Below are positions 1-64,000 of a stretch of DNA of 64,000 nt, one piece after another. The notes beneath the pieces are model-generated. The model saw only the letters and a list, made by a program, of their open reading frames with translations. It had not been told where the DNA came from and searched no databases. Numbering within the stretch: position 1 is the stretch's first letter; each line of letters begins with the position of its first letter. Source of the stretch: Paenibacillus sp. FSL A5-0031. Its GTDB lineage: Bacteria; Bacillota; Bacilli; Paenibacillales; Paenibacillaceae. Location of the stretch: contig NZ_MRTD01000001.1 of NCBI RefSeq assembly GCF_001956295.1, positions 682,001 to 746,000 of the forward strand, in the 5' to 3' direction. Both the position numbers and the translations under genes were made by a program.

Positions 1-508
1 GTACGCTCTCTGGAATGCCAATTGCAATCGTTTTAACATCTGCGTTCAACAGATCATTAACCGTTGCAAGCTGCGTTTTTGACGTTTTTGAAGTGACGAG
101 CACGAGACCATTGGATAGAAGGTTTGTTTGGCTGTCCTCAGCTATCAGCTTCGCATCTACTAGTGACTTCATGTTTTTGGAAGCAGCAGAGAGGAACAGA
201 TCTGCAGGAGCACCACTTTCAATCTGCTTCTGAAGAGCGCCTGAAGCGCCAAAGTTAAAATTCAGTTTCACATTAGGGTGAATTACTTTGAATTGTGTTT
301 CAATTTCCTTTAACGCATCCGTTAAACTTGCAGCTGCTGAAATCGTTAAATCAACATTTTCAGCAGGGGCTTCCGTGCTAATTGCTGTTGCTTCTGCTTG
401 ATTGGTGGAGCTTGGTTGATTTGCTTGATTCGAACCACACGCCGTTACAACAACCATAATCATAACCAAACACAATAAAACATAGCTTTTTTTAAGTAAA
501 TTAATCAT
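1..508 (-). CDS. modA: Molybdate ABC transporter substrate-binding lipoprotein (ModA), C-terminus outside window
   Basis: Reading the minus strand from 508 gives a protein that begins MINLLKKSYVLL and has a lipobox VVTACGSN, so Cys24 should be lipidated and the protein anchored outside the membrane. After a Ser/Thr/Gln-rich linker, the segment DLTISAAASLTDALKEI and the later GASGALQKQIESGAPADLF are characteristic of ModA oxyanion-binding proteins of the type II periplasmic-binding fold. ModA captures molybdate or tungstate for the ModBC importer, whose genes would lie beyond position 1. The ribosome binding site AAAGAGGG sits just upstream of the ATG. The gene diverges from an HTH/substrate-binding-domain regulator that probably controls it. 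Only about 169 residues are inside the window, so the gene is cut by the window edge rather than broken. Confidence 0.9.
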   Translation of the reverse strand, partial: MINLLKKSYVLLCLVMIMVVVTACGSNQANQPSSTNQAEATAISTEAPAENVDLTISAAASLTDALKEIETQFKVIHPNVKLNFNFGASGALQKQIESGAPADLFLSAASKNMKSLVDAKLIAEDSQTNLLSNGLVLVTSKTSKTQLATVNDLLNADVKTIAIGIPESV

Positions 509-666
509 TTAATACCCTCTTTCGTTATGGTTAGATATAAATAGATATAATCCATTTTCCGATTATAAGGTGAAGGAAATAGATTTGTAAAGCGAATCAC
601 CACAGTATTTCCGTTGTTTATGCTACAATAATGATTACTGCAAACAATCCTTAAGAGGTGATCAAC

Positions 667-1617
667 ATATCTGAAAATATTTCCTATACGACAGAGGAAA
701 TCTCTAAGCTGCTCAAAATATCCAAATTAACCGTTTATGATCTCATTAAAAAAGGTGATTTGGCCTCATACCGAGTAGGCAAACAAATGAGAGTGGACGC
801 TTCAGATTTAGAAGCCTATAAGCAGCGCTCAAAGGGGAACCAGCAAAGCTTGCGTGACGCTTTAATAGTTCAACCAGATGCTGCAAGCACAGCACGCCAG
901 AGCCATGGGGCTCGCTCCATTGTCATCACAGGACAAGACATCAGCCTGGACATACTCGGAAGGCATATTGAGAAATATACACACACACTGCGTCCACTGC
1001 GGTCTAATGCCGGCAGTCTAGACAGTTTGATCTCCATGTACAATGGGCAATCCGATGTCGTAAGCACCCATCTGTTAGACGGCGACACGGGCGAATATAA
1101 TATTCCGTACATACGCAAGCTGCTTGTCGGCTCCTCATATGTTGTTATTAATCTGCTATCTAGGAAAGCTGGGCTATTTGTCCAAAAGGGGAATCCGCAA
1201 AACCTAGAAGGATGGAGCGATCTTGCTCAACCAGACTTACGTATTATTAATCGAGAAAAAGGTTCCGGGGCTCGTGTATTGTTAGATGAACAGCTTCGAT
1301 TACATCAAATTTCGGCACGCGAGCTTCTCGGCTATGAGGACGAACTGACAAATCATCTAGGCGTTGCAGCCAAAGTGGCGGGTGGCGAGGCAGATGTTGG
1401 CGTTGGGATAGAAAAAGCAGCAGCGATCGTAACTGGAGTGGACTTTATTCCTTTAGTTAGTGAACGTTATGATCTTGTCATTATGAAAAATTCGGGGAAT
1501 AGCGATCTCATTAACTTGATTATCGAAATTCTGAAATCCGCTTCATTTCAACAGGAGCTTGCAGCTATTTCCGGCTATGACTTATCACAGACAGGAAATA
1601 TTCTTTATGAATGTTAA
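667..1617 (+). CDS. HTH (excisionase-type) regulator fused to a periplasmic-binding-protein-like domain; probable molybdate-responsive regulator
   Basis: The N-terminus (about residues 5-55) is a MerR/excisionase-type winged helix: YTTEEISKLLKISKLTVYDL then RVGKQMRVDASDLEAY. Residues about 85-310 form a substrate-binding-like domain of the MoeA/LysR/PBP type, with GSGARVLLDEQL and a run of Ala/Gly containing ADVGVGIEKAAA. This architecture is widespread in Firmicutes next to molybdate transport genes and is thought to sense molybdate or cofactor; the divergent modA supports that role, but the ligand is an inference. The start is odd. The only GTG (658) lies inside a nearly perfect ribosome binding site (AAGAGGTGATC, 653-663), an in-frame TAA is at 652-654, and the codon at the correct distance is ATA at 667. 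If a GTG start is preferred the gene begins at 658. Confidence 0.8.
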   Translation: MSENISYTTEEISKLLKISKLTVYDLIKKGDLASYRVGKQMRVDASDLEAYKQRSKGNQQSLRDALIVQPDAASTARQSHGARSIVITGQDISLDILGRHIEKYTHTLRPLRSNAGSLDSLISMYNGQSDVVSTHLLDGDTGEYNIPYIRKLLVGSSYVVINLLSRKAGLFVQKGNPQNLEGWSDLAQPDLRIINREKGSGARVLLDEQLRLHQISARELLGYEDELTNHLGVAAKVAGGEADVGVGIEKAAAIVTGVDFIPLVSERYDLVIMKNSGNSDLINLIIEILKSASFQQELAAISGYDLSQTGNILYEC

Positions 1618-1665
1618 AGCAGATTTCACCTTTCAGATGAATCCCATTATAATGCGCAAGGATGG

Positions 1666-2484
1666 ATGGAGATGAAACTTCCCATTTTGAACGAAACGTT
1701 AATTAAACGAATACAGCAATCAGAAATGGAATATCTTACATCAAGAATTAGTTCCATAGGGGAGAGACCAGGCAATCCTGAAGGAGTCGAGATTAATCAT
1801 TATGGCCAAGCTGCAGCTTACTATATAAAAACAATGCCTTGGGGCATTTTTAATTCAGTAAAAGGTTTGGGCGATGAGGACAGCGACAAGCTGGAGGAAA
1901 TTATCAAGTTTTATGAAGCAAGAGACAGAAGCTTTCAGATCGATTTGGATCCTATACAATGCACTGCTGCTCTGTTCGGGAAATTGGCAGAGCTCGGTTT
2001 TCGACAAAATGGCTTTCATTCTGTTCTTTATGGTCTGCCAAGTGAAGATAAACCTGTTTTGCATCCTCATATCACGATTTCGGAAGTCGTTACAGAGGAG
2101 GCGTTCGATCATTATGCTGAAATCCACTGCCTAGGATCAGGCATGTCATTGTCCGATAAACACCACTTTGTTAATAACAATATTGGTTTACTGAATCGAA
2201 AAGGGTGGAAAATCTATCTCGCGTATTTAAATGACATACCTGCAGGTGTAGGTGTCATGCATATGAATGAGGATGGAATCGCATCATGTGCTCTAGCGGC
2301 TACTGCCCCTACATTTAGAAACCAAGGTCTGCAAACAGCACTATTAAATAGGCGTCTGCATGAAGCGCATCTTGCAGGCTGTGAGCTCGTCGTAGCACAG
2401 GCTAGCTTCGGATCAAGCAGCCAACATAATATGGAAAGAGCCGGATTACATATCGCATGGACGAGATCCATTATGAAAAAATAA
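1666..2484 (+). CDS. GNAT family N-acetyltransferase
   Basis: This 272-residue protein has its acetyltransferase core in the C-terminal half. The acetyl-CoA-binding motif A region reads ALAATAPTFRNQGLQTALLNRRL, close to the usual R/Q-x-x-G-x-G/A signature with NQGLQTA as the pyrophosphate loop, followed by HEAHLAGCELVVAQAS and NMERAGLHIAWTRS typical of the GNAT fold end. The N-terminal ~110 residues carry an extra domain with no motif I recognise. The acceptor substrate cannot be told from sequence. Two in-frame ATGs (1666 and 1672) are possible; the purine-rich GGATGG stretch favours either weakly. It follows the modA regulator by about 50 bp and could be co-transcribed, but no functional link is evident. 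Confidence 0.8.
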   Translation: MEMKLPILNETLIKRIQQSEMEYLTSRISSIGERPGNPEGVEINHYGQAAAYYIKTMPWGIFNSVKGLGDEDSDKLEEIIKFYEARDRSFQIDLDPIQCTAALFGKLAELGFRQNGFHSVLYGLPSEDKPVLHPHITISEVVTEEAFDHYAEIHCLGSGMSLSDKHHFVNNNIGLLNRKGWKIYLAYLNDIPAGVGVMHMNEDGIASCALAATAPTFRNQGLQTALLNRRLHEAHLAGCELVVAQASFGSSSQHNMERAGLHIAWTRSIMKK

Positions 2485-2556
2485 AAATAACATTTTGTAT
2501 TCATGCTTTTCATGCTATTATTGATCCATAAATATGGATGACAGGAGAAAAATAAG

Positions 2557-3198
2557 ATGAGCTATACGCAGTCAAGCGGTTATGGTAAACCGATGCAAAA
2601 ATTAATGCTAACCTTTTTCTTTGCCTTAATTGTTTCAGTAGGCGGCATGTACATAGGAACAATGCTTCCCAGCGCCGCACGAATCCCACTGTTTATTGTC
2701 GAGATTGGATTAATCATTGCCATCATGTTTTTGCGTAAATCAACAGCAATTGGCTACTCACTGATGTACGTGTTTATGATTGTATCTGGTGCAACCTTGC
2801 AGTTTTCTTTAAGCTATTATATCGCCTCCATGGGTACATCGGTCGTCATTCAAACCGTTGCCGTTGCTGTACTCGTTTATGCAGTCCTTGCAATCTACGC
2901 TACTTACTCCAAAGAGGATTTTCGCTTTCTCGGCGGGTTTTTGTTCGCATCATTAATTGGGCTCATCGTTATCGGTCTTATGCAATTTATTTTCCCTTTC
3001 GGAGGGATGATGGAGACCATTTATGCCGGCTTTGGATTACTCATTTTCATCGGTTATACACTTTATGACTTTAGCCGTATGTCCAAGGAAGGTTTTGAAG
3101 ACAAAGATATTCCACTGATGATCGTTAATATTTATCTTGATTTGGTTAATATCATTTTGTTCGCCCTACGTTTTGTGAAATCCTTGCTGGATGATTAA
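2557..3198 (+). CDS. Bax inhibitor-1 / YccA / YetJ family membrane protein
   Basis: The 213-residue protein is almost entirely hydrophobic, with seven predicted membrane segments: FFFALIVSVGGMYIG, LFIVEIGLIIAIM, SLMYVFMIVSGATL, VVIQTVAVAVLVYAVLAIYA, FLFASLIGLIVIGLM, IYAGFGLLIFIGYTLYD and MIVNIYLDLVNIILFALRFV. The acidic TLYD and NIYLDLVN elements in the last helices are the di-aspartyl pH-sensing signature of the BI-1 family, represented in Bacillus by the calcium leak channel YetJ. A role as a pH-sensitive calcium leak channel follows from the family. The ribosome binding site AGGAGAAAAATAAG precedes the ATG, and a strong rho-independent terminator follows the stop codon, so it is probably monocistronic. 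Confidence 0.85.
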   Translation: MSYTQSSGYGKPMQKLMLTFFFALIVSVGGMYIGTMLPSAARIPLFIVEIGLIIAIMFLRKSTAIGYSLMYVFMIVSGATLQFSLSYYIASMGTSVVIQTVAVAVLVYAVLAIYATYSKEDFRFLGGFLFASLIGLIVIGLMQFIFPFGGMMETIYAGFGLLIFIGYTLYDFSRMSKEGFEDKDIPLMIVNIYLDLVNIILFALRFVKSLLDD

Positions 3199-3221
3199 TC
3201 GTTCGTCCTAATTGCCAATAA

Positions 3222-3260
3222 GGTTAATCTTCATACTTGAGGATTAACCCCTTTTTTTTT
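3222..3260 (+). terminator. Rho-independent terminator after the BI-1 gene
   Basis: GGTTAATC and GATTAACC form an 8-bp stem (3222-3229 with 3242-3249), followed by CC and nine T residues. The hairpin also overlaps the 3' end of the convergent small gene on the minus strand. Confidence 0.85.
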
Positions 3261-3416
3261 ACGTGTCAATAACCATCTTTTAATCATTGATTTATCGGGT
3301 GAAGCTGCTTTGATATCATAATCATAATCAATAAAATCCCCTCTACGAATTCGCTTATCCAAAGCTTGCTGCTGATCCCTCCATAAACTTTCTGCTACAT
3401 AGTTATGAAACAACAT
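3231..3416 (-). CDS. Small hypothetical protein (61 aa), basic C-terminus
   Basis: The 61-residue product starts MLFHNYVAESLWRDQQQALDKR, has an acidic middle (GDFIDYDYDIKA) and ends in a basic stretch with RWLLTRKKKG. I do not recognise a family. It is supported as a real gene by a very good ribosome binding site (AAGAGGAGGAATGGATT before the ATG) and by the absence of another gene on either strand. It is convergent with the BI-1 gene and its last ten codons lie in that gene's terminator hairpin. It resembles the many short uncharacterised cytosolic proteins of Paenibacillus; function unknown. Confidence 0.6.
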   Translation of the reverse strand: MLFHNYVAESLWRDQQQALDKRIRRGDFIDYDYDIKAASPDKSMIKRWLLTRKKKGVNPQV

Positions 3417-3563
3417 AATCCATTCCTCCTCTTACCAATCAATGCTTATGCTTTCATTATGCGATCTGAGTCCGTTGGTAAAAAGAGTAGATCTTTCATT
3501 GTTTATTTCACCTTTTAATGTTCGTAGCGGTGCCCAGTATAGCTTTATCCTAGGAGGAAAGAG

Positions 3564-3722
3564 ATGGAGTTTATAATCGTTTTACTGCTAACGATGATTG
3601 TTATTTTATTATTTGAAATAAACGGAAAGCTGCCAAAAAGAAATCTAAACAAAGATGAATTGAGGCGTGCTTTGAAGAGAGATCAGGAAAGAAGAAAAAG
3701 GGATAAAGAAAGAGATTACTAA
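3564..3722 (+). CDS. Small membrane-anchored protein (52 aa) with a highly charged tail
   Basis: ATG at 3564 follows an excellent ribosome binding site (TAGGAGGAAAGAG) and opens a 52-codon reading frame. The product has one hydrophobic segment at the N-terminus (FIIVLLLTMIVILLF) followed by a strongly charged Lys/Arg/Glu-rich helix (ELRRALKRDQERRKRDKERD). This is the layout of a single-span protein with a cytosolic coiled or disordered tail. The stop is immediately followed by a rho-independent terminator, so this is a complete one-gene transcript. No function can be assigned. Confidence 0.7.
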   Translation: MEFIIVLLLTMIVILLFEINGKLPKRNLNKDELRRALKRDQERRKRDKERDY

Positions 3723-3749
3723 AAGACCGCTGAATGGCGGTCTTTTTTA
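3722..3749 (+). terminator. Rho-independent terminator
   Basis: GACCGC and GCGGTC (3725-3730 with 3737-3742) form the stem around TGAATG, followed by a run of T. It closes the 52-aa gene and isolates it from the sulfur island downstream. Confidence 0.85.
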
Positions 3750-3762
3750 TTGCGATGCCACG

Positions 3763-3867
3763 TTGACATCTACATTTAAAACATGTATATTTTTATCAAC
3801 ACCCTATACCTATAGGGGTATATGTATTGTGTTATTTTTTCACCTTTTTCGATACCCCCATGGGTAT
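3763..3867 (+). promoter_or_regulatory. Sulfur-island promoter with two CstR/CsoR-type operators
   Basis: TTGACA (3763-3768) and TATATT (3786-3791) are separated by exactly 17 bp, an ideal sigma-A promoter. Two GC-tract palindromes follow: TATACCTATAGGGGTATA at 3805-3822 and ATACCCCCATGGGTAT at 3852-3867. Both have ATACC/GGTAT arms around a 4-bp centre, the shape of CsoR/CstR-family operators. Their position just downstream of the start site would allow repression of the whole operon by the CstR encoded at 6511. Confidence 0.75.
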
Positions 3868-3911
3868 GTAATTCGAATGATTTATTAATAAACGCAAAGG
3901 AGGTTCAAGAA

Positions 3912-4493
3912 ATGATGAATTACATTCAAGCAGACAAAACAATAGATTGCAAAGGCTTGGCTTGTCCTATGCCCATCATCAAGACGAAAAAAGCAATGAA
4001 TGAGCTTCTTTCTGGACAAGTCATTGAAGTAGTTGCTACGGATAAAGGATCATTGGCAGACATCCAAGGGTGGAGCAGAAATGCGGGGCATCAATACTTG
4101 GGTACGCTTATGGATGGCGAGGTATTGAAGCATTACCTTAGAAAGTCCAATCCGAATGAAATAAAAGAAGAAATCAACTATTTGAAGACATCGAGTAACG
4201 GAGATCTGATGAAGAAGCTTATTTCAAATGAGAACATGATGATTTTAGATGTACGTGAGACTGCAGAGTATGTTTTTAACCACATTCCAGGAGCCAAATC
4301 AATTCCGTTAGGAGAGCTTGACATGCGGACGAGTGAACTCGATCCTGATCAGGAGCTTCATATCGTGTGCCGCACTGGCACCCGCAGCGATATCGCTTGC
4401 CAGCTATTAGCTGATAAAGGGTTCAAACTCGTGTACAATGTCTTGCCAGGTATGTCCGAATGGGAAGGACCACTAGAGAATGATGTACAGTAA
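3912..4493 (+). CDS. TusA-rhodanese fusion sulfurtransferase (CstA-like)
   Basis: This 193-residue protein has two sulfur-carrier domains in order. The N-terminal TusA domain (about 10-78) has the CPMP motif with persulfide-forming Cys18 in CKGLACPMPI. The rhodanese domain (about 95-190) has active-site loop CRTGTRS with Cys153. Proteins of this type shuttle sulfane sulfur and, in Staphylococcus cst operons, the related multidomain CstA relays persulfide during sulfide detoxification. The chosen ATG (3912) follows AAAGGAGGTTCAAGAA; the frame extends upstream but that region contains the operators. It is the first gene of the CstR-controlled island and is followed by the rhodanese-metallo-beta-lactamase gene. 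The assignment of domains is firm, the exact donor and acceptor are inferred. Confidence 0.9.
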   Translation: MMNYIQADKTIDCKGLACPMPIIKTKKAMNELLSGQVIEVVATDKGSLADIQGWSRNAGHQYLGTLMDGEVLKHYLRKSNPNEIKEEINYLKTSSNGDLMKKLISNENMMILDVRETAEYVFNHIPGAKSIPLGELDMRTSELDPDQELHIVCRTGTRSDIACQLLADKGFKLVYNVLPGMSEWEGPLENDVQ

Positions 4494-4527
4494 TACCACT
4501 CACTCATCATAGGAGGAGGAATACACC

Positions 4528-5679
4528 GTGAGTTCATCAAACCAGTTAAATGGAATGAGTGCCGGGCAGCTAGCAAAACTTATTTTAAGCAAAAAAGAAG
4601 ACCTCTTCATCCTTGATGTACGTAGTGAAAGCGACTTTGCGAATTGGAAAATCGAAGGAAGTCGAATAGAGGTTCTCAATATTCCTTACTTTGAACTGCT
4701 AGAGGGAGTAGAGGAGATAATCGAACAAATTCCATTAGACAAAAGAGTGCTCGTTGTATGCGCCAAAGAAGGTTCTTCTATATTTGTTGGAGAGTTGCTC
4801 GTGGCAGCAGGCAGGTCTAATGTTTATTACTTGCAGGGCGGGATGAAGTCGTGGAGCGAGCATTTGGAGCCCGTAAAAATTGGCAATTTGCGCCAAGGCG
4901 GTACTATTTTTCAGTTTGTACGAATGGGTAAAGGCTGTTTGTCCTACATGATCGTATCAGACGGTGAAGCTGCTGTCATAGATGCCCCTAGAATGACGAA
5001 TGTGTTGGAGCAATTTGCGAATGACAATGGGTATCGCATTATGCATACGATAGATACCCATCTTCATGCGGATCATATCTCGGGCGGCCGTAAGCTTGCA
5101 GAACAACAATCTGCAACGTACTGGCTTCCTCCAAAAGATGCAGCAGAAGTCACATTTGAATATGCGAAACTTGAGAACGGTCACGATATTGAGGTAGGCA
5201 ATACCACATTAAAAATACAACCCATTTATTCACCTGGTCATACGATCGGCAGTACATCGTTTATAGTAGACGATCAGTATTTGCTGACTGGTGACATTTT
5301 ATTTATTGAATCCATTGGACGACCAGATTTGGCTGGACTCGCTGAAGATTGGGTTGGTGATCTTCGTCGAACGTTATATAGTCGTTATCCGGAGTTGTCT
5401 CAGGATTTAATTGTACTTCCAGCACACTTCGGCAAGTTCTCGGAGCTTGGAGAAGATGGGCGGGTAGCCGCTGTTTTATCCGAAGTATATAAAAACAATA
5501 CAGGCTTGCAAATATCGGATGAAGCTGCGTTTCGCAGCATGGTGACCAACAATCTGCCGCAGCATCCGAACGCTTACCAAGAAATACGCCAAACGAATAT
5601 GGGTAAAATCACACCTAACGAAGAAGAGCAGCGCGAAATGGAAATCGGTCCAAATCGTTGTGCCGTTCACGATAATTAG
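4528..5679 (+). CDS. Rhodanese-metallo-beta-lactamase-fold protein, probable persulfide dioxygenase/sulfurtransferase (CstB-like)
   Basis: The 383-residue protein starts with a rhodanese domain (about 5-112; putative catalytic Cys78 in VVCAKEG) and continues with a metallo-beta-lactamase domain (about 120-330). The latter has the metal-binding motif THLHADH at 177-183 and later PGHTIGS, GDILF and LPAHFGK typical of ETHE1-like persulfide dioxygenases. Staphylococcal CstB has the same two activities and oxidises low-molecular-weight persulfides to thiosulfate. Here the rhodanese domain is N-terminal, which differs from the PDO-rhodanese order I recall for CstB. The start is GTG, well placed after AGGAGGAGGAATACACC. 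It lies between two TusA-type carriers, its likely partners. Confidence 0.85.
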
Positions 5680-5694
5680 AGGAGGAAATGAATA

Positions 5695-5922
5695 ATGAAA
5701 GCTGATCTAATCGTTGATACCAAAGGGCTGGCTTGCCCGATGCCAATCGTAAAAGCAAAAAAAGCGCTGGATGGATTGAAGCCTGGACAATTTATGGAGG
5801 TATTATCAACCGATAAAGGTTCTTTAAATGATTTTACGGCTTGGGTTAGAAAAACAAACCATGAACTCGTGCAGCATACGGAAGAAAACGGCGTGTTCAC
5901 ATTTCTAGTGAAAAAAATTTAA
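5695..5922 (+). CDS. TusA-family sulfur carrier protein
   Basis: A 75-residue single-domain protein with the TusA signature TKGLACPMPIVKAKKAL; the conserved Cys (about residue 14) carries persulfide. STDKGSLNDFTAW is the second conserved family block. It is very similar to the TusA half of the upstream fusion protein, so one may have arisen from the other. It begins 15 bp after the preceding stop with GGAGGAAATGAATA as ribosome binding site, so it is in the same operon. Its role should be to accept or donate sulfane sulfur for the adjacent rhodanese and DsrE-like proteins. Confidence 0.9.
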   Translation: MKADLIVDTKGLACPMPIVKAKKALDGLKPGQFMEVLSTDKGSLNDFTAWVRKTNHELVQHTEENGVFTFLVKKI

Positions 5923-5952
5923 CTGAATTTTATTATGGAGAGGAGAACATAT

Positions 5953-6435
5953 ATGGAAGCTGTAACTGAAAAAACAACGATAGTCCTCTTCAGCGGGGAA
6001 CTTGATAAAGCGATAGCTGCTTTTATTATTGCAAATGGAGCAGCTGCTTATGATCACGAGGTAACTATATTTTTCACCTTTTGGGGACTAAATGCTTTGC
6101 GCAAGGATGAAGCAATCCATACCAAAAAAGGGCTTCTTGAAAAAGCCTTTGGCTGGATGATGCCAAGAGGACCGCAAAAACTAGGCTTATCCAAAATGAA
6201 TTTTGGCGGCATGGGACCTAAAATGATTAAACATGTTATGAAGAAGCATAATGCGTTATCACTGCCGCAGCTCATTGAACTTGCGCAGGAGCAAGGGGTT
6301 AAGCTTGTTGGGTGTACAATGACAATGGATCTTCTTGGTTTGCAGCGTGAAGAGCTAATCGATGACATTCAACTTGCCGGTGTAGCTGGTTACTTAGGCG
6401 ACGCCACCGATGCAAAAGTGAACTTATTTATATAA
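5953..6435 (+). CDS. DsrE/DsrF/DrsH-like family protein
   Basis: This 160-residue protein matches the DsrE-like sulfur-relay family often encoded next to TusA and rhodanese genes. Visible features are an N-terminal nucleotide-fold strand (KTTIVLFSGELDKAIAAFIIANGAAAYDHEVTIFFTFWGL), a Met/Gly-rich loop (FGGMGPKMIKHVMKKHN) and a conserved cysteine in LVGCTMTMDLLG (Cys121), the likely persulfide site. The family may be peripherally membrane-associated because of the hydrophobic loop. ATG at 5953 is chosen because AGAGGAGAACATAT precedes it; a longer frame starts 18 bp earlier. It lies in the sulfur operon between TusA and CstR. Confidence 0.85.
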   Translation: MEAVTEKTTIVLFSGELDKAIAAFIIANGAAAYDHEVTIFFTFWGLNALRKDEAIHTKKGLLEKAFGWMMPRGPQKLGLSKMNFGGMGPKMIKHVMKKHNALSLPQLIELAQEQGVKLVGCTMTMDLLGLQREELIDDIQLAGVAGYLGDATDAKVNLFI

Positions 6436-6510
6436 TCAATGAAATGATACTCTTTTTTGGTTTATAATATACCCATACATGTACACGTTAACGAATGGGA
6501 GGTTAAGAAC

Positions 6511-6777
6511 ATGGCATATGTTTATACCGATGAAATGAAAACACGTCTAAGAAGAATAGAGGGTCAGGTTCGAGGCGTATTGAGATTGATGGATGAACAG
6601 CAATCCTGCAAGGACGTAGTGAGCCAGCTGTCAGCAGTACGCAATGCAGCAGATAAAGCTATGGCCCAAATTGTTGCGGAAAACCTTCATCAATGTATTA
6701 TTGAAGAACAGTCCGCTGGCGGCGATACGAATAAGCTGGTTAAAGAAGCAATTGAGCTGCTCGTGAAAAGTCGGTAA
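6511..6777 (+). CDS. cstR: CstR-type persulfide-sensing repressor (CsoR family)
   Basis: The 88-residue all-helical protein has the CsoR/RcnR-family core RLRRIEGQVRGVLRLMDE and ends ELLVKSR. It keeps two cysteines, Cys33 (SCKDV) and Cys62 (ENLHQC), but the position four residues before Cys62, where copper-sensing CsoR has its metal-binding His, is Asn58. This Cys-Asn-Cys pattern is that of CstR, which responds to organic and inorganic persulfides by forming inter-subunit cross-links rather than binding Cu(I). The genomic setting (TusA, rhodanese, persulfide dioxygenase, TauE) agrees. The start at 6511 follows GGGAGGTTAAGAAC. A half-operator ATACCC at 6469-6474 lies just upstream, so the gene may also have its own autoregulated promoter. 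Confidence 0.88.
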   Translation: MAYVYTDEMKTRLRRIEGQVRGVLRLMDEQQSCKDVVSQLSAVRNAADKAMAQIVAENLHQCIIEEQSAGGDTNKLVKEAIELLVKSR

Positions 6778-6848
6778 AAAAACACAAGCTTAATAACCTT
6801 CTCTAGCATACTCTACTTAGTAGAATGGATGGTAGAGGAGGTATAGTT

Positions 6849-7412
6849 ATGCATATAATTTCAATCATTCTCATTGGACTTGCTTCTAATATTGATAATT
6901 TAGGAATTGGTGTATCCTTTGGCACACGATCAACAAAAATTCCAATTGTCTCAAACTTGTTTATTGCCATATTGGCCATGGCTGCAGCATATTTAGCAAT
7001 AACAATGGGTCACCTTATATCTGGTTTTATGAGTCAACAGCATGCAGATTTAATTGGTGGTTCTGTCATCATACTTCTAGGTCTTTGGAGCATATTGCCT
7101 AAACAGAGGACAAGGGTTGCGACAAGTCCATTACGTGCGACAAGTGATTCGGAAAGATCTATTACTTGGCAGGAAACGATCTCATTAGGTTTTGCTCTAT
7201 CATTAAATTGTATCGCTACAGGATTTGGAGCAGGTGTTAGTGGTGCGTCACCGATAATGACTGCAATTTCAGTTGGTATATTTTCACTAATAACCGTTGC
7301 TATCGGATTGCGGATTGGACATGAGATTGCTAGAACATGGTTAGGTAAATATTCTACGCTCATCGGCGGTATGATACTCATTGTAATAGGCCTTTTGGAG
7401 ATTTTTTTGTAA
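6849..7412 (+). CDS. MntP/YtaF-like membrane protein (putative manganese exporter)
   Basis: This 187-residue integral membrane protein has six hydrophobic segments arranged as two three-helix repeats. Each repeat begins with a signature near LASNIDNLGIGVSFG (repeat 1) and LGFALSLNCIATGFGAGVSG (repeat 2), where the acidic/polar residues of helix 1 and 4 are typical of MntP and of the sporulation protein YtaF. MntP exports Mn(II); YtaF is of unknown function. The Asn-rich second signature rather than Asp suggests YtaF-like more than classical MntP. ATG 6849 follows GTAGAGGAGGTATAGTT. It lies between cstR and the small zinc-ribbon gene and may be part of the sulfur island or an independent unit. 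Confidence 0.8.
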   Translation: MHIISIILIGLASNIDNLGIGVSFGTRSTKIPIVSNLFIAILAMAAAYLAITMGHLISGFMSQQHADLIGGSVIILLGLWSILPKQRTRVATSPLRATSDSERSITWQETISLGFALSLNCIATGFGAGVSGASPIMTAISVGIFSLITVAIGLRIGHEIARTWLGKYSTLIGGMILIVIGLLEIFL

Positions 7413-7422
7413 CTGACTGATA

Positions 7423-7462
7423 ACAAAAAATAAGCGAACACGGTAGAGCGTGTTCGCTTATT
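7423..7462 (-). terminator. Strong hairpin terminator for the minus-strand zinc-ribbon gene
   Basis: A 14-bp perfect stem (AATAAGCGAACACG at 7429-7442 with its complement at 7449-7462) carries a U-run only when read on the minus strand. The stem overlaps the stop codon of the minus-strand gene. It may also slow transcription from the convergent plus-strand gene. Confidence 0.75.
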
Positions 7463-7628
7463 CTAAGACGTCATATATAATTCTTACACCTAGGGAGCTG
7501 TAATTTTCTTCTTTGTAATGTCCATGCTCACAATACTTGGTACTGGACAAGCTTTCATTGATCGACAGCAAGGGTTCATTGCAGGTCGGGCATTTATCTT
7601 CAAATATTTTTTTGAAAATACTTTTCAT
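7458..7628 (-). CDS. Small zinc-ribbon-like protein (56 aa)
   Basis: Reading the minus strand from ATG at 7628 gives a 56-residue protein starting MKSIFKKIFEDKCPTCNEPL. It has a CPTC knuckle (Cys13, Cys16) and a second cluster KYCEHGHY (Cys33, His35, His37) that could complete a zinc site. GAGG precedes the start by 11 nt and the stop lies within a strong terminator, so the gene is well bounded. The protein is cytosolic by sequence and its function is unknown; it resembles the short zinc-ribbon proteins found singly in Bacillales. No longer frame on this strand fits. Confidence 0.7.
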   Translation of the reverse strand: MKSIFKKIFEDKCPTCNEPLLSINESLSSTKYCEHGHYKEENYSSLGVRIIYDVLE

Positions 7629-7708
7629 TTTATAAATACCTCATTTCACATGAAGTTACTTGGTTTTAATTATACCTTACTTATTGTATTCCAACAAGGA
7701 GAGTTTTT

Positions 7709-8500
7709 ATGGACATTATCCTTTACATCATCATGACGCTGCTCGGTTTTGTCGGTTCCTTTTTTTCGGGATTACTTGGCATAGGCGGGGCCATAATAAA
7801 TTTTCCCCTTTTATTATATGTTCCATCCAGTCTTGGCTTAGCGCAGTTTACAGCAAAAGAAGTGGCATCCATCAGCATGTTTCAAGTTTTCTTCGCTTCG
7901 TTAGCTGGGATTATTGCTTTCCGTCAAAAAAGCAATCAAACAGCAGTCATTCACAAAGGTCTTGTTGTTTATATGGGCAGCAGTATATTAATGGGCAGTT
8001 TAATTGGCGGATTCGGCTCACGTTTTCTTAATGAAGATGCCATTAATATTATATACGGAACATTATCGGTTATTGCTGTTGTTTTAATGCTCGTTCCAAA
8101 CCGGGGAAAACAACAATTAAATATAAATGAAATCACATTTAATAAGCTCATTGCGGTAACGTCAGCTTTCATTGTTGGCATCGTGTCAGGAGTTGTTGGA
8201 GCAGGTGGTGCTTTTATTCTAATCCCAATAATGTTGACGGTTTTAAAAATTCCGACAAGGACAACCATTGCCTCATCATTAGCGATCGTATTTGTATCGG
8301 CAATTGGCGGCGTAATCGGCAAGCTGTCCGCTGGATCCATTCCGATATGGCCAACTGTATTTGTTGTATTGGGCAGCTTGATTGGTGCACCAATTGGATC
8401 TAGAATCAGCTCTAAAATAAACGTGAAATATTTGCGATATGGGCTTGTTGTATTACTCATTTTCACAGCGATTAAAGTGTGGTCATCCATATTGCAATAG
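7709..8500 (+). CDS. Sulfite/organosulfonate exporter TauE/SafE family protein
   Basis: This 263-residue protein has eight hydrophobic segments in two inverted halves, each beginning with the family motif: GLLGIGGAIINFPLL near residue 25 and SGVVGAGGAFILIPIM near residue 160. TauE/SafE proteins are predicted exporters of sulfite, sulfoacetate or thiosulfate. In Staphylococcus a TauE gene is paired with cstR, so export of the sulfite or thiosulfate produced by the CstB-like enzyme is a reasonable role. CAAGGAGAGTTTTT precedes the ATG. A rhodanese-like gene follows 41 bp later. Confidence 0.88.
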   Translation: MDIILYIIMTLLGFVGSFFSGLLGIGGAIINFPLLLYVPSSLGLAQFTAKEVASISMFQVFFASLAGIIAFRQKSNQTAVIHKGLVVYMGSSILMGSLIGGFGSRFLNEDAINIIYGTLSVIAVVLMLVPNRGKQQLNINEITFNKLIAVTSAFIVGIVSGVVGAGGAFILIPIMLTVLKIPTRTTIASSLAIVFVSAIGGVIGKLSAGSIPIWPTVFVVLGSLIGAPIGSRISSKINVKYLRYGLVVLLIFTAIKVWSSILQ

Positions 8501-8541
8501 AATATGCGTACCTTAATTATACGGATGGGGGAGGTTAGGAT

Positions 8542-8901
8542 ATGTTGATTTTACTTGCTCTAACTGGTTTATTCGTGATGTGGTTCATTTATAGAAGATT
8601 CACACCCTTAAAAAATCTAACTTATGTCGACGAAAAAGCGCTAAATGAAAAAGGCATTATACCTGACAGCAGCAAAATACTCGATGTCCGCGATTCAACT
8701 GAGTATGAGAAATGTCATGTGGATGGTTCGATAAATATATCAATTGGTCGGCTCCCTTATTTGTGGAACAAAGAGCTTGCACCAAATGACTCCGTCTTAA
8801 TTTTGTCTGACAGTTTCTATAAAAGTAAAAAAGCTGCGAAAATCCTTAAAAAACATGGTTTCAGCCAACTGTTTACTGTACGAAACCAACAATGTGCATA
8901 G
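8542..8901 (+). CDS. Membrane-anchored rhodanese-like protein lacking the active-site cysteine
   Basis: A 119-residue protein with an N-terminal membrane anchor (LILLALTGLFVMWFIY) and a rhodanese domain: ILDVRDSTEYEKCHVDGSINISIGRL is the family CH1/CH2 region. At the active-site loop, where V/I-x-C-R-x-G-x-R/K-S is expected, the sequence is VLILSDSFYKSKKAA, so the catalytic Cys is replaced by Ser or Asp. It is therefore probably a non-catalytic, binding version, comparable to other inactive rhodanese domains. GGGGGAGGTTAGGAT precedes the ATG. It is the last gene of the sulfur island and is closed by a terminator. Confidence 0.8.
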   Translation: MLILLALTGLFVMWFIYRRFTPLKNLTYVDEKALNEKGIIPDSSKILDVRDSTEYEKCHVDGSINISIGRLPYLWNKELAPNDSVLILSDSFYKSKKAAKILKKHGFSQLFTVRNQQCA

Positions 8902-8923
8902 ATAACTTTTCAAGTGACTGATG

Positions 8924-8948
8924 AACCGCGGATATCGCGGTTTTTTTT
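8924..8948 (+). terminator. Rho-independent terminator ending the sulfur island
   Basis: AACCGCG (8924-8930) pairs with CGCGGTT (8936-8942), followed by eight T residues in all. Confidence 0.9.
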
Positions 8949-9044
8949 GCGTACCCTCTAAACCAGATTATGGTACAATCTCCTCGTATGTTGAAAATAA
9001 TGCTGTTCGTGCACAACTATTTCATATCAGAAAGCAGGGATCAT

Positions 9045-9575
9045 TTGAGATTATTTCATGTGAGCGAAGAAAGTGATATTACACTTTTTGAACCTAGAAT
9101 ACCTTCTCGAGTGGATATGGATCAAAGCAAAGGGTTGGTATGGGCAATAAATGAACGGTGCTTGCCGAATTTCCTAACACCTCGCAATTGTCCTAGAGTA
9201 ACTTATCATAGTCATGAAACGACCACAGATGAGCATAAAAAACTTTATTTAAGCTCAAATTCGTTGGACCATGTTGTTGCGATTGAGCATAAATGGTTTG
9301 AAATCATGAGGCAAACCACGTTGTATTTATATGAATTCGATACGACTGATTTCTATAGCGCAGATAAAAGTGCTGGTTACTATGTGAGCGAAAAAACACA
9401 GATTCCCATCAATAAAATAATTGTTCATGATTTGTTTGGAGAACTCATACGCAGAAATGTCGAGGTTCGCATGATCGATAATTTGTGGGATTTGAATGAT
9501 AAAATTGCAACCACAAGCTTTAATTGGTCGATGTGCAGAATGGGTTTTGCCGCGCAGAGGAAGGAATCAGTATGA
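9045..9575 (+). CDS. DUF6886-like conserved protein
   Basis: The product begins LRLFHVSEESDITLFEPRIPSR and contains the conserved blocks GLVWAINERCLPNFLTPRNCP, VAIEHKWFEIMRQTTLYLYEFD and FNWSMCRMGFA. These are the hallmarks of a conserved family of about 170 residues in Bacillales that I recall as DUF6886; it has a mixed alpha/beta fold and no known function. The frame is open back to ATG 8970, but the conserved part starts at the TTG at 9045 (after AAAGCAGGGATCAT), which I take as the start. It overlaps the GrpB gene by four bases (GTATGATG), so the two are translationally coupled. Confidence 0.65.
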   Translation: MRLFHVSEESDITLFEPRIPSRVDMDQSKGLVWAINERCLPNFLTPRNCPRVTYHSHETTTDEHKKLYLSSNSLDHVVAIEHKWFEIMRQTTLYLYEFDTTDFYSADKSAGYYVSEKTQIPINKIIVHDLFGELIRRNVEVRMIDNLWDLNDKIATTSFNWSMCRMGFAAQRKESV

Positions 9576-10123
9576 TGAGTACAATAGTTGAGATTGAAAG
9601 CTATAATCCTCTTTGGGAGCACGAATTTTGTGAAATACGAACTACTATCGAAGCTGAAGTTGGGCAATTCATTAGGTCAGTTGAACATGTAGGAAGCACC
9701 TCTGTTAAAGGACTTGGTGCTAAGCCCACCTTGGATATAGATATCGTCATTGAAGATTATAGTATGCTGCCTCTGATCATCCAAGGGCTTGAGAAGATTG
9801 GTTATTTCCATCAACAAGAATGGAGTTTTGAAGGAAGAGAGGCCTTTGGCAGAAAAGATATGTCGGTTCCTTGGCATAAACAGCGTGAAAATTGGATGGA
9901 GCATCACTTGTATTTGTGCAATCGTGATAGCGAAGAATTAGCAAGACATTTGGCATTCCGCGATTATCTTAGGGAAAATCCCGAAGCGGTCATTGCGTAT
10001 GAACAGCTAAAAAAGGAATTGGCATCGCACGCTCAGGATCGAACCGGTTATACAGCAGGTAAAACTGATTTTATAAATGAAATATTAAAAAAGGTAAAGC
10101 TCACGAAAACAAAGGATCTTTGA
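9572..10123 (+). CDS. GrpB family protein (putative nucleotidyltransferase fold)
   Basis: The 183-residue protein has the GrpB/DUF4269 pattern: YNPLWEHEFCEIRTTIEAEVGQ near the N-terminus, then VEHVGSTSVKGLGAKPTLDIDIVI containing the GS-x9-14-D-x-D nucleotidyltransferase-like motif, and later ENWMEHHLYLC and FRDYLRENPEAVIAYEQLKKELA. The family is common in Firmicutes and may act as minimal nucleotidyltransferases or as CoaE-linked partners; no activity is proven. ATG 9572 follows GAGGAAGGAATCAGT and overlaps the upstream stop, so it is co-translated with the DUF6886-like protein. Confidence 0.9.
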   Translation: MMSTIVEIESYNPLWEHEFCEIRTTIEAEVGQFIRSVEHVGSTSVKGLGAKPTLDIDIVIEDYSMLPLIIQGLEKIGYFHQQEWSFEGREAFGRKDMSVPWHKQRENWMEHHLYLCNRDSEELARHLAFRDYLRENPEAVIAYEQLKKELASHAQDRTGYTAGKTDFINEILKKVKLTKTKDL

Positions 10124-10144
10124 TGAGAAAACATACGAATGGAA

Positions 10145-10230
10145 AGCTGCTCTAAACTTGATACAAACGAACAATCTTTTATAATTTTAAAGGCAGTCTT
10201 TGCATCCTTATGGACGAAATTAGAGCAGCT
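10145..10230. repeat. 11-bp perfect inverted repeat with 64-nt loop
   Basis: AGCTGCTCTAA (10145-10155) is repeated in reverse complement at 10220-10230. It fills most of the gap between the GrpB gene and the serine hydrolase gene. No T-run follows, so it is not a standard terminator; it may be a long hairpin RNA end or a remnant of a small element. Confidence 0.5.
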
Positions 10231-10279
10231 CGTGTAGTATAGATTCATTGTTCCTAATTAGTGGAAGGGGATCGAGACA

Positions 10280-11422
10280 ATGAATGAATTGCTAAGCGAG
10301 TGGAAAATAACGGAGGGCCACTTGGATGTTGCGCCCGAAGAGGTTGGACTCAGCTCCCATCAATTGAATAAGCTGGATAATCACTTTCTGAATCTGATCG
10401 CACAGCAAAAAATTCAAGCAGCCAGTTTTCTCGTTGCACGAGAAGGAAAGATTGCCGCATGGAAATCAATGGGTCGACTTCATGGCTCAACAGACCAGGG
10501 TGAACTGCAGCCGAATTCCCTGCGTAAAATGTCATCCATAACGAAAGCATTCACAAGTGTTGCGATCATGAAGCTCATAGAGGACGGTAAGCTATATATC
10601 GACTTGCCTGTGGCCAGCATTTTGGCGGAATTCGATAATCCTGTACATAAAGATATCACCTTGTTCCACTTATTAACGCATACGTCTGGTATTTTGCCAG
10701 TCACCGGATATTATAATGAGCCCTATCCTCGAGAATGGTGGGGGGCTAGCGGCATGGATCATTGGATTCGAAAAGTGCTGCAAGGCCCGCTCGTTTGCCA
10801 ACCTGGGGATGCCTATAATTATTCTACGGTGGGCTTCGCTCTGCTGGGCGAGATCATCTCAAGAGTATCTGGTAAGCAGTATGAGGATTACATTACGGAG
10901 AACATTATCGAACCACTCCAAATGACACGTACTTTTTTTGATGTGCCTGAGCATCTGCACTCTGAAGTATGCAGTGTAGATCGGATGGATATCGAAAGGT
11001 TAAGCAGAGAAAATGACGGTTCCCCTATGCCGCCTCGTTCGGATAGTGGACTTTATTCAACACTATTTGATATGTGGAAACTCGGACAAATGCTGTTGAA
11101 TGGCGGAACCTTTGAAGGTCAACGTATCCTTGGCAGAAAGTCGGTAGATCTGTTGACTCGCCGACATCTGTTTAACGTTCCGGCTTATCATTGGGGAGGT
11201 AAAATCAAAGATAAAGGCCATGCTCTTGGTTTAGACCTTGCCATTCATCATCTTTCTTACGAATCTGTAGGCACTTACCAACTGGAGGGTTCAGGAAGAA
11301 CCGGATTTTTTGTGGACCCGGTTGAGAAGCTCGTTGTTGTATTCATGGTGCCTTCCATTTACTCATGGATACCTGAATCGGTACTTGGCACAAAACAAAT
11401 TATATGGTCAAGTTTGGTTTAG
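10280..11422 (+). CDS. Serine hydrolase of the beta-lactamase class C / esterase family
   Basis: This 380-residue protein has the serine beta-lactamase-like fold. The S-x-x-K motif is Ser86-Ile-Thr-Lys89 in KMSSITKAFTSVAIMKL, with the usual LLTHTSG block at about 131-137. The second catalytic motif, normally Y-S-N, reads Y181-S-T in NYSTVGFALLGEIIS. A C-terminal GTYQLEGSGRTGFFVDP segment replaces the K-T-G triad region. There is no signal peptide, so this is a cytosolic esterase, D-aminopeptidase-like or penicillin-binding-protein-like enzyme rather than a secreted beta-lactamase. The ATG follows GGAAGGGGATCGAGACA. A terminator follows the stop. Confidence 0.85.
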   Translation: MNELLSEWKITEGHLDVAPEEVGLSSHQLNKLDNHFLNLIAQQKIQAASFLVAREGKIAAWKSMGRLHGSTDQGELQPNSLRKMSSITKAFTSVAIMKLIEDGKLYIDLPVASILAEFDNPVHKDITLFHLLTHTSGILPVTGYYNEPYPREWWGASGMDHWIRKVLQGPLVCQPGDAYNYSTVGFALLGEIISRVSGKQYEDYITENIIEPLQMTRTFFDVPEHLHSEVCSVDRMDIERLSRENDGSPMPPRSDSGLYSTLFDMWKLGQMLLNGGTFEGQRILGRKSVDLLTRRHLFNVPAYHWGGKIKDKGHALGLDLAIHHLSYESVGTYQLEGSGRTGFFVDPVEKLVVVFMVPSIYSWIPESVLGTKQIIWSSLV

Positions 11423-11465
11423 AATAAGCAAACAACTTGAATGCAGCCAATCGTAATATTTATAT

Positions 11466-11500
11466 AGAGTGAGTCGACTATTCGGCTCGCTCTTTTTTTT
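11466..11500 (+). terminator. Rho-independent terminator
   Basis: AGAGTGAGTCGA (11466-11477) pairs with TCGGCTCGCTCT (11482-11493) through G-U wobbles, followed by eight T residues. Confidence 0.85.
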
Positions 11501-11575
11501 GTGCAGACAATTAAACTGATGTAATGACATCATTAAGACTAGTCTAGATACTCAACCCAGGTATAGTAAAAACCC

Positions 11576-11604
11576 TTGACCTATATACCCTTAGGGGGTA
11601 TATT
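11576..11604 (+). promoter_or_regulatory. Promoter with a CsoR-type operator in its spacer
   Basis: TTGACC (11576-11581) and TATATT (11599-11604) are 17 bp apart. The spacer and -10 are occupied by ATACCCTTAGGGGGTAT (11585-11601), a CsoR-type palindrome with 5-bp centre. Binding there would block RNA polymerase directly. The operon it controls encodes the siroheme-reductase-like protein and a two-component system. Confidence 0.75.
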
Positions 11605-11636
11605 ATAATGGTTATGATGTAAAGGAGAGATGCCAA

Positions 11637-12269
11637 ATGAATGATAAAATAAAAATCGCAGTCTCACCAGCCATTCAGGTTGGAGGCAGCCTGTTCACAC
11701 CTCATCAACTGGTAACCATAGGATCACTAATGGACACAGAAGCAAATATAGAGATGACACCTTTTAAGCAGCTTTATGTGGAAATACCGTTAGATCAACA
11801 AAATGAAATAACCGAACAATTACGAGCAGTCGGCCTCGAGGTTAATCCTTCAGGCTTTACGACAAAAAGCTTGAATGCATGCAACTTTTGCAAAGGAGCC
11901 CAGGATGCCGGCTTAGATATTGCCATTAAATTAAACGAGACAATCGCGGGAATCGGAACACCAACGCCAATGAAAGTCGGTTATGCAGGTTGCGCATTAG
12001 GTACAAGTGAACCTTTATTAAAAGATATTGGGGTCGTAAAAATGCGGAATGTGTTTGACGTTTATGTCGGCGGCGAGCCCAAGGGAATAAAGCCTTCCTT
12101 TGCCCAGCTTTTACTTTCAGGGTTATCGGAAGAGAAGTTAATATCATCAATAATTAATCTCATTAACTATTATAAAGAACATGCTAAAGGAAAGGAAAAG
12201 TTCAGCAAATTTATTAATCGAATTTCACTAGACGAACTAAAAACTTTGAAATGGAATGAGCAACCATGA
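11637..12269 (+). CDS. Small nitrite/sulfite reductase-like (siroheme/4Fe-4S-type) protein with an incomplete cysteine set
   Basis: This 210-residue protein resembles the single-repeat nitrite/sulfite reductase-domain proteins of Bacillales. Residues 18-75 form the ferredoxin-like half (SLFTPHQLVTIGSLMD, QLYVEIPLDQQNEITEQL) and residues 76-165 the cluster-binding half (SLNACNFCKGAQDAGLDIA, PMKVGYAGCALGTSEPLL, FDVYVGGEPKG). Cys82, Cys85 and Cys119 are present. The fourth cysteine expected in a C-x3-C pair, the one that normally also ligates siroheme, is Thr123 (GCALGT), so redox activity is doubtful. ATG follows AAAGGAGAGATGCCAA. It overlaps the response-regulator gene by four bases. It is likely involved in reactive sulfur or nitrogen handling. 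Confidence 0.75.
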   Translation: MNDKIKIAVSPAIQVGGSLFTPHQLVTIGSLMDTEANIEMTPFKQLYVEIPLDQQNEITEQLRAVGLEVNPSGFTTKSLNACNFCKGAQDAGLDIAIKLNETIAGIGTPTPMKVGYAGCALGTSEPLLKDIGVVKMRNVFDVYVGGEPKGIKPSFAQLLLSGLSEEKLISSIINLINYYKEHAKGKEKFSKFINRISLDELKTLKWNEQP

Positions 12270-12958
12270 GTAAAATTTTAGTTGTAGAGGATGAAGATAA
12301 AATTAGAGAGGTTATAATCGCTTATCTAAACAAGGCTGGTTATCGTGCATGTGCAGCTAGTGATGGCCAGAGTGCAATGCATGAAATCGATAAGCAGCCC
12401 TTTGATTTAATCATTCTTGACTTGATGCTCCCTGACATTAATGGAGAGCTGCTGTGCAGAAAAATACGAGGAACTAATCCGGTGCCCATTATTATGCTTA
12501 CGGCTAAAGCTTCTCTAAATCATCGCATCCAAGGTTTATCTGCTGGAGCTGACGATTATATCGTAAAACCATTTGATCCCCATGAATTGTTGGCTAGAGT
12601 TCGTTCCGTCCTGCGGCGTACCAATCATCATGAGCTTCTCGCTGATCGTTTGGAATACGGTAATGGAAGATTGAGCTTGGATAGCCAAGCTAAACAGGTT
12701 TACATCAATCAAGAACCCATAAATTTAACACCCAATGAATATAAACTGCTTGTTGTTATGGCTAGAAATGCTGAAAGAACATTTTCCCGCGAACAATTAA
12801 TTGATATGGTGATGGGAATCGATTTTGAAGGGGATGCTCGTACCATTGATCAGCATGTCAAAAATTTACGGCAAAAAATAGAGGTGGATGCTAAAAATCC
12901 AATGTTCATTCAAACAGTTTTTGGGGCCGGCTATCGCTTTCATGGAGGAGGAAAATGA
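12266..12958 (+). CDS. OmpR/PhoB-family response regulator
   Basis: The 230-residue protein has a receiver domain (2-117) with the acidic pocket in VVEDED, phosphorylatable Asp52 in LIILDLMLPD, the conserved Thr in MLTAKAS and Lys in IVKPFDP. A PhoB-type winged-helix DNA-binding domain follows (about 130-228), with LTPNEYKLLVVMARN and TIDQHVKNLRQKIE and TVFGAGYRF at its end. It should be phosphorylated by the histidine kinase encoded immediately downstream (ATGA overlap). It is the second gene of an operon under a CsoR-type operator, suggesting that metal or sulfur stress raises the level of this signalling system. Confidence 0.92.
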   Translation: MSKILVVEDEDKIREVIIAYLNKAGYRACAASDGQSAMHEIDKQPFDLIILDLMLPDINGELLCRKIRGTNPVPIIMLTAKASLNHRIQGLSAGADDYIVKPFDPHELLARVRSVLRRTNHHELLADRLEYGNGRLSLDSQAKQVYINQEPINLTPNEYKLLVVMARNAERTFSREQLIDMVMGIDFEGDARTIDQHVKNLRQKIEVDAKNPMFIQTVFGAGYRFHGGGK

Positions 12959-14073
12959 AAAAAACACTATCCTATCGGATTAGTATTATTCTTATCTTCT
13001 ATACAACAGCCATCTTAATCATTGCTTCCATTGCTTTAGCTACAGCCACTCATCATCATTTCCAGCTTTATGGTGAAGAGATCGCGCAAGGCAGCCACGA
13101 TAGGACAGAGTCGTTAAATTCACATTTAGAGCAAGCCATTCTTCAATCCATTGGACTGACAGTAGGTGGAGCACTCATTATTACGCTTATTATGAGCATT
13201 TACATCGCTAAAAAAATTTCCTCTCCTTTAGTTAAAATGAAGAACATAACACTCGTTATGGCAAGAGGAAAACGAGATGCTCGTCTTCCTTTAAAAGGCA
13301 CTCCAAAAGATGAAGTCGATCAACTGGCTGCCTCTATCAATCATTTAGCTGAACAGCTTGATCAGCAAGAACAATTACGAGTGACGATGACCGAAAATAT
13401 TGCTCATGAGCTGCGAACTCCCTTAACGACGTTAAATAGTTTTTTATCAGCGATTCAAGATGGAATTTGGGAAGCTACACCTGAACGCATTCAATCATGC
13501 AGAGAAGAAATTCACCGTTTAGTTCAAATGGTTAATGATTTGGAAGACCTGCAAACACTTACTTCTACAGCACAGCAGTTAACCTTAAAAGATGTTCCTC
13601 TAACAAAATCTATAGAACAAGTTATAGATCTGATGAAGCCCTCCTTTTCAGACAAAGGAATTATTTTGGAAAGAGGTTTCATCCCTGAAATGACTATCCA
13701 TGCTGATGAATACCGAATCATTCAAATATGGACGAATTTATTATCGAATGCTCTAAAGTTTACTTCAAATGGTGGAAAGGTATCGGTATATGGTAAATTA
13801 GTTCAACAAGGTGTTCAAATAACCGTTAAGGATACTGGAATCGGAATACCAACTGAGCAGCTCGCGCATGTATTCGAACGTTTCTATCGTGTGGAAAAAT
13901 CACGGAACCGGAAATCGGGAGGCGGGGGCTTAGGACTGGCTATTACGAAAACGCTTGTCGAACGTCATGGAGGACAAATTTGGGCAGAAAGTGATGAAGG
14001 GACTTTATTTCATGTGTATTTACCGAATACAGTAAAGAATAACAAAATAAAGAGTCTATTTGTAGATGAATGA
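12955..14073 (+). CDS. Membrane sensor histidine kinase (HAMP-HisKA-HATPase)
   Basis: A 372-residue kinase with TM1 at about 9-30, a very short extracytoplasmic loop of some 30 residues that starts with HHH (33-35), TM2 at about 62-84, then HAMP (85-138). The HisKA box ENIAHELRTPLTT has phospho-accepting His151, followed by the ATPase domain with the N box (NLLSNALKFT), G1 box DTGIGIP and G2 box GGGGLGLAIT. The short loop suggests membrane- or metal-proximal sensing rather than a large ligand domain; the His-rich segment could bind metal. ATG overlaps the response-regulator stop. It is BaeS-like in layout. Confidence 0.92.
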   Translation: MKKTLSYRISIILIFYTTAILIIASIALATATHHHFQLYGEEIAQGSHDRTESLNSHLEQAILQSIGLTVGGALIITLIMSIYIAKKISSPLVKMKNITLVMARGKRDARLPLKGTPKDEVDQLAASINHLAEQLDQQEQLRVTMTENIAHELRTPLTTLNSFLSAIQDGIWEATPERIQSCREEIHRLVQMVNDLEDLQTLTSTAQQLTLKDVPLTKSIEQVIDLMKPSFSDKGIILERGFIPEMTIHADEYRIIQIWTNLLSNALKFTSNGGKVSVYGKLVQQGVQITVKDTGIGIPTEQLAHVFERFYRVEKSRNRKSGGGGLGLAITKTLVERHGGQIWAESDEGTLFHVYLPNTVKNNKIKSLFVDE

Positions 14074-14186
14074 ATTGAACATGCTGCTATTGAAGTCAAA
14101 CAATTCAAGCCAAGTCTTACTTCACAAGACAATAAAATGCAGAAGCTTTTACTAACCTGAGTGAGAACGTTTATAAATGAATAGCA

Positions 14187-14233
14187 TAAAAAAACACGAA
14201 CCGTTGATGCTTTTCCGATCGGAGGTACGTGTT
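14187..14233 (-). terminator. Terminator for the minus-strand MFS remnant
   Basis: On the minus strand, AACACGTACC and GGTTCGTGTT form a 10-bp stem with one mismatch, followed by seven T residues (the A run at 14188-14194). Confidence 0.6.
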
Positions 14234-14303
14234 ATTTATTGAGATTAGGTGCTGCTTATTACGCTGATCATTCATCCATCAATTACACCATAATGAGCTT
14301 AAT

Positions 14304-14495
14304 CTACAGTAGCTGAAAATGAGCAGGTTTCCTAGAGCAGCTAGCCAAAATACTACTGTGCAGCGCCAGCTCATACATTTTGTTGCCAAAGGCGATAATT
14401 CCACCTGTTAGAAACAGAATAAGGAATCCTGGATGCCGCCATAATTGAATAAAGGTTGGAGCAGCCGGCTCTGCAAATTGCTTTAAGAGCTTCAT
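14304..14495 (-). pseudogene. N-terminal remnant of an MFS transporter gene
   Basis: From ATG 14495 on the minus strand, with a good ribosome binding site (GAATGAGGAGAAAAATCACATC), the product begins MKLLKQFAEPAAPTFIQLW. It continues through RHPGFLILFLTGGIIAFGNKMYELAL. This is the first helix of a major facilitator transporter (the NxxYELALP pattern). After ELAL the homology stops and the frame runs to a stop 19 codons later. The remaining eleven helices are absent, and the region down to 14074 holds no further coding sequence on this strand. The gene has kept its start signals and a terminator but lost its body, most simply through an internal deletion. Confidence 0.55.
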
Positions 14496-14685
14496 GATGT
14501 GATTTTTCTCCTCATTCTCGTACTGTTGCAAATGATTATACTTACGAAAAAGAGGAATAAAAAGAGAAGAAAACAAAACTATCATTTCGCCTTTTTCGAT
14601 GTCATGCGAGTATCCGTTGCTAGAATCAACATGCTAAAATCATGTTAAGCAATATAACATCAATTCCTAATCGGAGGTGCAGCAA

Positions 14686-15462
14686 ATGTCCGGGGTCATT
14701 TCAAAAGCTATTCACATACTGGATCTGCTTGTACCGCATGGCAGTGAGAAAGAAATGAGTGCGACAGAAATCAGCAGGGAACTCGGCATGCCTGTACAAA
14801 GCGCTCATCGGATTCTTCATTCCTTATCCGAACATGGATTTGTTGCACAAGATAAAAAATCAAAAAAATATAAATTAGGTCTTTCCATTATGAAATACGG
14901 TTTTTTGATGTGGGACAGCCTAATGTTCAGGTCACTGGCTAGACCCTTCATGGCCGAGCTATCGCAAAAAACGAAAGAAACGATTTATTTGGCTACAAGA
15001 GAGAACCAAGAAGGTGTCTACATTGATTCCATTGATTCGCCGCAAATGTTGAAAATATCCGAACCTATCGGACTTAGGCTGCCACTCTATATTGGAGCAT
15101 CTAATCGCGCTATTCTTGCTCATCTGCCATCCACTAAGCAGGAAGCTATATTGCAAGGCGTGGATTGGACAACAGTACCCTCGCTAATTCCATTGTCCAA
15201 AGAAATGATTCAGGCAGACCTAGAGAACATACGCTCCAGAGGTTATGCCATCACATCAGGAGAAGCAACGGAGGGAACAACTGGCATCGGTGCTCCCATC
15301 TTTTCTTATGATAATACCGTTATTGGATCACTGAATGTAGCTGGTCCTGCGATACGGTTTACGCCAAGTAAAATCGAGAGCTACGGCCAGCAAGCAAAAA
15401 AATATGCGGATCTCATCTCCAAAGAACTGGGGTTCCGCAATAAGATACGTTGGAGCGAGTAG
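14686..15462 (+). CDS. IclR family transcriptional regulator
   Basis: This 258-residue protein has an N-terminal winged helix (about 1-65: ISKAIHILDLLV, SATEISRELGMPVQSAHRILHSL) and the IclR effector-binding GAF-like domain (about 75-255), with KETIYLATRENQEGVYID, PLYIGASNRAILAHLPS and GATEGTTGIGAPIF-like blocks near the C-terminus. IclR regulators usually sense small carboxylates and control an adjacent catabolic operon, but no such operon is next to it here. The start is ATG 14686 after TCGGAGGTGCAGCAA; a GTG nine bases upstream overlaps the ribosome binding site and is not used. A strong terminator follows. Confidence 0.9.
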   Translation: MSGVISKAIHILDLLVPHGSEKEMSATEISRELGMPVQSAHRILHSLSEHGFVAQDKKSKKYKLGLSIMKYGFLMWDSLMFRSLARPFMAELSQKTKETIYLATRENQEGVYIDSIDSPQMLKISEPIGLRLPLYIGASNRAILAHLPSTKQEAILQGVDWTTVPSLIPLSKEMIQADLENIRSRGYAITSGEATEGTTGIGAPIFSYDNTVIGSLNVAGPAIRFTPSKIESYGQQAKKYADLISKELGFRNKIRWSE

Positions 15463-15486
15463 GAGGCTATCCAAAACGAATAAATT

Positions 15487-15519
15487 GAACGAACAGCGAC
15501 GAACTGTTCGTTCTTTTTT
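15487..15519 (+). terminator. Rho-independent terminator
   Basis: GAACGAACAG (15487-15496) pairs with CTGTTCGTTC (15504-15513) and is followed by six T residues. Confidence 0.9.
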
Positions 15520-15546
15520 ATGCCAATGTGCTGCTTTTAAAACATT

Positions 15547-15560
15547 AGGACATATGTCCT
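15547..15560. promoter_or_regulatory. 14-bp perfect palindrome, candidate Crp-family operator
   Basis: AGGACATATGTCCT is perfectly self-complementary and lies 63-76 bp upstream of the first YdcZ transporter start. The trio it precedes includes a Crp/Fnr-type regulator (16103), the obvious candidate to bind it. No other copy was noticed by eye. Confidence 0.5.
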
Positions 15561-15622
15561 TTCCTAAACCTTGAAATGTATCGTTTAATGATGGAAAGAT
15601 TGATTTGGAGGAGAGAAATGAT

Positions 15623-16048
15623 ATGAAAGGGAGCATTTTCGCATTTTTAGGCGGGGTCTTAATTACACTGCAAGGTGTTGCTAATTCAAGAATTAGTCAA
15701 GATATCGGCACTTGGCAAACCGCAACGATTACCCAGTTCACCGGCTTCATAGCAGCCTTGATTATTCTGTTATTCGTCAGGGATAAACAGTGGTACGGTT
15801 TTAAACAAGTAAAACCCGTATATCTAATCGGCGGTTCCTTTGCAGCTATTATCATCTTCAGCAATGTCACTGCTATTCAACAAATTGGCGTTACACTTAG
15901 CATATCTGCCTTGCTGATTGCCCAGTTAAGCCTGGCTTTTATCGTCGATAGTCAAGGATGGTTCGGCGTTGCAAAGCAGAAGATGAGGCTGCCTCAATTC
16001 ATCGGTATTGGGATGATGATAGCTGGGGTGGTCATATTGCGGTTATAA
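15623..16048 (+). CDS. YdcZ-type DMT family transporter (first of a pair)
   Basis: A 141-residue membrane protein with four or five hydrophobic segments and the YdcZ/DUF606 signature: FLGGVLITLQGVANSRIS at the N-terminus and ALLIAQLSLAFIVDSQGWFGV near the C-terminus. Proteins of this family are half-size drug/metabolite transporters that probably work as dimers. The ATG at 15623 follows TTTGGAGGAGAGAAATGAT. A second member of the same family lies at 16854 with a Crp-like regulator between them, so the two may form a heterodimeric transporter whose substrate is sensed by that regulator. Confidence 0.85.
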   Translation: MKGSIFAFLGGVLITLQGVANSRISQDIGTWQTATITQFTGFIAALIILLFVRDKQWYGFKQVKPVYLIGGSFAAIIIFSNVTAIQQIGVTLSISALLIAQLSLAFIVDSQGWFGVAKQKMRLPQFIGIGMMIAGVVILRL

Positions 16049-16102
16049 TAGTTAAAATATACCAAGCCCTTGACCGTATTCCTCTGGAGGTGATTCGTAC
16101 AG

Positions 16103-16801
16103 ATGCAAGAAATTAAAGATCGCGAGCAGCTCCACCATTTTTTACAGGCGCATCAATTGGAAGCAACATTCGGGGAACAACTATTACCCCACTTGTCACT
16201 ATTTTGCTTTGATCATGAGGAGCTTATTTGTTCCCAAGGTCAATCTTCAAAATATCTCTATTTCCTCGTCCAAGGAAAGATAAAGATCTACACAACCTCG
16301 AAAGATGGGAAAACACTTATTCTTACTTTCAAAACCTCCCTTGATGTCGTGGGGGATATTGAATATGTGCAAGACATTGACATTATCAACACGGTCGAAG
16401 CCGTGTCGACTGTATATATGATTGGGATTCATCATCAGTGGTTGAATAAATACGGCAAAGATCATTCACCGCTGCTGCAATTTTTATTGAAAATTATAGC
16501 TCGGAAATTTTTGAAAAATTCAAACGCATTAAGCTTCAATATTTTGCATCCTGTGGAGGTTCGATTGGCGAGCTATCTATTGTCCGTCTCCTATGATGAT
16601 TCGGAATATCTAATGAAAGGACAGCGAAAAACTATCAGCTTGAAGGATACGGCTAACTTGATCGGAACGAGCTATAGACATCTCAATCGGGTTGTCCAGC
16701 AATTTTGTGCAAAGGGTTTAATTGAGCGAAAAAATGGAGGCATTCTTGTGAAAAACAAGGATGGACTACGCGCACTCGCCAGCCAAAATATTTATGAGTA
16801 A
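16103..16801 (+). CDS. Crp/Fnr family transcriptional regulator (YeiL-like)
   Basis: The 232-residue protein has a cyclic-nucleotide-binding beta-roll (about 15-140), with FSKYLYFLVQGKIKIYTT-type strands and GDIEYVQ, a long dimerisation helix, and a C-terminal HTH (about 170-228: ISLKDTANLIGTSYRHLNRVVQQF). The cAMP-contacting residues are not conserved, as is usual in Firmicutes members. GGAGGTGATTCGTACAG precedes the ATG. It lies between two YdcZ-type transporters, an arrangement seen repeatedly in Bacillales, and probably regulates them through the palindrome at 15547-15560. Confidence 0.87.
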   Translation: MQEIKDREQLHHFLQAHQLEATFGEQLLPHLSLFCFDHEELICSQGQSSKYLYFLVQGKIKIYTTSKDGKTLILTFKTSLDVVGDIEYVQDIDIINTVEAVSTVYMIGIHHQWLNKYGKDHSPLLQFLLKIIARKFLKNSNALSFNILHPVEVRLASYLLSVSYDDSEYLMKGQRKTISLKDTANLIGTSYRHLNRVVQQFCAKGLIERKNGGILVKNKDGLRALASQNIYE

Positions 16802-16853
16802 AACAATATCATGAGCTATTTCAAAACAATAAGCCAATGGGAGAGTAGAAAAC

Positions 16854-17309
16854 ATGATGATTGGACTTATATTTGCAGTTCTCACTGGTTGTTTGGTCAG
16901 TTTGCAAAATATATTCAATAGCAAAGTCAATGAACGAATAAATACATGGACAACTACTGCGTTAGTATTAGGCATGGGCTTCCTTGCCTCATTTGTTATC
17001 GGATTCCTATTCGAAGGCGAACAGTTATTTGCATTACAAAATATGAAGCCATGGTACTGGTTCAGCGGTCTAATCGGCGTAGGCGTTGTTACTTGTCTGG
17101 TACAAGGCATTAGACGGCTTGGTCCGACGTATGCCATCTCTATCGTTCTAACCGCACAGCTGGGAACTGCTTTATTGTGGGACTCGCAAGGGTGGCTAGG
17201 TATCGAAAAAGTAGCGTTCACAACGAATAAAGGGTTAGGTGTCCTTGTAATCGTCTGTGGCATCATTGTATTTAAAATAAGCGGTGCTCGTAAGAAAGCT
17301 ACAGCATAA
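16854..17309 (+). CDS. YdcZ-type DMT family transporter (second of a pair)
   Basis: This 151-residue membrane protein is clearly homologous to the product at 15623: LIFAVLTGCLVSLQNIFNSKVNERI matches the N-terminal signature and LTAQLGTALLWDSQGWLGIEK the C-terminal one. It has four or five membrane segments and a basic tail (ARKKATA). Following the regulator by about 50 bp and preceded by GGGAGAGTAGAAAAC, it belongs to the same transcription unit. The pair probably assembles into one small-molecule transporter; the substrate is unknown. Confidence 0.85.
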   Translation: MMIGLIFAVLTGCLVSLQNIFNSKVNERINTWTTTALVLGMGFLASFVIGFLFEGEQLFALQNMKPWYWFSGLIGVGVVTCLVQGIRRLGPTYAISIVLTAQLGTALLWDSQGWLGIEKVAFTTNKGLGVLVIVCGIIVFKISGARKKATA

Positions 17310-17403
17310 CGATCAATACTCATTAAGATTCATTTTGATCAAATCAGGGTATTTTCTTCTATAAAGGCTCTAATACTAACTTAGCAGCAGGAGGAGGAAA
17401 AAC

Positions 17404-18537
17404 ATGATCAAAGCTAAACTTAAGTACAGTCTTGTAGCAGCAGCACTGATGATTGGCCTAACAGCAACTGCACCGTTAATGCAAGCAGCAGGCACAACCA
17501 CAGCAAAGGATCTTTTCAGCGGTACACCAGCAGGGGATACGACATACCATTTCAGTGATATTCAATTTTTGAGCGGAACAACCGGACGCGCTGCTGGCAA
17601 TGGATTTCTCATTGGAACTTCTGATGCCGGCTCAACATGGCAACCGATCTATAAGGGTACTTGGCAGTTTACACAGCTTGATTTCATTTCCAACACAACC
17701 GGATGGGCATTGGCGAAATCTTCTGCTTCCGGAACGAATGCCCTTATTCACACCAAGGATGGCGGAAAAACGTTCACCAAAATAGTAACCAGTCCGCTCG
17801 CGCTTGAACGTATTCATTTTGTGGATGCTTCAAATGGCTTCGGCTATACGAAGGCTTTTGCCTATAAAACATCAAATGGCGGGAAAACATGGACTAAAAT
17901 CTCTACGCCTCCCAATAACCGCTATGCAGAATTTACAGATGTGAAGCATGGATGGTCACTTATCGTAGTACCTGGATTTGGCTATCGACTATCAAAAACA
18001 ACAGATGGTGGTACACATTGGTCCACGAAACTAACGGTTAAATCTGAGGAGAGTATAGGCGGAAAGCTTTACACAAAGGGAAATCAAATATGGGCTCAAT
18101 TTTACGGAGGGGTTGGGATGTCCCAGCAATCTTATTCCCTTTATGCCTCTGCAGATAATGGTTCAAGCTGGAGGAAAGTAATTAGCCAGGAAACAGCAGG
18201 CGGCGGACCAGCACCGGGCGGTGCTGCAGGACTTGTTAAGGAAGGACCGGCTGCGCCTGGCGGACACCCTAGCAATTTGGAGCTTGTTGATGGAGCTGCG
18301 ATACTCGGAGGTTACTCTCCAGCCGCTGGAGTCATTGGCGTTGGTCGTTCGATTGATTCAGGAAAAACGTGGAATAATCTTACACCGATCGCTGGGGGAG
18401 AAAGCATTATTTCATTTACAAGCAAAGAGCTAGGCTGGATGGCCGATACAAGTCTAGCTAATGCTGCTGTGTACAGAACAACCGATGGCGGCAAAACATG
18501 GTCCAAAAAATTAAGCATTCCTGAAAACAATCAGTAA
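17404..18537 (+). CDS. Secreted Asp-box (BNR/YCF48-like) repeat protein
   Basis: A 377-residue protein with an N-terminal signal peptide (KLKYSLVAAALMIGLTATA then APLMQAAG, cleavage near residue 29). The mature part is a beta-propeller-like series of Asp-box repeats, seen as DAGSTWQP, DGGKTFTK, NGGKTWTK, DGGTHWST, DNGSSWRK, DSGKTWNN and DGGKTWSK, spaced some 40-60 residues apart. This places it with YCF48/sialidase-like propellers. No catalytic Arg triad or Asp/Glu pair of true sialidases is evident, so it is best described as a binding or structural extracytoplasmic protein. A Gly/Pro/Ala-rich insertion (residues about 265-285) breaks the regularity. GGAGGAGGAAAAAC precedes the ATG. Confidence 0.82.
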   Translation: MIKAKLKYSLVAAALMIGLTATAPLMQAAGTTTAKDLFSGTPAGDTTYHFSDIQFLSGTTGRAAGNGFLIGTSDAGSTWQPIYKGTWQFTQLDFISNTTGWALAKSSASGTNALIHTKDGGKTFTKIVTSPLALERIHFVDASNGFGYTKAFAYKTSNGGKTWTKISTPPNNRYAEFTDVKHGWSLIVVPGFGYRLSKTTDGGTHWSTKLTVKSEESIGGKLYTKGNQIWAQFYGGVGMSQQSYSLYASADNGSSWRKVISQETAGGGPAPGGAAGLVKEGPAAPGGHPSNLELVDGAAILGGYSPAAGVIGVGRSIDSGKTWNNLTPIAGGESIISFTSKELGWMADTSLANAAVYRTTDGGKTWSKKLSIPENNQ

Positions 18538-18573
18538 GCTGCAATCGCAGATATGCTGACAAGAACGATAAGA

Positions 18574-18605
18574 AGACTGGTTCCTATTATAGGGCCAGTC
18601 TTTTT
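18574..18605 (+). terminator. Rho-independent terminator
   Basis: AGACTGG (18574-18580) pairs with CCAGTCT (18595-18601), followed by five T residues. Confidence 0.85.
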
Positions 18606-18703
18606 GTTGCCAACAGCCATTATGTATAAAAAAAGAGGGGCTAAGCAAAATAAAGGAAGTATTGAGCTTTAATTTGCGGTAGTCACTTAAGTGGGGTGGA
18701 CGT

Positions 18704-19333
18704 ATGGATGATATAAAATGTGATTTCTCTCCAATGAAAGTTGAAGTGAAAAGCAAGCTTCTACATTTGCGTGAATCCCTTGAAGCTTTGATAAAGGATT
18801 TGGATCATGATGCTGGCAACTGCTTGTTAAATGAGTTCCATTCTATGAAAGAACAAGTTTTTGAGACGGAATCGATTGCAACAACCTTTTATTTAAAATG
18901 TTATCTTGCACCTTATACCGCTAAATATGACGAGCTGTCCCATGCAATATCCCATTTATCGAAACGGCGCCATGGGGCGCTTCTCGTCGTGCAAAGATCA
19001 GATGCAATCGATAGGTATATTACTCATGGCGTTTTGATTTCTGCCATGCTGACGCATTCGTTAATAGAATCTATTTTCACGCCTGGCGGTCCGCTCCATG
19101 ACGGCGCAGTCTTAATCCAAAATGATAAAATTATATCTGCCGGCAATGTCCTGCCGTTAACGCAAAGAGACAGCGAGCAGAAGAAGCTTGGAACTAGACA
19201 TCGTGCCGGTCTTGGTTTATCAGAATTAAGTGATGCGCTTGTTATCATCGTATCAGAAGAAACCGGACAAGCTTCCTTCAGCTTGGAAGGAAATTTATAT
19301 CCCTTTTCACCGGGCAATGATCTGCTCCATTAA
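18704..19333 (+). CDS. cdaS: Diadenylate cyclase, sporulation type (CdaS-like)
   Basis: This 209-residue protein makes c-di-AMP from two ATP. The DisA_N catalytic domain (about 80-205) has the diagnostic D-G-A motif at Asp133-Gly-Ala (GGPLHDGAVLI) and the R-H-R motif in LGTRHRAGLG (Arg165-Arg167). The N-terminal ~65 residues are a helical pair without membrane segment, as in CdaS of Bacillus, where these helices are autoinhibitory and drive hexamer formation. CdaA would have membrane helices and DisA would have DNA-binding C-terminal domains, neither of which is present. It is expected to act in the forespore. GTGGGGTGG lies upstream as a weak ribosome binding site. Confidence 0.88.
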   Translation: MDDIKCDFSPMKVEVKSKLLHLRESLEALIKDLDHDAGNCLLNEFHSMKEQVFETESIATTFYLKCYLAPYTAKYDELSHAISHLSKRRHGALLVVQRSDAIDRYITHGVLISAMLTHSLIESIFTPGGPLHDGAVLIQNDKIISAGNVLPLTQRDSEQKKLGTRHRAGLGLSELSDALVIIVSEETGQASFSLEGNLYPFSPGNDLLH

Positions 19334-19342
19334 ATGACACAA

Positions 19343-19372
19343 AGAAAAACCACCTCTTCATAAAGAGGTGGT
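19343..19372 (-). terminator. Bidirectional terminator between cdaS and the FMN reductase gene
   Basis: ACCACCTCTT (19349-19358) and AAGAGGTGGT (19363-19372) form a 10-bp stem. The T-run lies on the minus-strand side, but the hairpin is placed to serve both convergent genes. Confidence 0.8.
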
Positions 19373-19387
19373 AGTTGGTAGTGACGA

Positions 19388-19927
19388 TTAACGCAATGTT
19401 TTCAATGCGCCGCTCCAAGCGAGTACTTGATCTAACATGCCGTTCAAATTAGTAAGATGAAGATCAGCTGGTTTGAAAACAGAACCGTTCTCAAAATCAG
19501 TGAAGAGTGACAATGCAGGATGTACACGAACGTCAGCTACAGACAATTCGCCCAAAATTCCACGTAAATGCTCAGCTGCTCGAGCACCGCCTACAGAACC
19601 GTAACTTACAATACCTGCTGCTTTATCGTTCCATGCGTCACGAGCATAATCAAGCGCATTTTTCAGTGATGCTGAAATACTGTGGTTGTATTCTTGTACA
19701 ATAAATACGAATCCATCCAAGCTAGCAAGCTTCGTATTCCAAGCTGTTGCTTGCTCAGTAGCATCGCTTTCTCCCAAGAGCGGGAGCTTAAAATCCGCGA
19801 TATCAACGATTTCATAATTAGCATCTCCGCGTTGATCAGCGATTTTCTTCACCCATTCACCAACTTGCGGGCTAAGACGACCTTGACGAGTACTTCCTAA
19901 AATAATACCGATATTTAATTTTGACAC
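19388..19927 (-). CDS. NAD(P)H-dependent FMN oxidoreductase (quinone/azo reductase type)
   Basis: This 179-residue flavodoxin-like reductase has the FMN-binding motif GSTRQGRLS at residues 11-19 and the second signature VFIVQEYNHSISASLKNALDY at about 73-93. It reduces quinones, azo dyes or chromate by NAD(P)H. The ribosome binding site GGAGGAAAAAACAGTGTC lies upstream of the ATG on the minus strand. It diverges from the MarR regulator at 20308, and a sequence matching 9 of 12 bases of the palindrome found upstream of the dioxygenase gene (20769) occurs at 19965-19976, so all may be one regulon. A role in reductive detoxification of electrophiles is likely. Confidence 0.9.
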   Translation of the reverse strand: MSKLNIGIILGSTRQGRLSPQVGEWVKKIADQRGDANYEIVDIADFKLPLLGESDATEQATAWNTKLASLDGFVFIVQEYNHSISASLKNALDYARDAWNDKAAGIVSYGSVGGARAAEHLRGILGELSVADVRVHPALSLFTDFENGSVFKPADLHLTNLNGMLDQVLAWSGALKTLR

Positions 19928-20307
19928 TGTTTTTTCCTCCTCAATAGTTGTTCTACCAAATCATTTGTCTAGAAAACCTTTTGCAGACACTGCCAAATCA
20001 TGTTGTAAAGCTTTAGAACAAGAACCGTCCTTAGAATAACAAATAGTTAATGATCAGTATTTCTTAAACAAGGAAGGGTTATTCTTAACGAAAGATGGAT
20101 AATAAAAATACGCCAACTTCCTTTACGTTGAGTATCTTTAATATGAGATAATAATAGCGAATATAAATTTCTTTGTCAAGTAACTATAATTAATTAAGTG
20201 CATTAATCTTTCCATTAATTGTAGCTTTTTAAACTTAAACATTCACACTTGCCATTTTATCAATTGAGTAGTAAAGTGATTGCATAGTCATTGAGAGGGG
20301 GAACGAA
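19928..20307. promoter_or_regulatory. Divergent intergenic region with two MarR-box-like sites
   Basis: This AT-rich 380-bp gap holds no coding sequence. TTGTCTAGAAAA (19965-19976) and TTGAGTAGTAAA (20264-20275) match the perfect palindrome TTGACTAGTCAA of the dioxygenase promoter at 9 and 10 of 12 positions. One lies just upstream of the reductase gene and the other just upstream of the marR gene. Confidence 0.5.
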
Positions 20308-20751
20308 ATGCAGAATAATACGTTAGGTTCGTTAATTTGGCTTCGGCTGATGCGTTTTACGAATCAGAGCAACCAGATGTCAAATGAATTTTTAAAACAA
20401 TTTGATTTAACGACTGCTCAATTTGATGTACTCATGCAGATTCGTGTCTATCAGCCTCTAACCCAAATGGTTTTGGCCGAGAAAGTAACGGTTACGCAAG
20501 GCGGTATATCTCGCATGCTCGCACGACTTGAGAACGAAGGTTATATTGTGCGCAAACAAGACTGGAAAACCAAAACGATTAGTTTAACAGAAAAAGCCGA
20601 AGCCATATTGGATATCGCAATGCCGAGCCAGCTTGCTTTTCAAACTTCATTTTTTGAAGATGTATTAAATGAGGACGAACAAAAAACACTATACTCATTG
20701 ATGACTCGCATCCATAAACATAGCCAAAAAAAGAAATTGCCGTCAGAGTAA
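20308..20751 (+). CDS. MarR family regulator (MhqR-like)
   Basis: The 147-residue protein has the winged-helix MarR core: [26 protein letters not shown], then recognition helix [23 protein letters not shown] and wing [15 protein letters not shown]. It has one Met-rich N-terminal helix and no conserved redox cysteine, so it is likely a quinone/phenol-responsive regulator rather than an OhrR peroxide sensor. The genes around it (ring-cleaving dioxygenase, flavin oxidoreductases) match the Bacillus MhqR regulon for methylhydroquinone/catechol resistance. GAGAGGGGGAACGAA precedes the ATG; a palindrome-like site at 20264 suggests autoregulation. Confidence 0.88.
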
Positions 20752-20768
20752 TTTTTTTGCAATATCAA

Positions 20769-20780
20769 TTGACTAGTCAA
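20769..20780. promoter_or_regulatory. MarR operator palindrome
   Basis: TTGACTAGTCAA is a perfect 12-bp palindrome in the gap between marR and the dioxygenase gene, 23 bp before the dioxygenase ATG. It is the best of three similar sites in this unit. Confidence 0.6.
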
Positions 20781-20802
20781 GTTAAATAGAGGAGGAACAA
20801 TT

Positions 20803-21744
20803 ATGTATACCATCCCTGGACATCATCATATTTCGATGATTACAAAAAACGCAAAAATTAATAATCAATTTTATCAAGAAGTACTAGGACTGCGCAGAGT
20901 GAAGAAGACGGTTAATCAAGACGATCCATCCATGTATCATTTATTTTACGGTGATTTAACGGGCAGTGCGGGAACGGAGCTATCCTTCTTTGAAATGACA
21001 AATGCAGGAAGAACTGTACGCGGTACTAATGCAATTACGCAAATTGGTTTGCTCGTGCCTTCTTTAGAAAGTTTGGCCTATTGGAAAAAACGTTTTGAAT
21101 TATTAAAGGTAGAGCACGGCGAAATCACAAAATATGCGGGGCGAGATGCGCTGCATTTTGAAGATACAGAAGGTTTGCGAATGGTTCTACTAAACAATAA
21201 TGGTGAGGAAGTTCCTGAGAAATGGGCAGCATGGGAGGAATCAATCGCCTTGCAAAATCATCGCATTCTTGGCATGGGAACTGTCGAAATTACCGTTCGG
21301 TCTTTAGATCGTTTAGCCGCTACATTGACGAGCATGTTAGGTTATAGCGAAGTGTCACGTACGGATAATGAAGCCGTTTATCAATCTGTTGCCGGCCGTT
21401 CCTATGGAGAAATTTTGGTCAAACAAGCAGATGGTGCAATCGAGAAGCCTGGAAGAGGAAGCATTCATCATTTAGCTATCCGTGTTAAAAATGAAGAAGA
21501 GCTGCGTTATTGGGATGAGGTCGTTAAAAAACGCGGCTTCCACTCCTCAGGCATCGTGGATCGTTATTATTTTCAAAGCTTATATTTCCGAGAATCAAAT
21601 GGCATTTTGTTTGAAATAGCGACGGATGGGCCTGGGTTTACGAAAGATTCATCCGTCGCAGAGCTAGGTAAAGCACTGGATTTACCGCCATTTTTAGAAG
21701 CTAGACGAGCGGATATTGAAGCAAAATTAGTACCGCTGAATTAA
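20803..21744 (+). CDS. Ring-cleaving (glyoxalase/bleomycin-resistance superfamily) dioxygenase, MhqO-like
   Basis: A 313-residue protein built from two vicinal-oxygen-chelate domains. The first (residues about 3-135) has GHHHISMITKNAKINNQFY with the conserved metal His and DALHFEDTEG; the second (about 152-285) has GTVEITVRSL, SIHHLAIRV and LYFRESNGILFEIATDGPGF with the metal Glu. This matches MhqO/MhqA-type extradiol dioxygenases that open hydroquinone or catechol rings using Fe(II) or another divalent metal. The gene follows the MarR gene and a perfect palindrome, and it precedes an LLM flavin monooxygenase, so the three act on aromatic compounds together. AGAGGAGGAACAATT precedes the ATG. 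Confidence 0.88.
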   Translation: MYTIPGHHHISMITKNAKINNQFYQEVLGLRRVKKTVNQDDPSMYHLFYGDLTGSAGTELSFFEMTNAGRTVRGTNAITQIGLLVPSLESLAYWKKRFELLKVEHGEITKYAGRDALHFEDTEGLRMVLLNNNGEEVPEKWAAWEESIALQNHRILGMGTVEITVRSLDRLAATLTSMLGYSEVSRTDNEAVYQSVAGRSYGEILVKQADGAIEKPGRGSIHHLAIRVKNEEELRYWDEVVKKRGFHSSGIVDRYYFQSLYFRESNGILFEIATDGPGFTKDSSVAELGKALDLPPFLEARRADIEAKLVPLN

Positions 21745-21766
21745 AACGCAAAAGGGGAGAGTACGC

Positions 21767-22825
21767 ATGGAAAAATATCGAATCGATAAAAATAAAGGAT
21801 TAGAATTCGGATTGTATTCCATCGGGGATCATTTGTCTAACCCGCATACGGGCACTATGATAAGTGCTGAACAGCGTATTCAAGAGCTCATCGATGCAAG
21901 CAAGCTGGCAGATGAGGCAGGAATAGATGTATTTGCTATAGGGGAAAGTCATCAAACATTTTTCACGACACAAGCCCATACCGTGATTTTAGGAGCAATC
22001 GCTCAGGCCACAAAAAACATTAAGATTGCCAGCTCAGCAACAGTGCTAAGTACATCTGATCCTGTTCGAGTATACGAAGATTTTGCAACGATCGATTTAA
22101 TTTCCAAGGGACGTGCGGAAATTGTGGCAGGACGGGGCTCACGTGTCGGGGCGTATAGTTTGCTTGGCTATGATGTTCGGGATTATGAAGAACTATTTGA
22201 AGAGAAACTAGAGCTTCTAATGAAATTAAACAATGAAGAAACGATAACATGGGAAGGTCAGTTTAGACCAGCTCTTAAGCAAGCATCGATTTTGCCGCAG
22301 CCCAAAAATGGACATATGCCCATTTGGAGAGCAGTAGGCGGACCTCCTGCAAGTGCTATTAAAGCAGGAAATGCCGGAATACCGATGATGCTGACGACGC
22401 TTGGTGGTCCTGCAAGCAACTTTAAAATTTCGGTAGATGCTTATCGTGAAGCTGCACTTAGCAAAGGTTTTGATCCTGCAGTTCTACCTATAGCAACCAC
22501 GAGTTTATTTTATATGGCGGAAACGACACAAGACGCTTTACGTGAGTACTATCCACATCTTAACGCTGGAATGCAAGCACTGCGTGGAGGCGGATATCCA
22601 AAACAGCAGTTTGCACAGTCGACCGATCATCGTGATGCTCTAATGGTGGGCAGTCCGCAGCAAATCATTGAAAAAATGCTTTACCAATATGAATTATATG
22701 GACATCAGCGTTTTATGGCTCAAATTGATTTTGGCGGTGTTCCGTTTGATAAAATTGCAAAAAATATAGAACTTATCGCTACTGAAATTATGCCCGCAAT
22801 TAAGAAACACACCGCTAAAAACTAA
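21767..22825 (+). CDS. LLM-class flavin-dependent oxidoreductase
   Basis: This 352-residue protein has the luciferase-like TIM-barrel pattern: FGLYSIGDHLSNPHTG at the start, LADEAGIDVFAIGESHQTFF, SSATVLSTSDPVRVYEDFATIDLISKGRAEIVAGRGSR (the FMN-phosphate region) and GSPQQIIEKMLYQYELYGHQRFMAQIDFGG at the C-terminus. LLM enzymes oxidise or reduce substrates with FMN/FMNH2 and often accompany ring-cleaving dioxygenases in electrophile-resistance operons. It starts 22 bp after the dioxygenase stop (AAGGGGAGAGTACGC before the ATG), so they are co-transcribed. A terminator follows. Confidence 0.9.
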   Translation: MEKYRIDKNKGLEFGLYSIGDHLSNPHTGTMISAEQRIQELIDASKLADEAGIDVFAIGESHQTFFTTQAHTVILGAIAQATKNIKIASSATVLSTSDPVRVYEDFATIDLISKGRAEIVAGRGSRVGAYSLLGYDVRDYEELFEEKLELLMKLNNEETITWEGQFRPALKQASILPQPKNGHMPIWRAVGGPPASAIKAGNAGIPMMLTTLGGPASNFKISVDAYREAALSKGFDPAVLPIATTSLFYMAETTQDALREYYPHLNAGMQALRGGGYPKQQFAQSTDHRDALMVGSPQQIIEKMLYQYELYGHQRFMAQIDFGGVPFDKIAKNIELIATEIMPAIKKHTAKN

Positions 22826-22863
22826 ATTGGAATCAAAATCAATTTCATCATTTAACTTATAAA

Positions 22864-22896
22864 AAGTGCCGCGACGATTTATTGCGGCACTTTTTT
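22864..22896 (+). terminator. Rho-independent terminator
   Basis: AAGTGCCGC (22864-22872) pairs with GCGGCACTT (22884-22892), followed by TTTT. Confidence 0.9.
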
Positions 22897-22925
22897 ATGT
22901 TCCAGATCATCCTAATAACCCCGCT

Positions 22926-23055
22926 AAATAGCTAGTCATAACGAGCTTTCGTAGCTATTTATGTATGGATTGGAACAATTTTCTATTTATATATAGAATT
23001 ATTCTATTATTCAAACTTTTCAAAATTCTGTATGCTAGGGTTAATCAAAGTTAAC
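22926..23055. promoter_or_regulatory. Upstream region of the ABC/AmCP operon with two inverted repeats
   Basis: AAATAGCTA (22926-22934) pairs with TAGCTATTT (22952-22960) across a 17-nt loop without a T-run. Further down, GTTAATCAAAGTTAAC (23040-23055) is an inverted repeat with arms GTTAA/TTAAC and a 6-bp centre, a plausible regulator site just upstream of the first transporter gene. I cannot assign the regulator. Confidence 0.4.
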
Positions 23056-23113
23056 AAAACACATAGGAATTATATGGATTACTTGTAAAGTACGTATACC
23101 AAATGATAAAAAG

Positions 23114-24136
23114 TTGGTGAATGCAATAGGACAGCTATTAGAAGTTGATCGATTACAGGTGGCATTTCGGATGGATCAAGGAGAAGTGATCGCTGTAGAT
23201 GATGTGAGCTTCACACTTGAACATGGGGAAACCATCGCTATTGTTGGTGAATCCGGTTGCGGAAAGAGTGTAACATCCCTTTCCATCATGGGATTGCTCG
23301 GAGCTAATGGTTCAGTTAATCAAGGAGAAATCAAGTTCAACGGCTCATCTCTAATCAACTGCTCACAAGCTCAGCTTCGTAAGCTTCGAGGCAGCGAAAT
23401 CGCGATGATTTTTCAAGAACCGATGACCTCTCTAAATCCAGTATTCTCAATCGGAGAGCAGATTGAAGAAACGATTCGTCAGCATTTGAACCTGTCTCGA
23501 AAGGAAGCGAAGCGCTTAGCCGTAGATTTGTTAAGGAAAGTAGGGATTCCTAGAGCTGAAACGATTATAAAGGAATACCCTCACGCACTTTCAGGAGGCA
23601 TGAGACAACGGGTAATGATTGCAATGGCGCTGGCATGCCAGCCCAAGCTGCTCATTGCCGATGAGCCAACGACTGCACTCGATGTTACGATTCAAGCACA
23701 AATCCTTGCACTGATGAAGCAGCTGCAAGCAGAAAGCGGTGCTGCTATCCTGCTAGTTACACATGATTTAGGAGTTGTAGCTGAAATGGCTGATACGGTG
23801 GTCGTCATGTATGCGGGGCAAGTCGTAGAATCAGCTGACGTTTTTACTCTCTTTCGAGCACCAAAGCATCCATATACACAAGGCTTAATGAAATCAACCC
23901 TCCGACTCGATCAAGTCAACAGGGAGCGGCTGCAGACAATTCCAGGTTCAGTTCCTTCTTTCCAGAAAATGCCTGCAGGATGCCGCTTTCACCCACGCTG
24001 TCCGCATACAATCGCACGATGCCAGCAAGAGCAGCCTGATCTTACGACGAATGGACAGGGACATCATGTCCGCTGCTGGCTGATGGATCCTCCAAACGTT
24101 TCAAATGATGAACATGCACAGGCGGTTAGCTTATGA
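23114..24136 (+). CDS. Oligopeptide-type ABC transporter ATP-binding protein (OppD/DppD)
   Basis: A 340-residue ATPase with Walker [11 protein letters not shown] near residue 48, Q-loop [15 protein letters not shown] signature [15 protein letters not shown], Walker [13 protein letters not shown] and the OppD-type C-terminal extension with cysteines ([19 protein letters not shown]), which in related dipeptide importers can hold an iron-sulfur cluster. It energises import through the two permeases at 25134 and 26101. The start is not clear: TTG 23114 and GTG 23117 overlap the only purine-rich region (AAGTTGGTGA), and an ATA at 23126 sits at the usual spacing. It is the first of five transporter genes that lead into the AmCP cluster. 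Confidence 0.9.
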
Positions 24137-25104
24137 GCCTCAACACATTATTGCAAATCGAACGGTTAAAAATGTATTACCCGATTCGTAGTGGGGTATT
24201 TTCAAATCAAGTCAGCCATATCAAGGCGGTTGATGATGTGAGCCTAACGATGTATGAAGGGGAAACCGTCGGTTTAGTTGGCGAATCGGGATGCGGCAAG
24301 TCGACGATTGGACGTTCAATCATTCGACTCGAGAATCCGCAAGCTGGGCGTATTTTATTTGAAAATCAAAACATAATATATTCCTCTCAGCGACAGTTAA
24401 AGCCGCTGCGGACACGAATGCAAATGATTTTTCAGGACCCTTATGCTTCCTTAAATCCAAGGCTTCGAATATACGATACGCTTGCTGAGCCATTAATTGT
24501 TCACAAGCTGGTGAAGCGCAATGAGGTGCAGCGTGAGGTTGATAACCTGCTTCAATTAGTTGGATTGCCGCGTTCGGTTGCCAATCGATATCCTCATGAA
24601 TTTTCCGGGGGGCAGCGCCAGAGGATCGGAATCGCTAGAGCCATTTCATTCAAACCCAAATTGATCGTATGCGATGAGCCAGTATCAGCGCTTGATGTCT
24701 CCATCCAAGCTCAAATTTTAAATCTTTTGCAGGATTTGCAAAATGAGTTAAAGCTGACGTATTTATTTATCGCCCATGGCATTGGAGCAGTTAAACAGAT
24801 CAGTACAAGAATCGCCGTCATGTACTTGGGAAAAATCGTAGAATTGGCCCCTACAGAGGAGCTATTCCGCAAGCCGAAGCACCCGTATACGCAGCTTCTA
24901 TTAAATGCGTATCCTCCGCCGGACCCGACGCTTCGAACAAAGAAGAGTCTCATCATTCAAGGCGATGTGCCTAGTCCAGCGGAGCCTCCCACTGGTTGTC
25001 GTTTTCATACTCGTTGTCCTTATGTGCAAGAGCTGTGCCGAACAGCGGAACCGGTTATTACGGAAGAGCATCACTCTGTTGCATGCCATTATCCGCTTGC
25101 ATAG
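24133..25104 (+). CDS. Oligopeptide-type ABC transporter ATP-binding protein (OppF/DppF)
   Basis: The 323-residue partner ATPase has Walker [14 protein letters not shown]-loop MIFQDPYASLNPRLRI, signature FSGGQRQRIGIARA, Walker B LIVCDEPVSALDVS and an OppF-type C-terminal segment (GCRFHTRCPYVQELC). In place of the canonical switch His of THD, this protein has FIAHGIGAV; the histidine is kept but the following Asp is Gly. It overlaps the preceding gene by four bases (TTATGAGC), so the two ATPases are translationally coupled and form a heterodimer. Confidence 0.9.
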   Translation: MSLNTLLQIERLKMYYPIRSGVFSNQVSHIKAVDDVSLTMYEGETVGLVGESGCGKSTIGRSIIRLENPQAGRILFENQNIIYSSQRQLKPLRTRMQMIFQDPYASLNPRLRIYDTLAEPLIVHKLVKRNEVQREVDNLLQLVGLPRSVANRYPHEFSGGQRQRIGIARAISFKPKLIVCDEPVSALDVSIQAQILNLLQDLQNELKLTYLFIAHGIGAVKQISTRIAVMYLGKIVELAPTEELFRKPKHPYTQLLLNAYPPPDPTLRTKKSLIIQGDVPSPAEPPTGCRFHTRCPYVQELCRTAEPVITEEHHSVACHYPLA

Positions 25105-25133
25105 CACAAAGGCTAGGAAAGGAGAAGGCATCG

Positions 25134-26084
25134 ATGGGCCATTATATCGTTCGAAGGCTGCTGATTTCCATACCGGTATTTCTTGGAATCACATTGCTTA
25201 ATTTTCTTATCATGAATATGGCTCCCGGGAATCCCGTGGATATGTTAATCAATCCTAATATCCCGAAAGAGCTGCTAGAGATTAAAAAAGAGCTGCTTGG
25301 TCTGAATGACCCATTGTATATACAGTATGTAAAATGGCTGGGCGGTTTTTTTAGAGGAGAACTAGGCTATTCATTTAGCAGCTTCGCCCCTGTATCACAG
25401 CTGATTGGCGCCCGAATCGGACCTACCTTGCTGCTGGCTGCAGCATCGATGCTGGTTGGGATATTGATTGCCGTACCCGTAGGGGTGATCAGTGCTGTCA
25501 AACAGAATTCAAAATTGGATTATTTCATGACAGGGTTATCCTTTCTAGGCACCTCGATTCCTCCCTTTTTCCTAGGCCTTGGATTTATCTATTTGGTTGG
25601 AATTAAGCTGAAGTGGCTTCCAACGGGGGGAATGTCAACGTTAGGAGGCTCTGGCAGCTTTGGAGATATCCTCATGCATATGATTCTTCCTGTCATGGTG
25701 CTTGGTATTACGATTGCAGGTAAAAAGGTTCGGTATGTTCGCGCCAGTATGCTCGATGTACTGCATCAGGATTATCTGCGCACAGCTCGAGCGAAAGGCC
25801 TTAGTGAATTTCTGGTTACAAATAAGCATGCGCTTCGCAATGCCTTAATCCCGATCATAACGATCATCGGTGCAGAAATTCCTTTGGTATTAGGCGGCAG
25901 CATTATTATTGAGCAAGTATTTCAATGGCCGGGTATCGGGCAATTAACGATGGAAGCCATTCTCTCACGCGACTATCCGACTTTAATGGGCATTAATTTG
26001 ATTGCTGCCTGCGTTATACTCTTCACGAATTTGTTCACCGACATCGTTTATTCAATGGTTGATCCACGCATTAAATACAGCTGA
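25134..26084 (+). CDS. Oligopeptide-type ABC transporter permease (OppB/DppB)
   Basis: This 316-residue membrane protein starts MGHYIVRRLLISIPVFLGITLLNF and continues APGNPVDMLINPN, the standard DppB N-terminus with one membrane helix and an external loop. The EAA-loop that contacts the ATPases reads YLRTARAKGLSEFLVTNKHALRNALIPIIT. Six membrane segments are visible. ATG 25134 follows GGAAAGGAGAAGGCATCG and is preferred to the upstream extension, which would overlap the OppF gene. It works with the OppC-type permease encoded next. Confidence 0.92.
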   Translation: MGHYIVRRLLISIPVFLGITLLNFLIMNMAPGNPVDMLINPNIPKELLEIKKELLGLNDPLYIQYVKWLGGFFRGELGYSFSSFAPVSQLIGARIGPTLLLAAASMLVGILIAVPVGVISAVKQNSKLDYFMTGLSFLGTSIPPFFLGLGFIYLVGIKLKWLPTGGMSTLGGSGSFGDILMHMILPVMVLGITIAGKKVRYVRASMLDVLHQDYLRTARAKGLSEFLVTNKHALRNALIPIITIIGAEIPLVLGGSIIIEQVFQWPGIGQLTMEAILSRDYPTLMGINLIAACVILFTNLFTDIVYSMVDPRIKYS

Positions 26085-26100
26085 TTGGAGGGGATTGCAA

Positions 26101-27024
26101 ATGTCCGTTAGTGAAATGCCATGGATGAGAAAAGATGCTTTTTCCTCAGATCAAAGCGATGAAGACGAACTGTCTATGGATGTAATGGAGAGTCAAGCCC
26201 AATTAGTGAGGCGTAAGTTTATCAAGCACAAGCTGGCGATATGGGGACTTGCAACTACCTTGCTGCTGATTAGTATCGCGCTTTTTGCTCCGTGGCTTGC
26301 ACCAAGTCATCCTAATGAAATTACAGATGCGTTCTCAGCCCATCCCTCGCTTACACACTGGTTAGGCACCGATCAAGTAGGGCGGGATGTATTAAGCCGG
26401 TTGATTTTTGGAACTCGGGTATCCTTAATGATTGGTTTTTTTACAGTTGCTTTGTACGTAACCTTCGGAACATTCATTGGGCTAATCGCTGGTTACTATG
26501 GCAAATGGCTGGATATGGCACTTATGCGTTTGACTGATATTTTCTTAAGTTTTCCATACATTATGGTCGTATTGGTCATCGTGAGCGTGCTTGGTGCAAG
26601 TGCATCCACGATCATCCTTGTTCTCGCACTGTTCAAATGGCCAACGATAGCGATGCTTGTCAGGGGAAGCGTATTATCCATGAAACAAATGGATTTTGTC
26701 CGCGCCGGCGTTGCGCTTGGATACAACACCCCGCGAATACTAATAAAGCATATTTTGCCAAATGTAATGGGGCCAATCATTGTGAATGCAACGTTTGGCG
26801 TTGCCAGCACGATTCTTAGTGAAGCTGGACTTAGCTTTCTTGGGATGGGGGTCAAATCCCCTCAGGCGAGCCTTGGCAATATGCTGCACGATGCACAATC
26901 GCTAACGGTTTTAACTGAGCAGCAGTGGTTATGGGTACCTGCCGGCCTCGTTATTCTTATTACAGTGCTTGCGATTAACTTTGTAGGGGACGGTCTTCGT
27001 GATGCGTTTGATGCGAGGGCTTAA
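26101..27024 (+). CDS. Oligopeptide-type ABC transporter permease (OppC/DppC)
   Basis: A 307-residue permease with an N-terminal cytosolic extension of about 50 residues, then LAIWGLATTLLLISIALFAPWLAPS, the conserved HWLGTDQVGRDVLSRLIFGTRVSL block of DppC, and the EAA loop DFVRAGVALGYNTPRILIKHILPNVMGPIIV. The motif GLSFLGMGVKSPQASLGNML near the C-terminus is typical of the family. ATG 26101 follows ATTGGAGGGGATTGCAA. Together with OppB it forms the membrane channel for a peptide- or small-amine-type substrate. Confidence 0.92.
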   Translation: MSVSEMPWMRKDAFSSDQSDEDELSMDVMESQAQLVRRKFIKHKLAIWGLATTLLLISIALFAPWLAPSHPNEITDAFSAHPSLTHWLGTDQVGRDVLSRLIFGTRVSLMIGFFTVALYVTFGTFIGLIAGYYGKWLDMALMRLTDIFLSFPYIMVVLVIVSVLGASASTIILVLALFKWPTIAMLVRGSVLSMKQMDFVRAGVALGYNTPRILIKHILPNVMGPIIVNATFGVASTILSEAGLSFLGMGVKSPQASLGNMLHDAQSLTVLTEQQWLWVPAGLVILITVLAINFVGDGLRDAFDARA

Positions 27025-27088
27025 GTATATGAATCTGCTATTTAATTTTTTAAATAGATAAAGCAATAAAACAAAAGGAGAGAAACGA

Positions 27089-28753
27089 ATGAAAACAAGG
27101 TTTCAAGTACCAGGATTCGTATTATTAACCATCTTAATGATTTTCCTATCGGCATGCAGTGAAACAAAGCAGGAAAAGGTCGAAGCAACAGCAGAACCAG
27201 CGAAGGAAGATGTTTCTGTTAAGGCAACAACCAACGATGCCAAAGCCAAAAAAACCTTATACATTGGTATTGTTAATGCTCCTGTTACATTAAATCAAAT
27301 CAATACGCAAGGAAGCTCGGCGTCGCTTGCCCCTATTAATTTACTTAATGATTCTTTGCTCGATGTAACGGATACCGCACAATTTATACCGAAGCTGGCG
27401 GAATCTATCGAGACGCAGGATAAGCAAACTTACCGTATCAAGCTTAAAGCGAATGCCAAATGGAACGATGGCACCCCTTTTACAACGGCAGATGTGGCTT
27501 TCACCTTAAAGCTTGCCCTTCATGCCAAAGTAGAATCATCCTTCAAGTTGGATTTTATCGAAGGCTTAAATGACATTGGGAAACTGGATGAAGGGAAAAC
27601 AGAGCTATCCGGATTGAAAATTATCGATCCAACGACCTTCGAGATCAAAACAAAAACACCAATCGATCCGCTTGTATTTAATGAACGTTTCGGTGTTAAG
27701 GTGAATTTCTTGCCCGAGCATATTCTGAAAGATGCCAATCCAGAGCAGCTTTCAACGAACGAATATTTCCAAAAACCATTAGTCACCATTGGTCCCTATA
27801 AGTTTGCGAATTATGAGCAGGGCCAATTTGTTGAGGTGACGAAAAATGAAAATTACTACCTCGATGTACCTAAGATTGACACGATATTCATAAAGGTGCT
27901 TCCCGCGGCAAATCTTGTAGCACAGCTGCAGACGGGAGAAATTCAAATGAATTCTTTACCGGTCGGGCTTGTACCGATTACGGATTATGATAAGGTCAAG
28001 GGCTTTGAGAATGTAAATGTAACCTCAGCTCCAGCCTCTGAGCCAGCAGAAATATTCTTCAATACAGAGAAGCTTCCAGATAAAAAAGTTCGTCAAGCGA
28101 TCGCCTATGCGTTGAACCGTCCGCTCATCGTGGAGCAGTTGCTCAAAGGGCAGGCCGAAATTATTGATGGAGGCATCCCAAGCTCGCATCCTTATTTTAA
28201 TAAAAACATTGCCAATTATGATTACAATCCTGAAAAAGCAAAAGAGCTTTTAAAAGAAGCGAATTGGGATCCCAAACGTACCATTACATTTATTATTCCA
28301 GTTGGGAATAAGGTTCGTGAGCAGGCTGCTGATATTCTCGTACAAAACTTAGAATCTGTTGGGATTAAAGTAGACGTTCAGAAATTCGATTTCCCGACGT
28401 TAATCGATAAAGTGGAGAAGGGCGAGCATGACATTACCATATTCACAAGAGATTACTATATCGAACCTAGCCTCTATTTTACAACCTATAAAAGTGATGA
28501 TCCCGAAAGTGTGATTCGATTTAAGAATCCTTTAGTCGATGAGCTTATTAAAAAGGGAGAACAAGAAATTATAGAGGAAAAACGTCACGAGATTTATAAC
28601 CAATTGCAAGAGGTACTGCATGATGAGGTTGCCACTTTAGCTGTTTATTCCGAGAAACGTTTGCAGGTCGTATCAAAAAACGTTCTCGTTGGTAAACCGC
28701 TTAATCTAGGTACGTTCAATAATGTAAACCAGTGGGATATAGAAACGAAATAG
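27089..28753 (+). CDS. Substrate-binding lipoprotein of the oligopeptide ABC transporter (SBP_bac_5)
   Basis: The 554-residue protein has a lipoprotein signal (VLLTILMIFLSACSETKQE; lipobox LSAC) and a family-5 binding fold. Recognisable pieces are KLAESIETQDKQTYRIKLKANAKWNDGTPFTTADVAFTL and VRQAIAYALNRPLIVEQLLKGQA plus DYNPEKAKELLKEANWD. It should deliver an oligopeptide or small organic substrate to the OppBC permeases. The ligand is not predictable. KGGAGAG-type site (AAAAGGAGAGAAACGA) precedes the ATG. Only 106 bp, without a convincing terminator, separate it from the carrier-protein gene, so the transporter may be co-transcribed with the AmCP pathway and import a precursor or re-import its product. 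Confidence 0.9.
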   Translation: MKTRFQVPGFVLLTILMIFLSACSETKQEKVEATAEPAKEDVSVKATTNDAKAKKTLYIGIVNAPVTLNQINTQGSSASLAPINLLNDSLLDVTDTAQFIPKLAESIETQDKQTYRIKLKANAKWNDGTPFTTADVAFTLKLALHAKVESSFKLDFIEGLNDIGKLDEGKTELSGLKIIDPTTFEIKTKTPIDPLVFNERFGVKVNFLPEHILKDANPEQLSTNEYFQKPLVTIGPYKFANYEQGQFVEVTKNENYYLDVPKIDTIFIKVLPAANLVAQLQTGEIQMNSLPVGLVPITDYDKVKGFENVNVTSAPASEPAEIFFNTEKLPDKKVRQAIAYALNRPLIVEQLLKGQAEIIDGGIPSSHPYFNKNIANYDYNPEKAKELLKEANWDPKRTITFIIPVGNKVREQAADILVQNLESVGIKVDVQKFDFPTLIDKVEKGEHDITIFTRDYYIEPSLYFTTYKSDDPESVIRFKNPLVDELIKKGEQEIIEEKRHEIYNQLQEVLHDEVATLAVYSEKRLQVVSKNVLVGKPLNLGTFNNVNQWDIETK

Positions 28754-28859
28754 CAGCACACGTTTTTAAAAAGGCTGCATGTCATGAAGTTATTACTCGG
28801 TTTTACGGAATTTATTCCATTTATATATGTTTTCAAAACTTATAGGAGGTGCAAGGATA

Positions 28860-29033
28860 ATGGCAGATTTGAATTGTCTTGTATGCAAGTCGGATATCGA
28901 GGTGGAAGAGAGTGTAACGACGGGTGAAATTTTGGAATGCGGTTCATGCGGTCAAGAACATGAAGTGCAGGTCGAATCCAATCTCGTAAGCATCGCTCTA
29001 GCTCCAGAAATAGAAGAAACTTGGGGAGAGTAG
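28860..29033 (+). CDS. lysW: LysW-type amino-group carrier protein (AmCP)
   Basis: This 57-residue acidic protein begins MADLNCLVCKSDIEVEE and has a zinc ribbon from Cys6-x2-Cys9 and Cys27-x2-Cys30, and it ends ...EETWGE. LysW proteins of Thermus end in EDWGE, and the C-terminal glutamate's gamma-carboxyl is joined to the alpha-amino group of the substrate amino acid, so intermediates stay protein-bound. Here the last residues W55-G56-E57 are fully kept. The ATG at 28860 follows TATAGGAGGTGCAAGGATA. Its neighbours are a LysX-like ligase, LysY, LysZ and a LysK-like deacylase, so the carrier identity is secure. Confidence 0.9.
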   Translation: MADLNCLVCKSDIEVEESVTTGEILECGSCGQEHEVQVESNLVSIALAPEIEETWGE

Positions 29034-29042
29034 GAACCGAAC

Positions 29043-29939
29043 ATGGAGCAGAATCGTGCGATTTTATTATGTGTTACAAAGTTGCGGGAAGAAGAACAAC
29101 GAATAATCGATCATCTTCGAGATTTAGGCGTACAAGTGCAGGTGAACTTGGATTCCATGGAATTACCATTAGGTGAGCCTGATGTCCATTCCTTCGGAAT
29201 TGCTCTCATTCGTTGTCTCTCACAGAAAAACGCGTTGAATCGAGCCCATCTGCTTGAATTAGCCGGTCTTGAAACGTTGAATTCGGTCAAAGCAATTACT
29301 ATTTGTACAAATAAAATACATCAAGCGATTGTGTTTCAAAAACATGGCATTCCCCAGCCCCAATATAAAGTAGCTTTTACACCTGAGAAGCTCTTCCAAG
29401 CTTTGCAGACATTTGGAGATTTATGTGTCATTAAGCCGGCAACCTCATCTTGGGGAAGGGGAATAGCTAGAATCACCGGCAAAGAATGCTTAGATGGCTG
29501 GATAGCTGCAAGGGAATCTGTAGACCCTGGGCATCAATCGTTCCCTGTATTAGTACAAGAATATGTGGAAAAAGGTGATTTTGATATCCGTGTTGTCATC
29601 GTAGGCAGCAAACCGATTGCTGCGTTCCGCCGGGTTTCGGCAGACAACTGGAAAACAAATACGCATTTAGGTGCAGAAATTGATCCTCTAGAAATTAATG
29701 ATGAAATGGCCTCCATTTGCAAACAAATAATCGAGGTTTTGGGCGAAGGCATTTATGGTGCAGACTTGTTTTTTGATTACAAGCAGCAACGGTACGTCGT
29801 ATGTGAAGTGAATCAAAACCCAGAATTCGCAAAGTCCTGGAAAATTCATGGTGTCGATGTGGCCTACCATATTGCACAATATGTAAAAGCTGCGATTGAA
29901 CGAAAAAACAAGGCCAACTTAACTGTTATATCGCGGTAA
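29043..29939 (+). CDS. LysX/ArgX-type ATP-grasp ligase that loads the amino-group carrier
   Basis: This 298-residue ATP-grasp protein of the RimK/LysX group should attach an amino acid to the C-terminal Glu of LysW using ATP. Key blocks are NKIHQAIVFQKHGIPQPQYK (pre-ATP region), CVIKPATSSWGRGIARI (ATP-binding Lys and glycine-rich loop), VLVQEYVEKGDFDIRVVIVG and FRRVSADNWKTNTHLGAEI, which parallels the substrate-specificity loop RR-S-x-W-x-TN of LysX. The metal-binding end is YVVCEVNQNPEF, where LysX of lysine biosynthesis typically has EVNHTMEF. This divergence means the substrate could be glutamate, as in secondary-metabolite AmCP systems, rather than alpha-aminoadipate. It starts 9 bp after the lysW stop. 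Confidence 0.85.
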   Translation: MEQNRAILLCVTKLREEEQRIIDHLRDLGVQVQVNLDSMELPLGEPDVHSFGIALIRCLSQKNALNRAHLLELAGLETLNSVKAITICTNKIHQAIVFQKHGIPQPQYKVAFTPEKLFQALQTFGDLCVIKPATSSWGRGIARITGKECLDGWIAARESVDPGHQSFPVLVQEYVEKGDFDIRVVIVGSKPIAAFRRVSADNWKTNTHLGAEIDPLEINDEMASICKQIIEVLGEGIYGADLFFDYKQQRYVVCEVNQNPEFAKSWKIHGVDVAYHIAQYVKAAIERKNKANLTVISR

Positions 29940-29959
29940 ATAGGGAGGTTAAATGGGAA

Positions 29960-30622
29960 ATGGGAGAAACGTTAACGAAACCAGAAGCTGTCATCCAAAA
30001 AGAAAATTATTTTTCATTGTCATTTGTATTATCGAGAGTACTAAATTCAGGCGTCATTATGAGTATTGAAAAAAATGATCTTGAATTAAAAGGATTGGAG
30101 AAAGGGATAGCCAAGCTGACCAACAAGAAATATGTCTCTTTATTTAATAGTTACACCGGTGCGATTCACGGTGCGCTGTGGGGACAGAACTTAGGCTACC
30201 ATACTTCTGCACGACTGGATCATCCGAGTGAGCAGGAAAAAAAGTTTATTCATTGGTTAGGAATCACACTCATTTCAGATCCACACGTAAAGCAGGCTTA
30301 TGCGACCGTTGAGGTTAATTGGGAAAACCTTCATCAGTTGGATCAGATCATTTTTAAAGCCAGCGACCGCGCTCCCGTACTCGTTTTGGACTTTACGGGA
30401 TTAGGTTTTGGACCGGTTGCTGCCATCGCTGCAAATGATGATAATATTTGGAAAAAAGCAGAGCGCTTGAAGATTTTTGGTGCCTTTGATTTACAAACGA
30501 TGTGGACACAGGAAGATAGTGAACCTGACCTGCAGCCAGCCTTGCAGTTCAACTACAGGCTTAGCCCGCTCGTAGCAGCATGTGTGAAGTTAACACTCTT
30601 AAGGAGGAACCAATCATTATGA
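29960..30622 (+). CDS. Half-length DegT/DnrJ/EryC1-like protein without the PLP lysine
   Basis: The 220-residue product aligns by eye with the large domain of DegT-family aminotransferases. LEKGIAKLTNKKYVSLFNSYTGAIHGALWG matches the region that holds the phosphate of PLP, VLVLDFTGLGFGPVAAIAAN matches the strand with the PLP-ring Asp, and FNYRLSPLVAACVKLTLLRR matches the Y-N-Y/F-R-M-x-x-x-x-A-A signature. Where the internal aldimine Lys should be, the sequence is LKIFGAFDLQTMWTQED, with no Lys at that point. The small C-terminal domain is missing. It is therefore a catalytically silent paralogue that probably dimerises with the full-length enzyme encoded just downstream, with which it overlaps by four bases (ATTATGA). 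Confidence 0.6.
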   Translation: MGETLTKPEAVIQKENYFSLSFVLSRVLNSGVIMSIEKNDLELKGLEKGIAKLTNKKYVSLFNSYTGAIHGALWGQNLGYHTSARLDHPSEQEKKFIHWLGITLISDPHVKQAYATVEVNWENLHQLDQIIFKASDRAPVLVLDFTGLGFGPVAAIAANDDNIWKKAERLKIFGAFDLQTMWTQEDSEPDLQPALQFNYRLSPLVAACVKLTLLRRNQSL

Positions 30623-31941
30623 AGTCGGATTTTATTCGCAAGCCGTTAGCGCTGCCTTCGGATGATTGGGTTCAAGCACCTTTAGCCTTTCTGGGAGGAC
30701 CATCTATTATTCCAGAGGATGTAAGGAAGACGAATTTCCCAATCATTACGAAGGAAGATGTCATTCAAATGCTTATCTCCATCCAGCAGGATGGAGAGCA
30801 AGTTGTCGATGAGTTCAAAGAAACGTACCGCAATTATGTAGGGGCGAATTATGCGATTGCTACAGCAAGCGGTACATCCAGCCTGCACCTCGCATTAGTT
30901 GGGGCAGGTGTACAGCCCGGAGATGAGGTGATCGTTCCTGCATTCACATTCATAGCAACCGCTCAAGCCGTTGTTGCAGCGAAGGCGATCCCTATTTTTG
31001 TGGACATTGACCCTATAACCTATTGCTTAGATCCACTAAAAGCAGAGCAAGCCATAACGAACAAAACAAAGGCAATCATGCCCGTGCATGTACATGGCCT
31101 GCCTGCTGATTTACCTGCATTGAGACGTCTGACTGACAAGTATTCGCTTCGCCTTGTAGAGGATGCCTCCCATGCGCATTCCGCATCAATCCATCAACAA
31201 CTCGCCGGTTCGATTGGAGACAGTGCAGGGCAAAGCTTAATGGCCGATAAAAACTTTCCTGTAGGCGGGGAAGGAGGCATCGCTTTTTTCAAAGAAAAAG
31301 AGGATTATGAGCGCGCACTCGCGTTCCTTGATTCATCAGGCATTGATTACCGCATGTCTTGGATTGCAGCTGCTTTCGGTTTGAGCCAGCTTTCCCGACT
31401 CCCTTATTATGATGCCATTCGTGCACGGAATACAGCTTATCTAACGAAAGAGCTTTCAGAAACAAAACTGTTTAGCGGACCATTCGTACCGGATGGGTAT
31501 AAGCACAGTTTTAATATGTATCGTGTTAAACTCTCACCCGAGCGACTTGGGCTTGAGGACTTGGAGGATTATCTTGTTAAAGATGCCGTTCAGCAGCTCA
31601 TTAATTCTGAAGGCGTATTTGCTAGAGAGTGGCAAAATGTACCGATACCTGGTCATCTGCCATTCAAAAATCGAAAAGGCTTTGGAAATGGTTATCCGTT
31701 TACGTTATCGGACCGTCAAGATTTTGGTTACGATTTGAACCATTTCCCTGAAACATTGAAGATGCTTAGAAACAGCTTAACGATATGCAGAGAATTAAGA
31801 ACGCCTATAGAATATGAGCGAATTCAAGCTTACGCCTTGGCTTTCAAAAAAATTGATGCGAACCCGCATATGATTCGTGAACTGGTAGAGCGAGGCAGCG
31901 ATCTTATAGTGCTGTATGAAAGAGACGCTAGATTAGGATGA
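30619..31941 (+). CDS. DegT/DnrJ/EryC1 family PLP-dependent aminotransferase
   Basis: A 440-residue sugar/amino-acid aminotransferase of the DegT family. NYAIATASGTSSLHLALVGAGVQPGDEVIVPAFTFIATA is the cofactor phosphate and entry region, VEDASHAHSAS holds the ring-contacting Asp, and the catalytic Lys lies in QSLMADKNFPVGGEGGIAFF. SGIDYRMSWIAAAFGLSQL is the canonical R-M-x-x-x-x-A-A motif. In the AmCP pathway of Streptomyces (vazabitide), a DegT enzyme aminates the ketone formed by transketolase, and this is the likely role here, on the LysW-bound intermediate. ATG 30619 follows TAAGGAGGAACCAATCATT. Confidence 0.88.
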   Translation: MKSDFIRKPLALPSDDWVQAPLAFLGGPSIIPEDVRKTNFPIITKEDVIQMLISIQQDGEQVVDEFKETYRNYVGANYAIATASGTSSLHLALVGAGVQPGDEVIVPAFTFIATAQAVVAAKAIPIFVDIDPITYCLDPLKAEQAITNKTKAIMPVHVHGLPADLPALRRLTDKYSLRLVEDASHAHSASIHQQLAGSIGDSAGQSLMADKNFPVGGEGGIAFFKEKEDYERALAFLDSSGIDYRMSWIAAAFGLSQLSRLPYYDAIRARNTAYLTKELSETKLFSGPFVPDGYKHSFNMYRVKLSPERLGLEDLEDYLVKDAVQQLINSEGVFAREWQNVPIPGHLPFKNRKGFGNGYPFTLSDRQDFGYDLNHFPETLKMLRNSLTICRELRTPIEYERIQAYALAFKKIDANPHMIRELVERGSDLIVLYERDARLG

Positions 31942-32990
31942 GTACAGCAGAACAACAAAAGAAACGAGTAGCCATTTTAGGCGGCAGCGGGTTCACTGGC
32001 GCTGAGTTATACAGGCTGCTCAATAAGCATCCTCATTTTGAAGTTCAGTTTGTGTCCTCCGAATCAAAGGCGGGATACCCGGTGGATAAGTTCTATATCG
32101 GTTCTATTCATAAAAAGAAGCTCAGCTCGCTAAAGTTCAACAAAATATCCGATTTAGAAGGTCATTACGATGCGATTTTCTCCTGTTTGCCTACAGGCTC
32201 CTTGCCTAAGATTATCCAGCATATTGCAGAGCATACAGACTATATCTTTAATCTAAGCGGGGATTATCGTATATCCGACCCCGATATATTACATCAACAT
32301 TATCCAGAAACATTAAAACATGCATTTGAAGGCGGTTGGCACTACTATATTCCAGAGTTCAGCAAAATCAATCTCGAAGCAAAAGTAGTCAATCTTCCGG
32401 GCTGCATGGCAGTGGCGACGCTGTATACCCTTTATCCGCTTGTAGCGCATGGCTTAATTGAAGGCCGTGTAATCACTGATGCCAAGACGGGCTCCAGCGG
32501 CGGCGGAAAATCAACAACAGAGCATCATGCGGAGCGCTCCCATAACTTCAGAGCTTATAAAGTTCATGGTCATCGTCATCAGCCCGAAGTCGTGCATGCA
32601 TTATCCTATCATTTGAATCAATTGGTAGATTTGCAGTTTTCGGTCTATAGTCTTGATCTTCCCCGAGGAATTATGGCAACCTCGTATTCCTTGCTAAAGG
32701 AGCACGTAACAGATGTAGATGTAAAAAAAGCATTCTACGGCACGTATTCATCCAAACCTTTTCTTCATTATTTTAACTCGGGAAATGGTTCACCTATGAT
32801 CAAAACAGTAGCAGGAACAAATTATGCAGAAATCGGTGCTTATGTGGATGGACGATATTGTGTTTCCATCGCAACCATCGATAATTTAATTAAAGGAGCT
32901 GCGGGGCAAGCCATACAGGCAGCAAACAACTATTTTGGATACTCTGAGGAGGCGGGATTGACATTTGAATTTGAGGGAGCGTGGCCCTGA
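31938..32990 (+). CDS. lysY: LysY/ArgC-type acyl-phosphate reductase (semialdehyde dehydrogenase)
   Basis: This 350-residue NADPH-dependent reductase converts the carrier-bound gamma-acyl phosphate into the semialdehyde. It has the Rossmann motif AILGGSGFTGAELYRLL, the catalytic cysteine in VVNLPGCMAVATLYTLYPLV, and the ArgC signature GSSGGGKSTTEHHAERSHNFRAYKVHGHRHQPEV. LysY (acting on the LysW-bound aminoadipyl phosphate) and ArgC (acting on the N-acetyl-glutamyl phosphate) cannot be told apart safely from sequence alone, but the neighbours argue for LysY-type use with LysW. It overlaps the aminotransferase stop by four bases (ATGA). Confidence 0.88.
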   Translation: MSTAEQQKKRVAILGGSGFTGAELYRLLNKHPHFEVQFVSSESKAGYPVDKFYIGSIHKKKLSSLKFNKISDLEGHYDAIFSCLPTGSLPKIIQHIAEHTDYIFNLSGDYRISDPDILHQHYPETLKHAFEGGWHYYIPEFSKINLEAKVVNLPGCMAVATLYTLYPLVAHGLIEGRVITDAKTGSSGGGKSTTEHHAERSHNFRAYKVHGHRHQPEVVHALSYHLNQLVDLQFSVYSLDLPRGIMATSYSLLKEHVTDVDVKKAFYGTYSSKPFLHYFNSGNGSPMIKTVAGTNYAEIGAYVDGRYCVSIATIDNLIKGAAGQAIQAANNYFGYSEEAGLTFEFEGAWP

Positions 32991-34837
32991 TGAGCAGCGG
33001 CAGCTTATATGTAATCAAGCTCGGCAGCAGTACGATTGTAAACCATCCTCACATTTTTGAAGAAATTAGCCTTATCGTTAAGCGAGGAAATCAAGTGCTG
33101 CTTGTGGCAGGCGGTGCCGAAGCCATTAAGCAAAAATATGAATCCATTCCTCGTACGATGCCTTTTCTTACATTGCCGTCTGGGGATGAGGTACGGTACT
33201 GTTCACCCGAAGAGATGCCGATTATCCGTGCAGCCTATCATGAGATTATTTTGCCCACTATACATACACAGCTGAAGGACTACGGTCTTTCTGTCTACTC
33301 ACAGCTTGGTGGAGATCAAGGTCTTGTCTATGGTGAGAAAGCGAAACCCCTTAAAGTGATTAAGGATCAAAAAACGATCATTGTCCGTGATTCGTTGTTC
33401 GGTCATTTCGTGGGCAGTCATGTGGCATTTCTGAAATTTGCTTTACAGGCCTTTGATGTTGTATGTGTTTCTCCTCCAATATTAGATCCAGAACTGGATG
33501 TGTACATAAACATCGATGCAGATGTGCTCGCTGCTCACTTAGCAGTGGACTTAGAAGCGCATCACCTGCGCTTTGTTACTGGAACTGCAGGCTTACTGGA
33601 GGATGTTGAAGATAAACATTCAACGATAGAAAGTGTCTATACGAATGATGAATTAAGCTTTGTAAAAGGGCGCATGAAGCAAAAAGTGCGCGCAGCCCAA
33701 TTAGCAATCCAGCAGGGCATCTGTGATGTGAATATAACCGGTCCTCATACCTTGGAAGCACCCGGCAAAACGTGGTTTTGGAACATGGATCGGGAGCTCG
33801 GCGCATTCGATTTATTGAATAAAGTGGCGCGCATTCCTTCGGTCTCTCAAGATGAGCATGTGCTTGCACACTACTTATTAGAGACGATTAAGCAGCCTTC
33901 GGTTTCAGCGGAAATAGACCACGCAGGAAACATCGTTTTCCGCAAAGGGAATGGTCCCAATACACTGCTCTTATTAGGGCATATAGATACGGTTCCGCAT
34001 GTTTGGCCTGTTCGATCCGACTCCAAAGGCATTACGGGCAGGGGAATCGTGGATGCTAAAGGCTGCTTTGTAAATTTCATTCATATGCTGCAAGAAGTTG
34101 AGGTGCCGGAGCAGGGATCTTTACTTGTAATTGGTGCAGTCGAAGAAGAAATATCATCATCAAAAGGAGCTCATTTCATTCGAGATCACTACAAGGCGGA
34201 TGCGGTTATTATTGGGGAGCCGAGCGGAGTAGAGAGCTTAACCCTCGGTTATTACGGTCTCTTTAAGCTGGAAATTACCATTCATCGCGCGCAGGAGCAT
34301 ACCGCTGCCAAAGATAGCCAGAGTGTTATCGACGAATTGTACAGTGTTGTATCGGACATTCGTGTTCTCGTACGTGATATCGATCCACATTCCTTATCCT
34401 CATTAATTGATATCGAGCATCACAATGAACGAGGCTTTTTGACGGTAAAAGGGACGTTAAACTTTAGAATATCACCAGCGGCAGGCAACGATTATCAGAA
34501 AAAAATTGATTTGTCATTTGGTGAAAATGTGACTGTTGACATCTTGCGTGCAACACCAGGATTTTCGAACTCTCGCACAGGCTCCTTAGTCAAAGCTTTT
34601 GTTCGCAGTTTCGCTAAGCAGGAGAAATCCATTCACTATATCAAAAAACGTGGAACGAGCGACATGAATACGCTGGCCACAACTTGGGATTCCGTCCCTA
34701 TGGTAGCTTATGGTCCCGGTGATTCCAGCTTGGATCATACGAATGATGAATATTTACATTATGGTGAGGTAGAGGAGACCAGAACGATTTTAAAAGAAGC
34801 TGTAAACGAATGGTTTCGGCTGAGATTGGAGGAATAA
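32990..34837 (+). CDS. Fusion of LysZ-type amino-acid kinase and LysK-type M20 deacylase
   Basis: A 615-residue two-domain protein. Residues 1-265 are an amino-acid kinase: YVIKLGSSTIV, LVAGGAEAIKQKY, AYHEIILPTIHTQL and YINIDADVLAAHLAVDLEAHHLRFVTGTAGLL, which is the LysZ/ArgB pattern that phosphorylates the gamma-carboxylate of the carrier-bound amino acid. Residues 275-615 are an M20 metallopeptidase: LLLGHIDTVPH, GRGIVDAKG, GAVEEEISSSKG, IIGEPS and GTSDMNTLATTWDSVP, which is LysK-like and would cleave the isopeptide to release the finished amino acid. So the second step and the last step of the pathway are joined in one polypeptide. ATG 32990 overlaps the LysY stop. Confidence 0.85.
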   Translation: MSSGSLYVIKLGSSTIVNHPHIFEEISLIVKRGNQVLLVAGGAEAIKQKYESIPRTMPFLTLPSGDEVRYCSPEEMPIIRAAYHEIILPTIHTQLKDYGLSVYSQLGGDQGLVYGEKAKPLKVIKDQKTIIVRDSLFGHFVGSHVAFLKFALQAFDVVCVSPPILDPELDVYINIDADVLAAHLAVDLEAHHLRFVTGTAGLLEDVEDKHSTIESVYTNDELSFVKGRMKQKVRAAQLAIQQGICDVNITGPHTLEAPGKTWFWNMDRELGAFDLLNKVARIPSVSQDEHVLAHYLLETIKQPSVSAEIDHAGNIVFRKGNGPNTLLLLGHIDTVPHVWPVRSDSKGITGRGIVDAKGCFVNFIHMLQEVEVPEQGSLLVIGAVEEEISSSKGAHFIRDHYKADAVIIGEPSGVESLTLGYYGLFKLEITIHRAQEHTAAKDSQSVIDELYSVVSDIRVLVRDIDPHSLSSLIDIEHHNERGFLTVKGTLNFRISPAAGNDYQKKIDLSFGENVTVDILRATPGFSNSRTGSLVKAFVRSFAKQEKSIHYIKKRGTSDMNTLATTWDSVPMVAYGPGDSSLDHTNDEYLHYGEVEETRTILKEAVNEWFRLRLEE

Positions 34838-35638
34838 ATGGAGCTGGCAATCGATATTCAAAGGGAAGAAATTTCTATGCTGGTTAATAAGGCGAAAGAA
34901 GCGAGGAAACTGATCATTGACATGGCTGCATCACCTACAGGATGCCATATCGGCGGAAGTCTTTCTGCGATTGACTTATTGATTGGTGCGTATTCGAAAT
35001 ATGTGGAAGATCCAAATACGCTCATCATTCTTAGCAAAGGGCATGCTGCAGCAGCATTATATGCCGCGCTCCATGTATACGGGATGATTAAGGATAACCC
35101 AGCGGATAGCTATGGGAAAGCAGGCTCTTTGTTCACAGGTCACCCTAATCATAAACTGTCAGGCATCCCCTTCGCTACAGGCAGTTTGGGACATGGCATT
35201 CCGTACGCAGCAGGCTGGGCACTGGCACAAAAGATGAAACAAACGAATGGACTAGGGATTGTGATCGGTGGAGATGGGGAGCTGCAGGAAGGATTATGCT
35301 GGGAAACCGCACAGATTGTCCAAGCCCAGTCGATCACTAATTTTGTATATATCGTCGATTGCAACGGAGGCCAAAACGATGGTTATGTGCATGACATATC
35401 ACCGCTTCGCAATCTCCGGCAAAGATTTGAAGCGTTTGGCTTTGCTGTCAAGGAAATCAACGGCCATCATTTCGAAGAAATCCTTGCCGCAATTGAACCA
35501 GATCCAGATAGACCAGTAGCCGTCCTAGCCAATACGATAAAAGGAAAAGGTGTTGCTGCGATTGAAGGAAACCCAGAAGCGCATTATGTTAAAATCCCAG
35601 AGAAGCTCGCCCATAAATGGAAGGTGAGTTTATTATGA
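34838..35638 (+). CDS. Transketolase N-terminal (thiamine diphosphate) subunit
   Basis: This 266-residue protein is the N-terminal half of a split transketolase. SPTGCHIGGSLSAIDLLIGAY, FTGHPNHKLSGIPFATGSLGHGIPYAAGWALAQKMK and the diphosphate motif GGDGELQEGLCWETAQIVQAQSITNFVYIVDCNGGQNDG (G-D-G-x(~27)-N) are clear. It pairs with the C-terminal subunit encoded next. In AmCP-linked pathways the split transketolase transfers a two-carbon hydroxyacetyl unit to the LysW-bound semialdehyde; general sugar transketolases are usually single chain, so the split form in this cluster supports that role. Its ATG directly follows the TAA of the fusion gene. Confidence 0.9.
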   Translation: MELAIDIQREEISMLVNKAKEARKLIIDMAASPTGCHIGGSLSAIDLLIGAYSKYVEDPNTLIILSKGHAAAALYAALHVYGMIKDNPADSYGKAGSLFTGHPNHKLSGIPFATGSLGHGIPYAAGWALAQKMKQTNGLGIVIGGDGELQEGLCWETAQIVQAQSITNFVYIVDCNGGQNDGYVHDISPLRNLRQRFEAFGFAVKEINGHHFEEILAAIEPDPDRPVAVLANTIKGKGVAAIEGNPEAHYVKIPEKLAHKWKVSLL

Positions 35639-36573
35639 CCAAGAAGTCAGGTAGAGATGCCTATAAAGATGAGCTGACTATGCTTGCTTCCAGCAACGAG
35701 CAAATTGTATGTATTGAAGCAGATCTAGGAGGCAAAAATCATCCTTTTGGACAGCAGCATCCCCAGCGTTTTTTTAATCTTGGCATTGCAGAATTAGCTG
35801 GAATTGATATGGCAGCCGGTCTTGCTGAAGCCGGCTATGTGCCATTCTTCTCAACCTTTGCTTCCTTTGCAGCATTGCGAGCAGCCGAAAGCATTAAGCT
35901 GACGATGGGGTATATGGGGAAAAACGTTAAGGTTGTAGCTGCTTATGGAGGGGTATCTGGCGGCTGGTTTGGAACGACACATCATGCCTTGGAGGACATC
36001 GCTGTCCTCCAAGCGTTTCAAAACATACGGATCGCTTGCCCTCATGGTGAGCAGGAAACACGAAGAGTGATACGTGAAGCAGCAGCATCAGAGGAGCCGT
36101 ATTATATTCGACTTTCTAGAAATGATGCCTTTGACAGCCTGGATCGAGCAGAGGACGAGAGCTGCAGAAACTTAATTGTAGAAGGTGGAGCACGTACTGA
36201 TCGATCCAAACTATGCTTAATTTCCGTGGGTGAACAAGCAACAGAACTTTGCAAGCAGATCATTCAAGAGGACGACACTCTCGTACATGCGCATTTATGT
36301 TACGTCGACATTCAAAGCTTGAAACCCTATATTCAACACTTAAGCGGTTTAGCTGACCAATTTCTGGTCGTTGAGGAGCATCGAGCAACCGGCAGTACGG
36401 CGTCCTATCTAGCCTTATTATTGCCTAAGCATCAAGTTCACTCACATCATTGCGGTGAGAAATGGCCGATCTACGGCGGTACGCATGCTGAGGTTCTAGA
36501 CTATTTAGGATTTGGGTTTGAACCACTGCAACAACAAATCCAGAATATTCTAGGAGGTAAGGATGGTTTTTAG
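35635..36573 (+). CDS. Transketolase C-terminal (pyrimidine-binding) subunit
   Basis: The 312-residue C-terminal half has the conserved Glu region IVCIEADLGG, FFNLGIAELAGIDMAAGLAEAGYVPFFSTFASFAA (pyrimidine-binding, with the catalytic Glu in GIAE), GGVSGGWFGTTHHALEDIAVLQAFQNIRIACPHGEQE and a C-terminal domain with VVEEHRATGSTASYLALL. It forms the active heterotetramer with the upstream half and brings the second part of the active site. ATG overlaps the preceding stop (TTATGACC). Co-translation supports stoichiometric assembly. Confidence 0.9.
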   Translation: MTKKSGRDAYKDELTMLASSNEQIVCIEADLGGKNHPFGQQHPQRFFNLGIAELAGIDMAAGLAEAGYVPFFSTFASFAALRAAESIKLTMGYMGKNVKVVAAYGGVSGGWFGTTHHALEDIAVLQAFQNIRIACPHGEQETRRVIREAAASEEPYYIRLSRNDAFDSLDRAEDESCRNLIVEGGARTDRSKLCLISVGEQATELCKQIIQEDDTLVHAHLCYVDIQSLKPYIQHLSGLADQFLVVEEHRATGSTASYLALLLPKHQVHSHHCGEKWPIYGGTHAEVLDYLGFGFEPLQQQIQNILGGKDGF

Positions 36574-37777
36574 TGTACTAAAACAAAGAAACTTCCGCCA
36601 TTATTCCTTCGCTGATATTATTTCCGGGTTCGGCGTAGGTATGAGTACGATTGGTGCGAACTGGTATCTCATGGATCAGACAAATTCGATTGCCGCTATT
36701 GGGTTCATGCTTTCCTTAAATGTCATTGCAGGTTTTCTCATCTCTGCATTCGTAGGCACCTTAATCGATAAATGGAATCGAAAAACGATTATCTTATGGG
36801 CCAATGGCATTCGGGCGATCGCCTTGTTAATCATAACAGGTGCTTTTGTATGGACGGGATTCCGAATTGAATATCTTTATGCCTTTGCCATTATTAACGG
36901 GATGGGCTGGACCGTATATATGACGGCTTCTCGAAGCCTGGTTCAAGAAATCCTATCGGAGAAGGACCTCATTAATGGAAACTCCTTAATTGAAATCAGC
37001 TTGCAAGTAGGGATGTTTATGGCTGGTGCACTTTCAGGAGTGTTGTACAAATTCGTTGGCTTTGAGATCATTCTTCTTCTAAATGCGATCGCCTTTATCG
37101 TGAGCAGCTTCTTCCTTAGTCGAATTCAATATACACCTATCCCTTTTGAAAATGATAAAGAGTCCTTCTTTGCAACGTTTAAGAATGGCCTAACGTATCT
37201 GGCTGAACGTCCATTTATTTTCTTGCTTGGTATTGTATCGATTATTCCACTCGTTTCTACGATGATATACAACGTCGTTCTACCTGGTTATGTAAGCAAC
37301 ACGGTGCAAGGTGATTCCGTTGTATTCGGTTTATCAGATATGTTTTATGGCATTGGGGGATTATTGTCTGGATTTATTGCAGCACCCTTGGCTAAGAAAA
37401 TATCACAACATGGAACGATACTATTATTTTTTATGATATCCGTGCTGAGCCTGCTCGCTGTAGCGTTTAACCATTTGATTCTGCTTTTGTACCTTGGCAG
37501 CGTGTTGATCGGATTAACGAACTCTTCGTTACGTATTTTAATGACAACGACGCTGATGGAATCGGTATCCAAATCCTACATGGGTCGAGCGACTTCGGTC
37601 TGGATGGCGATTTCCTTGCTCTTGCAGATCTTGTCCGCCACAGGGCTTGGCCTTGTCATTGATCGCTTTTCTCCAGGCGCGGGTTTTATCTGTATGAGCG
37701 GCATAATGTTCATCGGATTTGTTGTGTACTTTGTGATGCATAGTAAAGCGACACAAAAAAGTACACTGGAAGCTTGA
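36563..37777 (+). CDS. MFS transporter, putative exporter of the AmCP product
   Basis: This 404-residue protein has twelve membrane segments and the start VLKQRNFRHYSFADIISGFGVGMSTIGANWYLM common to the enterobactin exporter/macrolide-efflux branch of the major facilitator family. FVGTLIDKWNRKTIILWANGIRA is the loop 2-3 motif (G-x-x-x-D-x-x-x-R-K). It begins 11 bases before the transketolase stop and follows AGGAGGTAAGG, so it is part of the operon. Efflux of the finished metabolite or self-protection is the natural role in a biosynthetic cluster. Confidence 0.88.
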   Translation: MVFSVLKQRNFRHYSFADIISGFGVGMSTIGANWYLMDQTNSIAAIGFMLSLNVIAGFLISAFVGTLIDKWNRKTIILWANGIRAIALLIITGAFVWTGFRIEYLYAFAIINGMGWTVYMTASRSLVQEILSEKDLINGNSLIEISLQVGMFMAGALSGVLYKFVGFEIILLLNAIAFIVSSFFLSRIQYTPIPFENDKESFFATFKNGLTYLAERPFIFLLGIVSIIPLVSTMIYNVVLPGYVSNTVQGDSVVFGLSDMFYGIGGLLSGFIAAPLAKKISQHGTILLFFMISVLSLLAVAFNHLILLLYLGSVLIGLTNSSLRILMTTTLMESVSKSYMGRATSVWMAISLLLQILSATGLGLVIDRFSPGAGFICMSGIMFIGFVVYFVMHSKATQKSTLEA

Positions 37778-37828
37778 ATTTTGCATTGCGAACCACTTAT
37801 TTCATAACCATTAAAGGAGGATAAAGAG

Positions 37829-39091
37829 ATGACAGCAATTAAAACGTTAGCTTTTGTTGAACCAAGTTTCTACGGCGTTAGTTTTGCGAGAGTCGCTTTT
37901 GAACAAGGACATAAAGTCATTTCCATTGTTTCTTCTACGGAAAATCCGCAAAAGTATGGATATGAAGGGATCTACCATGATTTGATTGTCGCAGATATTC
38001 GAGATGAAGAGTCACTCTATCAAGCGATTGTTAGCTCCCCCTATGCGAATCAACTGGATGCGTTAATTCCTGCTACGGATTACGCCTCTCACGTAACTGC
38101 GAAGGTAGCTGAGCGGATTGGACTTAGAGGAGTACCATACGAAGCAGCTTTAAAGTCGCGAAACAAAGATTTGGCTAGAGAAGCTTATGCTGAACATCAA
38201 GTTCCGAGTGCAAAATTCAAAAAAGTGAGAACTTACGAAGATGCATTAGCAGCTGCGGAAGAGATCGGATTTCCTATCGTATTAAAACCGACGAATTGCG
38301 CAAGCAGTCAAAATGTTTATTTCATAACTGATGAAAATGAACTGAAGCATGCTATTGATACGATCTTAGCGTTTAAAGTAACTTATATGGACTTTAAAGT
38401 CCGCGATGAGTATTTAATTGAAGAGTACTTGGATGGTCCAGAATTTAGTGTCGAATTATTCGTTAAAGAGGGTGAACCGATTTTCTCGGCCGTTACTGAA
38501 AAATTGACCTCACCGCTTCCTTATTTTGTTGAAATTCTTCATACATTACCTACTTCAGTGCATGTAGAGCATGAGGATCACATCATTCGTACGGCTGTTG
38601 ATGCTTTGAGAGCTATTGGGATAGTGAATGGACCAAGTCACGTAGAAGTGAAGCTTACAAATACGGGTCCACGAATTATCGAGGTGAACGGCAGGCCAGG
38701 AGGCGACAACATTTCATCGGATTTATTAGTGCAAGCGTTCGGTGTTGATATATTTGAAGCGACCGTTAACTATTATTTAGACAAACCGATCAATATTCAG
38801 AAACGGTTTAACCGCGCAGCTTCAATTGCTTATGTGACCGCCGATCGAGAGGGTATTTTTGATGGAATTGAAGGCTTTGCCGATTTAGAACAACATATAA
38901 ATGTTATCCGAGCACAGCTAACGGCAGTTGAAGGAGATTTGGTCTCAGAAGCAAAAAGCTCGGATGATCGATTGGGATACTTCATTACAGTTGGCAACAC
39001 CCCTCAAGAAGCGAAAGAACTAGCCCTTGCCCTGAAAGAAACGTTAACGGTCGTGTATCAGCAGCAAACGACAGAGAGTGCAGCGGGGTAG
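37829..39091 (+). CDS. ATP-grasp ligase (L-amino-acid/dipeptide ligase-like)
   Basis: A 420-residue ATP-grasp enzyme distinct from the LysX-like one. The N-terminal domain (about 1-110) is Rossmann-like, KSRNKDLAREAYAEHQVPSAKFKKV leads into the ATP-grasp fold, EIGFPIVLKPTNCASSQNVYFI carries the ATP Lys, and the metal-binding end is RIIEVNGRPGGDNISSDLL. This is the BacD/carbamoyl-phosphate-synthase-like group that joins amino acids through an acyl phosphate. In this cluster it could ligate the non-canonical amino acid to a second amino acid to form a dipeptide. This role is inferred. It is separated from the MFS gene by 51 bp and preceded by AAAGGAGGATAAAGAG. Confidence 0.85.
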   Translation: MTAIKTLAFVEPSFYGVSFARVAFEQGHKVISIVSSTENPQKYGYEGIYHDLIVADIRDEESLYQAIVSSPYANQLDALIPATDYASHVTAKVAERIGLRGVPYEAALKSRNKDLAREAYAEHQVPSAKFKKVRTYEDALAAAEEIGFPIVLKPTNCASSQNVYFITDENELKHAIDTILAFKVTYMDFKVRDEYLIEEYLDGPEFSVELFVKEGEPIFSAVTEKLTSPLPYFVEILHTLPTSVHVEHEDHIIRTAVDALRAIGIVNGPSHVEVKLTNTGPRIIEVNGRPGGDNISSDLLVQAFGVDIFEATVNYYLDKPINIQKRFNRAASIAYVTADREGIFDGIEGFADLEQHINVIRAQLTAVEGDLVSEAKSSDDRLGYFITVGNTPQEAKELALALKETLTVVYQQQTTESAAG

Positions 39092-39123
39092 ACGTAACAC
39101 ATGATTTGTGTCTGAATAAGCAG

Positions 39124-39153
39124 GGAACAGGCTCTTAATGAGCCTGTTCCTTC
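39124..39153. terminator. Hairpin between the ATP-grasp gene and the ykkD gene
   Basis: GGAACAGGCTC (39124-39134) pairs with GAGCCTGTTCC (39140-39150) in an 11-bp perfect stem; the T-run is short (TTCT). It lies between convergent genes and probably ends the AmCP operon. Confidence 0.7.
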
Positions 39154-39206
39154 TATAAATAGAATGAAGCTATAATTCCACGAATGATCATATCAAATGA
39201 CAGCCT

Positions 39207-39521
39207 TTAAGAGACAAGCTTCAACCCTACGGCTGAACCTAATACCATTGCTATAAAAACAACCCTTTTCCAGTCTTTTGATTCTCCATATAAAAGCATT
39301 CCCAATATAGCTCCGCCTGACGCTCCAATCCCCGTCCAAATGGCGTACGTTGTTCCCATAGGCAGTGTTTTCATGGAATAAGCAAGAAATAGGAAGCTTG
39401 CTAAAAATCCGATCGTTAATAATACAACGGATTGCCAATTGCGATCCTTATGCAATTTATTTATCATCGCAACACCAAACATTTCAAACAATCCTGCAAA
39501 TATAAGAGAAATCCAAGCCAT
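39207..39521 (-). CDS. ykkD: SMR family guanidinium exporter subunit (YkkD-like)
   Basis: A 104-residue four-helix small multidrug resistance protein: [21 protein letters not shown] with the conserved membrane Glu14-type residue, KTLPMGTTYAIWTGIGASGGAILGMLLYGE as the SMR signature. The overlapping gene at 39521 encodes a second, different SMR protein, and the pair lies behind a guanidine-I riboswitch, so this is the YkkCD heterodimeric guanidinium/H+ antiporter. Its ATG overlaps the last base of the upstream gene on the minus strand, and AAAGGAGCTGTATCCTA is the ribosome binding site. Confidence 0.87.
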   Translation of the reverse strand: MAWISLIFAGLFEMFGVAMINKLHKDRNWQSVVLLTIGFLASFLFLAYSMKTLPMGTTYAIWTGIGASGGAILGMLLYGESKDWKRVVFIAMVLGSAVGLKLVS

Positions 39522-39865
39522 TAGGATACAGCTCCTTTCTGATCTTTATCCTTCGTAACTAATTTCAAGCCCATGACTCCAACTAATAAAAGTAAAATCA
39601 ACAACATCTTGGTCCATTTAAATGGTTCTCCAAAAAATATGATTTCGGAAAAAACAGTTCCTGCCGTACCCATTCCTACAAAAACAGCATATACCGTTCC
39701 GACGGGCAGTTTTTTGCCTGCAGCGATCATTAAATAGAAGCTGATAATAATAGAAATAACAGTTCCTGTCCACGTCCAGAAGTCATCCGCGTGTTTTAAG
39801 CCAATCACCCAAAAAACCTCGAAAAAAGCGGCAATAAATACTTTAATCCAATTCGAATTCACCAA
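39521..39865 (-). CDS. ykkC: SMR family guanidinium exporter subunit (YkkC-like)
   Basis: This 114-residue four-helix SMR protein starts [27 protein letters not shown], with the essential Glu in AFFEVFWV, and contains [29 protein letters not shown]. It is the first gene of a two-gene operon on the minus strand. Its partner at 39207 completes a heterodimer. The transcript leader is a guanidine-I riboswitch ending in a terminator, so expression is induced by free guanidine. The ribosome binding site TTGGAGGTGTATTTT precedes the ATG. Confidence 0.88.
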
Positions 39866-39901
39866 AATACACCTCCAATTTTATTGTTGCCAAAAAACAT
39901 A

Positions 39902-40025
39902 AAAAAAAAGCCCAAGAGTAAACTGTTTAACAGTTTCTCCCAGGCTTTTATCCTTCCGTGACACAGCATCGCTGTGAGTTTTCTCTCGGACCAGACCAAC
40001 AGTTATGCTGCGGAACCCTAGAAAA
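39902..40025 (-). ncRNA. Guanidine-I riboswitch (ykkC class) with intrinsic terminator
   Basis: On the minus strand the leader contains the conserved aptamer segments in order: CTAGGGTTCCGC (revcomp of 40011-40022), GGTCTGGTCCGAGAGAAAAC (revcomp of 39980-39999), CACGGAAGGATAAAAGCCTGGGAGA (revcomp of 39936-39960). These are the hallmarks of the ykkC/yxkD RNA. The last segment AAAGCCTGGGAG pairs with CTCTTGGGCTTT to form a terminator followed by nine U, so ligand binding should sequester the 5' arm and permit read-through into ykkC and ykkD. Aptamer plus expression platform are both intact by eye. Confidence 0.9.
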
Positions 40026-40198
40026 CATTTCATTTATTCAATTACCTTGTATTATACACATATCCGAATCAATTACAATACTCATAAAATGGAAAATAAC
40101 AAAAAAAGATCTTCCAGAACATGTAGTACAACCCTTGGAAACCATATATGCTTGATATAAAATAATAGGAAAGCATTAGGAGAAAGGGGAAGCTGAAC

Positions 40199-41836
40199 AT
40201 GTCGATGCAGATCGAACTGAAACCGAGAAAACCGGGAAGCAATGGCAAGATGCTTGTCTTGCTGATTCATGGTTTGGGCGCTCCTGAAACGTGGGTAAAG
40301 CCAGGCAGGGACTGGGCAGAGCTCATCGCATCAGATCCGGACATCACGGATACGGATATTGGTATCGTTACATATGACACCTCTAAGCTCATCAGCAGCA
40401 TTTTTGGAATCGAAGGAGAGTTTGACGTTTTAGGTCAAAAAATTAGTGTCAGTAAAAAAAGTCCTCTGTCCATAGACCAGCTTGCTATTCAATTAAAGGC
40501 TATTTTGGATGGGTATACCTATAGAAAATATGAGAAAATCGTTATCGTTGGCCACAGTATGGGAGGATTAATCGGTAAACGATTCCTACTCAACGAATAT
40601 TTGCATCGCAAAAAAGGATTAGAACGGATCGGTGGCTTTATTAGCTATGCAACACCTTATAACGGCTCTAAATTCGCTGAATTTCACCATTTAATAAAGC
40701 GCTTTCAGAATCATAAGCAAATCGAACAGCTGCGTTCAAACAACGCTTTTTTGGATGATATGAACCGCAGCTTTTTTGATGCTCAAGGAGAACTTAAGAG
40801 CTTCTTCACGTCCATATACTGCTTCGGAGACAAGGATACCGTAGTCGAGGAGGGAAGTGCTGTTCCTACTATGGGACATTCAACCAAGTACGCGCTTGCC
40901 AGGTCGCTGCCCGGTGATCATGGCACCATTCTAGATCTGCTGCAAGGACATCTCTCAACAAACTACGATATTCTAAAAGGACTATTACTAGACGTACTAG
41001 GCACTTTTGATCCTCCACCGTTTGGTATCCATGATAACCGCCCAGAGCCTACAACTTCCTTAGACCAGTCGGACAAGCCAGCAGGATCTGCTAATGTATC
41101 TAAGATGCAGGCTCGCTTAAACGATCAATTTGAGATTCACCGACAAGCACTGGATACCATCTTCATACGACGTTTCAAAAATGATGACGAAATAAGAACA
41201 AAACTTATTGCTTCTATGAATGATGTTCTTCGCAAGCTGAAGGAGATGGAAGAAAGCAGATTGCAGCTGTTTTTGAAGCTGTACCAATTTGCAAACATTC
41301 GTCTTCCTGAAGGAGAAGCCGGTCTGCGCGAGCTATGGGAGCTGCTGGCACTCGTAAATTTGGTATATCCCGATTGGAACTTTATCGATCCTGAGGAATG
41401 GGTTCATTTGTCCAATCTTCAGCTGGATTCCGATCGCTGGGTGCGTATGCTCTACTCCCAGGCTAAAGAAACGATGCCTGAGGTCGTCATCGGATTTATG
41501 ACTAAACTTTATACCAATTCTTTTCAATCTTATATGAAGTCCAGAGACCATTCGGACTTATTCCCATATCGCTTGCTGCTCGAGAATATTAATTCGGAAT
41601 CACTCGCAAAAGGCAACCCAGAAAACCTATGCGAGCATTGCAACAATGGCCGTAAAGCTGACTTTTCCAAAATATTACTACAATTTGCTCAAGACATGAA
41701 GTTAACCATCTTCGAAGGCTTAGAATCCAATTGCTTATCCGGAACGGTCAGTATCAGTTGTTCCTCTTGCTTGCGTCAAGTTAGACATGAAGTGAGTTAT
41801 GAAGAAATTTGCACGCGACTAAGGAGTGTGATTTGA
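40199..41836 (+). CDS. Alpha/beta-hydrolase effector of a probable ABC-three-component (ABC-3C) system
   Basis: The 545-residue protein has an N-terminal PGAP1/lipase-like alpha/beta hydrolase domain (about 1-260): MLVLLIHGLGAPETWVKPG (oxyanion-hole HG region), the nucleophile elbow VIVGHSMGGLIGKRF with Ser121-type Ser, and a late HGTILDLLQGH histidine. A long alpha-helical C-terminal region (about 285-545) follows, ending with a possible zinc knuckle set (CEHCNNG and CSSC). This two-part structure fits ABC-3C effectors, in which a C-terminal domain docks an enzymatic effector to a middle component and an SMC-like ATPase. The next two genes encode candidates for these. The hydrolase may attack lipid or ester bonds when triggered. 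AAAGGGGAAGCTGAAC precedes the ATG. Confidence 0.7.
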   Translation: MSMQIELKPRKPGSNGKMLVLLIHGLGAPETWVKPGRDWAELIASDPDITDTDIGIVTYDTSKLISSIFGIEGEFDVLGQKISVSKKSPLSIDQLAIQLKAILDGYTYRKYEKIVIVGHSMGGLIGKRFLLNEYLHRKKGLERIGGFISYATPYNGSKFAEFHHLIKRFQNHKQIEQLRSNNAFLDDMNRSFFDAQGELKSFFTSIYCFGDKDTVVEEGSAVPTMGHSTKYALARSLPGDHGTILDLLQGHLSTNYDILKGLLLDVLGTFDPPPFGIHDNRPEPTTSLDQSDKPAGSANVSKMQARLNDQFEIHRQALDTIFIRRFKNDDEIRTKLIASMNDVLRKLKEMEESRLQLFLKLYQFANIRLPEGEAGLRELWELLALVNLVYPDWNFIDPEEWVHLSNLQLDSDRWVRMLYSQAKETMPEVVIGFMTKLYTNSFQSYMKSRDHSDLFPYRLLLENINSESLAKGNPENLCEHCNNGRKADFSKILLQFAQDMKLTIFEGLESNCLSGTVSISCSSCLRQVRHEVSYEEICTRLRSVI

Positions 41837-42417
41837 AAATGGTGCAACAGATATTTGAATTTTTTGACCAACAATCTGACCTTGAGAAGCTAACAAATGT
41901 ATCAATTAGGCACATAGATGCCCTTTACTTTTCTGCGAAGCAAATTTTTGCAGTCGTTTCCTATGATTCTCCATCATCACTCGAGAACCACTGGGAGCGA
42001 GCAGCTTATCAATTTGCTTACCGGGTACAGAATCAGCTGCCCGGCGAACTAGATGATTTGCGTTGGGACATGTATTTAGTCCTCTTTGTAGACGCGCAAG
42101 AGATAAGCAATGCTTTGAAAAAGCGCATCGAGTCAAACCGCTTTTTCTTTCGCAAGATTATCATCACGAGCTCTGATTTAAATCGTTTAGCTGAAAAACT
42201 GCCTTTAGACTTTCAAACTAAGCTGCCCGAGCACCAGCTCGAGCGCCTTTGGTTTCATGATCGGCATTTTCTCCAGCAATGGCAATCCTGTGTTCAACAA
42301 TCGACGAATGAACGGTTAAGTAAAGCTTTGTTTCAAGCTGAAGACCAATCTGTGGACAAGCTATTATCATCTTTAAATATTCCAGTGTTAGCAGAGGTGC
42401 TCAGCCATGAGGATTAA
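41833..42417 (+). CDS. ABC-3C middle-component-like protein
   Basis: The 194-residue product has no recognisable enzymatic motif. The segment WERAAYQFAYRVQNQLPGELDDLRWDMYLVLFVDAQEISNALKKRIESNRFFFRKIII is the kind of alpha/beta sequence seen in middle components of ABC-three-component systems and in the TerY/restriction-associated BREX-like small partners. The gene lies between the hydrolase and the SMC-like ATPase with overlapping starts and stops, the invariant arrangement of ABC-3C. TTG 41833 (AAGGAG-TGTGAT-TTG) has the best ribosome binding site spacing and overlaps the preceding TGA; ATG 41839 is the alternative. Confidence 0.6.
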   Translation: MKMVQQIFEFFDQQSDLEKLTNVSIRHIDALYFSAKQIFAVVSYDSPSSLENHWERAAYQFAYRVQNQLPGELDDLRWDMYLVLFVDAQEISNALKKRIESNRFFFRKIIITSSDLNRLAEKLPLDFQTKLPEHQLERLWFHDRHFLQQWQSCVQQSTNERLSKALFQAEDQSVDKLLSSLNIPVLAEVLSHED

Positions 42418-45253
42418 TGCAATCACAATAGAAGCATTCCGCGGGTTTAATGAGAAGCGAAGATTTGAATTTCCCAATACAAGCATTGTCATTTTACATG
42501 GCCCAAATGGTTACGGAAAAACCTCTTTTTTTGACGCGATCGAATGGGGATTAACCGGTAGTATTTATCGTTATGAGCAAGACCCCGAACGAAAATTATA
42601 TCGATACATCGGGAATCATTTTGCCGGGGATAGAGCTCCAAAAGTAATCATCGAGCTAGGAAATTCAGACTTGCAAATCACAGTAACACGTACGGGAATC
42701 GCCAATACGAATGTAAGGACAGATAGCGGAGCCCATTTGCTTGAAGTTGAGATTAATGGTGAGAAGGTACCTGACAAGGAGGCAGAAGACGTTTTAAAAG
42801 AGAAGCTCGTCCACGCGGAATGGCTCGATAAAGTGGATTTAAACAAAAGCTTGTTTCTTACTCATCTTCTATGTCAAGAACGGATGAATGGCATTCTAAG
42901 AGGCATGAAGGAGAAGGATCGCTACAATTCGGTTTCCCGAATTTTCGGCACAGAGCAATTTGCGAGCTATGGAGAACTCGTACATAAAGCAAGGGTGGAG
43001 CTGGAAGAAAGAAAACTGGCATTTAGCCAAAAGCGTGGGCAGCTGATTGCAGAGGAAGATACGCTGGAGCACCGCATTCAAGGCATTAAGCTGGAAATCT
43101 CGGAATTCTCGCCTGCATCACGAAACAATCAATGGTCAACAGCACTTCATAACTATGAAGATATCTTTCAAAAAACAGCTGTTTCAGAAGATGAAGATCA
43201 GGTTATTTCATTGATCAAAGAAGCAGAGGAGCAAATAGAAGCTCTCGTTCAGGAACGAAATCTTTTGGAAAATGATACAATCAGACGGCTCGATCTAGCA
43301 AAAGATGCTATGACCTCATTACAGGAAAAGCTTCCGCTTCTAATGCAATGGGAACGAGAAAGTCGCCTTACTCAAACGCTAGATGAACACTTAAATACAA
43401 TTCAAAAATTGCTCAGGCTCAATGAAGAAGCAGATAGTTTTTTGCAAAACGAACAGATCAAGCTCCAAAACGAACAGCTGAATGAGGATTTACAGCAGCA
43501 AACAACGGCAATTCAGCATAAAGCCGATCACTTATTTGAAGCGTTAAATGAAGTGAAAAAATTATGGCTTCAGGCAAACAACCGTAAAAAATTTGATGGG
43601 ATGAGCGGTAACTTTGCCATGGCTTATCCACGCTTAGAGGAGACTCCTCGACTCGCACTCTATCATTCATTACGAGAGTTAGAGCTGCGGTGTCGTGAAC
43701 AAACAGATTTGGAAAACGCTTTTTTGGAGGCTGATCGTTTACACAAGCAGCAGTTGGAATTTGTACAGCAGCTTGTGCTTCATGAAAAGAAACATAAAGC
43801 TTTTCTAAAGCATGTTCTACAGGTTGCTATTGAACAGCCAGAGCTAGATTGCTGCCCTGCCTGTGGAATAGAAGATGTTGATTCTTTACGCCTGCAAAAC
43901 TATGTCAGCGCCCAGATGGATGCCATTCATCCCGATTTAGCTAGCGCAGAAAAGAAGAGCCTCGAGCTTGAATTACAACGACAAATCTATCATGACCAGC
44001 TGTTTGAAGCAAAAGCGAATGTTAAAGAAAGTCTAATCAATCTTCATGCCACCATGCAGGAATGGAGTGATCTGCATACCCAATTGCTCGATCAAGTGGC
44101 AGATTTACAAGCAAAGCACTACGATTTGCACAAAAAAATGCAGTTAATGGACAAGAGCTACAATGATTTCAAAGCATTGGCTGATGAGTTGGATATCCCT
44201 ATTCAAACGTCAGCTCTGAAAGAGCAGTTACTGACTAAGCTGGATGAAGGTAATAAACAAGTAGATCATTTACGCAAGCAGCTTATTACGATTGCTACAT
44301 CGTTCTCATCCCTGCCAAGGGAGAGCAAAGAGAGAGAACTTAAGCATCTACAAGATGATGTCGTTGTTTGGCTAGGTAAGCTAACGGCAGAAGGAATTAT
44401 GGGTGCCAGTGCTCAAACAACGGATTGGAGCGCAGTTGCAGAACAGTTAGACGCAAAGGCTAGCTTGATTGAAGAGTCATTGCTCGAAAATACTCGTAAG
44501 CACGGAGCAGCAACACAATTATTAGATGCTTTCCGAGCAAACGCAGATCTCGCACTGCTCGAACAATTACAGCAACAAAAAACTGCCAAGCATAAGGTCA
44601 TAGAACGAGTGGAAGAAGGTCTTCGAACCATCGAAGACCTGGTTGCCGCTCTAAAGGATGCCGAGCAGGCCGTGCCAGATGCCATTCGCGGCTTGAATGA
44701 ACGAGTCATGGATCAAATGTTCGATACTATGCGTTCCATCTTTGTCAGAATCAACTCTCATCCCGTGTTCACCGAGATCGATTATGATACGGGGAAAAAA
44801 TTCAACAGCAATCGCTTATTTCTCAAAGTGATGACGAGAGAAGATGCGGCCCTTGGTCACCAAGAAGCAAATCCCTCGTACATATTTAGCGCAGCCCAGG
44901 TGAATGCCACTGCGATTTCATTCTTTTTGGCCATGGCGCTTACGCAATCTTGGTCACCACTGTCCTTTGTCGCTATGGATGACCCTGTGCAAAGCATGGA
45001 TGACTTGAATGTGGCTGCATTAATTGATCTTATACGTAATTTAGCTGATTCAAAATTGCAAAATCATAAACAATTTATTATCTCAACACATGATTCGACG
45101 TTCTATCAGGTCATGAGAAAGAAGTTCAGAATGCTGAATGTAGGCATTATTGAATATGATTCCTATTCAGAAGCAGGACCAACATTTGAGCAGCGAGTAG
45201 TAGAAGCTACGGATAAGAAGCCGATTGCCATATTTTCAAAAGCAGACTCATAA
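42407..45253 (+). CDS. SMC/RecN-like ABC ATPase with zinc hook (ABC-3C ATPase)
   Basis: This 948-residue ATPase begins RINAITIEAFRGFNEKRRFEF with Walker A LHGPNGYGKTSFFDAIEWGL at about 30-49. Residues about 180-780 are coiled coil with many Leu/Gln/Glu/Lys heptads, broken by a Cys pair in CCPACGIEDVDSLR (Rad50-like hook). The C-terminal head has an ABC-like signature in YIFSAAQVNATAISFFLAMALTQ, Walker B FVAMDDPVQSMDDLNVAALIDLI and a His-switch ISTHDSTFYQ. This is the AAA/ABC type that with a middle component and an effector forms ABC-3C conflict systems. It overlaps the middle gene by 11 bases. Confidence 0.75.
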   Translation: MRINAITIEAFRGFNEKRRFEFPNTSIVILHGPNGYGKTSFFDAIEWGLTGSIYRYEQDPERKLYRYIGNHFAGDRAPKVIIELGNSDLQITVTRTGIANTNVRTDSGAHLLEVEINGEKVPDKEAEDVLKEKLVHAEWLDKVDLNKSLFLTHLLCQERMNGILRGMKEKDRYNSVSRIFGTEQFASYGELVHKARVELEERKLAFSQKRGQLIAEEDTLEHRIQGIKLEISEFSPASRNNQWSTALHNYEDIFQKTAVSEDEDQVISLIKEAEEQIEALVQERNLLENDTIRRLDLAKDAMTSLQEKLPLLMQWERESRLTQTLDEHLNTIQKLLRLNEEADSFLQNEQIKLQNEQLNEDLQQQTTAIQHKADHLFEALNEVKKLWLQANNRKKFDGMSGNFAMAYPRLEETPRLALYHSLRELELRCREQTDLENAFLEADRLHKQQLEFVQQLVLHEKKHKAFLKHVLQVAIEQPELDCCPACGIEDVDSLRLQNYVSAQMDAIHPDLASAEKKSLELELQRQIYHDQLFEAKANVKESLINLHATMQEWSDLHTQLLDQVADLQAKHYDLHKKMQLMDKSYNDFKALADELDIPIQTSALKEQLLTKLDEGNKQVDHLRKQLITIATSFSSLPRESKERELKHLQDDVVVWLGKLTAEGIMGASAQTTDWSAVAEQLDAKASLIEESLLENTRKHGAATQLLDAFRANADLALLEQLQQQKTAKHKVIERVEEGLRTIEDLVAALKDAEQAVPDAIRGLNERVMDQMFDTMRSIFVRINSHPVFTEIDYDTGKKFNSNRLFLKVMTREDAALGHQEANPSYIFSAAQVNATAISFFLAMALTQSWSPLSFVAMDDPVQSMDDLNVAALIDLIRNLADSKLQNHKQFIISTHDSTFYQVMRKKFRMLNVGIIEYDSYSEAGPTFEQRVVEATDKKPIAIFSKADS

Positions 45254-45267
45254 AAACTCAATCATAA

Positions 45268-45307
45268 AAAGTCGATTTCCTGTACGATTAAGGGATCGAC
45301 TTTTTTA
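45268..45307 (+). terminator. Rho-independent terminator closing the ABC-3C module
   Basis: AAAGTCGAT (45268-45276) pairs with ATCGACTTT (45295-45303), followed by TTT and AT-rich sequence. Confidence 0.85.
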
Positions 45308-45413
45308 TTATAAATGGCCTAAAAATATAATTAATCTAAACATGAGAATAAAAATTTCCAACTTCGTTGTATATAGTGTAAAAGCTTTTACAAAAAAATA
45401 AGGAGAATCGCTA

Positions 45414-45977
45414 ATAAAGTCTAATGATAAAAATTTCATCCAACGATTAAAGCGACAAAAAGAAGATGCTTTAGAATATATCGTTGATACCTATTTGCCC
45501 TTAATAAAAGGGGTAACTTATAAAGTGCTGTCCCCGCTTGAGAACGAGGGAGTTATTGAAGAATGTATGAACGATATTTTGTTATCCATATGGAACAATT
45601 CGAATAAATTCCATGGCGATTCGACTGATTTCAGGAAATGGATTTGTGCTATAGCCAAGTTTAAGGCTATTGATTATTACAGAAAAAATAGTAAAAGAGT
45701 AGAATTCACCACTAATGAAATGGAATTGAGCTCCGAAAAATCGGCAGAAGAAGAGTTGATAATGCTGGAGGATAAAACGGAATTAATTCAATTAATCCAT
45801 TTATTAGAGCCTGTGGATCGGGATATTTTTATAATGAAATTTTTTCTTGGATTAAAAACAGAGGATATTTCAGCGAAACTCGATTTAACGAAAGCGTCCA
45901 TCGATAATCGCATTTATAGAGGGAAAAAGACACTTTATACCAAAGCGATGCAGCTGAATTGGAAAGGTAGTGTATGA
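45414..45977 (+). CDS. Sigma-70 family (ECF-type) RNA polymerase sigma factor
   Basis: The protein reads as a short extracytoplasmic-function sigma factor. Region 2 spans about residues 15-85 (EDALEYIVDTYLPLIKGVTYK, NDILLSIWNNSNKF, FRKWICAIAKFKAIDYYRK) and region 4 about 125-185 (LIHLLEPVDRDIFIMKFFLGLKTEDISAKLDLTKASIDNRIYRGKKTL). No ATG, GTG or TTG occurs between an in-frame TAA (45399-45401) and TTG 45495, which would delete the first 27 residues of region 2. A perfect AAGGAG (45400-45405) is 8 nt from an ATA at 45414, which I take as the start. The next gene encodes its likely anti-sigma partner with an overlapping ATGATGA. Confidence 0.75.
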   Translation: MKSNDKNFIQRLKRQKEDALEYIVDTYLPLIKGVTYKVLSPLENEGVIEECMNDILLSIWNNSNKFHGDSTDFRKWICAIAKFKAIDYYRKNSKRVEFTTNEMELSSEKSAEEELIMLEDKTELIQLIHLLEPVDRDIFIMKFFLGLKTEDISAKLDLTKASIDNRIYRGKKTLYTKAMQLNWKGSV

Positions 45978-47092
45978 TGAAGGATATTTATGAATTATTA
46001 AACAATATAGATCTAGGCGACAAACAGTTTGTGGAAATGGAAGTCACTGAATTTGAAAAGACCAAAGTCAAGAAAGCATTAAAGCAATCATTAGCTCAAA
46101 ATAAAAAAAAACAACGTTGGAAAAAGATTGCTGCTGCTGCAGTCATACTAATCGGTTTAACGGCTGCTACCTTTGGCATTACGTTCCCTGCTTATGCTAG
46201 CGAAATCCCCGTTATAAGAAATATATTCAGGTTATTGGATACGGGAAGGGTCGGATTTTATGATGACTATAAGAAATATTCCAGCGAAATTAACATGTCA
46301 ACGGAGAGCAACGGCATAAAAATCACGATTGAAGATGCGATTTTTGATGGGAAATCGGTTACCTTAACCTATGCATTAGAAAGTAAACAAGACTTGGGTG
46401 ACGAACCAAAGTTACATGGTTTATTATTTGCAAAAGGAGCAATCGGCGGCAGTCAAAGCTCTGAAATTACAAAAGTGGATGAAAATAGTTATGTAGGTTT
46501 AGTTCAAAGCAATATCAATTTTCGTAATCAAACGGAATTGGATCACGTAAATATAAACTGGACTATTGAAAATATAACAAATCAAAATAACGAAGAGAAA
46601 ATACAAGGTAAATGGAGCTTTGCTCTTTCTTTAGACGCAACGGCGAATCAAACACAGATCATAAATCAAAGTATTGAAAACGAGGGAGTAAAAGTGAACA
46701 TAGACAACATAACCTTTACCCCCATGAGCTTTATCGTTTATTACAATCAAGTGATTTCGGATGAGACAAGAAATGAATGGGATGCTGTAGATGTGGATAT
46801 CGAAATTAAAGACGACTTAGGCAATCATTATGTAGGTAAAGGCAATGGAGGAGCAGGTGAGCGAGGCGGCTATAACATGAACTGGAGTAAAACTTTTGAA
46901 AAATTAGACCCTAATGCTACTAAGCTTATACTGACATCTCAGATAAACATGTATGAACACACTGCCGAAAATCATGGATCATTAGAAATAACGATAGATG
47001 AAGGTTCAAAAGAAATTGTAATGCCTAAAAAATCAGGAAGAGGTAGAGAACAAATTAAATTAGATGATATTGTCATTGAAATAAAGAAATAA
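45974..47092 (+). CDS. DUF4179-domain membrane protein, probable anti-sigma factor
   Basis: This 372-residue protein has an acidic, helical cytosolic N-terminus (DIYELLNNIDLGDKQFVEMEVTEFEKTKVKKALKQSL), one membrane segment (KIAAAAVILIGLTAATFGITFPAYA, about 49-73) and a large extracytoplasmic beta-rich domain. The part RNIFRLLDTGRVGFYDDYKKYSSEINM starts the DUF4179 region. DUF4179/DUF5643 proteins are typically encoded directly after ECF-like sigma factors and act as transmembrane anti-sigma factors or co-sensors. Overlap of ATG and sigma stop supports co-translation and a one-to-one partnership. Confidence 0.85.
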   Translation: MMKDIYELLNNIDLGDKQFVEMEVTEFEKTKVKKALKQSLAQNKKKQRWKKIAAAAVILIGLTAATFGITFPAYASEIPVIRNIFRLLDTGRVGFYDDYKKYSSEINMSTESNGIKITIEDAIFDGKSVTLTYALESKQDLGDEPKLHGLLFAKGAIGGSQSSEITKVDENSYVGLVQSNINFRNQTELDHVNINWTIENITNQNNEEKIQGKWSFALSLDATANQTQIINQSIENEGVKVNIDNITFTPMSFIVYYNQVISDETRNEWDAVDVDIEIKDDLGNHYVGKGNGGAGERGGYNMNWSKTFEKLDPNATKLILTSQINMYEHTAENHGSLEITIDEGSKEIVMPKKSGRGREQIKLDDIVIEIKK

Positions 47093-47159
47093 ATGATATG
47101 ACATTAAGGCTTATGAGAGGACATGCAATGGTTGCTTCAGATTAAGCCATTAAAAAAGT

Positions 47160-47186
47160 GAGCAGGATCGTATCCTGCTCTTTTTT
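47160..47186 (+). terminator. Rho-independent terminator
   Basis: GAGCAGGAT (47160-47168) pairs with ATCCTGCTC (47172-47180), loop CGT, then six T residues. Confidence 0.95.
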
Positions 47187-47356
47187 GTTGCATATTTAAT
47201 AAGGAGAAACGATAATTTAATGATATGTGGGAAATAGGATTGATTACATTTATAAATAACAACATTTGATTAAAGGGTAATATTAATCGGAAAAATGTGC
47301 TATAATTTAAAGTTGAAATTTCAAAGCTTTAACAACAACAAGAAAAGGTGAAACGA

Positions 47357-47389
47357 ATGATAATGAACGAATGGGAACAACTTTTATGA
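47357..47389 (+). CDS. Ten-codon leader reading frame overlapping murB
   Basis: ATG 47357 has the best ribosome binding site upstream of murB (AAAAGGTGAAACGA), but it encodes only MIMNEWEQLL and stops with TGA inside TTATGA, where murB's ATG (47386) overlaps the stop. The arrangement allows translation of murB by coupling. It could also be a fossil of a frame-disrupted N-terminus; the two cannot be separated by sequence alone. Confidence 0.45.
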   Translation: MIMNEWEQLL

Positions 47390-48309
47390 ATAATGAATTG
47401 AACCTTTATAAACGTATATTAAATCAACTGCCCGACTTGAATATTAAGCTTGCTGAACCCGTTAAAAATCACGCATATACAAAATTAGGGGGGAATGCAG
47501 ATGTATTCATTACTCCAAATAAATATGATGAAATAAGCACTGTATATAAAATTGCGAAAGAAGAGAATGTTCCAGTTACCCTCTTGGGACATGGCTCCAA
47601 TCTTATCGTGAAGGATGGCGGCCTTCGCGGGATTACGATGCATTTAAAAAACTTGAATGAAGTTCGAACCGAAAATAGTACAATTATTGCGCAAGCTGGA
47701 GCTTCGATTATAGATGTGTCTAGGCAAGCATTAGAACAGCATCTGTCTGGACTTGAATTTGCATGCGGCATCCCAGGTACGGTCGGTGGTGCATTGTATA
47801 TGAATGCAGGAGCCTATGGCGGACAAATTTCGGATGTATTAGTCAAAGCTTTAGTAATGAATAAAGCAGGCGAGCTTCTCACATTATCAAGTGAGGATCT
47901 GTCATTAAGTTATCGGAAGAGTAATATTTCTGCAAATAAATATGTTGTGCTCGAAGCTGTATTTAATCTTAAACAAGCTGAATATGCCGATATTAAACAA
48001 AAAATGGATGAGTTCACTTTTGCGCGAGAAAGTAAACAGCCATTGGAATATCCTTCATGCGGCAGTGTATTCAAACGCCCGCCTGGTTACTTTGCTGGAA
48101 AACTGATACAAGACAGCGGTTTGCAAGGGAAACGAATCGGAGGAGCAGAGGTATCCACGAAACATGCAGGTTTCATTGTAAATGTGGATCATGCTACATC
48201 TCAGGATTACATTGATTTGATCGAAGTTATTAAGACGACGGTAAAACAAAACTTTGGCATAGATTTAGAAACAGAAGTCATTGTCATTGGTGAAGATAGC
48301 CAAAACTAA
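47386..48309 (+). CDS. murB: UDP-N-acetylenolpyruvoylglucosamine reductase (MurB)
   Basis: The 307-residue flavoenzyme reduces UDP-GlcNAc-enolpyruvate to UDP-MurNAc in cytosolic peptidoglycan synthesis. The FAD-binding part has VPVTLLGHGSNLIVKDGGLRGI and FACGIPGTVGGALYMNAGAYGGQISD; the substrate part has PSCGSVFKRPPGYFAGKLIQDSGLQGKRIGGAEVSTKHAGFIVNVD, with the catalytic Ser in SCGSVFKRP and the Glu in the last strand (DLETEV). This is the type IIb short MurB. ATG 47386 overlaps the stop of a ten-codon leader; ATG 47371 in the same frame is an alternative but has no ribosome binding site. In many Paenibacillus genomes more than one MurB is present, and this isolated copy could be a second one. 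Confidence 0.9.
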   Translation: MNNELNLYKRILNQLPDLNIKLAEPVKNHAYTKLGGNADVFITPNKYDEISTVYKIAKEENVPVTLLGHGSNLIVKDGGLRGITMHLKNLNEVRTENSTIIAQAGASIIDVSRQALEQHLSGLEFACGIPGTVGGALYMNAGAYGGQISDVLVKALVMNKAGELLTLSSEDLSLSYRKSNISANKYVVLEAVFNLKQAEYADIKQKMDEFTFARESKQPLEYPSCGSVFKRPPGYFAGKLIQDSGLQGKRIGGAEVSTKHAGFIVNVDHATSQDYIDLIEVIKTTVKQNFGIDLETEVIVIGEDSQN

Positions 48310-48328
48310 ACAATCGATTAAAGTTCAT

Positions 48329-48366
48329 AGACCCTCCCCATTCAATTGGCGAGGGTCTTTGGATTT
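48329..48366 (+). terminator. Rho-independent terminator of murB
   Basis: AGACCCTC (48329-48336) pairs with GAGGGTCT (48351-48358), followed by TTGGATTTTTT. Confidence 0.75.
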
Positions 48367-48444
48367 TTTACAAAATTTATATTTATATAGCATTTTTGGT
48401 TTCTTATATAAAATATATCTATTATGTAATCAATTGACCTCAAG

Positions 48445-48501
48445 CGGGTGTGGATGCTACAGTTATCTCAGCCTTTAATCCTCACTTAACCCGTAGGGAT
48501 T
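48445..48501 (+). promoter_or_regulatory. Structured leader with mutually exclusive hairpins
   Basis: CGGGT (48445-48449) and ACCCG (48489-48493) enclose GGAT (48452-48455) and ATCC (48478-48481), giving one nested hairpin. The same AATCC (48477-48481) can instead pair with GGATT (48497-48501). The element lies 40-95 nt upstream of the solute-binding lipoprotein gene. I could not match it to a known riboswitch. Confidence 0.35.
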
Positions 48502-48538
48502 ATGAGTTTAATACACAACCAAATTGGAGGAAACGATT

Positions 48539-49348
48539 TTGAAAAAGTTTAATGCATTTGCGTTTGCCCTTGTTTTCTTATTTGTTATTACAGCATGCGC
48601 CAATAATGGCAGCAGCAATAAAGGAGAATCAGCCGCGGGGGTTAAAAAAGTTATTGTCGGCACTGGCAATGATTTCGAGCAAGTCGCTTTTCTCGATGAT
48701 AACGGAAAGTTAACAGGTTACGACGTTGAGGTGATCAGAGAGATAGACAAACGTCTGAAAGAGTATGAATTTGAGTTTCAAACGATGGAATTCTCCAACA
48801 TTTTATTGAGTCTAGAAACGAAAAAGATCGATATAGCCGCGCATCTATTCGAGAAAAATCCTGAGCGTGAACAAAAGTTTTATTTTAACGAAGAACCTTA
48901 CGCTTATTGGCGGAACAAAATTATTATTGCAGCAGTAAACAATGAATCGATCAAGTCTTTAGATGATTTGAAAGGAAAAAAAGTGCTGATCGGCCCGACC
49001 AGCGCTCAAGCTCAAATCCTTGAAAATTACAATAAGGAGCATGATGGCGCAATAAAAATCGTGTACCAGCAAAACGATGCTAACGATGAAGTTCTTCAAA
49101 TCACTAACGGACGGGTTGACGCAACAATAAGCGCAGACTTCCTTCTTCCGATTAAAGATCCGCAAGGCAAGCTCAAAGCAGTAGGAGATGCGCTTAATGA
49201 GGGGCATATCCAGTATGTACTCCGTAAAGACGACCCCGAGTCAAAGAAACTTGCCGACGCTGTGGATCAAACGATAAAAGAAATGAAAGCGGATGGAACC
49301 CTCGCAAAGCTTAGCACGGATTGGCTTGGTCAGGACTTTTCAAAATAA
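48539..49348 (+). CDS. Amino-acid-type ABC transporter substrate-binding lipoprotein (family 3), orphan
   Basis: This 269-residue lipoprotein has signal peptide KKFNAFAFALVFLFVITACANNGS (lipobox ITAC) and a family-3 solute-binding domain. LDDNGKLTGYDVEVIREIDKRLKEYEFEFQTMEFSNILLSLETKKIDIAA is the ligand-binding lobe 1 and KSLDDLKGKKVLIGPTSAQAQILENYNKEH lobe 2. It resembles TcyK/TcyA-like cystine or polar amino-acid binders. TTG 48539 follows TTGGAGGAAACGATT. No permease or ATPase lies next to it, so it either works with a distant transporter or is a receptor. The next gene encodes an FMN reductase. Confidence 0.85.
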   Translation: MKKFNAFAFALVFLFVITACANNGSSNKGESAAGVKKVIVGTGNDFEQVAFLDDNGKLTGYDVEVIREIDKRLKEYEFEFQTMEFSNILLSLETKKIDIAAHLFEKNPEREQKFYFNEEPYAYWRNKIIIAAVNNESIKSLDDLKGKKVLIGPTSAQAQILENYNKEHDGAIKIVYQQNDANDEVLQITNGRVDATISADFLLPIKDPQGKLKAVGDALNEGHIQYVLRKDDPESKKLADAVDQTIKEMKADGTLAKLSTDWLGQDFSK

Positions 49349-49385
49349 AGGCTTAACACTTTAAATGTGGAGGTGATTATTCACA

Positions 49386-49922
49386 ATGGGAATTGCAGTG
49401 ATTTATGGAAGCTCCCGCAAAAATGGAAACTCGGATCAACTAGCGAATTTATTAGTTGACGGATTTGAAGCAGATAAAATTCACTTATCTGACTATAATA
49501 TCAAGCCTATTGTCGATTACCGGCATTCTGAGAAAGAGCCTTACCCAAATGATGATTACCATCATCTGATCGAACGCGTAAAGGCACAAGATGTATTGGT
49601 GTTCGCGATGCCTATCTACTGGTATGGCGCATCAGGCCTTACGAAGACATTCATTGACAGATGGTCTCAATCATTAAGAGAGAATAAGACCGAGTTTCTA
49701 TCTAGTTTTGCGTCAAAAACAGCCTGGGTCATCGGTATAGGAGATGACGAGCCCCATCTGAAAGGAATTCCGCTTGTTCAGCAATTTCAATATATTTTCG
49801 ACTATACGGGCACAAATTTTGCAGGTTACATCCTTGGGAGAGGCAACAAGCCTGGCGATATTTTGCAAGATACCATTGCTTTGGCCACTGTGGAGGAAAT
49901 CCGGAAAAAGTGGCATACTTAA
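49386..49922 (+). CDS. NAD(P)H-dependent FMN reductase / flavodoxin-like oxidoreductase
   Basis: The 178-residue protein has the flavodoxin-like fold with FMN loop VIYGSSRKNGNSDQLANLLVDGFE near the N-terminus and FAMPIYWYGASGLTKTFIDRWSQSL, the conserved P-I-Y-W/F-x-x-x-S/T-G block of NAD(P)H quinone-reductase-like enzymes. It is preceded by GTGGAGGTGATTATTCACA. It lies 37 bp after the solute-binding lipoprotein and is likely co-transcribed with it. In Bacillus such reductases serve thiol or sulfur metabolism (for example FMNH2 supply for sulfonate or S-alkyl-cysteine monooxygenases), which would fit a cystine-type binder upstream, but that is speculative. Confidence 0.85.
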   Translation: MGIAVIYGSSRKNGNSDQLANLLVDGFEADKIHLSDYNIKPIVDYRHSEKEPYPNDDYHHLIERVKAQDVLVFAMPIYWYGASGLTKTFIDRWSQSLRENKTEFLSSFASKTAWVIGIGDDEPHLKGIPLVQQFQYIFDYTGTNFAGYILGRGNKPGDILQDTIALATVEEIRKKWHT

Positions 49923-50007
49923 TCAAAATGTAAATTTAGAGGAATTCACACGTTGTAACAACATCTGAATTCATTTTATAATGTAAAGAGGCAGGGAGGT
50001 GATAGGA

Positions 50008-50055
50008 ATGGCAAATCAAATTGCCGGGAAAAGTAACTGCTCATGCAAAGCCTAA
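50008..50055 (+). CDS. Fifteen-codon leader peptide of the FusB-type gene
   Basis: ATG 50008 follows a nearly full ribosome binding site (GGGAGGTGATAGGA) and encodes MANQIAGKSNCSCKA, then TAA. The stop lies within the first arm of a hairpin set that ends at the fusB ribosome binding site. Staphylococcal fusB is also preceded by a short leader peptide and regulated by attenuation, so an equivalent role is proposed here. Confidence 0.6.
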   Translation: MANQIAGKSNCSCKA

Positions 50056-50167
50056 TATTAGGGCGATACTTTGCGTGGGGCCGGACTGAAATATTTTCGC
50101 CCAATGGAGCTCATATCGTTTCTAATAAAAGCTTTGCACCTTATATTTTTTTTCATTAAAAATAAGG
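50045..50167 (+). promoter_or_regulatory. Candidate attenuator of the FusB-type gene
   Basis: GCAAAGC (50045-50051), at the leader-peptide stop, can pair with CTTTGC (50069-50074) or with GCTTTGC (50131-50137). GGGCG (50061-50065) can pair with CGCCC (50098-50102). CCTTAT (50139-50144) pairs with ATAAGG (50162-50167), which includes the AAGGGG ribosome binding site of the fusB gene. The alternatives would let ribosome stalling on the leader open the downstream start. Confidence 0.5.
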
Positions 50168-50179
50168 GGCTGAACAGCT

Positions 50180-50845
50180 ATGAATAAACCATTTATTAGA
50201 AACCATCAATATAATTTGATTAAGAAACAAGCACATCTGCTTCAAACTGCGTGTAACACGGTATCCGATCCGAAAGTAGTTGAAGCGGTTAGGTATAGTA
50301 CGCAAACAAAGATTTCCGAAGCATTCCCGGACGCAACTGATCTTCAAAAGCATGAGTTAGAGAAGCTTGCAACGTTAAATAGGACGGAAGAAATTCAATC
50401 CTATTTGCAATCGCTGCAGCCATTGATGTCGGAATTCACTCAAGTAACGGCAGCTCAAATAAAAAAGCTGTTCCCAAAAGTCAAAAAGCTAAAGGTACCC
50501 GATTTAGATGATATTGACTACCGTTATGTTACGTATATGGGTTGGACCGATATCGCATCTAATAAGCTGTTTCTTATTTACCGTCAAGACGGACAGCTTA
50601 TCGGCATTGAAGGAAAGTTTACGCCAACAAATAAGAAAAGCAACTGTTTTTTGTGCAATAGACATGAAGAGGTTGCGTTATTCACGGCCATTACGAAATC
50701 AAGGCCTGCTAATGCTTCACCTGATTACTACAAGGCGATTGGAAATTATATGTGCGTTAACAGCAAAGCCTGCAACGCAAATATAACGGATGTCACCGTT
50801 TTAGAGAAATTCTTCAGCAACTTTATTGGAAAACATGAATCATAA
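50180..50845 (+). CDS. FusB/FusC family elongation factor G-binding protein
   Basis: The 221-residue protein is a two-domain EF-G-binding protein. The N-terminal helical bundle (about 1-90: NHQYNLIKKQAHLLQTACNTVSDPKVVEAV) and the C-terminal treble-clef zinc domain (about 120-218), with CFLC (Cys156, Cys159) and MCVNSKAC (Cys192, Cys198), plus YRYVTYMGWTDIASNKLFLIYRQDGQLIGIEGKF, are diagnostic. It binds EF-G and helps ribosomes released from fusidic-acid-stalled complexes, giving resistance. Chromosomal versions are common in Bacillales, so clinical resistance is not implied. AATAAGGGGCTGAACAGCT precedes the ATG. A terminator follows. Confidence 0.9.
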   Translation: MNKPFIRNHQYNLIKKQAHLLQTACNTVSDPKVVEAVRYSTQTKISEAFPDATDLQKHELEKLATLNRTEEIQSYLQSLQPLMSEFTQVTAAQIKKLFPKVKKLKVPDLDDIDYRYVTYMGWTDIASNKLFLIYRQDGQLIGIEGKFTPTNKKSNCFLCNRHEEVALFTAITKSRPANASPDYYKAIGNYMCVNSKACNANITDVTVLEKFFSNFIGKHES

Positions 50846-50851
50846 AATGAA

Positions 50852-50885
50852 AAGAAGCATCAGAAATTCTGATGCTTCTTTTTTT
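50852..50885 (+). terminator. Rho-independent terminator
   Basis: AAGAAGCATCAGAA (50852-50865) pairs with TTCTGATGCTTCTT (50867-50880) with a tight loop, followed by TTTTT. Confidence 0.95.
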
Positions 50886-51026
50886 GTTGTGATTTGCTTC
50901 TTCCAGTATCACTGATTGCAGTCTACACAAGTTCTTCAAAAGTGTTGGTTACAATGAGGATAAGGAATAGTGGATAGGAGGACAAAAGAACAAATTTGAA
51001 AAATAGAAATGAAAAAAGTTTCCAAA

Positions 51027-51046
51027 ATACCCATTGGGGGTATAAT
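51027..51046 (+). promoter_or_regulatory. CsoR-type operator overlapping the ydhK -10 box
   Basis: ATACCCATTGGGGGTAT (51027-51043) has ATACCC/GGGTAT arms and a 5-bp centre; its right arm overlaps the -10 hexamer TATAAT (51041-51046). It has the same design as the 11585 operator. Confidence 0.7.
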
Positions 51047-51090
51047 GCAAATAACATACTGAACGAATAAACAGAGGAGTGTAATATAAA

Positions 51091-51642
51091 ATGAAAAAAC
51101 AATTGGTTTTACTTAGTGTTGCTGCGGTAATCGCTTTAAGTGGATGCGGTAAAAACGAAAATGCTGAGAACGCGATGACCAGCAATCAAGGTGAAGACCA
51201 CTCGCAAATGAATCACTCCAATAGCAGTCAGCTTCCAAAAGGGTTAAAAGAAGCTACGAATCCAACCTACAAGGTGGGGAGTGAAGCGATTATAAAAGCA
51301 GACCACATGGCAGGAATGAATGGAGCTACAGCAACAATTGTGGGCGCCTATACGACTACTGCCTACGCCGTATCTTATACCCCAACAACAGGCGGCGAAA
51401 AAGTGACCAATCATAAGTGGGTTATTCAAGAAGAAATTAAAGATGCAGGCGACAAACCCTATGAGCCAGGTACAAAAGTAATCCTTCAAGCAGACCATAT
51501 GGCGGGTATGAACGGCGCAACCGCAACAATTGATTCCGCAGAGCAAACGACGGTTTATATGTTTGATTACGTTCCAACCACTGGGGGACAAAAAATGAAA
51601 AACCATAAATGGGTAACGGAAAGCGAGCTTTCACCGAAGTGA
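51091..51642 (+). CDS. ydhK: YdhK family lipoprotein (two DUF1541 repeats)
   Basis: The 183-residue lipoprotein has a signal with lipobox ALSGC (QLVLLSVAAVIALSGCGKNE), a Ser/Asn/His-rich linker containing EDHSQMNHSN (a possible metal-binding patch), then two DUF1541 repeats. Each repeat contains KADHMAGMNGATATI or QADHMAGMNGATATI and a Y-x-P-T-T-G-G-x-K-x-x-N-H-K-W-V block, with many Met and His residues of a type that bind copper or silver. YdhK proteins are linked to copper homeostasis in Bacillus. A CsoR-type operator overlaps its promoter, so induction by copper is expected. GAGGAGTGTAATATAAA precedes the ATG. Confidence 0.88.
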   Translation: MKKQLVLLSVAAVIALSGCGKNENAENAMTSNQGEDHSQMNHSNSSQLPKGLKEATNPTYKVGSEAIIKADHMAGMNGATATIVGAYTTTAYAVSYTPTTGGEKVTNHKWVIQEEIKDAGDKPYEPGTKVILQADHMAGMNGATATIDSAEQTTVYMFDYVPTTGGQKMKNHKWVTESELSPK

Positions 51643-51662
51643 CCAACCGTTTCTGACCAAAC

Positions 51663-51702
51663 GACGATTCTATCTCAATAGTAGAGAGAATCGTCTTTTT
51701 TT
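51663..51702 (+). terminator. Rho-independent terminator
   Basis: GACGATTCT (51663-51671) pairs with AGAATCGTC (51687-51695), followed by seven T residues. Confidence 0.9.
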
Positions 51703-51773
51703 ATACAGGAAAACGAAACTTTTTTACAAATAATGGCGTCTAATCCTTGTAAATAAAACAATGAGGTGATGGT

Positions 51774-53162
51774 TTGCAAGGATTAAAAACGCGTTTGCTT
51801 ATTTTATTCATTGTAGGTGCTGTTTCATTATCTATGACACCAGCATCCGTAAATGCGGCGCAGTTACCTGTTCTAGATGGCATTATCAGCATTGATGGAA
51901 ATCATGCATTGGATAAAAAAGGTGTGCTCTGGTCATGGAATGAAAAAACATTTGAAGCCGTTCCCGTCTTGGATCAAGTAAAGAAAATCTCGGAAAGCAA
52001 TGCCGCCATAAGAACGGACGGCAGTGTGTGGACTTGGGGGAGAAAACCTGGAACGACGTCAGGCCTGTCTAATGTTCAACCCTCACAGGTGGAAGGTTTG
52101 GACAAAGTCAATGATATTTCAGGCAATTATGCATTAAAAGCAGATGGTACCGTATGGTCACTCGGTGGATTATGTGAATTTCAGATTCAAAATGATACAT
52201 GCAGAGAAGGCAGTAGTAAGGAAGATCAGCTTCGACCCGGCCGTATTGGCGAGTTTGAGAATATTGCTGCAATTGAAGGAAACGGTTATTTTCCGATTGC
52301 ACTTGCAAAAGATGGGACAGTGTGGATTTGGGGGTACGATAAATATGGCGATCCCTTTCTACCTATTCCAGTGCTTGATAAAAGCAGCATGAAAACAGAC
52401 AATTCTAATGGTATCACTTCTATTTCTAATGGAACACTCGTAACTTCTTCTTGGAATGTTTATATTATGAATCGATATTCTCTTTATGGGCTGACCGAGC
52501 CTAGCTTCAATCTGGCCAAACTCGCGCCAAACGTTTCAGCTGTATCAGGCTTTGTCGATGGGATGGGAGATTTTCACGCCTTTTCATTTGTACTTACGAA
52601 GGATGGCAAAGTATCGTACTGGATTTGGCCTGTACAAGATAAGAAGCTGTATCCTGTGAAAGGACTAGATCAAGTCAAGATGGTCAGCGCAATTGGCGAA
52701 GGAGCAGGTACAGCTTTGCATAAGGATGGAACGGTTTCTTCTTGGGGCAAGTTGAGTCAGTATTACGGTGACGATAAATACAAATACAACTATAAGATCA
52801 TACCTAAAAAAGTGGTTAAAGGCATCGGCATACGCTTAAATAATAAATACCACTTAATGGACGCACAAGCAGCTTTTATAAATGGATCCATTTTCGTGCC
52901 CGTAAGGGGACTTATTGAATCTCTCGGGGGTACGGTCAACTACTCAAATGACTTCGTAACGGTAAAATACGGTTCTCATTCAATCACAATGGAAGTGTGG
53001 AAGAACCAGGCAACGGTTGATGGCAATGTTGTAAAGTTAACCGCCCCTGTTCAAATCGTTAGAGGCAGTACGATGATTCCGCTGCGATTCGTTGCACAAG
53101 CACTGGGTGCAAATGTCGTATGGGATGGAAAAAATCAGGAAATACATTTGACATTAAAGTGA
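51774..53162 (+). CDS. Secreted RCC1-like repeat protein with copper-amine-oxidase N-terminal stalk domain
   Basis: A 462-residue protein with signal peptide LKTRLLILFIVGAVSLSMTPASVNAAQ (cleavage near residue 29). The middle (about 35-345) carries RCC1-like repeats, each with a [K/R]-x-DG-[T/S]-V-W/S-x-W-G core: RTDGSVWTWG, KADGTVWSLG, AKDGTVWIWG, TKDGKVSYWI, HKDGTVSSWG. The C-terminal ~100 residues are the Paenibacillus-type CuAO_N1 stalk domain (GSIFVPVRGLIESLGGTVNY, GSTMIPLRFVAQALGANVVWDGKNQEIHL). TTG 51774 follows ATGAGGTGATGGT. These two-part exported proteins are abundant in Paenibacillus and are probably cell-surface binding proteins; the ligand is unknown. Confidence 0.88.
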   Translation: MQGLKTRLLILFIVGAVSLSMTPASVNAAQLPVLDGIISIDGNHALDKKGVLWSWNEKTFEAVPVLDQVKKISESNAAIRTDGSVWTWGRKPGTTSGLSNVQPSQVEGLDKVNDISGNYALKADGTVWSLGGLCEFQIQNDTCREGSSKEDQLRPGRIGEFENIAAIEGNGYFPIALAKDGTVWIWGYDKYGDPFLPIPVLDKSSMKTDNSNGITSISNGTLVTSSWNVYIMNRYSLYGLTEPSFNLAKLAPNVSAVSGFVDGMGDFHAFSFVLTKDGKVSYWIWPVQDKKLYPVKGLDQVKMVSAIGEGAGTALHKDGTVSSWGKLSQYYGDDKYKYNYKIIPKKVVKGIGIRLNNKYHLMDAQAAFINGSIFVPVRGLIESLGGTVNYSNDFVTVKYGSHSITMEVWKNQATVDGNVVKLTAPVQIVRGSTMIPLRFVAQALGANVVWDGKNQEIHLTLK

Positions 53163-53197
53163 GCCGCAAATAAGTTTCAAAATAAGAAAATGAACAT

Positions 53198-53237
53198 AAC
53201 CAGTTTAAACACATCCCATGTGTTGAGCTGGTTTTTT
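53198..53237 (+). terminator. Rho-independent terminator
   Basis: AACCAG (53198-53203) pairs with CTGGTT (53228-53233) and ACACAT with ATGTGT inside it, followed by TTTT. Confidence 0.85.
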
Positions 53238-53240
53238 GTT

Positions 53241-53519
53241 ATAGAGGAAAGAAGCTTAGATTTGTCTTATTATCATTGAATCGCATACGATTTCCGTAAT
53301 ATTACATCTTATAGCTCGGTCAATTATGTCTTTATAATGTAAGGGTGTGACAACGAGAGGAGGGATGTCTATCATTCTATAATGAACTAGGAAAGTGAAC
53401 GGAAGGCTATACGGAAATCGCATAAAAGTGAAACAATCTTTTTTGTAAACGCTGCCATTCGTACGTTTTCGGTAGATCGCACATTTTCTTGCACCCCCAC
53501 ATTATTGAGGAGGAATATA
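53241..53519. promoter_or_regulatory. Leader/promoter region of the GH87 gene with an 11-bp inverted repeat
   Basis: CGATTTCCGTA (53288-53298) recurs as its complement TACGGAAATCG at 53410-53420, 111 bp apart. TTATAATG near 53333 looks like a -10 element. No coding sequence or known riboswitch is apparent. The long leader may form a hairpin or be an operator pair for looping. Confidence 0.4.
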
Positions 53520-56500
53520 ATGCGCAATAAGTATGTTGCATGGTCGCTCATCGTTACCATGCTATTCTCGACCTTGCTCCTATCTACTGGACCGTTTACT
53601 CCCGTTTCTGCTGCAGGTGGATCAAATCTGTCAATCGGCAAAGATGTTACAGCAAGCGGCCAATCTCAAACCTATAGTCCAAGCAATGTGAAAGACAGCA
53701 ACCAAGGAACGTATTGGGAAAGTGCAAATAACGCATTTCCACAATGGATCCAAGTCGATCTCGGCTCCAATACTAGCATCGACCAGATCGTATTAAAGCT
53801 GCCTGCAGGGTGGGAAACTCGGACGCAATCGCTTGCGGTTCAAGGCAGTGTTAATGGAACAACGTTTACGAATATTGCACCTTCTACTGGTTATGTATTT
53901 AATCCGGCGGTTGCAAGCAATTCGGTCACAATTAACTTCGCTTCAACGAACACACGTTATGTTCGCTTGAATTTTACAGGCAATACGGGCTGGCCAGCGG
54001 CACAGTTATCCGAATTCGAAATTTATGGCACTGCGCTGACACCGTCACCTACTCCTACGTCAACGCCTACAGGCACCTATCAGGCTGAGTCTGCTGCATT
54101 GTCCGGCGGAGCGAGCGTAAATACGGATCATACCGGTTATGCCGGCACTGGATTTGTTGACGGCTACTTAGCACAAGGTGCAACAACAACGTTTACGGTC
54201 AATGCAGCCGCTGCAGGCAGCCGCAACGTGACACTCAAGTACGCCAATGCTAGCGGAAGCACAAAAACGATAAGCATCTACGTAAACGGAACAAAAATCC
54301 GCCAAACCTCACTTCCTAACCTTGCATACTGGGATACATGGGGAACAAAAGCAGAAGTTCTCACTTTAAATGCAGGCTCCAATACGATTGCTTATAAATA
54401 CGATGCAGGTGATTCCGGCAATGTCAATCTTGACCAAATCACGGTTGATTCAACGATCATTACACCTACACCTTCTCCTACAGCAACGGCAACTCCTACT
54501 CCAACAGCGACACCAACAGCAACGCCAACTCCTACACCAACTGTGACACCAACTCCAACAGCAACGCCTACGACTCCTCCAGGTGGAAACATCGCAATTG
54601 GCAAAGCTATTAGCGCATCATCCAGCACACAAACGTTTATCGCAGCGAATGCAAACGATAATAACACCGCCACTTATTGGGAAGGCGGCAGCGCTTCGAG
54701 CACCTTAACTCTCGATCTTGGGGCGAATCATGACATTACATCCATCGTTCTGAAGCTGAATCCCTCTACAGAATGGGGCACTCGTACACAAACGATTCAA
54801 GTACTTGGCCATAACCAAAACACAACAACCTTCAGCAGCTTAGTGTCGGCGCAAGCTTATACGTTTAATCCAGCTTCGGGCAATACGGTAACGATTCCGA
54901 TTACCTCGACGGTTAAACGTCTGCAGTTGAATATTACGACGAACTCCGGCGCACCTGGCGGTCAAATCGCTGAGTTTCAAGTATACGGAACGCCTGCTCC
55001 AAACCCTGATTTAACGATTACAGGCATGTCATGGGCACCTGTCTCACCAATAGAGACAAATGAAATTACACTGAACGCAACAGTTAAAAATATCGGCAAC
55101 GCCAGTGCCCCGGCGACTACAGTCAACTTCTACCTTAACAACACGCTTGCAGGCTCTGCTCCAGCAGCCGCACTAGCTGCCGGTGCTTCAGTAACGGTAC
55201 CATTTAATGTTGGTGCCAAAACCGCAGCCACCTACTCGGTAAGCTCGAAGGTAGATGAGAACAATGCAATTATTGAGCAAAATGATGCCAACAACAGCTA
55301 TACGAATCCATCATCACTTATTGTCGCTCCTGTTGCCAGTTCCGATTTAATTGGAGCTGTATCCTGGACACCAAGTAATCCAGTTGCCAGCAATACAGTC
55401 GCTTTTAACGTTCTCCTTAACAATCAAGGAAACATTTCTTCAGCAAGCGGCACACATGGCGTAACCGTTATTCTTAAAAATTCTGCCGGCTCTACCATTC
55501 AGACCTATAACGGGTCATACAGCGGTACATTAGCAGCTGGCGCATCTGCAAATGTCAGTATTCCTGGGACATGGACAGCAGTAACAAGCAACTATACCGT
55601 AACCACGATTGTTGCTGTAGATGCAAATGAATTAGCAATTAAGCAAACAAATAACACGAGTTCAACAAGTCTAGTCGTATATTCTGCTCGAGGTGCTAGC
55701 ATGCCTTACAACAGGTACGATACGCAGGATGCGACTCGAGGTGGAGGAGCAACTTTACAATCTGCACCGACATTCGATCAGGCGCTAATTGCATCCGAGG
55801 CATCTGGTCAGAGCTACGTGTCACTTCCAACGAATGGCTCATATCTTCAGTGGAACGTAAGGCAAGGGGAGGGCGGAGCAGGCGTTACGATGAGATTTAC
55901 GATGCCTGACTCGTCTGATGGCATGGGACTCAGCGGATCACTTGATGTTTACGTCAATGGAGTCAAAGCCAAGACTATCCCGCTCACTTCCTACTACAAC
56001 TGGCAGTATTTCGCGAGTGATCAACCAGCCGATACACCATCCGGAGGACGTCCGCTCTTCCGATTTGATGAGGTGCACTGGAAACTGGATACAGCCCTTC
56101 AACCTGGCGATACCATACGTATCCAAAAAAGCAATGCTGACAATCTCGAATATGGCGTAGACTTCCTTGAAATCGAGCAGGTTCCTGCTGCGATTGCACG
56201 CCCGGCCAACTCAGTTTCTGTAACAGATTTTGGCGCTGTTGCAAACGATGGCCTCGATGATCTTGCGGCCTTCGAAGCTGCTGTAACATCAGCGGTTTCT
56301 ACAGGGAAAATCATGTATATACCGGAAGGAACCTTCCATCTCGGAAACATGTGGAAGGTCGGTTCTGTCAGTAACATGATTAATGATATTACGATCATGG
56401 GTGCAGGCATCTGGCATACGAACATCCAGTTTACGAACCCAAATGTAGCATCGGGCGGCATTTCATTCCGTGTCGAAGGCAAACTTGATTTTAGCAATAT

Positions 56501-57392
56501 CTATATGAATTCCAAGCTGCGGTCGCGCTATCACGAGGGTGCTATTTACAAGGGCTTTATGGACAATTTCGGAAAAAATTCTAAGGTGCACAATGTATGG
56601 GTTGAGCACTTTGAATGCGGTTTTTGGGTAGGGGATTATGCACATACACCAGCAATTTATGCGGATGGGCTTGTGATTGAAAATAGCCGGATCCGAAATA
56701 ATCTTGCTGACGGTGTCAACTTCGCCCAAGGAACGAGCAATTCGACTGTTCGCAACAGCAGCGTACGAAATAACGGTGATGATGGTCTTGCCGTATGGAC
56801 GAGTAATGTGAATGGTGCCCGCGCGGGTGTCAACAATACCTTCTCGTTTAATACGATTGAGAATAACTGGCGTGCGGCTGCTATTGCATTTTTCGGCGGG
56901 GGTGGACATAAGGCTACTAACAACTTGATCATCGACACTGTCGGCGGATCTGGCATTCGAATGAACACTGTATTCCCAGGCTACCATTTCCAGAACAATA
57001 CCGGCATTTTGTTCTCGGATACAACGATTATAAACAGCGGAACTAGTAAAGACCTCTACAATGGCGAACGCGGAGCTATCGATTTGGAGGCATCTAACGA
57101 TTCCATCAAAAACGTGACGTTTACCAACATCGATATTATCAATACGCAGCGCAGTGCTATCCAGTTTGGATATGGCGGCGGCTTTGAAAATATCGTGTTC
57201 AACAATATCAATATTAATGGTACGGGACGTGATGGAATCCTTACATCGCGGTTCACATCACCGCATCCAGGTGCGGCAATTTACACCTATACGGGGAATG
57301 GCTCAGCAACGTTCAACAACTTGACGACTAGCAATATCGCTCATCCCAACACGAATTACATCCAGAATGGATTTGGTTTGATCATTCAGTAA
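53520..57392 (+). CDS. Secreted multidomain GH87 alpha-1,3-glucanase (mycodextranase type)
   Basis: This 1290-residue secreted enzyme starts with a signal peptide (AWSLIVTMLFSTLLLSTGPF, cleavage near 32). Domains in order: discoidin/F5-8C (about 38-170), CBM6/35 (about 185-312: TYQAESAALSGGA, GFVDGY), a Thr-Pro repeat linker, second discoidin (about 358-492), two CARDB-like modules (about 498-720), a conserved linker domain, and a C-terminal right-handed beta-helix from VSVTDFGAVANDGLDDLAAF (about 900). This order matches alpha-1,3-glucanases such as that of Bacillus circulans. The catalytic triad fits: Asp1064 (LADGVN) and Asp1087-Asp1088 (NGDDGL). It would degrade fungal or streptococcal alpha-1,3-glucan. 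ATG 53520 follows TGAGGAGGAATATA. Confidence 0.88.
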   Translation: MRNKYVAWSLIVTMLFSTLLLSTGPFTPVSAAGGSNLSIGKDVTASGQSQTYSPSNVKDSNQGTYWESANNAFPQWIQVDLGSNTSIDQIVLKLPAGWETRTQSLAVQGSVNGTTFTNIAPSTGYVFNPAVASNSVTINFASTNTRYVRLNFTGNTGWPAAQLSEFEIYGTALTPSPTPTSTPTGTYQAESAALSGGASVNTDHTGYAGTGFVDGYLAQGATTTFTVNAAAAGSRNVTLKYANASGSTKTISIYVNGTKIRQTSLPNLAYWDTWGTKAEVLTLNAGSNTIAYKYDAGDSGNVNLDQITVDSTIITPTPSPTATATPTPTATPTATPTPTPTVTPTPTATPTTPPGGNIAIGKAISASSSTQTFIAANANDNNTATYWEGGSASSTLTLDLGANHDITSIVLKLNPSTEWGTRTQTIQVLGHNQNTTTFSSLVSAQAYTFNPASGNTVTIPITSTVKRLQLNITTNSGAPGGQIAEFQVYGTPAPNPDLTITGMSWAPVSPIETNEITLNATVKNIGNASAPATTVNFYLNNTLAGSAPAAALAAGASVTVPFNVGAKTAATYSVSSKVDENNAIIEQNDANNSYTNPSSLIVAPVASSDLIGAVSWTPSNPVASNTVAFNVLLNNQGNISSASGTHGVTVILKNSAGSTIQTYNGSYSGTLAAGASANVSIPGTWTAVTSNYTVTTIVAVDANELAIKQTNNTSSTSLVVYSARGASMPYNRYDTQDATRGGGATLQSAPTFDQALIASEASGQSYVSLPTNGSYLQWNVRQGEGGAGVTMRFTMPDSSDGMGLSGSLDVYVNGVKAKTIPLTSYYNWQYFASDQPADTPSGGRPLFRFDEVHWKLDTALQPGDTIRIQKSNADNLEYGVDFLEIEQVPAAIARPANSVSVTDFGAVANDGLDDLAAFEAAVTSAVSTGKIMYIPEGTFHLGNMWKVGSVSNMINDITIMGAGIWHTNIQFTNPNVASGGISFRVEGKLDFSNIYMNSKLRSRYHEGAIYKGFMDNFGKNSKVHNVWVEHFECGFWVGDYAHTPAIYADGLVIENSRIRNNLADGVNFAQGTSNSTVRNSSVRNNGDDGLAVWTSNVNGARAGVNNTFSFNTIENNWRAAAIAFFGGGGHKATNNLIIDTVGGSGIRMNTVFPGYHFQNNTGILFSDTTIINSGTSKDLYNGERGAIDLEASNDSIKNVTFTNIDIINTQRSAIQFGYGGGFENIVFNNININGTGRDGILTSRFTSPHPGAAIYTYTGNGSATFNNLTTSNIAHPNTNYIQNGFGLIIQ
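54464..54583. repeat. Thr-Pro coding microrepeat
   Basis: Roughly 120 bp of imperfect ACA/ACT-CCT/CCA hexamer repeats encode the TPTPTP-type linker between CBM6 and the second discoidin domain. The tract on the opposite strand yields an open frame that is an artefact of the repeats. Confidence 0.85.
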
Positions 57393-57428
57393 CAGATTGA
57401 TCATTCAGTAAGATCGAGAGATGTCTGA

Positions 57429-57463
57429 GTGGGGGAGTTCTTCGGAACTCCTCCACTTTTTTT
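57429..57463 (+). terminator. Rho-independent terminator with UUCG tetraloop
   Basis: GTGGGGGAGTTC (57429-57440) pairs with GAACTCCTCCAC (57445-57456) around TTCG, followed by seven T residues. Confidence 0.95.
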
Positions 57464-57739
57464 ATGTTTATCAAAGATATAAAACGAAAATGGAGAATCT
57501 CAAAATACATATTAAATATATACGATTTTAGAAAATGAATGAGAAAAACGAACAATTATATGAGCAATTAGTTGATAACGCCGTTAATTAGATAACACAA
57601 AGCGTTTAGTTAACCAAAATGTTCATGATTTAAATAAAAATAATCGGAATAATCCAAGCATTCTATGCATTAAATGAATTACCGTTCATATTTTATATAT
57701 AAAAGAAGCAATTCACTCCAGAAAGCAGGAGGTTATCGC
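57464..57739. other. AT-rich promoter region, nothing coded
   Basis: The gap before the PhyH gene is AT-rich with no coding sequence on either strand. AAAGCGTTT near 57600 has only the core of a catabolite-responsive element and was not accepted as one. Confidence 0.5.
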
Positions 57740-58546
57740 ATGAATGCCGAGCACAGTCAAGGACTTAATGCCATTTCGCAACCCGGTGAATTCACAGAGC
57801 TTGACCGTTTCATGTTCGAGTCGTGGGGTTATTTGATCATTCCTAATGTATTATCCGCTGACCAAGCACAGCAATGTTTGGAGGCATCTATTCGCCTGCA
57901 TGAGAGAGAAGGTACAACCGGATGGGCTCAGGTTGGCCGAGGATTTGAAAGCGAACCCACGCTGGATCAGTTGATTGATCACCCTGCGGTGCTCCCAAAA
58001 GTGAGAGCATTATATGGCGATCGTTTTATTCTTCAATCCGCTTGGTGCACGAAGCAGCCGGCATTTGGAGGAGCAGGCGGCTGGCATCAGGATGGCTCAG
58101 GAGCTTACGATTTTAATCAACTAGCTTATCCGATTCCTCTGCTGCAGCTGCGCGCTTCCTATTTGCTCACTGACCAATCGCTACCTAGGATGGGCAACAT
58201 GGAGATGATTCCAGGAAGCCATAGAGCCCAAGTTCCACTCCCGGCAGACATTCGCCGCGACAAAGGTGACTTGCCTGTAGGACATGTCATTTGTGCTCCT
58301 GCCGGATCTGTATTGCTCTTCCATAACGCGGTTTGGCATCGTACATATTTTCATGATGGAGATTACGACCGTTATACCGCACATTACATTTATAGTCCGC
58401 CTTGGGTTCGATTCTCCGATCGTTTTGCAAACAACAAGGACTATTTGGAGCGTACAACGCCTATGCGCCGTTATTTAGCAGGAGAATATGAGCGGCCAGA
58501 CGCGCCATTTGGCGCCGGGTACCCCGCAACGGCTTTTAAAGATTAG
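57740..58546 (+). CDS. Phytanoyl-CoA dioxygenase (PhyH) family Fe(II)/2-oxoglutarate enzyme
   Basis: The 268-residue protein has the double-stranded beta-helix with the iron triad H-x-D in GGWHQDGSG, the distal His in AVWHRTYFHDGDYDRYTAHYIYS and the 2-oxoglutarate Arg nearby (YTAHYIYSPPWVRFSDR). The N-terminus FDRFMFESWGYLIIPNVLS-like segment is typical. ATG 57740 follows AAAGCAGGAGGTTATCGC. It precedes two Gfo/Idh/MocA oxidoreductases without a terminator; such trios are common in carbohydrate or inositol catabolic islands of Paenibacillus, where the substrate is normally a sugar or sugar acid. Substrate unknown. Confidence 0.87.
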   Translation: MNAEHSQGLNAISQPGEFTELDRFMFESWGYLIIPNVLSADQAQQCLEASIRLHEREGTTGWAQVGRGFESEPTLDQLIDHPAVLPKVRALYGDRFILQSAWCTKQPAFGGAGGWHQDGSGAYDFNQLAYPIPLLQLRASYLLTDQSLPRMGNMEMIPGSHRAQVPLPADIRRDKGDLPVGHVICAPAGSVLLFHNAVWHRTYFHDGDYDRYTAHYIYSPPWVRFSDRFANNKDYLERTTPMRRYLAGEYERPDAPFGAGYPATAFKD

Positions 58547-58592
58547 CAATTCGCCGCTTAAGCAAATATTTGAATAATGGAGGGATTTTCGA

Positions 58593-59591
58593 ATGTTAAA
58601 TGTCGCGATGATTAGCAAATGGCATGTTCATGCTGATGGATATGCAAAACACCTGCAATCACTTGGAAACGTAAACATAACAGCAGTTTGGGATGAAATA
58701 ACGGAGAGAGGGCGAACGTGGGCAGCAGAGCTCGGAGCTGATTTTGAATCTGATCTGGATACGCTGCTTCAAAGGGCAGATGTAGACGCTGTTGTCATCG
58801 ATGCCCCTACCAGCATGCACGCAGAAGTCATGGTTGCAGCTGCCCAAGCTGGAAAACATATTTTCACAGAGAAATCAATGGCACTTACAGTAGCCGAATG
58901 CGACAAAATTACGGCTGCTGTACAAAAATCCGGCGTGAAGTTTTGTATATCTTTTCCCGCTCGAACAAGGCCTCACCATTTATTCGCTAAACAGCTTCTG
59001 GATGATGGGCTGCTTGGCGCCGTTACGCTGCTGCGTATCCGAAATGGTCACGATGGAGCATTAAACAATTGGCTGCCTGAATACTGGTACGATGAGAAAC
59101 AGGCAGGCGGCGGAGCTATGATGGATCTTGGTTGCCATCCGATGTATTTGGCAAGCTGGCTGCTTGGTGAGCCAAGACGAATTACTTCCATGTTTAATTA
59201 TTTTACAGGCCGGGCTGTTGAAGATAATGCACAATGTTCGATTGAGTTTGCTAACAACGCGGTTGCACTGCTGGAGACCAGTCTTGTTACATACTCAACG
59301 CCTTCTGCGTTTGAACTATATGGAACGGAAGGGACACTGATCATATCCGGGGAAGATGTTAAATTTGCGTCCAAACATACAGATTCACCGCTCCAAGGCT
59401 GGATTTCACCTCGTCAGCTTCCTAAGGAGCAGCCGCTTCCACTAACACAATGGGTAGATGGCATTCTGAACGACAAGCCGATGCCATTTGGACTCGAGGA
59501 CGGAACAAAGCTGACGGAACTTCTTGAAACGGCATATATCGCTCATCGCGAGAGAAGAACGGTAGATTTTAAACGGCAAGGAGGAAATTAA
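58593..59591 (+). CDS. Gfo/Idh/MocA family oxidoreductase (first)
   Basis: A 332-residue NAD(P)-dependent sugar dehydrogenase-like protein. VAMISKWHVHADGYAKHL replaces the usual glycine-rich loop (a GxGxxG is not clear), VDAVVIDAPTSMHAEVMVAAAQAGKHIFTEKSMALT holds the conserved E-K-P-like motif as EKS, and GGGAMMDLGCHPMYLASWLLGEP has the D-x-x-x-H of the family. The change of EKP to EKS and of the Gly motif suggests altered cofactor binding. It follows the PhyH gene by 46 bp and lies 4 bp before another family member, so the three are one operon. Confidence 0.88.
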   Translation: MLNVAMISKWHVHADGYAKHLQSLGNVNITAVWDEITERGRTWAAELGADFESDLDTLLQRADVDAVVIDAPTSMHAEVMVAAAQAGKHIFTEKSMALTVAECDKITAAVQKSGVKFCISFPARTRPHHLFAKQLLDDGLLGAVTLLRIRNGHDGALNNWLPEYWYDEKQAGGGAMMDLGCHPMYLASWLLGEPRRITSMFNYFTGRAVEDNAQCSIEFANNAVALLETSLVTYSTPSAFELYGTEGTLIISGEDVKFASKHTDSPLQGWISPRQLPKEQPLPLTQWVDGILNDKPMPFGLEDGTKLTELLETAYIAHRERRTVDFKRQGGN

Positions 59592-59595
59592 TGAG

Positions 59596-60669
59596 ATGCG
59601 AACAGTAAAGGTAGGTATTATCGGATGCGGTATGATTGCAGGCGGCAAACATATGCCAAGCTTAGCCAAGGTGGGTAATGTAGAGATGGTCGCATTCTGC
59701 GATCTAATCGAAGAAAGAGCGCGCGAAGCTGCTGAGCAGTATGGAGTTCCCGGCGCGAAGATTTTTACCGATTATAAGCAGCTATTAGCCATGGAGGATA
59801 TTGAAGTCATTCATGTATTGACGCCAAATATTTCGCATGCTGTCATTTCAATCGATGCCATGGAAGCAGGCAAACACGTTATGTGTGAGAAACCGATGGC
59901 AAAGACCAGTGCCGAAGCGAAAGCGATGTACGAAGCTCATGTTAGAACCGGTAAGAAGCTGACAGTTGGCTACCAGAACCGAAGCAAAGCTCAGTCGCTG
60001 CTGTTAAAAAAAATGATCGAGAATGATGAGCTTGGCGAGATCTATTATGCCAAAGCGGTTGCAACAAGGCGTAGAGGGGTTCCGACATGGGGAGTATTTC
60101 TGGATAAAGAGAAACAAGGCGGCGGACCTTTGATCGATATTGGTACCCATTCACTGGATCTCATCCTATGGCTGATGAACAATTATGAGCCTCACAGTGT
60201 AGTAGGCAGTGTGTTCCAGAAGCTGAAGGATACAGAAAATGCAGCTAATGAATGGGGATCATGGGACCCAGCGCAGTTTGAAGTAGAAGATTCCGCTTTT
60301 GGTTATGTAAAATTCAAAAATGGTGCTGTCGTTTCAATTGAAACCAGCTGGGCACTTAATATCGCCAAATCTGAAGGCTCGTATTTGTGCGGTACGAAGG
60401 GCGGTGCTGATTTTCACGAAGGTCTGCGCATTAACGGCGAGAGGGACGGCAGCTTATTTCTAAATGTCATCGACGTGAAAGCAACCGAGAGAGAGCAATT
60501 CCGTGGAGAAAACCTGACTGATTTCGAGTATGAAGCCAAGCAGTGGATCAGCAGTATTGTGAACGACACCGATCCGCTCGTTAAGCCTGAAGAGGCGATG
60601 GTGGTATCTGCTATTCTGGAAGCGGTATACTTATCAGCCGAAACCGGCAAAACGATCTACTTCGATTAA
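59596..60669 (+). CDS. Gfo/Idh/MocA family oxidoreductase (second)
   Basis: This 357-residue protein has a standard Rossmann motif VGIIGCGMIAGGKHMP, the motif GKHVMCEKPMAKT with catalytic Lys-Pro, and GGGPLIDIGTHSLDLILWLMNN with the D-x-x-x-H. It is the more canonical of the two oxidoreductases and probably acts on a sugar or cyclitol with NAD(P). GGAGGAAATTAATGAG precedes the ATG; a tiny ATG one frame off lies at 59592. It ends the operon and is followed by a terminator-like hairpin. Confidence 0.9.
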   Translation: MRTVKVGIIGCGMIAGGKHMPSLAKVGNVEMVAFCDLIEERAREAAEQYGVPGAKIFTDYKQLLAMEDIEVIHVLTPNISHAVISIDAMEAGKHVMCEKPMAKTSAEAKAMYEAHVRTGKKLTVGYQNRSKAQSLLLKKMIENDELGEIYYAKAVATRRRGVPTWGVFLDKEKQGGGPLIDIGTHSLDLILWLMNNYEPHSVVGSVFQKLKDTENAANEWGSWDPAQFEVEDSAFGYVKFKNGAVVSIETSWALNIAKSEGSYLCGTKGGADFHEGLRINGERDGSLFLNVIDVKATEREQFRGENLTDFEYEAKQWISSIVNDTDPLVKPEEAMVVSAILEAVYLSAETGKTIYFD

Positions 60670-60720
60670 AGGCTGCTCATGTACACGAGTAATAGACGGA
60701 TTATACTGTGAATTACAATA

Positions 60721-60767
60721 AAGGACGGTATCCTGAGGTCATTAGACTTCTGGATATCGTCCTTTTA
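60721..60767. terminator. Hairpin terminator between convergent genes
   Basis: AAGGACGGTATCC (60721-60733) pairs with GGATATCGTCCTT (60752-60764) with one G-U, followed by a short T tract. It separates the oxidoreductase from the convergent MarR gene. Confidence 0.75.
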
Positions 60768-60785
60768 AATTGGTATGTCATATAT

Positions 60786-61280
60786 TTAAGATGAAGACTT
60801 AGTGCTTTTTGCAGAGCTGAGGTGATCAATTTGATCCTCAAGTACTTTGCCGGCTCTCTCTAGAAACAGTGTAATCAGTTCCAGCTCAGCATCTGTATAG
60901 GAGGAAGCCAGCTTCACCATCTCGTTGTGAAGGGGAATATACGTATTGCTGACATCTTCTTTCTGTTCATATAGCGGAACAATAATCACTTTGCGACGGT
61001 CATTGGGATCGTTTTGCCTACGTACGTAACCGAATTTTTCAAGGCGGTCAATTAATGCTGTCACACTTCCAGTAGCAAGCCCAGTTAATTTGGACAACTC
61101 ACCGGCTGTGATCGGACCTTTTTCACGTAAAATATCCACAGATAAAAAATCATTATTATATAAGCCGAGAGCAGCAGCTACATTTTGTTGGTACAAAACG
61201 GTTCGGCTTCCTAGTCCGCGCATACGGGCGACGAATTGTTCTTGCTGATCGGTCGCTTGCACTTGTTGCTCGCTTGACAA
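60786..61280 (-). CDS. MarR family regulator, divergent to the UvrA2-like gene
   Basis: On the minus strand this encodes a 164-residue winged-helix protein, with VAAALGLYNNDFLSVDILREKGPITAGELSKLTGLATGSVTALIDRLEKFGYVRRQNDPNDRRKVIIVPL as the whole DNA-binding core (recognition helix about residues 60-80, wing with DPNDRRK). The C-terminal tail is Ser/Lys-rich. The start is TTG (61280) with AAGGAGG spaced 7 nt. A palindrome TATCTC-N7-GAGATA lies between it and the divergent UvrA2-like gene, so it probably represses both. The ligand is unknown; toxic intercalators are reasonable candidates. Confidence 0.88.
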   Translation of the reverse strand: MSSEQQVQATDQQEQFVARMRGLGSRTVLYQQNVAAALGLYNNDFLSVDILREKGPITAGELSKLTGLATGSVTALIDRLEKFGYVRRQNDPNDRRKVIIVPLYEQKEDVSNTYIPLHNEMVKLASSYTDAELELITLFLERAGKVLEDQIDHLSSAKSTKSSS

Positions 61281-61307
61281 AGGACAAACCTCCTTTTAAG
61301 ATATGGT

Positions 61308-61326
61308 TATCTCAGATTTCGAGATA
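61308..61326. promoter_or_regulatory. MarR-type operator between divergent genes
   Basis: TATCTC (61308-61313) and GAGATA (61321-61326) are perfect inverted half-sites with a 7-bp spacer. The design resembles MhqR-type boxes of Bacillus. It lies 28 bp upstream of the TTG of the minus-strand MarR gene and about 170 bp before the plus-strand gene. Confidence 0.6.
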
Positions 61327-61493
61327 CTTTGTTATAAAGATATTAGATGAAATGAATTTAATCAAGTTCATTCTATCGAATTCATTCGTAATTTGCAAAA
61401 ACTTTAGTCATGATGGCTAAACAATTTTAACCCCTATTTGAGATCGGAATGCTACAAGACATAGAATAATTAATTATTATGAGGAGGATTTTT

Positions 61494-63989
61494 ATGAAAG
61501 ATACCATTTTTATTAAAGGTGCACGTGAAAACAACCTGAAAAATGTTTCCCTTTCAATTCCAAAGTACAAGCTGATCGTTCTTACAGGTCCATCAGGATC
61601 TGGAAAATCAACTTTGGCAATGGATACACTTCAAAGAGAATGCCAAAGGCAGTATTTGGACTCCATGGGCATGACTTCGGATTCAATAGGGAAGCCGAAG
61701 GTTGAGTCTATCGAAGGATTGTCACCGTCCATCAGCGTTGGACAGCATGTTACCAATCGAAATCCACGCTCAACAGTCGGAACAGTAACCGATATCTATA
61801 CGTTTGTAAGGTTTATCTTCTCGCGACTAGGCGAGCGGATTTGCCCTTCTTGCAGCGGTCACATAGCTCCTTCATTTGAGCCCATAGGTGCAATCGCCGA
61901 TGAAGATGAGGAAATGGATCGTCAAATGATAGGTTGTCCTCACTGCGGAGCAGCGCTTGAACAGCTAGGAATGTCACACTTTTCCTTCAATAAGCCAGAA
62001 GGAGCCTGTGGAGCTTGCAGTGGGCTTGGGCATGTGGCAAGCATTAATGAAGCAGCCGTTTTCAATTCGGAGCTCAGTCTGCGCGATGGAGGAGTGGCTT
62101 CTCTGAACGGGGTTCATCGCGATATTCAAATTCGTATTTTGATGGCGGCAGGAACGCATTACGGCTTTGCATTTGATCCGGATCAGCCTTTAAAGGATTT
62201 CGGAGAGGTACAGCGCGATTTGTTATATTATGGTGTCGAGAGTGAAGCCTTCAAGCGGCATTATCCAAATGTGAAGCCTGTCCAAGGTACAAAATTCGAA
62301 GGAGTCATCCCTGGTTTATGGCGGCGATACAAAGAAAAAGAAGGGGAAACAGGCACTTCGGAAAAAGAGGGAAGTTTTTTTCATGAACAGCTTTGCCCGG
62401 AATGCCTTGGCGCACGCCTTAAGAAAGAGGTTCGTCTTGTTCAAGTAGCCGGCTCAACCATCTCCGATGTATCGGAATGGTCGCTCAGTGATGTTTTTAA
62501 GTGGACAGAGGAATTACAAGAGACGCTCCCGTCTGAAGGTCATTATCTGCTCGAACCCATTCTGCATGATATGCCTACTAGGCTAAAACGAATCATTGAT
62601 GTTGGCCTAGGCTATCTTTCCCTGAATCGGCAAACCGTTTCATTATCAGGCGGCGAAGCACAGCGGCTGCGGCTCGCATCGCTGCTCGGTTCTGGCCTCA
62701 CCGGGGTACTTTATATTTTGGATGAACCGACCACAGGTCTTCATCCCCGTGATACATCCGGTCTCATACGAGTACTTCAGCAGCTTCGTGATTTAGGCAA
62801 TACAGTACTCGTAATCGAGCACGATGTTGAAATGATGCGTGCTGCAGACCATATCATCGATATAGGTCCTGGCGCTGGGTTGCACGGAGGAACCGTCGTA
62901 GGCGAAGGCAGTCTGGAGGATTTAATGTCGAGTGAGCTTTCGGTTACAGGCGCTTATTTGAGAGAAGAGAATGGCTCAACTCCTCTACGCGTACGCAGAA
63001 CAGGCAACGGTCAGTTTATTACAATCGAGCAGGCTAAACTCCGCAATGTTGAGATTCCGACTGTGTCAATCCCGCTTGGCTGTCTCGTTTCCGTTACAGG
63101 AGTATCTGGCTCCGGTAAATCTACGCTTGTGTTTGATATCCTTGCAGAAGGAAGTCAGAAGGAATTGGAGCGAATAGGGTGCAAGGAAATTACGGGCTTA
63201 GAGCATGTCGGAAATGTCGTTATATTTGACCAGACACCCATGGGAAGAGTGCAGCGCTCCAACGTAGCAACTTATACGGATGTGTTTACGCAGCTGCGCC
63301 AGTTGTTCGCTGGTTTACCTGAAGCTAAAAAAAGAAAACTGACAACCAAACATTTCTCATTTAACACCTCTGGTGGTCGTTGTGAGACATGTCAGGGGCT
63401 AGGTGTGCTTTCCGTTGATATGAACTTCCTGCCTGATCTGGAGGTAAAGTGTCCTGACTGCAAAGGAAAAAGATTTACGGATGAGGTTTTGCAGGTTCAG
63501 TATGAAGGATGCTCTATATCGGATTTGCTGAATATGTCTGTGCAGGAAAGCCTAGCTATTCTCAAAAAAGAAACTAAAATAACAGGTATAATCGAGATGC
63601 TTTGTGAAGTCGGACTAGGCTACTTGAAATGGGGGCAATCGGTCAAAACGTTATCTGGCGGCGAAGGACAGCGGATTAGGCTGGCAAAAGAGCTGAGCAA
63701 GCCTTCCAAAAACCATACGCTCTATCTGCTGGATGAACCGACGACAGGCCTCCATCCATCTGACATTAAGCAGCTCCATACTTTACTCAGCAAGCTGGTT
63801 GATACAGGCAATACGGTAATCGTTGTTGAGCATAGTCTGGAACTGATACGTGAATCCGATTGGGTTATCGATATCGGTCCAGAAGGGGGCGCAGCCGGCG
63901 GCAAATTAGTTGCAGAAGGCACTCCTGAGCGTGTAGCGGAAGTGGCAAAGTCGTATACGGGTATGTTTTTAAAAGAAATGTTGGCTTAA
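61494..63989 (+). CDS. UvrA2-like class II excinuclease ABC ATPase (drug-resistance type)
   Basis: An 831-residue double ABC ATPase shorter than standard UvrA (about 940-960). Head 1 has Walker A LTGPSGSGKSTLAMDTL and signature VSLSGGEAQRLRLASLLG with Walker B LYILDEPTTGLHPRD; head 2 has VTGVSGSGKSTLVFDIL, TLSGGEGQRIRLAKEL and LYLLDEPTTGLHPSD. Two zinc modules are present (CPSC with CPHC, and CETCQGLG with CPDCKGKRF). The reduced length suggests that the UvrB-binding region is trimmed, as in UvrA2/DrrC-type proteins implicated in resistance to DNA-binding drugs. ATG 61494 follows TATGAGGAGGATTTTT. It diverges from the MarR gene and shares an operator region with it. Confidence 0.9.
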   Translation: MKDTIFIKGARENNLKNVSLSIPKYKLIVLTGPSGSGKSTLAMDTLQRECQRQYLDSMGMTSDSIGKPKVESIEGLSPSISVGQHVTNRNPRSTVGTVTDIYTFVRFIFSRLGERICPSCSGHIAPSFEPIGAIADEDEEMDRQMIGCPHCGAALEQLGMSHFSFNKPEGACGACSGLGHVASINEAAVFNSELSLRDGGVASLNGVHRDIQIRILMAAGTHYGFAFDPDQPLKDFGEVQRDLLYYGVESEAFKRHYPNVKPVQGTKFEGVIPGLWRRYKEKEGETGTSEKEGSFFHEQLCPECLGARLKKEVRLVQVAGSTISDVSEWSLSDVFKWTEELQETLPSEGHYLLEPILHDMPTRLKRIIDVGLGYLSLNRQTVSLSGGEAQRLRLASLLGSGLTGVLYILDEPTTGLHPRDTSGLIRVLQQLRDLGNTVLVIEHDVEMMRAADHIIDIGPGAGLHGGTVVGEGSLEDLMSSELSVTGAYLREENGSTPLRVRRTGNGQFITIEQAKLRNVEIPTVSIPLGCLVSVTGVSGSGKSTLVFDILAEGSQKELERIGCKEITGLEHVGNVVIFDQTPMGRVQRSNVATYTDVFTQLRQLFAGLPEAKKRKLTTKHFSFNTSGGRCETCQGLGVLSVDMNFLPDLEVKCPDCKGKRFTDEVLQVQYEGCSISDLLNMSVQESLAILKKETKITGIIEMLCEVGLGYLKWGQSVKTLSGGEGQRIRLAKELSKPSKNHTLYLLDEPTTGLHPSDIKQLHTLLSKLVDTGNTVIVVEHSLELIRESDWVIDIGPEGGAAGGKLVAEGTPERVAEVAKSYTGMFLKEMLA

Positions 63990-64000
63990 GAGCATTGATT

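Follow-up and report, generated by a model that had tools for sequence, protein, structure and literature searches.

A carrier-protein gene cluster of Paenibacillus sp. FSL A5-0031 predicted to make and export a dipeptide of diamino-dihydroxyheptanoic acid

A gene cluster of Paenibacillus sp. FSL A5-0031 most likely directs, according to its predicted proteins, the synthesis of a dipeptide of (2S,6R)-diamino-(5R,7)-dihydroxyheptanoic acid (DADH), the building block of vazabitide. The cluster lies in the window, the whole 64,000-nucleotide stretch of contig NZ_MRTD01000001.1 that was analysed, and its features are listed in Table 1. With a probability of roughly two in three, the gene run builds DADH on the LysW carrier, joins it to a second amino acid and exports the dipeptide, and a reductase protects the producer. 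From the sequences we infer each reaction, its substrates, the product, its export and the protection as follows. LysX would join glutamate to the C-terminus of LysW, the LysZ domain would phosphorylate the carrier-bound glutamate, and LysY would reduce it to the semialdehyde. This semialdehyde would then gain two carbons as a ketol unit from the two-subunit transketolase, and the ketone so formed would be aminated by the DegT pair, in which the half DegT would act as a non-catalytic partner. DADH would then be freed from the carrier by the LysK domain, joined to a second amino acid by the ATP-grasp ligase and exported as a dipeptide by the MFS protein. The [M+H]+ calculated for DADH (C7H16N2O4) is 193.118. 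The FMN-reductase-like protein would serve the self-protection of the producer. Carrier-protein amino-acid chemistry is known mainly from Streptomyces secondary metabolism. If the proposed reading is right, this chemistry is widespread, and probably moves horizontally, for small peptides in Bacillota and enterobacteria. A laboratory Bacillus could serve as host for expressing the gene set, which is compact.

Table 1. Features of the cluster and its surroundings in the window
Feature	Position	Strand	Remarks
Opp4-like oligopeptide ABC importer (oppD, F, B, C, A)	23114..28753	+	Opp4C over cut-off; other best models under theirs
LysW-type amino-group carrier protein	28860..29033	+	57 aa, C-terminal ...EIEETWGE; Zn_ribbon_LysW over cut-off
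LysX/RimK-type ATP-grasp ligase	29043..29939	+	predicted to load glutamate onto LysW; RimK family over cut-off
Half-length DegT subunit	29960..30622	+	without PLP lysine region; predicted partner of DegT 30619..31941
DegT-family PLP aminotransferase	30619..31941	+	440 aa; predicted catalytic subunit (SLMADKNFPVGGEGG)
LysY/ArgC-type acyl-phosphate reductase	31938..32990	+	NLPGC; TIGR01850 279 bits, over cut-off
LysZ-LysK fusion	32981..34837	+	predicted carrier-bound glutamate kinase and M20 release hydrolase; AA_kinase, Peptidase_M20 over cut-off
Transketolase N-terminal subunit	34838..35638	+	ThDP motif GDGE...NGGQNDG; Transketolase_N over cut-off
Transketolase C-terminal subunit	35635..36573	+	NLGIAE; Transket_pyr over cut-off
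MFS transporter, predicted product exporter	36563..37777	+	MFS_1 over cut-off
ATP-grasp L-amino acid ligase, LAL_C2, predicted dipeptide former	37829..39091	+	ATP-grasp_4, LAL_C2 over cut-off
Family-3 solute-binding lipoprotein	48524..49348	+	SBP_bac_3 over cut-off; just ahead of reductase
NADPH-dependent FMN-reductase-like protein, displaced eleventh cluster gene	49386..49922	+	FMN_red over cut-off; predicted self-protection

The ten genes from LysW to the ATP-grasp ligase, which the initial annotation described as one run, are all present at 28860-39091 on a single strand. Five of the nine adjacent gene pairs overlap, three of them by ATGA, and the remaining four are 0 to 51 bases apart. The run is far from a chance assembly, because its first eight genes stand in identical order on one strand in 96 of the 101 related loci of Bacillota, Actinomycetota and Pseudomonadota, a set in which some genomes, fetched twice, are counted twice. 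Four of the five exceptions are cut by contig ends, and the fifth (L131) is broken into many frames. The complete gene set is also present on a plasmid of Staphylococcus epidermidis. The cluster is no rarity of this genome but is widespread: homologous sets occur in the three phyla, and the half DegT is found in 30 of the 394 genomes of the family.

The carrier protein is the sole LysW match in the genome. It carries the C-terminal glutamate and adjoins the LysX-type ligase, as in a carrier-protein pathway to DADH, and the WGE tail is present in all 94 loci with an aligned LysW. The kinase, acyl-phosphate reductase and release hydrolase are of the LysZ, LysY and LysK types and contain their catalytic motifs. 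LysZ and LysK are fused in one protein in the window and form one ORF in 96 of 97 loci. The D[AS]K, EE and EPS patterns occur in all 96 full fusions and HxDT in 92, and the pattern for the final His is found in only 28 of the 96. The Cys pattern of LysY is found in 82 of 97 loci, and three of the misses read SLPGC.

The assignment to a carrier-protein pathway of the vazabitide/DADH kind and not to lysine synthesis, for which the initial annotation had named the position of LysX in a tree and the presence of homocitrate synthase and homoaconitase genes nearby as decisive, holds on both counts. In a tree of 40 rows, 28 cluster LysX rows stand opposite 11 lysine-type rows and ArgX, the last on a very long branch, and the dividing branch has support of 100/99; the LysX of the window is thus outside the lysine LysX clade. 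Neither homocitrate synthase nor homoaconitase is found over its cut-off in searches of the genome, in which the HMGL-like and aconitase searches return only two LeuA, one CimA, one aldolase-like protein, LeuC and AcnA. It is therefore very improbable that the run serves an aminoadipate-type lysine or a carrier-type arginine pathway, even though LysX and each half of the fusion, kinase and hydrolase, have their best-scoring named models among those of the lysine pathway. LysX matches TIGR02144 with an E-value of 5.6e-61, yet stays under the model cut-off, and the kinase half is likewise under the cut-off of its lysine-pathway model; the LysK-type subfamily TIGR01902 is over cut-off for the M20 part, and the named models for LysX, LysZ and LysK cannot tell glutamate from aminoadipate. 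An argC outside the cluster and a lysA are both over cut-off in the genome, and transketolase, ligase and exporter have no role in the lysine or arginine pathway. The logic of LysW, LysX, LysZ, LysY and LysK is common to the window and the Thermus and Sulfolobus lysine/arginine pathways, but the two-carbon extension and the type and role of the aminotransferase differ, and LysX is in another clade.

The half DegT is a conserved protein with 311 homologues at E 1e-3, although it scores under the Pfam DegT cut-off (16.6 versus 19.8 bits). It is not debris, a candidate explanation that was rejected, because the half DegT and the full DegT correspond to the two chains of a heterooligomeric aminotransferase whose structure has been solved, that of Serratia sp. 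ATCC 39006 (PDB 8y96, 8y97, 8y98; 8y96 and 8y98 released on 2024-12-18). The full DegT matches chain A of 8y96 with an E-value of 1.9e-178, the half chain of about 218 aa is homologous to the other chain, and the two genes are joined by an ATGA overlap. An N-x-R motif is seen in other DegTs. Its Asn is replaced by Asp in 95 of the 97 full DegTs, while 96 of the 98 half DegTs retain N-x-R, and what remains are fragments unreadable at this site; loci fetched twice are counted twice in these numbers. On the basis of this complementarity of motifs, the half DegT would be the non-catalytic partner of the full DegT. If so, the conserved pair explains why a half-length DegT without the lysine recurs in genomes. 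In a locus of Prodigiosinella confusarubida, which we take to be the same lineage as Serratia sp. ATCC 39006, the ten genes follow one another as in the window and are preceded by the reductase gene. A literature search found no paper on the Serratia aminotransferase of 8y96/8y98.

The cluster contains both a transketolase and a PLP aminotransferase, as is the case for the DADH pathway. The GDGE pattern of the N-terminal transketolase subunit is found in 97 of 97 loci and the NLGIAE pattern of the C-terminal subunit in 89 of 97, two of the eight misses reading NFGIAE. The split of the transketolase, to which the initial annotation drew attention, is ordinary for this pathway, since azinomycin synthesis uses the two-gene form AziC5/AziC6 according to the accessible part of a review (PMC9570651). 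In that part, DADH arises from glutamate by the action of AziC5/C6 and then of the aminotransferase AziC1 or AziC7 to give acetylated DADH; acetyl protection is described and a carrier is offered as an alternative. Azinomycin synthesis thus resembles the predicted route in the extension of a protected glutamate semialdehyde by a two-gene transketolase followed by an aminotransferase, and differs in its acetyl protection and its NRPS product. The Streptomyces pathway of vazabitide A and s56-p1 also resembles the predicted route. As far as the available text of PMC9303977 goes, DADH is made on the amino-group carrier protein Vzb22, a LysW-like carrier, for vazabitide A, as predicted here, and both vazabitide and s56-p1 are classed as NRP products; glutamate is the likely start according to the same part of PMC9570651, again as predicted for the window. 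The excerpted text of PMC13266690 describes s56-p1 as a dipeptide assumed to be derived from DADH. In contrast to these systems, the window has a LAL-type ATP-grasp ligase, an MFS exporter and an FMN-reductase-like gene; the NRPS that stands beside the cassette in a vazabitide-type cluster was not seen when the ORF lists of the window were read by eye, and the longest ORF (1295 aa) does not read like one.

The ligase has the ATP-grasp_4 and LAL_C2 domains of the LAL family, and its best PDB matches are the L-amino acid ligase 3vot and BacD. It is LAL-type like the bacilysin-type ligases BacD (3vmm) and BL00235 (3vot), but the non-protein amino acid of the window would be built on a carrier protein. 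The extra dipeptide-type ligase and dedicated exporter proposed initially are both there and are linked to the cassette: in the genus, the ligase is found in 14 of 51 genomes, exactly those that also encode the half DegT, and MFS homologue and ligase are each found in 34 of 34 Bacillota loci. The distribution of the ligase argues against the rather unlikely alternative that the pathway ends in a ketol-extended amino acid, DADH or another, which leaves the cell unchanged or is modified elsewhere, with ligase and reductase as tailoring enzymes. Such a role agrees with some actinobacterial loci, in which the cassette is accompanied by a permease and an SDR and no ligase was found. It also agrees with the position of the reductase gene inside the run or directly adjoining it in several lineages, and it would make the reductase biosynthetic and not protective.

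Beyond the ten-gene run first noted, an eleventh gene, that of the reductase, had been overlooked. This gene lies about 10 kb from the run, behind a Lamassu system, and is, as judged from the sequence comparison, part of the same system. The fetched stretch contains a homologue in 27 of 34 Bacillota, two of two plasmid and three of three Enterobacterales loci, at positions that differ across lineages. No homologue is seen in the fetched stretch of the other seven Bacillota loci, which include L085 and L090; four others of these (L042, L045, L046 and L083) have a 183 aa gene after the ligase, which in L046 scores as Flavodoxin_2. Another locus without the reductase in its fetched stretch, L050, is from the window's own species.

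The reductase is likely the self-protection enzyme of the producing system, because two former producers have kept this gene and lost the rest. Genome G191 retains the LysW leader, the final ligase codons and an intact reductase, and the rest of the ten genes is gone. Genome G364 still has a piece of the sequence from upstream of oppD and a ligase remnant of 40 residues that contains a stop, and its reductase is intact. A biosynthetic reductase, as the tailoring alternative demands, should not survive the loss of its pathway, yet it did in both genomes. No ligase scar is found in G362 or G005. The pN/pS values are 0.12-0.21 in seven orphan-reductase pairs versus 0.11-0.25 in five producer pairs, and include the time before the loss. 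The gene could also have been kept for some ordinary household use. On a DADH dipeptide there is no obvious group for a flavin reductase to act on, so that a piece of chemistry is missing from the protective reading. If protection is nevertheless the function, the two deletion scars point to a likely protection gene ahead of the compound and give a direct assay for it. A wider reading, possible but doubtful, is that the eleven-gene cassette belongs to a mobile antibiotic system in its Bacillota form, present also on the S. epidermidis plasmid and in Enterobacterales, with a DADH dipeptide as its product, the flavin reductase as the maker's protection and orphan immunity after loss. If this is true, the antibiotic has yet to be isolated, and with it a new sort of self-resistance by reduction.

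The opp importer ends 106 bases before LysW on the same strand. It is possible, but distinctly unlikely, that the product is a metallophore, a DADH dipeptide that is exported by the MFS protein, re-imported with its metal by the Opp importer and stripped of the metal by the reductase. The linkage of oppB, which is in the fetched stretch of 20 of 34 Bacillota loci and hence often linked but not essential, is consistent with this function, as are the scores of the importer to nickel and staphylopine-type models, all below cut-off. G362 keeps importer and reductase without the synthesis genes, like a cheater, and neighbours of the Kosakonia locus, named by eye, are a TonB-receptor-like gene and an iron-type ABC set. 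However, G364 has lost the importer along with the synthesis genes and has kept the reductase, and oppA, oppB and oppC homologues are found in none of the two plasmid and three Enterobacterales loci. Five loci (L065, L066, L069, L072 and L074) share Fur-like matches with two or three mismatches at 0.97-1.08 kb before LysW, but these matches lie inside the oppA frame, and no Fur-, Zur-, MntR- or PerR-like match to the consensus with up to three mismatches is present within 8.9 kb upstream of the window's LysW. Weak matches occur also 1.5 kb before LysW in L042, L045, L046 and L083. The preferred reading is a DADH dipeptide, with the reductase as the protection of its producer. The solute-binding lipoprotein is linked in few relatives, with homologues in two of 34 Bacillota loci (L078 and L079); its gene is just before the reductase in G005 and ahead of the opp genes in G362.

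The initial annotation placed ten genes of a LysW-type carrier protein (AmCP) cluster on one strand, and all of them are found at that position, with several stop and start codons overlapping. The assignments it gave them are backed by family searches, only weakly for the half-length DegT subunit (half DegT) until this protein is itself used as a profile. The full-length DegT gene begins at 30619 rather than at 30580, where the mechanically called ORF begins, and the gene for the C half of the transketolase starts at 35635; each overlaps the preceding gene at ATGA. The genome contains one LysW match. The possibility that the half DegT is a pseudogene is rejected, because it has 311 homologues among 600 candidates from a large protein set, and because of the profile match. 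In DegT dimers, the Asn and Arg residues of an N-x-R motif reach the active site of the partner, and the pair of a half and a full DegT recalls serine palmitoyltransferase as an analogy.

The cluster is a real, widespread biosynthetic system, a variant form of a kind of chemistry already known. Of 394 family genomes, 30 have a half-DegT homologue, and homologues are also detected in 69 named loci. The genes for LysW, LysX, half DegT, DegT, LysY, LysZ-LysK and both transketolase halves lie in the same order on one strand in 96 of 101 fetched loci, in which some genomes are counted twice. Four of the five exceptions are cut by contig ends, and the fifth (L131, from Enterobacter sp. EA-1) is broken into many frames, probably because of poor sequence, and is left out of the motif readings. 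LysZ and LysK form a single ORF in 96 of 97 loci. Homologues of the MFS exporter (60 bits) and of the ATP-grasp ligase (150 bits) are present in all 34 distinct Bacillota loci, both plasmids and all three Enterobacterales loci; none reaches these thresholds in the 38 actinobacterial loci, Chitinimonas or Chromobacterium. Two cluster types are thus set apart by the presence of these two homologues. Chitinimonas, Chromobacterium and 30 of 36 actinobacterial loci carry another ATP-grasp family; its one member scored by Pfam (in L110) also contains LAL_C2. Some of the six actinobacterial loci that lack this family have a permease and an SDR, as does one plasmid locus (L146). The whole set is present on a Staphylococcus epidermidis plasmid, preceded by a LysR gene, an oxidoreductase gene, the MFS gene and another regulator gene. 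The cluster is probably mobile. One half DegT in the protein set (P0094), representing 129 member sequences, is labelled Staphylococcus aureus.

Synthesis of lysine or arginine is rejected as the function of the cluster on the basis of the enzyme content of the genome and the LysX tree, in agreement with the non-lysine reading of the initial annotation. The HMGL-like matches in the genome are two LeuA proteins, one CimA and one aldolase-like protein, and the aconitase-family matches are LeuC and AcnA; no genome protein reaches the cut-off for homocitrate synthase or homoaconitase in these searches. A separate argC and a lysA are both present over cut-off. The tree, which the initial annotation had proposed as a check, contains 40 LysX-type rows, and a branch of length 1.83 (support 100/99) separates 28 cluster rows from 11 lysine-type rows and ArgX. 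Because ArgX lies on a branch of 3.15, no more is drawn from the tree than the separation of the cluster rows from lysine LysX.

The ligase is part of the pathway, as judged from its distribution: it is detected at E 1e-100 in 14 of 51 genus genomes, exactly the 14 with half DegT, and no ligase without the cluster is found among these 51. In the PDB, it matches L-amino acid ligases best. A dipeptide would be the simplest product, because the ligase is of this type and the exporter gene adjoins it. (2S,6R)-diamino-(5R,7)-dihydroxyheptanoic acid (DADH), the building block of vazabitide, resembles diaminopimelate. A Streptomyces AmCP cluster yielded s56-p1, described in excerpts of the source as a dipeptide assumed to be derived from DADH, and in this respect like the product predicted for the cluster (PMC13266690). 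In excerpts of a Bacillaceae paper, the sole mention of vazabitide A is as a cluster with 4% similarity to a LAP region (PMC12272613). Among the matches listed, none describes a DADH cluster from Bacillota or structure 8y96, a heterooligomeric aminotransferase of Serratia sp. ATCC 39006, which is no proof of novelty, because the main AmCP papers lie outside the literature searched. LysW-like carriers are also members of Family 3 encapsulin clusters, and chloromyxamides, from another cluster of this kind, contain 6-chloromethyl-5-methoxypipecolic acid, according to excerpts of PMC8346489; this unit and DADH possibly share seven-carbon chemistry.

An FMN-reductase-like gene, counted as the eleventh gene of the cluster, is linked to it in many relatives. 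It lies 3' of the ligase gene in most Paenibacillus loci mapped, 5' of LysW in Prodigiosinella and Kosakonia, and next to the MFS gene in the S. epidermidis plasmid, Litchfieldia and a Pseudalkalibacillus plasmid. The fetched stretch contains a homologue in 27 of the 34 Bacillota loci, both plasmid loci and all three Enterobacterales loci, and in none of the two Chitinimonas/Chromobacterium or 38 actinobacterial loci. It is detected at E 1e-30 or better in 26 of the 30 family genomes with half DegT; in one of the other four (G326, G358, G371 and G372), G358, the only one scored, another flavodoxin-fold protein is encoded 3' of the ligase (L046). The arrangement in the window, in which other genes intervene, recurs in a second genome of the species. 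The intervening SMR pair, likely a guanidinium exporter operon with its riboswitch, is seen, among loci with neighbours listed, only in these two genomes.

Features of the window and of loci from relatives
Sequence	Feature	Position	Strand	Remark
Window	Two SMR-type genes	39207-40032	-	Pfam over cut-off; face cluster end
Window	Guanidine-I riboswitch	39935-40032		85.3 bits; in front of SMR pair
Window	LmuA, LmuC, LmuB matches (Lamassu defence system)	40199-45253	+	Between cluster ligase and reductase
Window	Reductase-like gene	49386-49922	+	Separated from cluster by SMR pair, Lamassu system and other genes
L144 (NZ_CP043848.1), S. epidermidis plasmid	Whole set	30611-42088
L148 (G362)	Binding protein, two permeases, oppDFBCA, reductase	1731-10518		Side by side; no biosynthetic block
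L098, Kosakonia oryzendophytica	TonB-receptor-like gene and iron-type ABC set	1161-7033	-	Named by eye
L068	Flavin-monooxygenase-like and acetyltransferase-like genes	934-2801		Named by eye

Four genomes (G005, G191, G362 and G364) contain a closely related reductase (at least 65% identity) and no half DegT. The neighbours in G191 are those of Paenibacillus glacialis and P. antarcticus, and its sequence matches theirs as far as the LysW ribosome-binding region, beyond which only a few unmatched bases and the last ligase codons precede an intact reductase gene. In G364, a stretch from upstream of oppD is followed by ligase residues 377-416 (75% identity, internal stop) and then by an intact reductase gene. 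G191 and G364 seem to have undergone separate losses that differ in their breakpoints, and both kept a leader region and the reductase. G005 contains a binding protein and the reductase, and no ligase scar is seen in it or in G362. The reductase is likely a self-protection gene of the cluster, because it is kept after loss of synthesis, as immunity genes are. Its pN/pS is 0.12-0.21 in orphan-containing pairs (n=7) and 0.11-0.25 in pairs of cluster-bearing genomes (n=5), values that take in time before cluster loss, and retention for household use is conceivable. The variant form of the cluster has its own ligase, an exporter and a likely protection gene, with product, reactions and protection all predicted from sequence.

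The main structural rival to this biosynthetic and self-protection reading is a metallophore locus, which importer, exporter and reductase together resemble. The genes of an Opp-type importer end 106 bases ahead of LysW, and the fetched stretch includes oppB in 20 of 34 Bacillota loci. In K. oryzendophytica, the TonB-receptor-like gene and iron-type ABC set adjoin the cluster's divergently oriented LysR gene, and a Fur-like site lies close by. Against this, scans with Fur, Zur, MntR and PerR-like consensus sequences give nothing in the window, and the loss in G364 removed the importer and left the reductase. A weak Fur-like match 0.97-1.08 kb before LysW is common to five relatives; other metal-operator matches in relatives are weak and scattered. 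Metal regulation appears unlikely, because the window has no operator-like consensus match and the recurrent match of the relatives lies inside oppA. Control by a riboswitch or T-box is rejected, because the only Rfam family at gathering scores in 20000-52000, Guanidine-I, belongs to the SMR pair. Flavin-monooxygenase-like and acetyltransferase-like genes recur in 11 of 34 Bacillota loci, such as L068, and their pairing recalls sulfur-scavenging operons.
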